34,514 bases of DNA. It comes from Thermoanaerobaculia bacterium (GTDB lineage Bacteria > Acidobacteriota > Thermoanaerobaculia > Multivoradales > J023). Of this stretch, positions 1-34,514 are shown one piece after another; within the stretch, counting starts at the first letter, position 1; the number at the start of each line of letters is the position of its first letter. A program made the translations under genes and the position numbers. The notes under the pieces were generated by a model. That model did not search any database. It was not told the origin of the DNA and saw nothing but the letters and a program-made list of their open reading frames with translations. The stretch lies in the NCBI GenBank assembly GCA_030431255.1, contig JAUIJL010000040.1, positions 1 to 34,514 of the forward strand, in the 5' to 3' direction.

Positions 1-1
1 A

Positions 2-94
2 GCACAGCTGATCGTGGTCGAACGGGTGCCGTTCAGCCGGCTCGCTCAGCAGATGCCCGCCGACCGGGCACCGCCGTCGGAGGGATTCACGTGA
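2..94 (+). CDS. C-terminal end of an unidentified protein (partial)
   Basis: Frame 2 is open from the window edge to a TGA at 92-94 and encodes 30 residues including LIVVERVPFSRLAQQMP. The other two plus frames either stop at once or run on into low-complexity Arg/Pro-rich translation, so this is the most protein-like reading. No family can be named from so short a tail. It is upstream of the group II intron and gives no functional context. Confidence 0.4.
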   Translation, partial: AQLIVVERVPFSRLAQQMPADRAPPSEGFT

Positions 95-479
95 CCACCT
101 CTCGGCAATGTCGGTTCTCCACAGTCGTCGCCCTAGCGGCGACTGACAGGAGAGGTCTGCCCGCGTCGCCGCTTTCGGATTCCCGCAAGCCTCCGTATCC
201 GCCCAATCCACAGGATCGGCCCGTATCAGGTCGCCGCCAGGGCCGTTGGTGCCGCCTATCGGCGTCCTCGAATGCCGGTAGGTGGCTGCGGACGGGGCAG
301 ATCGGCGGTATAATGCCCTTCAACACCTTCGTTCTCGAAAAGAGAAGGCCCGCTGTCCAACCCAGGCGCTCGAGCGAAGGCCGGGGCTCGGATTCAAACA
401 GTCGATAAAGGGAGTTGGGTTTGTGACGAGTTGTATAAACATTTACGTTCAAGCGGCCTCGCTCAGCGCCTGAGTCGTT
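95..479. other. Gene-free stretch upstream of the intron
   Basis: No convincing gene is visible. The open frames here are Arg/Pro/Ser-rich and lack ribosome binding sites. A perfect TATAAT is present at 309-314, but the hexamer 17 bp upstream (CTGCGG) does not resemble a -35 box. A short hairpin CTCAG-CGC-CTGAG lies just before the intron 5' junction. Confidence 0.5.
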
Positions 480-1414
480 GTGCGACACGATGTCGCTTTA
501 GGAGGTCCTGCACGAAGACCTAAGCCTCTCATTGTGAATGGCTTACCGTCAAGCGGCCAGGTCCTATATTGCTAGGTAAATCTATGGGTCTGAATAAAGA
601 GCGACCCGGACAATGTGCCGAAGCGTCCTCGGACGCGGGATCCGAAATCGCGAGAAAGTAAGGTTCTCCTGGTAGCTCCAAACCGGGTAAGGGCTAGAAA
701 GTGGGTATGGTGAACATATGTGAATCGGCCGCTCGGTTCGTCACGCGCGAGCAAGCTAAAGGAGCTGACAAGCTTGGACCAAAAGGTGATGAGGATCGGA
801 AGGAGCCACGAACGGCAACTCCTCGCAATCATTGAGCCCTCCGGACTATAGCCGGCACCTAACCCCATATGTACTTCTAAAGTGGAACGTGGAAACCCTT
901 TATATCCGCCGGAGTTGAGTATGACCCGATCCTTCCTCCCCGACTGCCGAAAGAAGCAAGAAGGCTGGGATCGTTCCGGTCGGCGTATGCCGTTCGGCTT
1001 CGGCAAGCAGACCGTAAGGAATGCCCAAGGATGTGGAGGAAAGGATGTTGGAAGAAGCGAACGCCGGCCTGTAATCGGTCGGATACCGGTTCTAAATTTG
1101 CCGGGTCCGAAAGGGAGCCCACGTCCAACAGGTAAGCCATCGCAAGATAGCTTGGAGAACCATCTTTGCAGGGGAAGGCGAAAGAAGGTCGAAAGAGCCT
1201 GCGCACCCTTGAATTCACGTCAGTAGATGAGACTTGATGGCTGCAAGTGTGTATTGCGAAGGAGATCCGATGTAGACTTCGTTTCAGGACGAAGACAACT
1301 GGATTTCCGGGCCGGTCGACCGGCCTTTGGTGAGCTTGAGCCGTATGCTGGGAAACTGGCACGTATGGTTCCTAGAGGGGCTTGGGGTTGGCAACGACCC
1401 CAAGGCTACTCGAC
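480..1414 (+). ncRNA. Group II intron ribozyme without an encoded reverse transcriptase
   Basis: The 5' end GTGCGAC at 480 fits the group II GUGYG consensus. A canonical 34-nt domain V lies at 1338-1371. It is followed by a domain VI helix (CTTGGGGT paired with ACCCCAAG, about 1381-1404), a candidate bulged branch-point A near 1408, and a 3' end CTACTCGAC closing in AC at 1414. The six bases before the intron, GTCGTT (474-479, IBS1), pair with AACGGC at 811-816 (EBS1) with one G-U wobble, which supports both the 5' boundary and the orientation. A domain III-like stretch with GCAGGGGAAGG lies around 1169-1203. The domain IV position ends in the palindrome GGCCGGTCGACCGGCC near 1311-1326. No reverse-transcriptase/maturase frame exists in the roughly 935 nt, so splicing or mobility would need a protein from elsewhere. 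The exact subclass is not assigned. Confidence 0.85.
1338..1371 (+). ncRNA. Group II intron domain V catalytic hairpin
   Basis: The 34-nt element starts GAGCCGTATG and ends CGTATGGTTC. It folds into a 9-bp lower stem, a two-base AC bulge and a 5-bp upper stem capped by a GAAA tetraloop. Pairing is intact at every position when G-U pairs are allowed. This is the most conserved part of group II introns and anchors the intron call. Confidence 0.9.
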
Positions 1415-1530
1415 CGCAAATGCATACTCTGATGATCTCGGCCACGGATTTATCCAACACGTCGGTTTTCTTCGAGCGGAGATTTGTCTTGACAGAGAGG
1501 CTCTAGTCTAGTGCACCGAAAGGATCGATT

Positions 1531-2166
1531 ATGAAAGTTGTTTTTCACTTTAGTTTCAGTCTGGGACTACTCTTCGTTGCCTTCACCTCGCCTGCCGGAA
1601 ACCTGATCTCGAACGGGGATTTTGAGGCAGGAAATGCGGGATTCTCATCGGACGCGACTTTCGTGCCAGAACCCGACTCTATCGAGGAAGGTGAGTATTC
1701 AGTTAGGTCCGATGCCTCCAGCGTGAATGCGAGTTGGTCTGGTGTTGACCATACTTCGGGAACAGGACTGTTTTTGATGTGCAACGGTTTCGGCGGAGGT
1801 AACGAAACCGTTGCCTGGAGAGACGCTGTAAATGTGCTAGAAGGTTCTACCTATTTTTTTGGTGCATGGGTCAACAATCTTGTTGACCCATTAGCCGGAA
1901 ATCGGCCTAACCCCAGAATCGAACTTCGAGCAGATGGCCTACCGGTGACAAGCAAAGACATCTCGGAGACTCCAGATGTGTGGATCCGACTTTCTGGGAA
2001 GTTTGTCGCTGCTTCTAACCTGGTTGTCCTTGAAATCGTCAGTACGGCGCCATCCCTAGATGGCAATGATTTTGGCTTGGATGATATAGTTTTGATTGAT
2101 GCGATGCTGGTTTTTGCTGATGGTTTCGAGTCGGGAGATACAACGTCGTGGTCCAATTCTCAATAG
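1531..2166 (+). CDS. Small secreted protein with jelly-roll-like N-terminus and FADGFESGD tail
   Basis: A 211-aa protein starting at ATG 1531 behind AAAGGAT. Residues 1 to about 23 form a signal peptide with a short basic start and hydrophobic core. The mature part begins NLISNGDFEAGN, a typical opening of carbohydrate-binding-like or DUF642-like beta-sandwich domains in exported proteins. The rest looks all-beta and lacks an obvious active site. The last 18 residues contain FADGFESGDTTSWSNSQ, nearly identical to the end of the 1179-aa protein at 21990-25529, so the tail is probably a shared secretion or surface-attachment signal. It lies 116 bp after the intron, and no clear promoter was found. 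Binding function is inferred from the fold signature only. Confidence 0.75.
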   Translation: MKVVFHFSFSLGLLFVAFTSPAGNLISNGDFEAGNAGFSSDATFVPEPDSIEEGEYSVRSDASSVNASWSGVDHTSGTGLFLMCNGFGGGNETVAWRDAVNVLEGSTYFFGAWVNNLVDPLAGNRPNPRIELRADGLPVTSKDISETPDVWIRLSGKFVAASNLVVLEIVSTAPSLDGNDFGLDDIVLIDAMLVFADGFESGDTTSWSNSQ

Positions 2167-2247
2167 ATAGAGAGTAGGTTTGCCTGCGAACCCATTTAAG
2201 GTGCGAAGCGTTTAAGCGCATTTAAGGTGGTCGGCAACTAAGGAATT

Positions 2248-2583
2248 AAGGTGCCAAGAAAATAAAAGGGGAGTCATTGAAATTGCCCAATCGCCCCCAT
2301 TTAAGGTGCCGATTAAGGTGCCAAGAAAATAAAAGGGGAGTCATTGAAATCGCCCCAGATGCTTCGAAGACAGCCCTCTCATGATCGGCCTCGGCCCTCA
2401 GAAGACACACGTTCCCCTCCCAATGACTTGGGTGATTTCGTTTCAATTTAAGGTGCCAGGAAAATAAAAGGGGGTCACTGAAATCGCCCCAGATGCATCG
2501 AAGACAGCGCCGCCCAAATGATCGAATCTGGACCTCAGAAGACACACATTCCCCCTCCCCAAGACTTGGGATATTTCGTTTCC
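2248..2583 (+). repeat. Tandem REP-like block downstream of the transposase
   Basis: Two near-identical units of about 135 bp (2315-2449 and 2450-2583) and a truncated third (2248-2300) lie head to tail. Each begins AAGGTGCCA(A/G)GAAAATAAAA. The full units also carry a GAAGACACAC-(G/A)TTCCCC box and a hairpin (CCCAAGACTTGGG in one copy, CCCAATGACTTGGG in the other). The block sits just 3' of the minus-strand transposase gene at 2621-3586. The GAAGACACAC box recurs at 33947 beside the second transposase gene. This arrangement resembles REP sequences accompanying REP-associated tyrosine transposases. Confidence 0.8.
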
Positions 2584-2620
2584 AACAGTGTGAGACAAAC
2601 CGACGACAAGAGAACCGAAA

Positions 2621-3586
2621 CTATCCTGGTTGTGGAGCCTTCAAACCAGGTCCAGTCAGAGCCCAAGTCGGCTCGACGAAGGGTAATCCCGGTGGAAAGG
2701 TGTTCTCGGGAAACACAGCATCCCGATCACCGGCCTTTAGACGCTCCGCAGCCTCGAAGTAAGCCGCCAAGATCAGCAAAAGCGATTCTCTCATCTGCTG
2801 CTGGACCTTCTTGCGAAACGCGTGGAAGTAAGGCTGCGGGGATTTCTTGAGCTTTGCTGGGAAGTAGTGGGGATTTCTGGCAAGAACGGCTTCCGCGCCG
2901 AGGGGAGTCGTTCCTTGTTCGGCATGCTTAGCAGCTGTTTCTTGTTCAATGTTCCGGATGATGGCCAGAGCCTCATCTCGGCGACTGCCCGGGTCGAGAT
3001 GAGCCCAGCAGGGCAGTGGCGCGATAGGGAGCTCCAGGTGCTCGGTGAAATCATCGAGGGTGACATCATCACCTCGTCGGCGCGCGCGATAGTACCCGGA
3101 GCGATCAATCCAGATACCTTTGAGCGGCTCGCCGGTGATCAAGGCTTCGACAAAATTGAGGCCCGGCCAATCCAGCGGGCTGGCGACTAAGCCTTCTTTG
3201 GTGCCGTTCTTTAGATGGTAGGCAAGCCGTTGGATTTGGGCTTCTGGCTCTTGGGACACTTCTGCGGCGTGGTATCGATTGGGGAAAGTAGATGTTTTCC
3301 AGTCGTAGAGGATCCCGGTCTCGATCGATAGCTTTCGAGTGAAGTGGGCCAAAAATTGTGACTGGATCTTCACGGTACCGGCTTGTAGGTAGAGGTGAAA
3401 GTGGGAGCTCATGAAGGCGCCGCTGTAGATGTCGACCGGGTACTTTTCTCGGGCTTTGGCCAAGGCTCCGATGATGATCGAGTTGAGGTGCCGGCTCGGT
3501 TTAAGCAGATGTCGACCTTGGATGCAGCGGTTCATGACGTCGACGCCGGCGTTGGGTTGGGTCCAGATTCGGGGGATCCTAGACAT
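2621..3586 (-). CDS. REP-associated / IS200-like Y1 transposase
   Basis: A 321-aa protein, using ATG 3584-3586 because GGAAGGAG lies 6-7 bases upstream; an upstream in-frame start exists but has no such site. The HUH motif reads SSHFHLYLQ (His62 and His64). The likely catalytic tyrosine is Tyr123 in LAYHLKNGTKEGLV, which resembles the Y-x(4)-NP-V-x-GLV region of this family. Such enzymes cut and rejoin single-stranded DNA at hairpin-bearing sites. The protein is longer than minimal TnpA (about 150 aa) and carries a C-terminal extension ending EPTWALTGPGLKAPQPG. A homologous C-terminus is encoded at 34027-34514. The adjacent tandem repeats are candidate substrates. It looks intact. Confidence 0.8.
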   Translation of the reverse strand: MSRIPRIWTQPNAGVDVMNRCIQGRHLLKPSRHLNSIIIGALAKAREKYPVDIYSGAFMSSHFHLYLQAGTVKIQSQFLAHFTRKLSIETGILYDWKTSTFPNRYHAAEVSQEPEAQIQRLAYHLKNGTKEGLVASPLDWPGLNFVEALITGEPLKGIWIDRSGYYRARRRGDDVTLDDFTEHLELPIAPLPCWAHLDPGSRRDEALAIIRNIEQETAAKHAEQGTTPLGAEAVLARNPHYFPAKLKKSPQPYFHAFRKKVQQQMRESLLLILAAYFEAAERLKAGDRDAVFPENTFPPGLPFVEPTWALTGPGLKAPQPG

Positions 3587-3855
3587 GGTAGGTCTCCTTC
3601 CCGAGGAGTGGACAGAGGTCTCCCGGCTCATTGACGAGCTTCAAGGGCAAGCGGACTGGGATGGGTGTGGTCATGTTCAATTCCTCCATAGAAGTTGTGT
3701 TTAGGGCACACGCCTCTATTGGAGGAAGGACGGGAAATAGCCTGCGAATTCTTCAGCACAGCGAGAATGACCACGGAGAAGGGGGCGAAACATCAAGGTG
3801 GCACTTGCAGTCCGGGGATTGGTGAACGAGGTCAGGCGGCTGGCGAATAGAAAGC

Positions 3856-4791
3856 TCAGCCGGTGGCCGCCTGCCGGCTGCGGGTTTCCCGCAGGATGAG
3901 CGCGGCGTGGAGAAAGGCGTTGACCGGCACGTCGACGCCGCTCTCTCGGGCCAGCCGGAGCACCGCACCGCTTTGCGCGTCGAGCTCGGAGGGGCGGTCT
4001 GCCATCCAATCACGCTGCATCGAGGCGGTGGTTTCGGCGGGCAGTTGGTCGACGAAGGCTATTGACCGCTCTACCGCGTCGTCTGAGAGGGCGATGCCCC
4101 GTTGTCGGCCGAGTTGCCAGATCTCGCGGATGGCCGTCTCCAGCAGTCGACGGCTCTCGGAATGGTCACGGATCTCGCCGATGGTCGAGCGGGTCACCGC
4201 GCCGACGGCACTGGTGGCGACGATGAACATGAACTTGCCCCACATGGCTGCTTGGATGCCCGCCTCGGGGATCTTGGCGACGATCCCGGCGCGCTCGGCA
4301 GCCTGGCGAAACGCTTCGGTGCGCTCGCTCGACGAGCCGTCCAGCTCCCCCAGCTCAATGGTCGGACGGGCGCCGAAATGGTGGATCGAGCCTGGAGCCT
4401 CCACTTTGGCGATGATCCGGCAAAGCCCACCGAGCACCCGCTCGGCGCCCAGCACCTCGGCCAGCCGGAACGGCACCTCGATGCCGTTGAGCAGGGGCAA
4501 GGCGAAGGACTCCGTTCCGAAGAGCGGTAGGGCCGACCGCGCGGCCGCTTCCACTTGCCACGCCTTGACCCCAAAGATCACGCAGTCCACAACACCGACC
4601 GAGGCTGGGTCGTCGGTGGCCTGGACGGCGCGGCTGAAGTCGCCGTCGAGGCTCTTCACCACCAGGCCCCGCGAGCGCAGGGCGTCGAGGGTGCGCCCAC
4701 GGGCGATGAACGTTACGTCGTATCCCGCCTCGGCGAGGCGTCCGCCGAAATAGCCCCCTACCGCTCCGGCTCCAACCACCGCAAATCTCAC
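3856..4791 (-). CDS. 2-dehydropantoate 2-reductase family protein (ketopantoate reductase-like)
   Basis: A 311-aa protein starting at GTG 4789-4791, preceded by GAGGAAAGGA at suitable spacing. A longer frame up to 4962 would translate the repeat array and was not used. The N-terminus VRFAVVGAGAVGGYFGG has the GxGxxG dinucleotide-binding loop at residues 7-12. LNG at 101-103 replaces the usual QNG, Lys186 in MWGKFMFI matches the catalytic lysine, and RPSELD near 266-271 matches the conserved Glu segment. Family members reduce ketopantoate to pantoate with NADPH in coenzyme A synthesis. However, many paralogues act on other 2-oxo acids, and no other pantothenate genes are nearby, so the exact substrate is open. 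Confidence 0.8.
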   Translation of the reverse strand: MRFAVVGAGAVGGYFGGRLAEAGYDVTFIARGRTLDALRSRGLVVKSLDGDFSRAVQATDDPASVGVVDCVIFGVKAWQVEAAARSALPLFGTESFALPLLNGIEVPFRLAEVLGAERVLGGLCRIIAKVEAPGSIHHFGARPTIELGELDGSSSERTEAFRQAAERAGIVAKIPEAGIQAAMWGKFMFIVATSAVGAVTRSTIGEIRDHSESRRLLETAIREIWQLGRQRGIALSDDAVERSIAFVDQLPAETTASMQRDWMADRPSELDAQSGAVLRLARESGVDVPVNAFLHAALILRETRSRQAATG

Positions 4792-4913
4792 GGGTTTTGT
4801 CCTTTCCTCGACGGCTCTCGTCGTCCGATGCCCGTTCCGGGTGCTCGTTACACGCCAGATACCGTAAGCCATGGCCGATCGCCGGTCAATTCGCCTCTGC
4901 ATAGCCGATCGCT

Positions 4914-5047
4914 GGTGCGGTGACATCAACGTGGCACCTGTCCGGTGGTGCCGTGACATCAACGTGGCACCTGTCCGGTGGTGGCACCTGTCCGGTGGTG
5001 GGCCGATCGTTGGTGCCGTGACATCAACGTGGCACCTGTGCGGGCAC
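4914..5047 (-). repeat. Tandem GTGCCACGT-type repeat array (33-bp period)
   Basis: Three copies of a unit with GTGACATCAACGTGGCACC on the plus strand start at 4920, 4953 and 5018, with a half copy between the last two. Read on the minus strand, each is GGTGCCACGTTGATGTCAC followed by GGCACC, so GGTGCC and GGCACC can close a hairpin. The array fills the space between the PAE-like gene (ending 5114) and the ketopantoate-reductase-like start. It belongs to the dispersed GTGCCACGT family seen elsewhere in the window. Confidence 0.8.
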
Positions 5048-5113
5048 CGGCCGGCAGACGTCCGTCCGCCGAGGCCACCTGCTTCAAGCCCTCGAGCTCG
5101 GCGAGCCTACACG

Positions 5114-6823
5114 TTAGGGACAGACGACCGGGCTCCAGCCGGTGGCGGCGCTTTGCACGGCGTCTCGGGGGATGTCGAAGGTCGCCCACTCATAAAGAGC
5201 GGTGTGCAGGTTGAGCTCGTCGCCTGCGCCGCCCCCCGGCGGCAGGAGGCAGGTGTTGAAGAAGGACGAATTGGCGATGGTGCCGGCGTGGCTCGTTCCA
5301 GCGGGGGCGAAGATGGCGGTGGCGAAGGGCGGCGGGGACGGCACGCCGGCGACGCCGGACCACGAATCGTCGATCCCCAAGGCCAGCTCCGAGTCGGTGG
5401 CGAAGCCTTGGACCCAATGCACCGCCTGGGTGCGGGTGCGCGCGCCGAGAGGGCCCTGCTGATAGGCGTAATTCGAGTCGTCGGCGCCGGAGGCCGTGCC
5501 GCCGGTTCCCCAATAGGTCGAATCCTCCAGCGCCACACGGATGAAATGGGGCGTGGCGACGTGGTTCATGAGCACGTGCATGGGCTCCAGGCATTGGGGC
5601 GCGTCGACGCCGTGCACGGCCTCGCAGCCGGCGTCGAGCTGGTAGCCGAGGAAGTCGTGGGTTTGCCACGAGCGCTCACCGACCTGAAAATGAAAGATCG
5701 AATAGCCGAGACCGCACGCCGGGCACGCCGGATTCAAGGGCAGCTCTCCGGGCTCGTTGAAGAGGCCGCTGTAGGTGCCGCGGGGCGCGTTCAAGGACTC
5801 GCCGTGGGAAATGCGACCGTCGAGATCCGCGTCGATGCAGTCCGGTGAGATCACACCGGCGCATTGGGTGTAGTCGTTGACGAAGTCGGCCGGCGCGATG
5901 TCGGCCCAGAACGCGGCTTGCACGTCGAGAGACGGGTTGAAGCGTCCGTCAAAAACGGCGCGAATATCGGCGGTGGGGGCCAGGGCTTGTAGCTCGGGAG
6001 CCAAGCTGTCGACCTGGTTGATCAAACCCGTGGCGCCGCCGGACCACCCGATCAGCAGGACTTTCGTGGCGTTGGCGAGGTTCGGCAACCACTCGCAGGT
6101 CGTCGAGCCCAGCGGGCAGCTATTGTCGCAATCCATGCCGGGACACGGGCTCGTGTCGTATTTCTTGCCGATCGTCGGATGGGTCGTCACCAGATCGTTG
6201 AAGACCGCTTGCCACATGAACCGGCCGTGGGTGAAGAGATCGACGTCGTCTCCCAGGCCGTTGACGACGAGGGCGTTGTGGGTGTTGGTGCCGGAAAAGC
6301 GGTCGCTGGTGCACTTGCGCAGATAGACCCGGTTGTAGTGTCGGAAAAGGTTTCTCGAATCCGAGCTGAAGATGCCCTGCTCTTCGCGAAAACGCGTCGC
6401 CGAGGCCGAGGTCATGCCCGAACGGTCGCCGTTGAAATATTGACGTCCGCAGGCCTGTCCGTCGATGCAAGTGCCGCCGCCGGTGGTCCAGAAAATCCAA
6501 TGGTTGCTGATCAAGGGCTCGCCGTTCGCGTCCTCGGCGGGATCCACGTAGTAGATCGGACGGGTGCCGTCCATGCAGCGCACCTCGTCTCCGAGGCAGG
6601 AGCTCGTGCCGTCGGCGCACTGCGGTGCGAAGAGGCCGAGCAAAGGACCACTGCCTTCGGCGGCCACCGTCGGGTTCGAGTAGAGGGCGTCGAGCCCGGC
6701 GTCGTCGCAGGCCACGCCACCCCCGCTGCGCAGGGACCAAAGGCTGTTGCAAGAAAGGGCCTCGGCCAAACCGGGGACGAGACAAAGGGCGAACCACACG
6801 CTAAAAAATGTTTTCTTATTCAT
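5114..6823 (-). CDS. Secreted pectinacetylesterase/Notum-like hydrolase 1
   Basis: A 569-aa protein starting at ATG 6821-6823, with GGAG six bases upstream. Residues 1-22 form a signal peptide (MNKKTFFSVW..., cleavage after AEA). WIFWTTGGGTCIDG near 109-122 matches the oxyanion-hole GGG region of the pectinacetylesterase (PAE) family. GWSGG gives the nucleophile Ser261, Asp292 in VFDGRF is a likely acid, and His512 in AGTSHAGT a likely base. PAE-fold enzymes remove acyl groups from polysaccharides or proteins. The protein is longer than plant PAEs (about 400 aa) and Cys-rich, so disulfides are likely. It follows the second PAE-like gene by 72 bp on the same strand, suggesting one operon and a tandem-duplication origin followed by strong divergence. 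The substrate is unknown. Confidence 0.75.
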   Translation of the reverse strand: MNKKTFFSVWFALCLVPGLAEALSCNSLWSLRSGGGVACDDAGLDALYSNPTVAAEGSGPLLGLFAPQCADGTSSCLGDEVRCMDGTRPIYYVDPAEDANGEPLISNHWIFWTTGGGTCIDGQACGRQYFNGDRSGMTSASATRFREEQGIFSSDSRNLFRHYNRVYLRKCTSDRFSGTNTHNALVVNGLGDDVDLFTHGRFMWQAVFNDLVTTHPTIGKKYDTSPCPGMDCDNSCPLGSTTCEWLPNLANATKVLLIGWSGGATGLINQVDSLAPELQALAPTADIRAVFDGRFNPSLDVQAAFWADIAPADFVNDYTQCAGVISPDCIDADLDGRISHGESLNAPRGTYSGLFNEPGELPLNPACPACGLGYSIFHFQVGERSWQTHDFLGYQLDAGCEAVHGVDAPQCLEPMHVLMNHVATPHFIRVALEDSTYWGTGGTASGADDSNYAYQQGPLGARTRTQAVHWVQGFATDSELALGIDDSWSGVAGVPSPPPFATAIFAPAGTSHAGTIANSSFFNTCLLPPGGGAGDELNLHTALYEWATFDIPRDAVQSAATGWSPVVCP

Positions 6824-6872
6824 GGCCATCTCCGAAAATGAAGGTTTTTGTGAGCTTGGGTCCAAAGACGAG

Positions 6873-6898
6873 ATCCACAACATCAATCCACAACATCA
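6873..6898. repeat. Perfect 13-bp tandem duplication at a stop codon
   Basis: ATCCACAACATCA occurs twice in direct succession (6873-6885 and 6886-6898). The second copy contains the minus-strand TGA stop of the upstream PAE-like gene, so the stop codon and its context are duplicated. It has the same length as the duplication at 20271-20296. Confidence 0.85.
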
Positions 6899-8497
6899 AG
6901 GCGCGCAGCTCTTCGTGGTAACCCCAGGCTGGTGATAGATCGAGGTGTAAATCCCTTGGATGAAGTCCGCGATGGCCGAGTGGTAGCTCACCTCGCGGCC
7001 GGTGGCGGGATCGAGGACCCGATCGCCGCCGAAACGGGTTGTGCTCGACAGGGTTTCGTGATGACCGCATTGGGGCCCGAAATAGTAGAAATTGGCCGGC
7101 AAGGTACCCATGGTGGCGCGCACGCCGTCGTCGAAGGCCGGCAGGCTGCCGCTCATCACGGAGTCGGTCAGATCCTGCTTGACCAGGATCGGCGTCGTCA
7201 CGTGTCCGTCCTCGAAGAGGGGCACGGACGTGTAGCAGAGCCAATGGCGTCGATTCGGGTCCGGCGCCAAGGCGTCGGTGTTGGCGGCGACGCAGGACTG
7301 GTCGGAAAAGACGCTCAGGATCGACTCGTAGACCGGCCGGCGCAGGGGAATGCGCGCTTCCTTGGAGTAGGTGTCGACGACGCCGTTGCCGTCCAAGTCG
7401 ACGTCCACCAAGGTCGGGACCCCAGGGCCCAAGTCCCACTCTTGCACGGTGTCCGGGCCGTCGTACCAAGCGATCGTCGCGTCGTCATAAGCCAAGGGCG
7501 GCAAGGTCGTAGCTCCCGACACGCCCGAGGTGATGCCCCGATCGACGCCGCTGAGGTCCGCGCCCCACCCGGCTTTGGAAGCCACGTAGTCCAAATTGGC
7601 GACCACGCCGCCGCCACCCGCCGACTCGCCGACCAAGAGAACTTGGGACGGCGCCGAGTCGAGCCGCAGCTGATGCTCGCCGTCGTCACTCACCACCCCG
7701 GCACGCACCGCGTCCAGCACGCTGTCCAGGATCCAGTGACCGTGAAAATAGACATGGTCGAGGGGCTCGTAGGTGTGGAGCCCGCCGCTCGCGTCGGTCC
7801 ATTCGCCGCCGTCCAAGACCTGCGAGCCACTCCGTCCGCGCCACAAGTCCGACGAGCAGTAGTTGAGGTAGAGGCGGTTCCAGGCGTCCGCACCGCCGTT
7901 GGACGTCGGATCCGTGACCACCGAATCGGCACCGAGCAGCCCGGGAATGCGTCCCTCCAAAGGCAGGAAGAACGAATCGGTCAGGCCGTCACCATCCAGA
8001 TCGGTGGACATCTTGCGCGGAAAGTCGAGCAGGTTCGGCCCCCTGCCCGTCCAACGGTCCATGCAGTCCGTGTGCAGCTCGTCCCGATCGAAGGCTTCGA
8101 GACAGCTGCCGCCCCCTTCGAGCTGCACAACCCATTTATCGGCGTTGACGGAGCCCACCGGCGCCGGTGCGAAATAAAACACCGCCGCCGAACCGTCGTT
8201 GCACACGGCCTCGGGATAGAGGGCCGTATCCATGGTGACGCGGTACATCTTTTCTTCCGGCTGATGAACGGCCAGGTTGAAGAGGCGCGGATTGTCGTTC
8301 AGCCCACGGGTGTTGTACGGCGAGGCCAGAAAAGCGCCGGCACAGTCGGCGGGATAAAGAGCGCAGTCGACGGGAAGGGTAGACGAGGCGAAAGTCGGCG
8401 CGTTGGCCAGGAACACAAGGCCGAGCACGACGAGCACCGAGGCAGGGGAAAGGTGTGGCGGTCGTTGATGACACGTCCGATGGCAATGGGTTGGCAT
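6896..8497 (-). CDS. Secreted pectinacetylesterase/Notum-like hydrolase 2
   Basis: A 533-aa protein starting at ATG 8495-8497 behind AGGAGA, seven bases away. It has a basic, His-rich N-terminus, then a hydrophobic segment (about 20-37) ending in a signal-peptidase-like site near TFA. KWVVQLEGGGSCL (about 121-133) is the GGG oxyanion region. VGESAGGGG provides nucleophile Ser292 in the GxSxGG context of the PAE family, and CGHHE near 477-481 resembles the catalytic His region of Notum/PAE enzymes. Two DxDxDG-type loops (DLDGDGLTD at about 166-174 and DLDGNGVVD at about 357-365) could bind calcium. It is first in an apparent operon with the PAE-like gene downstream. Carbohydrate or lipid esterase activity is inferred from the family. 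Confidence 0.75.
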   Translation of the reverse strand: MPTHCHRTCHQRPPHLSPASVLVVLGLVFLANAPTFASSTLPVDCALYPADCAGAFLASPYNTRGLNDNPRLFNLAVHQPEEKMYRVTMDTALYPEAVCNDGSAAVFYFAPAPVGSVNADKWVVQLEGGGSCLEAFDRDELHTDCMDRWTGRGPNLLDFPRKMSTDLDGDGLTDSFFLPLEGRIPGLLGADSVVTDPTSNGGADAWNRLYLNYCSSDLWRGRSGSQVLDGGEWTDASGGLHTYEPLDHVYFHGHWILDSVLDAVRAGVVSDDGEHQLRLDSAPSQVLLVGESAGGGGVVANLDYVASKAGWGADLSGVDRGITSGVSGATTLPPLAYDDATIAWYDGPDTVQEWDLGPGVPTLVDVDLDGNGVVDTYSKEARIPLRRPVYESILSVFSDQSCVAANTDALAPDPNRRHWLCYTSVPLFEDGHVTTPILVKQDLTDSVMSGSLPAFDDGVRATMGTLPANFYYFGPQCGHHETLSSTTRFGGDRVLDPATGREVSYHSAIADFIQGIYTSIYHQPGVTTKSCAP

Positions 8498-8788
8498 GGG
8501 GTCTCTCCTGGAGCTCCGGTTCCGCCGTGGCGTGTCGCACGGCAATACGAGCTCGGGGTCGAGACGGGGCGCGCCCGTCCAGGTTCGTAGGTAGGAAAGA
8601 CGCTACCGATCAGCCTGGAATATGGGGTCTAGAAGGACTAAGAGAATCGTCCCAAAACCATCAAATCCGGTCGCAACACTAAGTTTTATCGCGCAAGAAC
8701 CCCTGGGCTCCGGGGTTGACGCCAGGTTCGAGGCGCTTTGAGCATCTTCCGACAACGGCGAAAGAGCCCTTTTCTTGGCGGTGCCCCG

Positions 8789-9118
8789 CTAGGCGTAAAA
8801 AACCGCCAGCCAAATGGTCCGCTCGTCGGCATCGGTCCATTCGACCCTATGCTTGGTATGTGCCGGAATGAGCACGTGGTCGCCCGGGGTCAGGGTCTGC
8901 ACCGTCTCCTCTGCCTCGAATCGCAAACCGGCTCGCCCGGCGAGCAGCAGCACCCATTCGTGCTCGTCTTGGTCGTACCAGAAGCCGGGGGGCGACGCTT
9001 GGCCGGTGGATACGATCCGTTCGATGCGCACATTCGATTGCTGAACGAGCAGGTCGAGCTGCTCGTTGTCGGCGTCGGTTGCCGGTAGCTGGTGTTGAAG
9101 AAGGTTGAGCAGGTCCAT
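8789..9118 (-). CDS. Small cupin-domain protein
   Basis: A 109-aa single-domain protein. The middle reads DEHEWVLLLAGRAGLRFE and TPGDHVLIPAHTKHRVEWT, the two cupin motifs, with His and Glu residues positioned as metal ligands. Such single cupins include sugar-binding sensors, isomerases and dioxygenases, and the sequence does not discriminate. It is transcribed divergently from the TerB-like operon. No Shine-Dalgarno is visible before ATG 9118, and a candidate promoter ends six bases upstream of it, so the mRNA may be leaderless. Confidence 0.8.
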   Translation of the reverse strand: MDLLNLLQHQLPATDADNEQLDLLVQQSNVRIERIVSTGQASPPGFWYDQDEHEWVLLLAGRAGLRFEAEETVQTLTPGDHVLIPAHTKHRVEWTDADERTIWLAVFYA

Positions 9119-9124
9119 GGAGGC

Positions 9125-9153
9125 AGAATAGACCTGATCGATCGCTCTCGCAA
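9125..9153 (-). promoter_or_regulatory. Possible sigma-70-type promoter of the cupin gene
   Basis: On the minus strand TTGCGA (9148-9153) and TATTCT (9125-9130) are separated by exactly 17 bp. The -10 ends six bases before the start codon and there is no ribosome binding site, which would fit leaderless transcription. The match is moderate and unsupported by other copies. Confidence 0.3.
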
Positions 9154-9240
9154 CGTCGGGTAGATGTCATCCGGTGGAAAGAGACTCCGTCGCGGTGGAT
9201 GGCATAATAGGTCTACGCACACGACCTCGGAGATTTTCTC

Positions 9241-9687
9241 ATGAGCCCTACCCCCCGATCGGACCCTGAGCCGGCGCAACGCGCGGCCATATTGGTCATG
9301 GCTAAGATGGCCTTGGTCGATGGAACCTTCTCCAATATCGAGAAGACCTATCTCGCCGCCATGGCCGGCACCACCTCCCTCGACGATCTTCTGGCGGAAG
9401 CGCGCGACGTGCCCCTCGAAGACCTGTGTCGGCAGGTGGACCGATACGAAGATCGCTTCTTCATCGCGTTGCGGGCCTATTCCATGGCCTATATCGACCA
9501 ACACTTCGAGGTCGAGGAGCGGCAGGCGTTCGCCCGCCTCGTCGAGATGTTGGGCATTGCCGAGGAGGATCGGCGCTTGATCGAAGCGACCCATGCGGCG
9601 GCGGAAAGCGAGCAACCGGAAGAGCCTCCTGCTCGCTTGAGGGAGCTCTACGAAGCCTCCTCCTTTGCCGGGGTTTCATCGCCTTGA
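9241..9687 (+). CDS. TerB-like (tellurite-resistance TerB family) protein
   Basis: A 148-aa cytosolic helical protein starting at ATG 9241, with CGGAG eight bases upstream. The segment AAILVMAKMALVDGTFSNIE matches the first helices of TerB/DjlA-type domains, where an Asp-Gly turn follows the MA-hydrophobic helix. A second helical block, YSMAYIDQHFEVEERQAFAR, has the matching second half. TerB domains bind metal ions and act as hubs in membrane-linked stress or conflict systems. The stop codon overlaps the glycosyltransferase start as TTGA. No tellurite reductase or other Ter genes lie in the window, so a tellurite role should not be assumed. Confidence 0.7.
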   Translation: MSPTPRSDPEPAQRAAILVMAKMALVDGTFSNIEKTYLAAMAGTTSLDDLLAEARDVPLEDLCRQVDRYEDRFFIALRAYSMAYIDQHFEVEERQAFARLVEMLGIAEEDRRLIEATHAAAESEQPEEPPARLRELYEASSFAGVSSP

Positions 9688-11468
9688 CGGGAGAACCGGG
9701 CCGGTCCCGTCGACGGCGGCTGAAAATTCTGTTCTACGCTATCAATGGCACCGGGCTCGGCCATCTACAGCGTTTGTTGTCCGTCGCCCGTCCTCTCCGT
9801 GATCTGGTCACCGCGTTCGGCGGTCGGGTGGATATTCAGATCGTCACCACCAGCGACGCGCCGTCGGTGGCCTGGGATTTTCCGGTTTACAAGCTGCCTT
9901 CCAAATCGACCGTGCGGAAACAGGGCGGGCCGGTCGAGGACTTTCAGCGGATCGCCCGCTTGACCCTCATCCAGTTGGCGGCTTCCTTCCGTCCGGACCT
10001 GTTGGTCTTGGATACGGTGCCCGAAGGCGCGTTTCACGAGCTTTTGGTGCTGCGGGATCACGCCGTGTTGACCGCCTTCATCGATCGACGCCGAGATTTG
10101 AAGACGGCGGTTTCCAAAGTCCATCAGAGCCATTTGGCGCTCTACGATCTGGTGTTGGTGCCGGATTACGAGCACCGAGCCCAGCACTATCCCATGGACC
10201 TCCAGCTTCAATCGCGCCGCCGATTCGTCGGCCCGATTCACGGCTGGTCGGCCCATAGGGCGTGGTCCCGTGAGGAGGTACGTCGCCGCCTTGCCGTGCC
10301 CGAGGACCGCCGAGTGGTCTATTTGTCGGCGGGAGGCGGTGGCGACCGTCGAGCTCGCGACCAGATGGAGGCCTTGGTCCGCGTGCTCGCCGACGATCCG
10401 CGCTTTTTCTTGCTCTTGGGGTATGGCCCCCTTTTCCGGGGTCCCTTGCTCTACGGCCCCCATCGGATTCCGTTCACCGGCGCCGAGGTCGGCCGCTATT
10501 TTCTCGGGGTCGATGTAGCCATTTCCGCCGCCGGTTACAACACCTTCCAAGAGCTTCTGGCCGCTGAGGTGCCGACGGCCTTCTTTGCTCAAGCCAAGGG
10601 GCTGGACCGGCAGGATGAGCGCATTTCCGAGGGCCTCGGATCCGGTTTCCATCTCGAGCTGCCGGATTTTCAATCGGAGACCATTCGGAACACCGTGGAT
10701 CGTTTGACGGAACCGGATGTCGTCACCTCCATCCGCGGCCGTTTGTCGACCCGGCCGGTGGCCGATGGCGCCCTGCGAGCCGCTTCCGAGCTGTTGCGGG
10801 CCGCGGTGGAGAACGGGCGTGGCGGCATGGATCGGGGGGAGATTCCTTTGGCGGAGCAATGGCTGGGCCATTGGGCCGAGGTGGTGGCTCGGGAACGGGA
10901 GCGCGATCCGACGCAAGCCCAAGACGACATCTCGTTCACCGGGGCCTGCCGTCCCGTGCTCGAAGCGGCGGGTTTCGCCGGCCGACTGAACCGACTCTAC
11001 GATCTTGCCCTGGTCGCGCGAGAAACCGGGCAGCCGTCACCCGGCTGGACGGCACAGGTTCTAGAGCTGTTGACCTGGGGGCTGCGGATGGATCGCTTCT
11101 TCAACGAGCTGGAAGCGTCCAACGCGGATCGTCGACGCTGGCTGAAATTGGTGTTCTCCGCCGTGGAGTCGGAGCACGGTTGGTTGGCGCGCCTTCAGCT
11201 ATTCGAGGACCTTTCGAATCACGGCGCACCCGTGGGTGGTTTGCTACGAGCGCTCGACGAAACCCTCCATCGCAAGCAGGCCTGGCCGTGCCTGCAAGCG
11301 GTGCTCGAGGCTCTGGGAGAAGGATCCGTCGGCCCGGCCGATCTGGCCGCGGCCTTCGAGCACAGTGAAGAACACAATGAAGAACACAGTGAAGGCCCCC
11401 TTTCCATCGACGATGTTCAACACATTCTCGGGTCGACGGCCCGTTCCCTTGGAGATGCTTCCCCATGA
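9684..11468 (+). CDS. MurG-like GT-B glycosyltransferase with C-terminal helical extension
   Basis: A 594-aa protein. Start TTG 9684 is chosen because it overlaps the TerB-like stop (TTGA) just before the conserved N-terminus; the frame is open further upstream but there it overlaps TerB. LKILFYAINGTGLGHLQRLL (13-32) is the glycine loop of the GT-B N-terminal domain. VVYLSAGGGGDRR (211-223), the FTGAEVGRYF segment near 264-273 and AISAAGYNTFQELL (279-292) match the MurG/GT28 C-terminal domain, where the nucleotide sugar is bound. Residues from about 375 form an unrelated, mostly helical region ending in a Glu/His-rich stretch. No transmembrane segment is evident. It is the middle gene of a three-gene overlapping operon. 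Donor and acceptor are unknown. Confidence 0.75.
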   Translation: MTGEPGRSRRRRLKILFYAINGTGLGHLQRLLSVARPLRDLVTAFGGRVDIQIVTTSDAPSVAWDFPVYKLPSKSTVRKQGGPVEDFQRIARLTLIQLAASFRPDLLVLDTVPEGAFHELLVLRDHAVLTAFIDRRRDLKTAVSKVHQSHLALYDLVLVPDYEHRAQHYPMDLQLQSRRRFVGPIHGWSAHRAWSREEVRRRLAVPEDRRVVYLSAGGGGDRRARDQMEALVRVLADDPRFFLLLGYGPLFRGPLLYGPHRIPFTGAEVGRYFLGVDVAISAAGYNTFQELLAAEVPTAFFAQAKGLDRQDERISEGLGSGFHLELPDFQSETIRNTVDRLTEPDVVTSIRGRLSTRPVADGALRAASELLRAAVENGRGGMDRGEIPLAEQWLGHWAEVVARERERDPTQAQDDISFTGACRPVLEAAGFAGRLNRLYDLALVARETGQPSPGWTAQVLELLTWGLRMDRFFNELEASNADRRRWLKLVFSAVESEHGWLARLQLFEDLSNHGAPVGGLLRALDETLHRKQAWPCLQAVLEALGEGSVGPADLAAAFEHSEEHNEEHSEGPLSIDDVQHILGSTARSLGDASP

Positions 11469-12931
11469 TGACCAAAGAGCAGGCCGCGAATATGGCGGTC
11501 CGGGCCGTGACCGAGTATGAGTCTCAGATGGGTGAGTACGCTCGGCGGCATCAATCGATCGCCGAATCCATGGCTCGCAACAAGGGCAAGCTACGGCACA
11601 CCTGCGACCGGTTGGCACTGGGTTTGGTGCGAGACATCGACGCGGGGACCATCGACCGAGTTGCTTCGGAGACGGGCTGCCTGGATCTGCCGGTGAAGCT
11701 GCAGAACCTCTTCACAGAGCGGCAAAAAGCCGAGGAGCGCAAGGGCCAAATTGAAGGCATATCCGGGTTTCAAAATAGGGAGCTCTTGTTGCATCCGAAA
11801 ACCGGTGAGTTTTCAGAAAAGGTTTCCGAGCACCAATCGTTGATCACCTCGTTCGAGCGAGAGCTCGATCGATTCGATCTGCCGGAATTCCGTTGGCTTT
11901 ACGCGCGACGTGCCCATGAGTCCAAGTCGGATACTGCGTTTCAATCCTTTCTCAGGGTGGTGACCTTGGCCGACCATCGCGAAGAGCGAGCCTTGGAAAA
12001 GGTTCGACAAGCGTTGGGTGACTTGACCTTTGCTCAGGTCGTCGACGATTACCACCGGACCGAGACATCCCTGGCCTTTCACCGCGAAGAGCTCGAGACC
12101 TGGCAGAGCAAACATCGGACGCTAGCCGCCGCGGTGAAGAGCCACGAAGAGCTGAGAGACTGGCTGAGCCGTTTCGATAGCATCGCCCTCGACTATCTGC
12201 GCAAATGTCTCAGCGCCCATCTCCAGGAGACCGATTTCGACTGGCTCTACGGCAACATTCGCAAGGAAGGCAAAGCCCTGGTGGCGCAATGCCATGCGCT
12301 GCAGAAAAAGAGCGCCTACTTCTCAGATATGCGGGGCTTCCTCGAGAAAGAAATGGAAGATCGGCGAGAGCGCTGCCGCTCGATTCGACGGGTCGAAGCG
12401 AAGTGGCGGGCTCGCCCCAACGACTATCTCTATGACGACAAATCCAACTGGCTGCAAACCCTTCCCCGCAAAAAACGGCAGAGCACCTCGAAACACGTGA
12501 CGTGGGTCGATACCATGCATCACAACGTAGATTCCTATGAGGACTATGACGACTACCATCTCTTGATGGAGTCAACGGTGACCTTCCTCGCCTATGACGC
12601 CTTCGCCCTCTCAGCCGATGAGCGCATGCCCTACGAAGGATTCAGCCGCACGGTGATCGACGAGCTCGATGACTTCCGCGACGACCACGATATGGAGCGT
12701 CCGGACTACCGCGAGCTCCGTGCGTTGGTCGCTGAGGGCGAGATCGCGGAGGCCGACATGATCGCGGAGACCGACATGATCGCGGAGACCGACGTTGAGG
12801 GGGACCCGGCCCAGAGCTGGGACGAAGCGGACGAGGGAGACGACGCGGCCGCCGTCGCCGCGGTGGCCGCTGTCGCCCTCTTGGAGATTCAAGACGATAT
12901 GCCCGACAGTCTGGGCGTCGAAGCCAGCTGA
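11465..12931 (+). CDS. Coiled-coil protein of unknown function, third gene of the TerB-glycosyltransferase operon
   Basis: A 488-aa protein whose ATG overlaps the glycosyltransferase stop (ATGATGA). I do not recognise the family. Residues 1-310 are charged and helix-rich with long heptad-like runs, consistent with coiled coils. Residues about 345-400 contain an Asp/Tyr-rich segment (VDSYEDYDDYHLL). Residues about 425-443 carry three copies of a six-residue repeat (IAETDM type), and the C-terminus is acidic with an Ala/Val run. There is no signal peptide, and no firmly placed membrane segment although the Ala/Val run is hydrophobic. The gene order suggests a structural or scaffolding partner for the other two proteins. 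Confidence 0.7.
   Translation: MMTKEQAANMAVRAVTEYESQMGEYARRHQSIAESMARNKGKLRHTCDRLALGLVRDIDAGTIDRVASETGCLDLPVKLQNLFTERQKAEERKGQIEGISGFQNRELLLHPKTGEFSEKVSEHQSLITSFERELDRFDLPEFRWLYARRAHESKSDTAFQSFLRVVTLADHREERALEKVRQALGDLTFAQVVDDYHRTETSLAFHREELETWQSKHRTLAAAVKSHEELRDWLSRFDSIALDYLRKCLSAHLQETDFDWLYGNIRKEGKALVAQCHALQKKSAYFSDMRGFLEKEMEDRRERCRSIRRVEAKWRARPNDYLYDDKSNWLQTLPRKKRQSTSKHVTWVDTMHHNVDSYEDYDDYHLLMESTVTFLAYDAFALSADERMPYEGFSRTVIDELDDFRDDHDMERPDYRELRALVAEGEIAEADMIAETDMIAETDVEGDPAQSWDEADEGDDAAAVAAVAAVALLEIQDDMPDSLGVEAS
12740..12793 (+). repeat. Three 18-bp tandem repeats inside the coiled-coil gene
   Basis: Units at 12740-12757, 12758-12775 and 12776-12793; the last two are identical (ATGATCGCGGAGACCGAC) and the first differs at two or three positions. 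They encode (E/M)IAE(A/T)D in frame, so copy-number change would not break the protein. This suggests recent slippage expansion. Confidence 0.9.
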
Positions 12932-12933
12932 GT

Positions 12934-12965
12934 CCCGTCGCCCATGCTTACTGTTGGGCGTCGGG
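12934..12965. terminator. Hairpin between convergent genes
   Basis: CCCGTCGCCCA (12934-12944) pairs with TGGGCGTCGGG (12955-12965) at 10 of 11 positions around a 10-base loop. It begins three bases after the coiled-coil gene's stop codon and lies before the convergent regulator gene's end. The T-tract is weak (ATTCTTC), so Rho-independent strength is uncertain. Confidence 0.6.
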
Positions 12966-13022
12966 ATTCTTCATCGGAGGGTGCATCCGCGGATTCTGAG
13001 AAACCCGGTTGATCCTCGGGCT

Positions 13023-15062
13023 TTACAGGTTTTTCAGCCGCTCCAATCGATCCTTGGCGCGGGCCCCCAAGACTTGCAAGGAGAGATCCGTCGCCTGATC
13101 GAAGACGGCGACGAGCTCGGCTTGGGCGGCTCGGGGGCGACCCCGGGCCACTTCTACATCGGCGACCTGCAGACGGGCCGTGAGCAAATCCGGCGTGCGT
13201 CCGAGTCGCGCGAAAACTTCCACCGCTGCCCGGGCGTTGCGGTAGGCGGCGTCCAGGTCACCTCGACGGAGGTGGACGGCGGAAAGGCCGAGTCGAGAGT
13301 AGGCGATTCCAGCGCCGTCCTCGACCCTCTCGGCGAGACTCAGGCATTCCTCGTATTCGAGCTCGGCCGCGTCCAAATCACCGACGGCGAGAAAGACGTC
13401 GCCCCGGGAACGGTGCCAAAGGATCTGACGTCGGGGCTCCTGGGATCCGTGGATCAGAGCCTGTGCCTCCCGTAAGGGCTCCCAGGCTTGCTGAGGATTC
13501 GGGCCGGTGGCATCGATCTGCGCCAACAAGCAGAGAGAGACCACCAGGCGTCGTTCCAGGCCGTGCCGGCGCGCGGCATCGATGCCGCGGACCAGCAGTC
13601 GGCGAGCCTCGTCTCGGTCACCGATCTGCACAAGGAAAAGCGCTTGACGATTGAGCACCGAGACCAGGGCGTCGCGATCTCCATGTACTTGAAAGAGTGT
13701 TTCGGCCCGACGATAGAGGTTGCGACCCTCATCCGCCGGGCCGTGCCTTTCCGCGAGAAAGGCGCGGCTGCGGGCCAGCTCGGCGGGTTGTAGGCCGTTC
13801 GTTTGCGCGTCGGCGGATTCGAGCTCGTCCACCAGTCGCTCGGCTTCCCCCATCAGTCCTCGGCGCAAAAGCACCGTGAGCAGGCGTAAGCGGGCCGGAA
13901 CGGTGACGGCTGCGTCCTCGCCCGAGACCAGTCGTCGTGCCAGGGCCTCGGCACCGTCGAGGTCGTTGGTCGCCGCCAGCACATGGAGCTCCAGCAGATC
14001 CAAGCTGGGATGGGGACCGCTGTCGCGCCGCAGCCGGCGGATCAGGTCCAAGGCCGCGTCGGTCCGGCCGGATTCGATCCAAGCTCGCGCCAAACGCAGG
14101 CCATACTCGCGTTCTTCCGGCCGCCGCTGCCAAAGGGCTTGCAGCAGCTCGGCGGCCTCGGTCCAATCGCCGCGGGTCTCGGCGGCCCTTGCCTCGGCGG
14201 AGCGAGCGGTTTCCCAGGGGGCGCCCGAAACATGGCGAGCCGCGCGTCGTGCTGTTTCAGCAGCCAGGGAGTCGAGTCCCAAGTGGCTGTAGACCTGGCT
14301 CAATCGGTCGAGGATCAGGGGGTTCCCGGGCTCCATCTCACCCGCCGCCTCGAGCTTGCCTCGGGCGGTTTCGAAATCCAAGCGCGCGATGAGGTCCTCG
14401 GCTTCTCGAAGGAGACGCGAAGCTTGCGGCCGAAGCTCAGGCGGTGGTGATGGTTGAGCGTGGAGTGTCGCTTGGGCTCCTGTGGTTTTGGTCCCGGGCG
14501 CATGGGTGCCGACGAAGAGCCACAAGCTGAATCCGGCGAGGATTGCCGCGGCGCCCAACCCGACCGCGGCGGCGGTCCGCTGGCGGAAGGGTTGGATCGG
14601 CGCGGGCTCGACGACGAGGTCCGATCGATCGTCCTCTGGCGTGGGTGCAAGCGCGAGCACAGGAGCCGAGACCGTGTGGGGTGCCGGGCAAGTCGGTTTT
14701 GGAGACGTCTCGAGGTCGGCATCGGCGGGCTGGACCGAAGAGTCTTGAGGCGGGACTCGCTCGACCGGCACCATGAGCCGATAGCCCCGGCGCGGCACCG
14801 TGGCGATGATTTGTGGAGCAGCGGCCGAATCACCGAGGGCTTGGCGCAGCTCGCTGACGGCTTGGCGAAAGGTGCCGACGGACACGTGCTCGACGTCCCA
14901 GGCGCGATCGATGAGCTCATCGACGCTGAGTAACTCTGGCGCGTGCTCCACCAAGACCTGAAAGAGGCGGAACGTCTGAGGACGGAGATGAGCTTCACCG
15001 TCCGGACCTATAAGGCGACCGGACACCGTGTCGAGGATCCATCGAGACACCTTATATCGCAT
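13023..15062 (-). CDS. CadC-like membrane winged-helix transcription regulator with TPR region
   Basis: A 679-aa protein. Residues 1-100 form an OmpR/PhoB-type winged helix (Trans_reg_C), including LRPQTFRLFQVLVEHAPELL and the wing segment IIATVPRRGYRLMVPV. A Pro-rich linker is followed by a single transmembrane helix at about 164-184 (AAAVGLGAAAILAGFSLWLF). The remaining 490 residues are Ala/Leu/Arg-rich helical repeats of TPR type, predicted outside the cytoplasmic membrane. This is the ToxR/CadC one-component layout, in which a periplasmic sensor controls a cytoplasmic DNA-binding domain. It is divergent from the CHAT operon, and the six-copy repeat array lies in the shared 302-bp upstream region, so it is a candidate regulator of that operon. 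The ribosome binding site at ATG 15062 is weak. Confidence 0.85.
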   Translation of the reverse strand: MRYKVSRWILDTVSGRLIGPDGEAHLRPQTFRLFQVLVEHAPELLSVDELIDRAWDVEHVSVGTFRQAVSELRQALGDSAAAPQIIATVPRRGYRLMVPVERVPPQDSSVQPADADLETSPKPTCPAPHTVSAPVLALAPTPEDDRSDLVVEPAPIQPFRQRTAAAVGLGAAAILAGFSLWLFVGTHAPGTKTTGAQATLHAQPSPPPELRPQASRLLREAEDLIARLDFETARGKLEAAGEMEPGNPLILDRLSQVYSHLGLDSLAAETARRAARHVSGAPWETARSAEARAAETRGDWTEAAELLQALWQRRPEEREYGLRLARAWIESGRTDAALDLIRRLRRDSGPHPSLDLLELHVLAATNDLDGAEALARRLVSGEDAAVTVPARLRLLTVLLRRGLMGEAERLVDELESADAQTNGLQPAELARSRAFLAERHGPADEGRNLYRRAETLFQVHGDRDALVSVLNRQALFLVQIGDRDEARRLLVRGIDAARRHGLERRLVVSLCLLAQIDATGPNPQQAWEPLREAQALIHGSQEPRRQILWHRSRGDVFLAVGDLDAAELEYEECLSLAERVEDGAGIAYSRLGLSAVHLRRGDLDAAYRNARAAVEVFARLGRTPDLLTARLQVADVEVARGRPRAAQAELVAVFDQATDLSLQVLGARAKDRLERLKNL

Positions 15063-15105
15063 GCGGGGATCTTAACCGCAAATTTCACCGGTCATCTTCT
15101 GCTGA

Positions 15106-15255
15106 GAAGGTGCCACGTAGTTTCCGGGAGGAAGGTGCCACGTAGTTTCCGGGAGGAAGGTGCCACGTAGTTTCCGGGAGGAAGGTGCCACGTGGTTTAC
15201 GGGAGGAAGGTGCCATGTTGTGTCCGAGGCGAAGGTGCCATGTTGTGAGCGGGTC
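15106..15255 (+). repeat. Six tandem 25-bp GTGCCACGT repeats in a divergent promoter region
   Basis: Units begin at 15106, 15131, 15156, 15181, 15206 and 15231. The first three are identical (core GAAGGTGCCACGTAGTTTCC plus five bases). The fourth has GTGGTTTAC, and the last two decay to GGTGCCATGTTGTG. No unique spacers exist, so it is a minisatellite-like array, not CRISPR. It occupies half of the space between the regulator start (15062) and the CHAT gene start (15365). Copies decay towards the CHAT gene, suggesting expansion from the regulator side. Confidence 0.95.
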
Positions 15256-15364
15256 CGTTGGCTGTCGCGTGTGCGCCCAGCTTGGATGAGCCCGTTTCTT
15301 AACAAGCGTCGCGTTTCCCTCAATGAGAGCCTCGATCTCCCGGAATCTTCGAGTGGGAGGAGCC

Positions 15365-17590
15365 ATGCTGATCACCATCCTCGTTCTGGCGGCCAATCCC
15401 TTGAGTGCTGCACGGATAGTCTTCGATCGGGAAATCGAGATCATACGGAATGCGCTCAAAAGCTCGAATCTCCGCGACAGCTTCCGGATTGAAACCCTGC
15501 TCTGCGCCAATCCAGAGACGGTACCCAAGGCGGTGCTCAATGCCGCACCGACGCTCGTGCACTTTATTGGTCACGGCTCCGGTGTTCCGGACCGTCAGGG
15601 GCTCATTTTTGACGACGGCAACGGTGATGGTCTTGTGGTGGGGCCCAAAGCCTTGGAAGGTTTTTTTAAGATCTTCCGAGACCAAGTCCGCTGTGTGGTT
15701 CTCAACGCCTGCAACACGAGTCCTCATGCCGAAGCCATTTCTCACCACATAGATTTTGTGGTGGGAATGAAGGGGCCGATCAGTGATCCGGCGGCTATCG
15801 CCTATGTGGTCGCCTTCTACAACGCGTTGGGTGTCGGAAAAGGAATCGAGACCGCTCACGCTCTGGGCAAGAACGCCTTGCTTTGGCTGGATTCTGCGGA
15901 GCTCGACGATGAGGTCGTGAACGAGCACGAGGTTCCTGAGCTCTATCGGCGAGACGGGGTGGGGGATTTGCTGATCGGGACCGGAGAAGCAGCCGGCGCG
16001 ACCAACGGCGGCGAGGACAAGAAGTGCTCCAAAGGGGATTTCGATCTACGAGTAGACAAGCTAGGAGCCTCCCTTGGGGACCCGATTCCCTTACGAGTGC
16101 AGGAAAGGAGGCAAGAGATGTCGAGCGCTGTCGGTGCGGACCCTGTTGTGTCACCGTTGCCCGAGTCTCCCGCGCAGCAGCGGCAGTTCATGGAGCTCAT
16201 CGTTTCGACCTATCGGGCAGGAAGGGAGCGGCAGCCTGTCTATGGCTTGCCGGCGGCGGAAGAAACTGCTTGGATCAAGTTTTTAGAAAGTTATATTGAG
16301 CTGCATCAAAGCCGCAATTATAGAGCGGCCAGCGATCTCTATGACCTGTATAAGACACGGTTAGATGAGTTGCCGGACTTCCCGCCTCATGTGTGCTCGC
16401 TGCTAGAGGAGGGGCTTCCCCGAAAGCCGGTGCATCTGGAAACAATTGGTGAGCTTTCTGTCGAAAAAATCGTCAGAAGCTCGGAACATTCAGCTTTTTT
16501 GTTGGGCCTCAGGTTGACGGAAATCGATTACGTGAGGGCTGACGAAACCTTCGAAAGAATACTGCAAGATCCCGAATGGGCCAGGATCTCGCAGTGTCAT
16601 CTGTTTGCTTATGCCCGAGCAGTATGTGCCCGCAAATTGGGTCGGCTCGAAACGGCCCATGGCATTCAGGCTTCTCCAATCAAGGAGCTCGAGCAAGGGC
16701 AGATTACTAGATCTTGTGAGTGTGGTGGCACCTGCTACCAAGGTGAGCTTCTGGTTCAGATGTATCGTAATCAGGGTTCGATTTTCCGCAAGTTGTCCAA
16801 CGACTCGAACCCTCCCAGCAAGGAGAGCTGGAAGAAGGCCCAGGATTATTTTTCTAAGGCTATTTCTCTCGTGGAAGACATGCTGTCGAAAGGTTTGTCG
16901 ATCGAAAAGAAAATCCAAGCTGAAGTGAATTACAGTTATGGTTATTTTCTGCTTGAGGGCTACCATTTGCGTCCAACTCCCGAAGCCTCCGGCCCTAGGG
17001 CGATCAGGGAGGCGGTGGACTGCTTTGAGAGAGCGCGAAAGCTCCGGCCGAAATGGGGCGCGCCGCCCACGAGGAGGGCGATTTGCAAGCTGATCTCGCG
17101 ACCTTGCCACGAGGAAAACTATGAGAATTTCCTCTCGGCTCGGGCGGTCGGAAAAGTCGAACGAGGGGGAGAGTCCGCTCTGACGTACCTGCTGGCGGGA
17201 TTCGGCATGTTGGCAGCTAGGCCGGAAGCCGCCGCTAGCCACGGTGTCGCAGATGGAACGCTCACTCCGGAAAAGCTGTATCAAGAGGCTATTAGGGTGG
17301 TGGAAAGACGACCCGCGGCCAAGGGACCTTTCGAGTGCCACGCGCTGGATTGCGAAATGATTGCAAGGGCCATCGAGCTCGACGGCAAGAAGCTTTTCCA
17401 AGGACAAGACTTAAGGACCCTAACCTTGGGTTGGAGACCGAAAGATCGAGCCTATGAGAATTACTGTAAATATTTAATCCTGATCAATAAATTGCTTTGG
17501 CAGGCACCAGAGTGGAATATCGAAGGAGATCTCGAACAACAGATCGTGCATCTCCAGACATTTCGGGCAGACGTGGAGCGACTCCTATGA
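15365..17590 (+). CDS. CHAT-domain caspase-like protein with helical-repeat C-terminus
   Basis: A 741-aa protein starting at ATG 15365, with GGGAGG four bases before it; an in-frame ATG at 15323 exists but lacks this site. Residues 1-180 form a CHAT (caspase HetF-associated with TPRs) domain. The first strand is ITILVLAANP; the His motif LVHFIGHGSG gives His70, and the Cys motif CVVLNACNT gives Cys116. Both catalytic residues are present, followed by the family's FVVGMKGPISDPAAIAY segment. Residues about 270-741 look like divergent helical/TPR repeats, with a Cys cluster SCECGGTCYQG (Cys451, 453, 457). CHAT peptidases cut partner proteins, often in conflict or programmed-death systems; the substrate here is unknown. 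It is first in an apparent operon with two oxidoreductases and a VOC protein, 25 bp before the next gene. Confidence 0.85.
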   Translation: MLITILVLAANPLSAARIVFDREIEIIRNALKSSNLRDSFRIETLLCANPETVPKAVLNAAPTLVHFIGHGSGVPDRQGLIFDDGNGDGLVVGPKALEGFFKIFRDQVRCVVLNACNTSPHAEAISHHIDFVVGMKGPISDPAAIAYVVAFYNALGVGKGIETAHALGKNALLWLDSAELDDEVVNEHEVPELYRRDGVGDLLIGTGEAAGATNGGEDKKCSKGDFDLRVDKLGASLGDPIPLRVQERRQEMSSAVGADPVVSPLPESPAQQRQFMELIVSTYRAGRERQPVYGLPAAEETAWIKFLESYIELHQSRNYRAASDLYDLYKTRLDELPDFPPHVCSLLEEGLPRKPVHLETIGELSVEKIVRSSEHSAFLLGLRLTEIDYVRADETFERILQDPEWARISQCHLFAYARAVCARKLGRLETAHGIQASPIKELEQGQITRSCECGGTCYQGELLVQMYRNQGSIFRKLSNDSNPPSKESWKKAQDYFSKAISLVEDMLSKGLSIEKKIQAEVNYSYGYFLLEGYHLRPTPEASGPRAIREAVDCFERARKLRPKWGAPPTRRAICKLISRPCHEENYENFLSARAVGKVERGGESALTYLLAGFGMLAARPEAAASHGVADGTLTPEKLYQEAIRVVERRPAAKGPFECHALDCEMIARAIELDGKKLFQGQDLRTLTLGWRPKDRAYENYCKYLILINKLLWQAPEWNIEGDLEQQIVHLQTFRADVERLL

Positions 17591-17615
17591 AAGGTCACGA
17601 CTGACGGAGGAAGCC

Positions 17616-18698
17616 ATGGACCAGACAGTTGTAACCCGGGATATCTTTTGTGTAGGGCTTGGGCAGCAATTCTCCAAGTGGTTGTGCCCTGTGCTGAAAG
17701 CCTCCGAGCCGGACTTCACCGTGCGCGGAATCTGTGACGTGAATAAGAATCGGTTGGGACGGATCGAAAAGGAGCTGGGGCTCCCTGGGCTTCAAACCGT
17801 TCGGACTTTCAACGATCTGCTGGAAGTCGCGGCGGATCGAGCTCGAGCTTCGGAGACGGAAAGCCCGATTTTTGTGATTTCAACCCCGCCTGAATGTCAC
17901 TTTGAGCAAGCCAAGAGATGTCTTGAGGCCGGCTTTCACGTCTACGTGGATAAGCCGCTGACTCCCCAAGCCGTCAGCGCTCAACATCTGGTAAGTCTGG
18001 CGAAGCAAAAGAACCTCAAAATCGTAGTCGGAGCGCAGCGTCGTTTCGAGGTGATCTTCCGCGAATTCCTAAGGGCCGCTGAGGGGATTGGGGAGATTCA
18101 AAGGTTCCGCATCCATGCCCATGGCACCTTTTGGCCGCCCCAGCCCTTCCATCCTGAGAACGCGATCATTCCGAGCGGCAACGGTTATCACCTGCTCGAC
18201 ACCCTCTGTTGGTTGGTCGAGGAGCTGGGCGGTCACCCTTCCAGTGGCCAGGTGGTCAGCGCCACCCTCCGGCGGTCCCCTAACAATCCCAGCCAATACG
18301 CCGCCTTTGAGGCATTGTTATGCTTTCAGATTCTAGGACGGCCCGTGCCGGTCACAGCCGAGTGCTCCAATCTCGGGCCGCCTAATTTTGTCGACGAAGG
18401 GTTGCTCGCCGCTGGACCCGTAGGGGAAGTACAATATCGCCGGCATTGTGCGCCGAGAAACGACGATCCTGGTGTGTTGACCCTGGCTCAGTGGGATCCC
18501 ACCCACCAAACTATGCACGGCTTGGAAGAGTTGACCAACCCGGCGGCCAAGCCCGACCGAGGGTTGCCGCTGAAGCATTTGCTCGCTCTCTTGAGCGGCA
18601 TCGAGACGGGGCCTGAGCAGTCCACCGGAGCCCACGCGTTGAGCACGCTGCGCTTGATCGACGCCATCATTAAAGACGGCTTGGAAATCGAGAATTGA
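17616..18698 (+). CDS. Gfo/Idh/MocA-family oxidoreductase 1
   Basis: A 360-aa protein starting at ATG 17616 behind GGAGG. The N-terminal Rossmann segment has a variant loop VGLGQQFSKW (13-22) rather than a standard GxGxxG. FVISTPPECHFEQAK (86-100) and VDKPLT (111-116) correspond to the family's STPxxxH and EKP motifs. GNGYHLLDTLCWL (188-200) holds the conserved H-x(2)-D pair (His192, Asp195) used in catalysis. The family uses NAD(P) to oxidise or reduce sugars, inositols and related compounds. It has the usual length, lies 25 bp after the CHAT gene and shares a start-region pattern with the second copy at 19174. The substrate cannot be inferred. Confidence 0.8.
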   Translation: MDQTVVTRDIFCVGLGQQFSKWLCPVLKASEPDFTVRGICDVNKNRLGRIEKELGLPGLQTVRTFNDLLEVAADRARASETESPIFVISTPPECHFEQAKRCLEAGFHVYVDKPLTPQAVSAQHLVSLAKQKNLKIVVGAQRRFEVIFREFLRAAEGIGEIQRFRIHAHGTFWPPQPFHPENAIIPSGNGYHLLDTLCWLVEELGGHPSSGQVVSATLRRSPNNPSQYAAFEALLCFQILGRPVPVTAECSNLGPPNFVDEGLLAAGPVGEVQYRRHCAPRNDDPGVLTLAQWDPTHQTMHGLEELTNPAAKPDRGLPLKHLLALLSGIETGPEQSTGAHALSTLRLIDAIIKDGLEIEN

Positions 18699-18700
18699 AT

Positions 18701-19111
18701 ATGCGAGTCAAGAGCTTTCACCACATTTGCATTCAGACCGAAGACTACGATGCCTCGATGCGCTTCTACACTGAGCTGCTCGGTTTTGAATTGATTAAGG
18801 AAACAGCCGGCTTTCACACCCGCGACTTTAATTCGTGGCTGCGGGGTGGCGGGGTGATGATCGAGCTGCAAACGCCGAAGCACGGAACCAGCTTTAAATC
18901 CTGGTCAAAGCTCAATGCAGGGCCCGTTCATTTCGCGCTGGTGGTGGATGACGTACGGGCCGCCTACGACGAGCTGAAAGTTGCCGGGTGGAACCATTTC
19001 AAACGGAAAAACGGCACCGAGGTCTACGAAGTCTGCGGCTCATCACTATTCAAGGTGCTCGCACCAGAAGGTACTGAAATTGAAATTCGGGACGATCCTG
19101 AAATCGGTTGA
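18701..19111 (+). CDS. VOC-superfamily (glyoxalase/dioxygenase-like) protein
   Basis: A 136-aa protein. Start ATG 18701 is preferred over TTG 18695, which overlaps the previous stop. It has two beta-alpha-beta-beta-beta modules: SFHHICIQTEDYDASMRFY opens the first and PVHFALVVDDVRAAYDELK the second. His8, His77 and Glu128 (in GTEIEIR) sit where VOC metal ligands normally lie, so a metal-dependent enzyme is plausible. Members include glyoxalase I, extradiol dioxygenases and resistance proteins. The gene is sandwiched between two Gfo/Idh/MocA genes with only 2 bp to the first, implying a joint pathway, but no substrate can be named. Confidence 0.8.
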   Translation: MRVKSFHHICIQTEDYDASMRFYTELLGFELIKETAGFHTRDFNSWLRGGGVMIELQTPKHGTSFKSWSKLNAGPVHFALVVDDVRAAYDELKVAGWNHFKRKNGTEVYEVCGSSLFKVLAPEGTEIEIRDDPEIG

Positions 19112-19173
19112 GCATCTCGGCCCGTCGGCGCATTGGGCCCCAGCGAGCTCTGCGAGTCTCTCGCTGGTCAGCC

Positions 19174-20220
19174 ATGGATAGGGGCCTGGTGAGAGCTCGG
19201 ACGCTTCTGGTCGGCTATGGAGACATGGTCCGGAATCATCATCTCCCGGCCCTGGAGTGCTCTCCAGACGGCATTCCGGTCGGCATAGTGCGGGCGAGGG
19301 CGGGAGCCTCTTGCGAGCAGGGGCTACCGGTCTTCAACGACCTCGAGCACGCTTTGGAGGCCCTAAGTCCCGACCTCGTGGTGATCTCGACCCCCCACCG
19401 TCTCCACTTCGAGCAGACCCGATGTTGTCTTCTCCACGGATGCCACGTTCTTGTGGACAAGCCCACGGCGTTGCATCTCGATGAGGTGGAAGCTCTCGTT
19501 GCGCTCGCAGCCTCCCGCGGGAAATTGTTGGTCGAAGGCCTACAGAGACGCTACGAAGAGCTAATGTGCGTATTTCGTGAGCTCATTGGTCAAGGGAGGC
19601 TCGGGGACCTTCGAATGGTCCACGGGTTCTTTGCCCATCGCTTTGGGGCGATGCCCGAGGGCAGTTGGAGAGCTGACCCTCAAAGCGTGGGAAATGGTAT
19701 CTTGGACGATAGCGCGGTCCACCTGATCGATCTCTTAGTGGCGATGGCGGGGGAAGGCCAGAAAGAGCTCCGCCTGCACTTCTTGTCGAGCCCGGTCAAT
19801 GGGATGTGCCATTCTTTCAGCGCGATGTACAAAACGGAGCGGGAGACTCTGGTATCTGCCGTCGGCAGCTACTTGTCGCCGGCGCATTCCGTGCAGGAAG
19901 AAATCTCCGTGCTCGGCACGAAAGGCTCACTTTTTGGACGCCGCTTCTGTATTGAGCACAATATTGAGCCGCCCATGGTGGTCTTCAAAAGCGCTGACGG
20001 CGGAGAGGTGGTCGATTTCGACCTATCGCAGCGCCCTTCGGGAAGAGCGTTGCCCCTGAAAACCATCCTTTCCGTTCTCTCCGGCCGAAGTGACCGCAGC
20101 CTGCTCAAGACCGAAGCCCATCAAACCCTCGGTAGCCACCGGGTGCTCGACTTGATGCGTCGGGCGGCGGTTGTGCCCCTTGAGCGGTCTGGGGGACTCA
20201 CGCCTGGAATTTCGCTGTAG
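19174..20220 (+). CDS. Gfo/Idh/MocA-family oxidoreductase 2
   Basis: A 348-aa protein. ATG 19174 is chosen because its N-terminus MDRGLVRARTLLVGYG aligns with MDQTVVTRDIFCVGLG of the first oxidoreductase. An in-frame TTG at 19108 overlapping the VOC stop is an alternative. Visible motifs are VGYGDMVRNHHLPAL (13-27), VISTPHRLHFEQ (70-81), VDKPTAL (94-100) and GNGILDDSAVHLIDL (173-187; His183, Asp186). As in the first copy, the usual EKP is DKP. The two are clearly paralogous in layout but diverged in sequence, suggesting two steps of one pathway or a hetero-oligomer. Confidence 0.8.
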   Translation: MDRGLVRARTLLVGYGDMVRNHHLPALECSPDGIPVGIVRARAGASCEQGLPVFNDLEHALEALSPDLVVISTPHRLHFEQTRCCLLHGCHVLVDKPTALHLDEVEALVALAASRGKLLVEGLQRRYEELMCVFRELIGQGRLGDLRMVHGFFAHRFGAMPEGSWRADPQSVGNGILDDSAVHLIDLLVAMAGEGQKELRLHFLSSPVNGMCHSFSAMYKTERETLVSAVGSYLSPAHSVQEEISVLGTKGSLFGRRFCIEHNIEPPMVVFKSADGGEVVDFDLSQRPSGRALPLKTILSVLSGRSDRSLLKTEAHQTLGSHRVLDLMRRAAVVPLERSGGLTPGISL

Positions 20221-20270
20221 TACGCGAATAGGAGAATTGCCGGGTCTCATAGGCGACCGGAAAGGTGCGA

Positions 20271-20296
20271 TGAAAAGAAGTGCTGAAAAGAAGTGC
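20271..20296 (+). repeat. 13-bp tandem duplication at the start of the lipoprotein gene
   Basis: TGAAAAGAAGTGC is present twice in direct succession (20271-20283, 20284-20296). Removing one copy would join ATG at 20270 directly to AAAAGAAGTGCCACG in the reading frame of the lipoprotein (MKRSAT...). With the duplication, that ATG is out of frame and the only in-frame start at this point is GTG 20280. Confidence 0.85.
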
Positions 20297-21383
20297 CACG
20301 TTGTTTCTGAAGTCGACGGTCCATCGCTGCTTATGGCTGCTGCCGCTGTTGCTCTGCCTCAGCGGCTGCGCCGGCTCCTTGAGCCGTCTCGAGCTTGAGC
20401 GAGCCGACCTTGAGCCCGACGATCTGCCGGGCGTCGAACACGTTGCGGTGACCTATTTCGGGGCTTCCGGGCTCCTGTTGCGCCGTGGCGACGAAGCGAT
20501 CCTGGTGGATCCCTTTTTTTCCAATCCGGGGCTGTTGAGGACGTTGGCGGGTCGAATCCGGACCCGTCCCGATCGGGTGGACGCGCTGCTGCCTGAGGTC
20601 GACGACGTCTCTGCCATTCTGGTCAGCCACAGCCACTACGATCATTTGATGGACGTGTCTCACGTGGCGCTCACCAAGGCGCCTCGGGCTGTTGTCTACA
20701 CCAGTCGCACCGGCACCTGCATTCTCGATTCGGAATTCTCTCGGGCCGACGCGCTGGACCGTCTGAAAGCGATGGGTGACCCTCCGTGTCGGCCTGAGGT
20801 GGACCAGGAACCGCTGAAACCCAAGGAGTGGATCGATGTGACCCCGCGTCTGCGATTCATGCCTCTGCTCTCGGAGCACGCACCGCACTTCCGAGGGAGA
20901 TCCCTTTACGGAGGCACGCGCGCACAGCCCCTAGGCAAGGTGCCGAACCGTGCCTCGAATTACCGCAAAGGGCGGGTCTTCGCATTCGTGATCGAGTTTC
21001 TGACCGTCACCCACGACCAAACCAGGGTCGACTTTCGGGTCTATCTTCAGGGCTCCGCCTCAAACGCAGGGCAAGGTCTTCCACTAGAGGACCTCAAGGA
21101 ATTCGATCTGGCGATTCTCGCCGCGGCCGGTCACCACGAGGTTCAGGGATATCCTGGGTCCATCTTGAAGCGGCTGCGGCCCGAGCACTTGCTGGTCTCC
21201 CATTGGGAAGATTTTTTTGCCGCTCCGCAAAAACCCCTGAAAACCGTACGCGGCACCGACGTGCGGGAATTCCTCGATAAGGTCGAAGATTCTCGCAAAG
21301 AGCTTCCGAAGCTCGGTCCCAGCCGACTGCTGGCACCCGGTAGCCGAGCCGTTTATCCTGTCCGCGACGCGAAACCTAGATAG
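20280..21383 (+). CDS. Metallo-beta-lactamase-fold lipoprotein
   Basis: A 367-aa protein. The N-terminus has Lys/Arg residues, a hydrophobic stretch LLPLLLCL and lipobox LSGC, so it is a predicted lipoprotein. Residues about 54-80 (VAVTYFGASGLLLRRGDEAI then LVDPFF) and SHSHYDHLMDV near 115-125 show an MBL fold with the HxHxDH zinc motif; HAPHFRGRS and VSHWEDFF provide later His ligands. The pattern resembles UlaG/NAPE-PLD-like hydrolases rather than beta-lactamases. The presumed start is GTG 20280, displaced by a 13-bp duplication. It lies 59 bp after the second oxidoreductase and may be the last gene of the CHAT operon or a separate unit. Confidence 0.8.
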   Translation: MLKRSATLFLKSTVHRCLWLLPLLLCLSGCAGSLSRLELERADLEPDDLPGVEHVAVTYFGASGLLLRRGDEAILVDPFFSNPGLLRTLAGRIRTRPDRVDALLPEVDDVSAILVSHSHYDHLMDVSHVALTKAPRAVVYTSRTGTCILDSEFSRADALDRLKAMGDPPCRPEVDQEPLKPKEWIDVTPRLRFMPLLSEHAPHFRGRSLYGGTRAQPLGKVPNRASNYRKGRVFAFVIEFLTVTHDQTRVDFRVYLQGSASNAGQGLPLEDLKEFDLAILAAAGHHEVQGYPGSILKRLRPEHLLVSHWEDFFAAPQKPLKTVRGTDVREFLDKVEDSRKELPKLGPSRLLAPGSRAVYPVRDAKPR

Positions 21384-21672
21384 CGACCCCATGCTTCGCG
21401 CTCGGCTGCGACGCCGTCATGTCAGGCAGCTGCCCGTGTGCTCATGAACGCTCAGGTAGACGAAGTGGCGTTGCAAGAAAACTCAATCCTCCGAATGTAA
21501 AAGGTTCCGAATGCAAAAAGCTTGAAACATAAAAGAGGATGAGCGAAGGTGGACGGCAAGCCCAAAAAATGGTGTCGACACCGAATCGACGATGGTAACC
21601 TCCCAACGAGTCACGCTCATTGCGTGGCTTCCTCCCTACTAAGAACACGCGTTAATAGAACTAATTTTCCGC
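21384..21672. other. Gene-free stretch after the MBL lipoprotein
   Basis: No convincing gene, promoter or structured RNA is visible. Short frames on the minus strand lack ribosome binding sites. The sequence is more AT-rich than neighbouring genes. Confidence 0.4.
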
Positions 21673-21721
21673 AATAAGTGAAAGATCCCGCCGGAATGAG
21701 GCCGGGGATCTTTCACTTATT
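21673..21721 (+). terminator. Strong 17-bp terminator-like hairpin
   Basis: AATAAGTGAAAGATCCC (21673-21689) pairs perfectly with GGGATCTTTCACTTATT (21705-21721) around a 15-base loop, and TTTTCGCTTT follows on the plus strand. It would end plus-strand transcripts from the MBL operon. A second small palindrome, CGCTTTAAAAGCG, follows directly. Confidence 0.75.
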
Positions 21722-21865
21722 TTCGCTTTAAAAGCGCGGCTCCGATGGCCGCGAAGAGCAGGGCGAGCAGCGCCAGGCCAGACCCCGCACCGACAGGTTA
21801 CGGCACGGTGAATCCGAAGTCGATCGAGTGGTCGTTGGCCCCGGGGCCGCCAGCCAGGCGCAGGC
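21717..21865 (-). pseudogene. Truncated 3' end of a surface-protein gene with C-terminal membrane anchor
   Basis: The minus-strand frame ending at TAA 21717-21719 encodes GSGLALLALLFAAIGAALLK followed by RK and stop: a hydrophobic helix plus basic tail, as in IPTL/PEP-CTERM-type sorting signals. Upstream in the same frame lies LRLAGGPGANDHSIDFGFTV, typical of the end of SdrD-B-like surface domains. A single in-frame TAA (21798-21800) separates the two. The coding character stops exactly where a GTGCCACGT repeat starts at 21866. This is best read as a gene remnant whose 5' part was lost at the repeat. Confidence 0.6.
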
Positions 21866-21885
21866 AGGTGCCACGTAGTTTCCTA
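21866..21885 (+). repeat. Single GTGCCACGTAGTTTCC element
   Basis: One copy of AGGTGCCACGTAGTTTCCTA, identical in its core to the arrays at 15106 and 25758. It abuts the truncated surface-protein gene. Confidence 0.85.
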
Positions 21886-21989
21886 CGGTTCTTTGAGATC
21901 GCAGAACGTGACAAACGCCGGTCGGAAATTCGACCGGCGTTGGTCTTCGACTGAGCGGTTTGGGGCCCGCTCCGGGTCAAATGGACGCC

Positions 21990-24900
21990 TCAGTCGGAGT
22001 CGGTCCACTGAGAGGTGTCGCCGGATTCGAAACCGTCGGCGAAGAGGCCCGAGCGGATTTGGACGTTGGAGGTCAGCTCGTCGCCGGCCGGTGAGGCGAA
22101 GGACGGAGCCGGATCCTGGGAGATGGCGAGCCCACCTTCGAAGAGCTCGGTGGCGGGCACGCCGACTTCTATGACGATCCCTTCTGGAAGAGCTTGCTGA
22201 CTGAGCTCAGCAATCGCAACGTCGAGCTCACCGTCGGTGTCGCTTTCACTCCAGAGCACAGTGACCGACCCCGGCCGACCCTGAGGGAATCGCAGCAGAT
22301 CGGGCACACCATCGGCGTCGGCATCGACTGACCCAAGGTCGAAGAGGGCCGGGTCGAGGTCCAGGGAAAGGGCAAAGCCGCCGATGGGATGCACGGGTCC
22401 GAGCTGCTGCAAGGTCAGCTGCTGTGACGTCACCTCGAGACGAATCCACGACACCCCGGATTCCCATCGGGTCGAGACCTCAAGCTCGCTTTGGTTTTGG
22501 AGCTCGCCGGTGAAGCCGCACGCGGTTTCGGTGCTCAGCAGATGCGAGCAGACCAAGTCCGCTACTCGGATTTGGAGGTCGTCATTGGCATCGCAGCCCA
22601 CGGGGCTTCCGGAGAACGTGCCGCCCGGGGCGTCGATCCAAGCTTCGCCGTCAGCGTCGAAAATTTCGAGCGCCGTGGCTTCGAGATCGGCGGAATCGAC
22701 CATGCCGTCGGCGTTGCAATCCCCTCGGTCGCCGGACCAAATCCGCACCACACCGTTGCCGGCGTTGCCGGAAATGCTCTGCCCTAGGCTCGTTTCAAAG
22801 CCCACCTCGGGGTCGAGGGCGAAATCCACGGCGGCGTCGGTGGACGAGCCCGGGGCCGCGGAGCAGGTGGTCTGGAAGCCGAGGGTCAGCAGGGCACCGT
22901 CGGGCAGCCCGCCGTCCACGCCGTCGAGCAAGCTGAGGGAGAGATCCAGCTCACCGTCGGTGTCGAGGGGGTCGAAGGCGATGTCGACACCGAGCACCTC
23001 GGGCAGCTGAGGCTCGATTTGGTCCGGAATGCCGTCGCCGTTGAGGTCGGGGTTGAGGCAGGCCTCATCGTAGTCGATGGAAAAAGTTGTCGATTCCAGG
23101 GATCGACCGTCGGTTTGGAGCTCGATGGGGATCTCCACCCAAGATGAGACCGCGGCGTGGGCGAGCGGGGGCAAGCTGAGGCTCGGCGGTGAAAAACACG
23201 TGTATTTGGCCATCTTCATGGAAGGCAGACCGTCCACTGTGGTGAAGCCGCCGCCGAGGTATAAGGAGGATCGAGTGCCGTCGTGGTAGGGCACCATGGC
23301 GTTGATCGATCCGTTGACGCCGTCGCCCATGGGTTGCCATTGAGATCCGTCCCATCGGGCGAGATGGCTCACCGGTGTGGCTCCTGAGAATTGGAAATAA
23401 CCCCCGGCATAGATGGCAGGGCCGGTGCCGTCGTCGAAAGCGCCCAAGCCGAAGACCAAATCGTTGAGACCCGCGCCCATCGCCGACCATCCGCTGCCGT
23501 TCCATTTTGCGATTCGGTACGCGACGGCTCCGTCGGCGGCGGTGAAGTCGCCGCCCGCGTAGAGGGCGGGCCCGTTGCCGTCGTCGAGGGTCGCCAAACG
23601 ACGGATCCGGTTGTTCGTGCCACCACCCAGATTGGACCAGCTCGTTCCGTCCCATTTCGCGATATTGGCGGCTGCGACTCCGCCCGCGGTCGTAAAATCG
23701 CCGCCGGCATAGAGTGCCGGACCGTCGCCGTCGTCAAAGACCGCCAGGGAACGGACCCTTGTGCCGATTCCGGTACCCATGCCCGTGCCGAGTGTCGACC
23801 ATGAGGTGCCGTCCCATTTGGCGATGTAGCCGGCCGTCCTGCCATCGATTTGGAAGAAGTCGCCGGCTATGTAGAGCGCTGGGCCGTTGCCGTCGTCGAA
23901 AACCGCAAGGTCTAAAATTGAGCCATTGAAGGTCAGCTCGAGTGACGACCATGCGCTGCCGTTCCATTTGGCGATGCTGTCGGCGGGTACCCCACCGGCG
24001 TCGGCGAACGAGCCGGCGGCATACAGCGCTGGGCCGTTGCCGTCGTCAAAGACGGCTAGGGTGTTGACGATGTTGTCGATGCCGGATCTCAGGGGGTGCC
24101 AGCCCGTTCCGTCCCATCTGGCAACATGCCGGGCGCTGATGTCACCCGCGGTGCGGAAGAGTCCGGCGGCATAGAGTGCAGGGCCGTTGCCGTCGTCGAA
24201 CGTTGCGAGGTCGTGAGCTTGCGAGCTCAGCCCCGATCCGGTGGGTGGATCGCTACTGACCGCGCTCCACGTGGAGCCGTCCCAAGTCGCAATACCGTTG
24301 GCCTTACCGGGAATCGTGAGAGCGCCTCCGGCGAGGAGCTTCGGGCCGCTGCCGTCGTTGAAGACGCTTAGGTGTACCACGGCGTTTTCAAATTGCGAGC
24401 TCAGCGAGTGCCAAGCTTGACCGTCCCATTTGGCGATTCGCCCAGCGGAGACCCCGCCCGCGGTCCGGAACGAGCCTCCGACAAAGAGAGCCGACCCACT
24501 GCCGTCGTCGAAGACGGTCAAGTCGTAAGCCCAGCTCCCGACCCCGGCCCCTAAGGGTGACCACTGTGAGCCGTCCCATTTGGCGATTCGATCGGCGGCC
24601 ACGCCGTTGACGGAGGTGAATTCTCCCCCCACGTAGAGAGCCGACCCGCTGCCGTCATCGAAGGTGTCGAGGGCTCGAACGGGTTGGTCGGTGCCCGTGC
24701 CCATCGCCGACCAAACGGTGCCGTCCCACTTGGCGAGATGTTGGGCGCCGGTCGCTCCAGCGCTAGTGAACTTGCCTCCCGCGTAGAGGGCAGATCCGTT
24801 GCCGTCGTCAAAAACGTGTAGGGCATGGACTTGGTCGCTCGCACCCACGCCCACGCCCACACCGACCGCCGACCAAGCCGTGCCGTCCCACCTCGCGATG

Positions 24901-25529
24901 TTGTGGGCTTCGGTCCCACCGGCCTCGGAGAAGTATCCACCGGCATAGAGGGCGGGGCCGTTGCCGTCGTCGTAGACGGCCAATGTTTGAGCCCGGTGGG
25001 TGCCCAGACCTTGACCCAGAGGATGCCAAGCGGTGCCGTCCCACCTTGCGATGCGATCCGTGTTGACATCTCCGGCTTGGGTGAAGGATCCGGCGGCATA
25101 GAGCGAGGGTCCGCTGCCGTCGTCGTAGACCGCGAGGGCGTAGACTGTATCGTTCGTGCCGGAGCCCAAGGGGTGCCAGCTCGTGCCGTCCCACATGGCG
25201 ATATTTGAGATCTTGGTGCTGTTGGCGGCTTGGAACGCACCGCCCACATAAAGCGCAGGGCCGTTACCGTCGTCGAATGTGACACTGCTCAGCACGCCGC
25301 CTACCAAGTCGCGTTGATAGAAGTTTGGTGACCATTCACAGTGTTCTAGTGCAGTGGATCCCTTGGAGTCGGCCGATCCTTGGATCGGTTGCGAGACCTC
25401 CTCAGCGACCTTGTTGTGCCAGGAATCTCGAAAGAGTGGTTTTTGCGGTTGGGCCGCAGACGCGCCGGAAAGGAGGAGGGAAAGGACTATGGGACCGGAA
25501 AAAAAGACACGGCAAAGCGCTCGAATCAT
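21990..25529 (-). CDS. Large secreted propeller-repeat protein with dockerin-like segment and FADGFESGD tail
   Basis: A 1179-aa protein starting at ATG 25527-25529, with GGAG nine bases upstream. A signal peptide (MIRALCRVFFSG..., cleavage near ASA) is followed by 14 repeats of roughly 45-60 residues. Each has a DDGNGPALYAGG-type strand and an IAKWDGTSWSNLG-type turn, likely forming one or two beta-propellers. After the repeats come a cohesin-like beta domain with a DLNGDGIPD loop, a dockerin-like segment (GDCNADGMVDSADLEATAL, then VGCDANDDLQIRVADLVC) with two calcium-loop-like motifs, a second cohesin-like domain, and the tail LFADGFESGDTSQWTDSD. The tail is shared with the protein at 1531-2166. 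A role in surface adhesion or complex assembly is inferred. The strong similarity among repeats suggests expansion by recombination. Confidence 0.8.
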   Translation of the reverse strand: MIRALCRVFFSGPIVLSLLLSGASAAQPQKPLFRDSWHNKVAEEVSQPIQGSADSKGSTALEHCEWSPNFYQRDLVGGVLSSVTFDDGNGPALYVGGAFQAANSTKISNIAMWDGTSWHPLGSGTNDTVYALAVYDDGSGPSLYAAGSFTQAGDVNTDRIARWDGTAWHPLGQGLGTHRAQTLAVYDDGNGPALYAGGYFSEAGGTEAHNIARWDGTAWSAVGVGVGVGASDQVHALHVFDDGNGSALYAGGKFTSAGATGAQHLAKWDGTVWSAMGTGTDQPVRALDTFDDGSGSALYVGGEFTSVNGVAADRIAKWDGSQWSPLGAGVGSWAYDLTVFDDGSGSALFVGGSFRTAGGVSAGRIAKWDGQAWHSLSSQFENAVVHLSVFNDGSGPKLLAGGALTIPGKANGIATWDGSTWSAVSSDPPTGSGLSSQAHDLATFDDGNGPALYAAGLFRTAGDISARHVARWDGTGWHPLRSGIDNIVNTLAVFDDGNGPALYAAGSFADAGGVPADSIAKWNGSAWSSLELTFNGSILDLAVFDDGNGPALYIAGDFFQIDGRTAGYIAKWDGTSWSTLGTGMGTGIGTRVRSLAVFDDGDGPALYAGGDFTTAGGVAAANIAKWDGTSWSNLGGGTNNRIRRLATLDDGNGPALYAGGDFTAADGAVAYRIAKWNGSGWSAMGAGLNDLVFGLGAFDDGTGPAIYAGGYFQFSGATPVSHLARWDGSQWQPMGDGVNGSINAMVPYHDGTRSSLYLGGGFTTVDGLPSMKMAKYTCFSPPSLSLPPLAHAAVSSWVEIPIELQTDGRSLESTTFSIDYDEACLNPDLNGDGIPDQIEPQLPEVLGVDIAFDPLDTDGELDLSLSLLDGVDGGLPDGALLTLGFQTTCSAAPGSSTDAAVDFALDPEVGFETSLGQSISGNAGNGVVRIWSGDRGDCNADGMVDSADLEATALEIFDADGEAWIDAPGGTFSGSPVGCDANDDLQIRVADLVCSHLLSTETACGFTGELQNQSELEVSTRWESGVSWIRLEVTSQQLTLQQLGPVHPIGGFALSLDLDPALFDLGSVDADADGVPDLLRFPQGRPGSVTVLWSESDTDGELDVAIAELSQQALPEGIVIEVGVPATELFEGGLAISQDPAPSFASPAGDELTSNVQIRSGLFADGFESGDTSQWTDSD

Positions 25530-25757
25530 ATACAGATTCTCCAGAGTTAAATTGTGACTAGAAACCCGAGGTGGGCAGCTCGTCATGTTACGAGCGCATG
25601 ACGATTTCTATTCACTTTTTCTGAGAGCTTTCTGGAAAGTCTGGCTAGAGCCACGCGCTTTGCGGTACGCAGCTCGAGAGCCGTCTAGGTCGAGCTCTGG
25701 TCGGTGTCGATCGGTCTCCAGATCAACCCGCTGATCTCTTGGAAGTGCGGCGTGCGA

Positions 25758-25860
25758 GAAGGTGCCACGTAGTTTCCTGAGGGCCGAGCGAGAAGGTGCC
25801 ACGTAGTTTCCTGAGAAGGTGCCACGTAGTTTCCTGAGAAGGTGCCACGTAGTTTCCTGG
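25758..25860 (+). repeat. Four GTGCCACGTAGTTTCC repeats (23-bp unit)
   Basis: Copies start at 25758, 25792, 25815 and 25838. The last three are contiguous with a 23-bp period, and the first is separated by 11 bp. The core GGTGCCACGTAGTTTCC matches the 15106 array, but the linker is CTGA instead of CGGGAG. The array lies between the response regulator end (25894) and the upstream region of the propeller-protein gene. Confidence 0.95.
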
Positions 25861-25893
25861 GCCTCCAGCGAGCTCGGTCTAGGGTTTGGAGGA

Positions 25894-27297
25894 TCAGCGG
25901 AAAGTCTTTGGGTCGATGTCGAGCTTGCTCAATTTCATTTGCAGGTGTTGGCGATACATGCCCATCTCCTCGGCGGCTCGGGTGACGTTGCCGCCGTGGC
26001 GTCTGAGGGCGCTGCAGATGAAGGTGCGCTCGAAGTGGTCGACGGCCTCTTGTTTGGCGACCTTGAAATCGGTGCTGGTGACGGATCCAACGGAGCTTTG
26101 ACCCTTGGTGCATGCGGTGACCGAAGCCGGCAGGTCGCCGGTCCCGATCTCCTGACCGCCGGCCAGGGCCACGGCATGTTCCACGGCGTGCTCGAGCTCG
26201 CGCACGTTGCCCAGCCACTCGTGGGCCATGAGGGTGCGCAAGGCGTCCACGTGCAGGGGCCGTTGAGGACGTCCGAGCCGCTCGGCCGCGGCGTTTAGGA
26301 AGTGCTCGATCAGCAGGGGCACGTCTTCCGGTCGATCCTTCAGCGGTGGCAAATCCACGGGCACGACGTTGAGCCGATAAAACAAATCTCGGCGGAATTG
26401 ACCGTCGGCGATGCGCGATTCCAGATCTTGATTGGTGGCGGCCACCAAACGAACGTCCACGGTGAAGGTTTTGTTGCCCCCCACCCGCTCGAAGGTCTTT
26501 TCCTGCAAGACCCGCAGCACCTTGGCTTGGGTCTCGAGGGGCATGTCGCCGATTTCGTCGAGGAAGAGGGTGCCGCCGTCCGCCTGTTCGAATTTGCCTT
26601 GGCGGGCTCGGGTGGCACCGGTGAACGCCCCTTGCTCGTGGCCGAAGAGCTCGCTCTCCACCAGCTCCCGGGAAAACGCCGCGCAATTGACCTTGACCAA
26701 GGGCCGTCGACGACGGGGGCTGTTGTAGTGCAGGGCATTGGCCACCAGCTCTTTGCCCGTGCCGCTCGGCCCTCGGATCAACACGGTCAGGTCGGTGTCG
26801 GCCACTTTGCGGATGCGCTCGAAGACCTCGAGCATGGCCGGGCTTTTGCCGATCAAACGATGGAAGCGGTAGCGGTCGTCCACCGCCCGGCGGAGATGGC
26901 CGACCTCCCGTCGCAGACGCCCCTCTTCCAAGGCGCGCTCGACCACCAGCACCAGCTCTCGGTTGTCGAAAGGTTTCGGCAGGTAGTCCACAGCGCCTTT
27001 TTGCAGGGCTTCCACCGCCGTGCGCTCGGAGCCGTAGGCGGTGATCATGATGACCGGCGGCCGGTGCTCGTCGGCACCGCCGTGGGACTCCTGGATCCAG
27101 CTCAACAGCTCCATGCCGCTCATGGGCTCGAGGGTGAGGTCCGTCACCACTAGGTGGAAGCGTTCTTGTTGGAGCAGCTCGACGGCGTCTTCGCCGCTGC
27201 CGACGGTTTCGACGTCGTAACCCCGACCGGTCATCAGGCGCTCGAGGGCCACCCGGATGGTAGGCTCGTCGTCGACGATCAGGATTTTTTCCGACAT
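25894..27297 (-). CDS. NtrC-family sigma-54-dependent response regulator
   Basis: A 467-aa protein with three domains. The receiver (1-120) has the acidic pocket near Asp10, phosphoacceptor Asp53 in VVTDLTLEPMSG, and Lys108 in LPKPF. The AAA+ domain (about 145-380) has Walker A GPSGTGKE (176-183), GAFTGA (223-228) that contacts sigma-54, and Walker B GTLFLDEIGD. A Fis-type helix-turn-helix (about 425-467) contains GGNVTRAAEEMGMYRQHLQM. All activation motifs are intact, so it should stimulate sigma-54 RNA polymerase when phosphorylated. It is separated by 4 bp from the upstream histidine kinase. Two near-consensus sigma-54 promoters at 29467-29482 and 29714-29729 are likely targets. Confidence 0.95.
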   Translation of the reverse strand: MSEKILIVDDEPTIRVALERLMTGRGYDVETVGSGEDAVELLQQERFHLVVTDLTLEPMSGMELLSWIQESHGGADEHRPPVIMITAYGSERTAVEALQKGAVDYLPKPFDNRELVLVVERALEEGRLRREVGHLRRAVDDRYRFHRLIGKSPAMLEVFERIRKVADTDLTVLIRGPSGTGKELVANALHYNSPRRRRPLVKVNCAAFSRELVESELFGHEQGAFTGATRARQGKFEQADGGTLFLDEIGDMPLETQAKVLRVLQEKTFERVGGNKTFTVDVRLVAATNQDLESRIADGQFRRDLFYRLNVVPVDLPPLKDRPEDVPLLIEHFLNAAAERLGRPQRPLHVDALRTLMAHEWLGNVRELEHAVEHAVALAGGQEIGTGDLPASVTACTKGQSSVGSVTSTDFKVAKQEAVDHFERTFICSALRRHGGNVTRAAEEMGMYRQHLQMKLSKLDIDPKTFR

Positions 27298-27301
27298 CGG
27301 C

Positions 27302-29413
27302 TCAGACCACGGCTTTCAAAGGGGAGCCCGAGATCTTCGGTAGCTCCCGGGAGCGATGGGCGTCGGGGTAGCGGGCATCGATGGGTAGACGGATGTGGAA
27401 GACCATGCCGCCCGCGGGATCCGCCTCGGCGTGGATGCTTCCGCCATGGGCTTCGACGATGCGCTTGCTGATGGCGAGGCCCAAACCCGTGCCTTGGGCT
27501 TTGGCGGAGACGAAGGGGTCGAAGATTCTGGGCAGGAGCTCGTCCGCCACTCCGGGTCCGGAGTCGCGCGCTCGGATGTCGACACCGTTCTCATGACGGT
27601 CCAGTTCCACCGTCACCCGTCGTGGCTCGGAGCTGTTGCGCACGGCGTCGACCGCGTTGTGAACCAAGTTGACCAGAACCTGCCGCAGTCCCTCGCCGTC
27701 GGCCACGATCTCGAGCCCCGTCTCCATCTCCGGCGCCGGGATCAGCTGGAGGTCCACACCCTTGGTGAGCGGCGTGGCTCGCAGATCCGCCACAGTGTCC
27801 GCCACCAAATCGTGCACCCGGAGCGGCCGGAAGGTGTAGGTCTCCTGGTGGGCAAACTGCAGCAGGGACCGGACCTGACACTCCACACGATCCAGCTCCC
27901 GCACCACCAACGCGGCGTGCTCTTCGTTGAGCTGGGAGACCGGCTCTTCGGCGATTTGTTGGGACAGGCTGCGAGCGGCGGTGACCGGATTGCGGATCTC
28001 ATGGGCGATGCGTGCGGCGGTCTCGCCCAGGGCCGCAAGCTTTTCGCTGCGGGCCAGCTCGCGCTCTGCAGTGCGCACCCGGCCCGTCAAATGGGCGGCG
28101 TCGAGCACCAGGGCGAGCTCGCGGGTGAAATCCTCCAGCACCTTGAGCTTGCCGTGGTCGATGGCGTTGCCCAGGGCGCCGGCGGACACCAAGAGCTGAC
28201 CCCAACGACGCCGCGCGCTGACGATGGGCACCACCCAAGCGACTTGGGCGTCGAGCATGGCCTGTTGCAGCTTCGGGTCCCGCAGCCACAAGAGGTCGAA
28301 GGTGGATCGAGGAAGCCGCTCCAGATCTTTGCCCCGAGGCCAGGCGTCGACCACCGGTCCGACCGGGAAATCGCCGTGGATCACCGGCTCGGGGTCGCCG
28401 TCCAGCAGCACGGCCGCGCCGCGCATGTGCAGAATCTCGGCGACGGCGGCCGCCGCGTCTCGGCAGGTTGCCCGCAGGCCTTTTTCCGGCGACAGATCGT
28501 AGGCCGCGGTGCGCAGCTGCTGCCGCCATTGCCGACCGTGGCGCAAGACCAGGGCGTCGACGATTTCCGTGAAGCGTTCGTTGCCGGGGCCGAGCACATA
28601 GACCACGACGGCGATGCCCAGCAGATCGACCGCCCAGCCCGCGTGCTCGGCGACCGGCCCGAGGGTCCGTAGACCGCTGTAAATCCCACCGACCAGGGTG
28701 AAGCGAAGGCCGTTCAGCAGCAGGCCCCGCAGCACCTCGCCGAGCACCCTCAAGGCAAAGGGCACGGCGGCGGCGAAACCGACGAAAGCATGGCTCAGGG
28801 TCCAGACCAGGCTCTGCTCGGTGGTGCCGAGCCGCTCCGTGGAAATCAGGATCAGGACACCGGAAAAAAGGGCTACGGCAAAGATCAAATAACCGCGGAA
28901 CCCGAGGTCCGCCATGATCACCGGCCGCCGTCTGGCTTTGGCCAACACCACCAAATCCCACAACACGAGGGCGGCGAAACCGGCGAAATAGACCGACCAT
29001 GGGTCGACCGGTAGGGTCTCGCGCAGGCGCATGCCCGAGAGGACGACGATGCCCAGCCCGTAGTTGATCGTCAACCAAAGTCGGCTCGGAGCCGGTGAGC
29101 CCAGGGTGCCCAGGGGGATCAGATGCCTCAGCACGGGCAGGATGCCGATCATGGTGATCTCCGCGATCCAGCAAAAGAAATCGAAGAGGGTGCGGTTGGG
29201 GTCGGGGCTCGGTATGAGATCGACCAGCAGCTTGCTGAAGTAATGCGCGGCGAAGAGCCAAGCCAAGAATCGGAATAGCTTCAGCAACGTGCCCTGGGGC
29301 TGCGCGGTGCCGTGGCATTGGCAATAGGAGCTCGCCAGGGTCACCCAAACCAGGGTGACCAGCCCCTGAAGCAGGGCGGCGACGATGGGGGGTGAGAGGT
29401 TGAAGAGGTCCAT
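27302..29413 (-). CDS. Membrane histidine kinase partnered with the NtrC-type regulator
   Basis: A 703-aa protein. The N-terminal 280 or so residues contain multiple hydrophobic segments (for example IVAALLQGLVTLVWVTLASS and AVALFSGVLILIS) and resemble the membrane part of PrsK-type kinases. A GAF-like cytosolic region follows (about 300-450). The H-box is GETAARIAHEIRNPVTAARS with phosphoacceptor His471. The ATPase domain has N-box LVNLVHNAVDAV, G1 DSGPGV and G2 GTGLGLAI, all intact. The kinase precedes its response regulator by 4 bp on the same strand. The start ATG 29413 has no strong Shine-Dalgarno. The C-terminal architecture resembles NtrB/PrsK; the signal sensed is unknown. Confidence 0.9.
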   Translation of the reverse strand: MDLFNLSPPIVAALLQGLVTLVWVTLASSYCQCHGTAQPQGTLLKLFRFLAWLFAAHYFSKLLVDLIPSPDPNRTLFDFFCWIAEITMIGILPVLRHLIPLGTLGSPAPSRLWLTINYGLGIVVLSGMRLRETLPVDPWSVYFAGFAALVLWDLVVLAKARRRPVIMADLGFRGYLIFAVALFSGVLILISTERLGTTEQSLVWTLSHAFVGFAAAVPFALRVLGEVLRGLLLNGLRFTLVGGIYSGLRTLGPVAEHAGWAVDLLGIAVVVYVLGPGNERFTEIVDALVLRHGRQWRQQLRTAAYDLSPEKGLRATCRDAAAAVAEILHMRGAAVLLDGDPEPVIHGDFPVGPVVDAWPRGKDLERLPRSTFDLLWLRDPKLQQAMLDAQVAWVVPIVSARRRWGQLLVSAGALGNAIDHGKLKVLEDFTRELALVLDAAHLTGRVRTAERELARSEKLAALGETAARIAHEIRNPVTAARSLSQQIAEEPVSQLNEEHAALVVRELDRVECQVRSLLQFAHQETYTFRPLRVHDLVADTVADLRATPLTKGVDLQLIPAPEMETGLEIVADGEGLRQVLVNLVHNAVDAVRNSSEPRRVTVELDRHENGVDIRARDSGPGVADELLPRIFDPFVSAKAQGTGLGLAISKRIVEAHGGSIHAEADPAGGMVFHIRLPIDARYPDAHRSRELPKISGSPLKAVV

Positions 29414-29466
29414 GATGGTGGAGTCGGCTGCTTTGGGCCTGAGTCTCTAGCCGAGTCTTTAGGGTT

Positions 29467-29482
29467 AGCAAGGGTCGTGCCG
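29467..29482 (-). promoter_or_regulatory. Sigma-54 (-24/-12) promoter of the kinase-regulator operon
   Basis: On the minus strand the site reads CGGCACG-ACCC-TTGCT. Compared with the consensus TGGCACG-N4-TTGCW it differs only at the first base. The invariant GG and GC are correctly spaced. It lies 54 bp upstream of the kinase start, and the downstream regulator is a GAFTGA protein. Confidence 0.65.
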
Positions 29483-29554
29483 ATGAAGTCGGCGACCACA
29501 GCCCATGCAACCCGCCTCTTTCGGGCCGACGACCCACTTTACTGCATAAATTCT

Positions 29555-29577
29555 TTGGCGGCTCCGCCAATGTTTTT
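29555..29577. promoter_or_regulatory. Inverted repeat TTGGCGG-CT-CCGCCAA, possible enhancer or terminator
   Basis: A 16-bp dyad (29555-29570) followed by TGTTTTTA. A half copy, TTGGCGG, lies at 29601-29607. It sits 73 bp upstream of the minus-strand sigma-54 promoter and about 145 bp upstream of the plus-strand one, a normal distance for an NtrC-type binding site. The T-run also fits a Rho-independent terminator, but no plus-strand gene precedes it, except a possible small RNA. Confidence 0.45.
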
Positions 29578-29713
29578 AGGCGTCCGCGCGCAATGGCGGG
29601 TTGGCGGCTTGTGCATATGGGTGTTGACGGTGGAAAGCTTGAGGAGCCGGGTTGTAGATCACTAAGCCCATTGATTCCAGTGCTTAGGGAGATCTCTGCG
29701 GGCGCCGCTACCC

Positions 29714-29729
29714 TGGCACGGACGGTGCG
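29714..29729 (+). promoter_or_regulatory. Sigma-54 (-24/-12) promoter of the secreted protease gene
   Basis: TGGCACG-GACG-GTGC at 29714-29728 matches TGGCACG-N4-TTGC except for the first T of the -12 element. GG and GC spacing is exact. The predicted start of transcription near 29740 leaves a 20-base leader containing the GGAGG site before ATG 29761. Confidence 0.65.
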
Positions 29730-29760
29730 ACAGGTGGGTCGAGCTTTGGAGGAGCCGACC

Positions 29761-30690
29761 ATGAAGACCTATGTCTGGAATTCTCTCTGCCGTCCGTCGT
29801 TGTGGATCGTTCTCGGGCTTGCCTTGTGGAGCCCTTTCGGAAACGCCCATGCCCAGGATTGGATCGAAGCCGGTATGGGGCTTTGGCCGACGGGCTCGTG
29901 GGAGCACGCTGTTGTGACCAGGGCCCACGAGCGTGTGCGTCGAGCCACTGTTTCGATCCGGGTGTTGGAACGCCGCGTGGGCTCGGCCGCCGTGGTGGAT
30001 GCCTTGGGCTCAGGGGTCGTGGTCCACAGCGATCGCCGGGGAGACGATCGATACGTGTGGATCGCCACCAGCGCCCATGTGGTGCCTTGTCGGGCCCGAT
30101 GCTCTGTTCGGGTGGGGCTGCCTAGCCACCGAGGCAGCGAGCTCTGGCGGTCCGCGAAAGTGATGCGCTTCGACAGTGCCTCGGACCTCGCTCTGTTGGA
30201 AGCGCGGGTGCCGGAGGAAGCGGAGTTTTCCGTGGTCGAGCCGTCCGCGGAAGGCATCCCGCGAGACAACAGGGTGTGGGCTTTGGGTTATCCCGACCCC
30301 GAGCTGCTGTCTAACACCAACGGCTCCCGGCGCGTCGAACGGTTCTCGGTGGGGCATTTGCTGCGAGATCCGGGTTCATTCCGTGCCGAATACCGCGCCC
30401 TTTCGTCCAGGGGCGCGGACGGTCGACTGACGATGCGGCATGCCCTGCTGCACACCGCGACTCTCGTTCCAGGGGCCAGTGGCGGTCCGCTGGTCGACGC
30501 GTTCGGCCGGGTTGTGGGTATCAATACCGGTGCCCTGGTATCTAAGAAAAGAGAGCAGTGTCTGCGCAGGGCCGAGCTCATCGAAGCTGGCGACGGGGCC
30601 GTCGACAATCCGTGCATTTACCTGGCGTCGGGCCTGGAGAAGGTGTGGGATTGGGTGGAAGCTCTGAAGAGGAGACAACCGTCGAATTAG
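29761..30690 (+). CDS. Secreted trypsin-like serine protease
   Basis: A 309-aa protein starting at ATG 29761 behind GGAGG. Residues 1-32 form a signal peptide ending AHA. The catalytic triad is visible as His106 in ATSAHVV, Asp142 in ASDLALLE and Ser240 in PGASGGPL, the pattern of S1C/HtrA-type and other trypsin-like proteases. GSGVVV (83-88) is the usual strand before the His motif. The protein has no PDZ domain, unlike DegP. Cys pairs (Cys110/114 and later ones) may form disulfides. It has its own sigma-54 promoter next to the NtrC-type system, so it is probably induced by that system. The substrate is unknown. Confidence 0.85.
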   Translation: MKTYVWNSLCRPSLWIVLGLALWSPFGNAHAQDWIEAGMGLWPTGSWEHAVVTRAHERVRRATVSIRVLERRVGSAAVVDALGSGVVVHSDRRGDDRYVWIATSAHVVPCRARCSVRVGLPSHRGSELWRSAKVMRFDSASDLALLEARVPEEAEFSVVEPSAEGIPRDNRVWALGYPDPELLSNTNGSRRVERFSVGHLLRDPGSFRAEYRALSSRGADGRLTMRHALLHTATLVPGASGGPLVDAFGRVVGINTGALVSKKREQCLRRAELIEAGDGAVDNPCIYLASGLEKVWDWVEALKRRQPSN

Positions 30691-30820
30691 CTGGAGACTT
30701 CGAGCCGAGGTCGTTGCGGAGGGCGAGCTACTGAGCGCTGCGGAAGCACCAACATTCGTGGAAGAATGGCGTCCGTTTTCTCGGTTTCGAAAATTGCCGC
30801 GGACCCTATCGGAGATTCGA

Positions 30821-31207
30821 ATGAAGAGAGTGACTGGCATCGGCGGTGTCTTTTTCAAGGCTAAAGACGCACCTGCGCTGCAAGCTTGGTACAAACGCCA
30901 TCTCGGCATAGACGTTCAGGAGTGGGGAGGCGCCGCCTTCAGCTGGGCTGATTCGGATGGCGAGCCCCAAGGCGGGATGACCATCTGGTCGGTGAGCCCT
31001 GAGACGAGTGATCAATTCGCCCCGAGCGAAGCCCCGTTCATGATCAATTACCGCGTTGAGGATCTTCAGGGGCTGGTGGAGGTGCTCAAAGAGGAGGGCT
31101 GCAACGTGCTCGACAAAATAGAGGACTCTGATTTCGGCAAATTCGCCTGGGTCATCGATCCGGAAGGAAATAAGGTCGAGCTGTGGCAGCCACCCGACGG
31201 GCCATGA
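30821..31207 (+). CDS. VOC-superfamily protein lacking most metal ligands
   Basis: A 128-aa protein starting at ATG 30821, with GGAG six bases upstream. The fold is a glyoxalase/bleomycin-resistance type: GIGGVFFKAKDAPALQAWYK opens module one and APFMINYRVEDLQGLVEVLK module two, closing with VIDPEGNKVELWQP. The positions usually filled by His in strands one and five carry Gly and Asn here; only Glu120 near the end is in the standard place. It may therefore bind ligands without metal catalysis, as resistance proteins do. It lies 13 bp before the aminopeptidase start and is probably co-transcribed with it. Confidence 0.75.
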   Translation: MKRVTGIGGVFFKAKDAPALQAWYKRHLGIDVQEWGGAAFSWADSDGEPQGGMTIWSVSPETSDQFAPSEAPFMINYRVEDLQGLVEVLKEEGCNVLDKIEDSDFGKFAWVIDPEGNKVELWQPPDGP

Positions 31208-31220
31208 AGGAAGCTCTCCC

Positions 31221-33785
31221 TTGGAACCCGACGAGCGATCCACTTTGCGACGACTCCTTCAGCTGATGAGCTCGATCTCTCTCTGTGCTGTTCTGCTGAG
31301 CTGTGATGGCGGTGCTCCAGCACCGAAGAGCCTGCCGGCGGAGCCCGGCGTCTCTCTGGAGCTTGCCGAGCATCGGGCCGCGGTCCTGAGCGACATCCGT
31401 TATCGGCTCGAGCTCGAGGTGCCGCCTGAGCTCGAGTCGGAGATCCGAGCACGGACCACGATTCGCTTCGAGCTCAGCGATGCCTCCTTGCCGCTGCAGC
31501 TCGACTTCCGTGAGAGCTTCGACAAGATCCAAAGTCTGCGGCTGAACGGCAGGTCGACCTCGTACACCTTCCAACACGAGCACATTGTGCTGCCGGTCTC
31601 AGAGCTGAAGGTCGGTGCCAACGAGGTGGAGATCGAGCATATTGCCGGCAACGGGTCTCTGAATCGGAATCCGGACTATCTTTACACCCTCTTTGTGCCG
31701 GATCGCGCCCGCACCGCATTTCCCCTCTTCGACCAGCCCAACCTCAAGGCGAAATATGAGCTGGTGTTGACCTTGCCCTCCGATTGGGTGGCCATCGCCA
31801 ATGGGGCTGTGGTGTCGGTGGAAGCCTCGGACGGCCGAAACATCCATCGATTTGCCGAGTCGGACCTGATCAGCTCCTATCTATTTTCGTTTGTCGCCGG
31901 GCGCTTCGAGGTGGTGACCCGGACCTTGAACGGCCGGGAGATGACCATGCTCCACCGGGAGACCGACCCAGACAAGGTCGCCCGCAATGTGGATGACGTT
32001 TTCGAGCTTCATGCCGCGGCCCTCCGGTGGTTGGAGGACTTTACGGGCATCCCGTACCCCTTCGAAAAATTCGATTTCGCGCTCATTCCCTCCTTCCAAT
32101 ACGGCGGCATGGAGCATGTCGGCGCGATTCAATATCGAGCGTCGACGCTCTTTCTCGAAGAGGCTCCTTCCGCTTCCGCATTGCTCGGTCGGGCCGGCCT
32201 GATCGCCCATGAAACCGCCCACATGTGGTTCGGCAATTTGGTGACCATGGACTGGTTCAACGATGTGTGGACCAAAGAGGTCTTCGCCAATTTCATGGCG
32301 GCCAAAATCGTTAATCCGAGCTTCCCGGAGATCGACCACGACCTGAATTTCCTGGTGCGGCACTATTCTTCGGCTTATGGGGTCGATCGGTCGGAAGGGG
32401 CCAATCCCATCCGTCAAGATTTGGCGAATTTGTCGGAGGCGGGGCAGCTCTACGGCGCCATCATCTACAACAAGGCGCCGATCATGATGCGTCAGCTGGA
32501 GGTCTTGCTCGGTGAGCAGGCTTTTCGAGAGGGGATCCAGGAGTACCTAAAGACGTTTTCGTTCGGCAATGCGACGTGGCCGGAGCTGATTCGGATCTTG
32601 GACAGCAGGACCGATCAAGATCTGGCGGTTTGGAGCGAGGTCTGGGTCCAGACCTCCGGTCGTCCGACCTTTGAGGTGGGGCAGGGGGACTCGGGCACCG
32701 TGGTTTTGAGTCAAAAGGATCCGTCCGGTGGCGGTCGATTGTGGCCCCAGCGCTTTTCGGTTCGTGGGGGACCCGGCGGAGCGGAGTCGTCCGTGCTATC
32801 CGCGTCCGTGGAGACCGAGTTGTCGATTCCGGTGGGTTCTCTGGATAGGGCCCTCTTCAACGGGAATGGTTTTGGTTATGGGCTGTTTCCCGTCCAGCCC
32901 GCCCTGCTGGAGTCCTGGTCGTCGTGGTCGCCGGTGGAAAGGGGCTCGCTGCTCGTCCACCTCTATGAGAATGGCCTGGAAAAACGAGGCGTCGAGCTTG
33001 AGGCCTATTTCGACGCCTTGATGGAGATTCTGGCAAAAGAGCAGGATCAGCTACTGTTGAGTCTGGCCATCGACCAAACGACTCGCCTCTACCATAGCTT
33101 CTTGAGCGAGGCGTCAGCTGCTGAGCGCCGTTCGAAGCTCGAGGAGGTGTTGTGGGCCGGCACCCAGAATCAGGGTGACGAAAGTCGAACGAAGCTGTTC
33201 TTTACTGCTTACGCTTCCCTGGGGTCGAGCCCTGAGGCTTTGGATAAGATTTACAGAGTCTGGAACACAAGTGCGACCCTCGGCGGCTTGAAGCTTTCCG
33301 AAAACGACACCATCGATTTGGCGGAAACCCTGGCGGTGCGTCTGCCCGGGAAAGCGCAGAAGATCGTTGAGGCTCAGCTGGCTCGCATCGAGAATCCCGA
33401 CAATCGACGACGGTTCGAATTCATCGCGCCTTCTTTGTCGGCGGAGCCGTCCGTCCGTGATGAATTTTTCGCTTGCCTCGCGGATGAAAAGAACCGTCAA
33501 ACGGAAAGTTGGGTGCTCGACGCGCTTGCCAACTTGCATCATCCGTCTCGGATCGGACATTCGGAAAAATACATCCAACGGAGCCTGGAGCTGCTTCAAG
33601 AGATTCAGATTACGGGTGATATCTTCTTTCCCAAACGGTGGCTCGACCAGACACTGCAAAACCACCGCTCTCCCGCGGCATCGCAGACGGTCCGCGAATT
33701 CCTCGAGCAACGTCCAGATTACAATGCTCAGCTGAGGATGAAGATCCTGCAAGCTGCGGATCTCCTTTTCCGCGCTTCGAGCTAG
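31221..33785 (+). CDS. M1-family aminopeptidase lipoprotein
   Basis: An 854-aa protein. TTG 31221 is preferred because AAGGAAG lies about 8 bases upstream and it supplies Arg10-Arg11 before the hydrophobic segment; ATG 31266 has no ribosome binding site. Lipobox LLSC gives Cys28, so the protein is a probable lipoprotein. An N-terminal beta domain (40-230) precedes the catalytic domain. HETAH (330-334) with Glu353 in WTKEVFANF forms the zinc site, and the substrate motif usually written GAMEN is GGMEH (295-299). A C-terminal helical domain (about 560-854) matches the ERAP1-like C domain. It removes N-terminal residues from peptides in the periplasm or at the surface. The Asn-to-His change in GxMEN may alter specificity. 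Confidence 0.9.
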   Translation: MEPDERSTLRRLLQLMSSISLCAVLLSCDGGAPAPKSLPAEPGVSLELAEHRAAVLSDIRYRLELEVPPELESEIRARTTIRFELSDASLPLQLDFRESFDKIQSLRLNGRSTSYTFQHEHIVLPVSELKVGANEVEIEHIAGNGSLNRNPDYLYTLFVPDRARTAFPLFDQPNLKAKYELVLTLPSDWVAIANGAVVSVEASDGRNIHRFAESDLISSYLFSFVAGRFEVVTRTLNGREMTMLHRETDPDKVARNVDDVFELHAAALRWLEDFTGIPYPFEKFDFALIPSFQYGGMEHVGAIQYRASTLFLEEAPSASALLGRAGLIAHETAHMWFGNLVTMDWFNDVWTKEVFANFMAAKIVNPSFPEIDHDLNFLVRHYSSAYGVDRSEGANPIRQDLANLSEAGQLYGAIIYNKAPIMMRQLEVLLGEQAFREGIQEYLKTFSFGNATWPELIRILDSRTDQDLAVWSEVWVQTSGRPTFEVGQGDSGTVVLSQKDPSGGGRLWPQRFSVRGGPGGAESSVLSASVETELSIPVGSLDRALFNGNGFGYGLFPVQPALLESWSSWSPVERGSLLVHLYENGLEKRGVELEAYFDALMEILAKEQDQLLLSLAIDQTTRLYHSFLSEASAAERRSKLEEVLWAGTQNQGDESRTKLFFTAYASLGSSPEALDKIYRVWNTSATLGGLKLSENDTIDLAETLAVRLPGKAQKIVEAQLARIENPDNRRRFEFIAPSLSAEPSVRDEFFACLADEKNRQTESWVLDALANLHHPSRIGHSEKYIQRSLELLQEIQITGDIFFPKRWLDQTLQNHRSPAASQTVREFLEQRPDYNAQLRMKILQAADLLFRASS

Positions 33786-33792
33786 GGGAAAT

Positions 33793-33890
33793 CCGAGCTT
33801 TTGCGCCACGTAAATATGGTTGAGGAGATGAACTTGATGCGGCCGAGCTTTTGTGCCACGTAAATATGGTTGAGGAGATGAATTTGATGC
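33793..33890 (+). repeat. Two-copy 48-bp direct repeat with GTGCCACGTAAATATGG core
   Basis: Copies at 33793-33840 and 33843-33890 (period 50 bp) differ at two positions. Each starts CCGAGCTTTTG, has the core (C/T)GCCACGTAAATATGG and ends TTGATGC. The core resembles the GTGCCACGT family. The pair lies directly after the aminopeptidase gene and downstream of the second transposase gene. Confidence 0.9.
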
Positions 33891-33946
33891 CATGAAAGCT
33901 CAGTTCCACTGAAGCCTTGCCGTGACGTGTTTGGTTGTTGACCCAA

Positions 33947-33969
33947 GAAGACACACCTTCCCCTACCCA
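33947..33969. repeat. GAAGACACAC box shared with the first transposase locus
   Basis: GAAGACACACCTTCCCCTAC resembles GAAGACACACGTTCCCCTCC at 2401 and a third copy at 2538. All three lie 3' of a Y1 transposase gene, which suggests the box travels with these enzymes. Confidence 0.65.
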
Positions 33970-34026
33970 GAAACTGGCCGCTAGCATTCCGATCTGTAAA
34001 GCCACCGACGAAAGACTGAGGAAACG

Positions 34027-34514
34027 TCATCCGGGCTGGAGCAGCTCCGGGGACGGGGCTTTCATCGACCAAGACGGCTCGGTGAAAGCAAGAGCGGGCG
34101 GAAAGGTATTTTCTGGAAAACGGACCGTCAAATCACCGTTTTTGAGACGCTCAGCCGCATCGCGATAGGCGGCGAGAATAAGCGACAAGGCCTCGTGCAT
34201 CTCGTGCCATGCTCTTTGGGTGAAGGCGTGGAAGAGGGGTTTGGGCGACGATTTGGGCTTCGACGGTCGATCGTGAGGATCGGCGGCGAGGACCGCTTCC
34301 ACTCCGAGCGGAGCCGTGCCGTCCGCTCGATGCCGCGCGACCGTCTCTTCTTCGATCTTTCGCACCATCTCCAAGACCATGGACCGCCGCTGCTCCCGGC
34401 TCATATGTCGTTGAAAAGGCAAAGGTTTGAGCTCGAGGCTCAAATGCTCGGTGAAGTCTTCAAGGGTGACGTCCTCTCCCCGATCCAAGGCTCGACAGTA
34501 GGCGGTGCGATCGA
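34027..34514 (-). CDS. C-terminal half of a second Y1 transposase (runs off the window)
   Basis: The frame is open from the window edge to the stop at 34027. It begins near DRTAYCRALDRGEDVTLEDF, which aligns with DRSGYYRARRRGDDVTLDDF of the transposase at 2621-3586. The match continues through FPENTFPPALAFTEPSWSM. The catalytic HUH and Tyr regions would lie beyond the window, so intactness cannot be judged. The two genes are diverged homologues in the same orientation, about 30 kb apart. Neighbouring short repeats resemble those of the first locus. Confidence 0.8.
   Translation of the reverse strand, partial: DRTAYCRALDRGEDVTLEDFTEHLSLELKPLPFQRHMSREQRRSMVLEMVRKIEEETVARHRADGTAPLGVEAVLAADPHDRPSKPKSSPKPLFHAFTQRAWHEMHEALSLILAAYRDAAERLKNGDLTVRFPENTFPPALAFTEPSWSMKAPSPELLQPG

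Follow-up and report, generated by a model that had tools for sequence, protein, structure and literature searches.

The window analysed here (the whole stretch of 34,514 nucleotides) contains a gene for a predicted CHAT protease, which is followed on the same strand by genes for an oxidoreductase, a VOC protein and a second oxidoreductase. The following features make up the locus:

13023 to 15062, minus strand: CadC-like winged-helix regulator with a TPR region, divergent (Pfam)
15106 to 15240, plus strand: tandem array (5.4 copies) of an intergenic repeat of 25 bp, located between regulator and CHAT gene
15365 to 17590, plus strand: predicted CHAT caspase-like cysteine protease, 741 aa (Pfam, dyad residues, model of the CHAT domain)
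17616 to 18698, plus strand: Gfo/Idh/MocA oxidoreductase 1 (Gfo1), 360 aa (Pfam, motif residues)
18701 to 19111, plus strand: VOC (glyoxalase-I-like) protein, 136 aa (Pfam, metal-ligand pattern)
19174 to 20220, plus strand: Gfo/Idh/MocA oxidoreductase 2 (Gfo2), a distant paralogue of Gfo1 (Pfam, motif residues)
20280 to 21383, plus strand: MBL-fold protein with a putative lipobox (Pfam; lipobox by eye)
20293 to 20307, plus strand: single core copy of the 25-bp repeat, 3' of Gfo2 and overlapping the 5' end of the MBL ORF

Every gene has a Pfam match and a codon-position GC pattern that fits coding sequence, from which we conclude that the CHAT, Gfo1, VOC, Gfo2, MBL and regulator genes are real. 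Their order was proposed in an earlier sequence-only reading and is confirmed by ORFs, Pfam and residues; the distances given there also agree with the ORF coordinates: 25 bp between CHAT and Gfo1 on the same strand (17590/17616), 2 bp between Gfo1 and VOC (18698/18701), 62 bp between VOC and Gfo2 (19111/19174) and 59 bp between Gfo2 and the MBL gene (20220/20280). The TTGA overlaps that it described are found if the alternative TTG starts at 18695 and 19108 are used. ATG 15365 is the likely start of the CHAT gene; a purine-rich GGGAGGAG stretch stops two bases 5' of it.

The flanking genes are both recognised by Pfam. The regulator matches Trans_reg_C (55.7 bits) and TPR, as expected from the divergent winged-helix/TPR gene described before, and its putative membrane segment was read by eye. 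In a further CHAT region, L121, a CadC-like gene is likewise divergent, and only its winged-helix end matches the present regulator. The MBL protein matches Lactamase_B_2 (37.3 bits) and its putative lipobox, LSGC, was read by eye; its membership of the block is doubtful because of its codon usage (27th percentile).

The CHAT domain occupies the N-terminal part of the protein (approximately residues 1-205) and matches the PF12770 profile with 35.7 bits against a Pfam cut-off of 24. The catalytic dyad, described earlier as intact, consists of His70 in GHG and Cys116 in LNAC (numbering from ATG 15365); among 20 aligned CHAT domains Cys116 is invariant and His70 is at least 90% conserved. The model of the domain is confident (pLDDT 92.4) and points to a caspase-like fold: its structural match to SAVED-CHAT 8tl0 reaches Z 26.1 with an rmsd of 2.0 over 193 residues (next Z 14.8), and caspases match at Z ~14. 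Foldseek finds the same entry (E 2.7e-15), which is also the sole match up to E 1 in a PDB sequence search with the CHAT protein (E 1.5e-6). The CHAT domain is in itself ordinary, and the gene is a protease gene of known type; the protein presumably has proteolytic activity.

From approximately residue 215 the protein continues as a C-terminal helical tail of ~520 residues. The long tail reported earlier is present, but its helical repeats come down to weak TPR matches under the Pfam cut-off, and a full-length single-sequence model is unusable (pLDDT 38.3). We searched two overlapping samples, 98 relatives and 396 genomes of the phylum, in which at most the best 10, 2, 20 or 5 candidates per genome were scored, so that the totals for CHAT and Gfo are minimum counts. 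A relative sharing the tail was found neither among the 98 relatives (best 10 candidates per genome at most) nor among the 396 phylum genomes (best two at most). The genome-contig collection gave 15 pattern matches and no relative, in scans with short peptides that distant orthologues outside the phylum can escape. On plasmids, 65 records matched the full CHAT query; none covered 80% of it at a single site, and among the 25 listed the coverage was 28% or less. The tail alone had no match in phages or plasmids. In L121 a match runs past the CHAT domain as far as query residue 321, apparently by chance. Most likely the tail serves as a sensor or oligomerisation part.

Several known CHAT systems share the domain and differ in what surrounds it. 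SAVED-CHAT has the same CHAT fold, but in 8tl0 the CHAT part is C-terminal (chain residues 304-514) and accompanied, by the title of the entry, by a SAVED domain, whereas in the present protein it is N-terminal and followed by an orphan helical tail; Pfam on the CHAT protein gives CHAT and weak TPR only, and no SAVED match. TPR-CHAT/Craspase of type III-E CRISPR, as described in passages of PMC9729208, likewise combines a CHAT protease and helical repeats. In Foldseek the CHAT model finds chain B of 8eey (E 7.8e-6), a structure of Cas7-11 with Csx29 and Csx30, as well as 7zoq (E 8.8e-6), a CRISPR effector with a caspase regulator. In Craspase the TPR part presumably precedes CHAT, which is opposite to the domain order seen here, and a Cas7-11/Csx30 partnership is not apparent: neither Pfam nor PADLOC recognises a Cas family in the ORFs of the window that were scanned. 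The EAD/CATRA ternary conflict systems have an effector-associated domain or a CATRA partner according to passages of PMC8195603; the present CHAT protein lacks an EAD-type Pfam match, though such domains are small and may be missing from the Pfam library. CHAT proteins of the 'ILFLAANP' type, from genomes of the same phylum and cyanobacterial plasmids, have ~24-44% identity over the CHAT domain, but they differ in length and make-up and none matches over the present tail.

It might be argued from these likenesses that the locus is an anti-phage or cell-death system, with CHAT as effector or activator and the enzymes acting in signalling or NAD metabolism. The nearest fold is that of SAVED-CHAT, a table of PMC10952713 names the CHAT protease under Borvo and under type III-E CRISPR, and the PADLOC 'chat' model (PDLC02988) matches, over 11-149 of 455 only, which is the CHAT part. 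Nonetheless, the only other matches of PADLOC in 16 window ORFs are to domains of two proteins, a sigma-54 regulator and a trypsin-like protease, and no defence-specific gene is recognised; the window ORFs scanned with Pfam likewise contain no family of the SAVED, Cas or EAD kind. Moreover, the host genome (10.2 Mb) has 45 CHAT matches (44 above the Pfam cut-off), so that many of them need not be defence genes. We regard this explanation as quite improbable. The earlier view that the operon is unlike described systems is supported: neither PADLOC nor the searches of open-access literature gave a matching system.

Both oxidoreductases match GFO_IDH_MocA (55.8 and 66.6 bits) and keep the D-K-P lysine and HxxD (Lys113 and H192xxD195 in Gfo1), with D/E-K-P and HxxD being the motifs of the family. 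Together with the Rossmann match these residues identify both as Gfo/Idh/MocA oxidoreductases, although the C-terminal Gfo domain is matched in Gfo2 only. YhhX and DgpA (PDB 3f4l, 7xr9) belong to the same family by sequence; these matches are distant and cover part of the protein, and a substrate cannot be read from them. Gfo1 and Gfo2 are 30-34% identical, and in both genome samples the best relative of Gfo1 is the adjacent Gfo2, which in the 98 relatives is also the one match of Gfo1 besides itself. Weak general Gfo matches are all that Gfo1 finds in the phylum sample (best five candidates per genome at most), the genome-contig collection (again scanned with short peptides) and plasmids (124 records, all below 60% identity; 24-31% among the 25 listed). 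The VOC protein matches the Glyoxalase profile (51.8 bits) and has the ligand pattern H7/E55/H77/E128, of which H7, E55 and H77 are aligned with 3l7t and E128 was assigned by eye. We take this four-ligand pattern to be that of E. coli glyoxalase I; profile and ligands indicate a glyoxalase I-like protein.

Codon usage sets the four genes apart from their neighbours. The percentile is the 5th for CHAT, the 12th for Gfo1, the 10th for VOC and the 11th for Gfo2, moderate values that are measured against a sample of ORFs taken by a crude script, whereas the regulator, the MBL gene and the gene after it are at the 45th, 27th and 40th. The tight same-strand unit described before is supported. Other ORFs, including some near the left edge of the window, are equally or more atypical. 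GC drops at the left border of the block, with no clear rise at the right (0.54-0.62 up to 21.7 kb). The four genes also lie between copies of the 25-bp repeat, and this position together with the shared codons suggests that the block (15.3-20.2 kb) was probably acquired as one piece and is probably co-transcribed. Against this reading, a Pfam scan of 27 window ORFs found no transposase or integrase family, and 14900-22000 holds no promoter-like site. Alternatively, the block could be decaying foreign DNA, inserted and unexpressed ballast. Its atypical codons, its occurrence as a single instance in the genomes searched, the repeat-rich surroundings and the lack of a promoter-like site fit such an origin; the four intact frames and the kept catalytic residues do not, and we consider it a rather poor explanation.

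To what extent the enzymes belong to the protease can be judged from recurrence. From the two samples we fetched 24 regions with 26 CHAT ORFs, including 'ILFLAANP'-type loci; several are short at contig ends (from 7.0 kb). In none of them was the CHAT-Gfo-VOC-Gfo order conserved, and tblastn, which can miss VOC relatives, found no relative of Gfo1, Gfo2, VOC or the MBL protein. CHAT thus occurred without the oxidoreductase and VOC genes in 26 of 26 ORFs, an outcome that the earlier reading had named as speaking against it; what is compared here is the CHAT domain, since no homologue with the tail was found. With no recurrence, the functional protease-metabolite module proposed earlier is not supported, and chance joining fits better than an old functional module. 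Given the many CHAT genes in this genome, a chance neighbourhood with enzymes is not negligible; for a given gene group directly behind a CHAT gene we estimate ~0.5% (from 45 CHAT genes and an assumed 8,500 genes), which leaves room for a real link.

Such a link would be a metabolite-gated protease, where Gfo and VOC make or remove a molecule sensed by the CHAT tail, or are themselves cleaved by the protease. The tight order, the codon usage common to the four genes, the conserved catalytic and metal residues of the enzymes and the fact that this block holds two of the genome's five Gfo matches all speak for it. However, besides the missing second example among the CHAT regions, Gfo1 has no match at E 1e-10 in the 97 other relatives (best 20 candidates per genome at most), and none of 19 Gfo loci compared has a CHAT or VOC match (nine of them span only ~1.5 kb either side). 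We therefore hold it to be unlikely. Its most elaborate form, a bacterial caspase that is gated by redox state or a metabolite, reads the Gfo/VOC product with its orphan TPR-like tail and travels on a repeat-bounded transferable cassette, is very unlikely.

Overall, with about even confidence, we read the locus as an acquired, co-transcribed block in which a sensor-type CHAT protease stands beside a small redox pathway, with no direct functional coupling needed; most likely the two are unrelated, and a working link is unproven. The tail would restrain the His70/Cys116 dyad as long as no signal is present; on a signal, the protease would cleave a partner protein. Gfo1, Gfo2 and the metal-dependent glyoxalase-type enzyme may form a small NAD(P)-dependent redox pathway, acting perhaps on a sugar- or cyclitol-like compound, and the protease half and the enzyme half may share a promoter. 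Should the link be true, small-molecule metabolism would gate a caspase-like protease, and the passages on CHAT systems that we consulted in the literature make no mention of this kind of sensor. Should it be false, the locus shows how easily a CHAT gene, with 45 matches here, is misread as part of an adjoining operon.

The intergenic repeat is a separate, unexplained feature, specific to this genome among those searched (79 copies here against at most one in any other). IS21-type ends were considered as its source, but the four regions round IstB genes (five of seven IstB matches) hold no copy. Similarly, none of the 12 Phage_integrase matches in the genome lies on contigs C47, C4, C5 or C1, which speaks against an integrase beside the repeat. 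Viral contigs have no exact match to the 19-base repeat core, and the array has no blastn match in plasmids. A role of the repeat as a general border of foreign genes is not supported either: the 30 ORFs that flank repeat clusters are no more atypical than random ones (mean codon score -0.019 against -0.035 at random intergenic places), with 77% of 2,000 random placements at or below their score. This genome-specific repeat round the block may be a more distinctive feature than the operon.

All genes named in the sequence-only reading were recovered in the order it gave (ORFs read from the sequence): Gfo1, the VOC protein and Gfo2 lie behind the CHAT gene at 25, 2 and 62 bp, respectively. The five ORFs listed with the CHAT gene below each have a Pfam match above cut-off.

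15365-17590, + strand: CHAT protease gene
17616-18698, + strand: Gfo1, Gfo/Idh/MocA oxidoreductase
from ATG 18701, + strand: VOC, glyoxalase-type protein
from ATG 19174, + strand: Gfo2, Gfo/Idh/MocA oxidoreductase
20280-21383, + strand: MBL-fold ORF, lipobox recognised by eye, 59 bp behind Gfo2
13023-15062, - strand: divergent regulator of CadC-like winged-helix type that also contains a TPR region

ATG 15365 is the most likely start codon of the CHAT gene; we can only infer this, since the GGGAGGAG stretch, ending two bases before this ATG, sits close to it for a ribosome-binding site.

CHAT homologues were found in at least 7 of the 97 other relatives (E 1e-10, best 10 candidates per genome scored) and in at least 11 of the 395 other genomes of the phylum sample (E 1e-8, best 2 candidates per genome scored), with two CHAT-bearing genomes common to both samples. 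We compared 24 CHAT regions of 7.0-16.5 kb each, one of which surrounds a 43%-identical CHAT paralogue in the window's own genome. Oxidoreductase/VOC partners of CHAT did not appear there: all 26 CHAT ORFs in these regions were without them, and Gfo1, VOC, Gfo2 and the MBL-fold ORF gave no match in any region (tblastn, E 0.01). Run on the 19 loci that a Gfo search had retrieved, the same Gfo queries do pick up diverse Gfo genes, and none of these loci (nine of them with short flanks) contains a CHAT or VOC match. As the pairing is repeated in 0 of 24 CHAT regions and 0 of 19 Gfo loci, the protease-enzyme association is a single unreplicated instance among the regions compared. The own genome (10.2 Mb) has 45 CHAT-domain matches including this one, 44 of them over Pfam's cut-off. 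The open-access literature yielded no paper linking the CHAT domain with Gfo and MocA, nor one on the CHAT domain with Acidobacteria.

The 741-aa CHAT product (from ATG 15365) matches PF12770 at 35.7 bits and does carry the His70 and Cys116 assigned to it earlier; when its CHAT domain is aligned with 19 homologues, Cys116 never varies and His70 is at least 90% conserved. The domain model (pLDDT 92.4) has SAVED-CHAT 8tl0 as by far its closest solved structure (Z 26.1, 193 residues, rmsd 2.0), followed at Z 14.8 and lower by the anti-sigma factor DdvA, caspases and gingipain. Because of the PF12770 score, the conserved dyad residues and the SAVED-CHAT-like model, the domain is, as judged from sequence and prediction, an ordinary CHAT protease domain, known in kind. 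It is N-terminal, and the tail of about 520 residues behind it has two TPR matches (both sub-threshold in Pfam), which together with a low-confidence model suggest that the tail is helical. No relative of the tail was found in the 98 relatives, the 396 phylum genomes, genome_contigs, plasmids or phages. Judging from characterised CHAT proteases, one would expect the tail to receive the signal. In Craspase, gRAMP recognises the target RNA and this recognition is coupled to the protease TPR-CHAT, whose natural substrate is Csx30 (PMC11106740); type III CRISPR protease effectors include SAVED-CHAT (PMC11417357).

Gfo1 and Gfo2, paralogues only distantly related to each other (34% identity), both retain the D-K-P lysine and HxxD. 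Three metal-ligand positions of VOC align with the glyoxalase-like protein 3l7t, and the fourth ligand, E128, is present by eye; going by these residues, all three proteins can be active enzymes. Among the 98 relatives (own genome included) Gfo1 matches only itself and Gfo2 (E 1e-10); further weak matches in the 396 phylum genomes number at least nine, spread over nine other genomes (66-163 residues at 30-50% identity). Ten matches at 27-37% identity come from genome_contigs, and 124 plasmid records contain distant Gfo proteins. Only five Gfo matches were counted in the own genome, against its 45 for CHAT. Most plausibly, Gfo1, VOC and Gfo2 would form a separate short redox pathway.

In codon usage the four genes rank low among the sampled ORFs of their own genome (5th percentile for CHAT, 12th for Gfo1, 10th for VOC and 11th for Gfo2), a range in which other ORFs of the sample are equally atypical; outside the block, the regulator ranks 45th, the MBL-fold ORF 27th and the next gene 40th. 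At the left border GC drops from about 0.67 to 0.50-0.60, and no clear rise was seen at the right border. The left border also carries a tandem repeat of 5.4 copies (15106-15240), one copy of whose core lies behind Gfo2 (20293-20307). We infer from these features that CHAT, Gfo1, VOC and Gfo2 were acquired together, with the regulator and the MBL-fold ORF probably outside the acquired block. Gene order and shared codon usage, and nothing else, also point to the direct coupling proposed earlier: it is possible that the tail senses a metabolite or that an enzyme is cleaved by the protease. Since no transposase or integrase family was found among the 27 window ORFs scanned with Pfam and repeats elsewhere in the own genome show no general tendency to flank atypical genes, the repeats are not established as the vehicle of acquisition.

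The 16-base core of this repeat occurs in 79 copies in the own genome (66 forward, 13 reverse; at most one mismatch; reversed-pattern control 0). Elsewhere there are 0 or 1 per genome, with the core present in 5 of 97 other relatives and 12 of 395 other phylum genomes. With a shorter pattern of 15 bases, 50 copies were counted in forward and 2 in reverse orientation, against 3 and 0 for its control. Copies were mapped as follows.

Window, + strand: 15106-15240, 20293, 21868, 25762-25856
Own genome, contigs: start of C1; C4, 76-143 kb; C5, 0-11 kb; C27, 187-197 kb

In this partial map (part of the 79 places), copies lie mostly between script-called ORFs, some inside short or doubtful ORFs; they are single or in tandem with variable spacers (tandem period often 23-28), and orientation is mostly uniform per contig in the mapped stretches. 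Contigs C4 and C1 terminate inside the same repeat array. No copy was found in four fetched regions around IS21-type IstB genes. This genome-specific repeat merits study of its own. A related tandem array of period 33 lies in opposite orientation at window 4913-5035.

Elsewhere in the window, Rfam identifies group II intron parts at 563-1433 (+), together about 0.9 kb: D1-D4-7 (563-694) and Intron_gpII (1336-1433). Between them lies an ORF (877-1362, -) with very atypical codons and no Pfam match. At 9426-12931 (+) two ORFs of 680 and 488 aa overlap, neither with a PADLOC match; the former is without Pfam match and the latter has only weak coiled-coil matches below cut-off. Two adjacent pectinacetylesterase-like ORFs occupy 5114-8545 (-), and a 50-bp unit is present in two tandem copies at 33793-33890, directly behind an M1 peptidase ORF.
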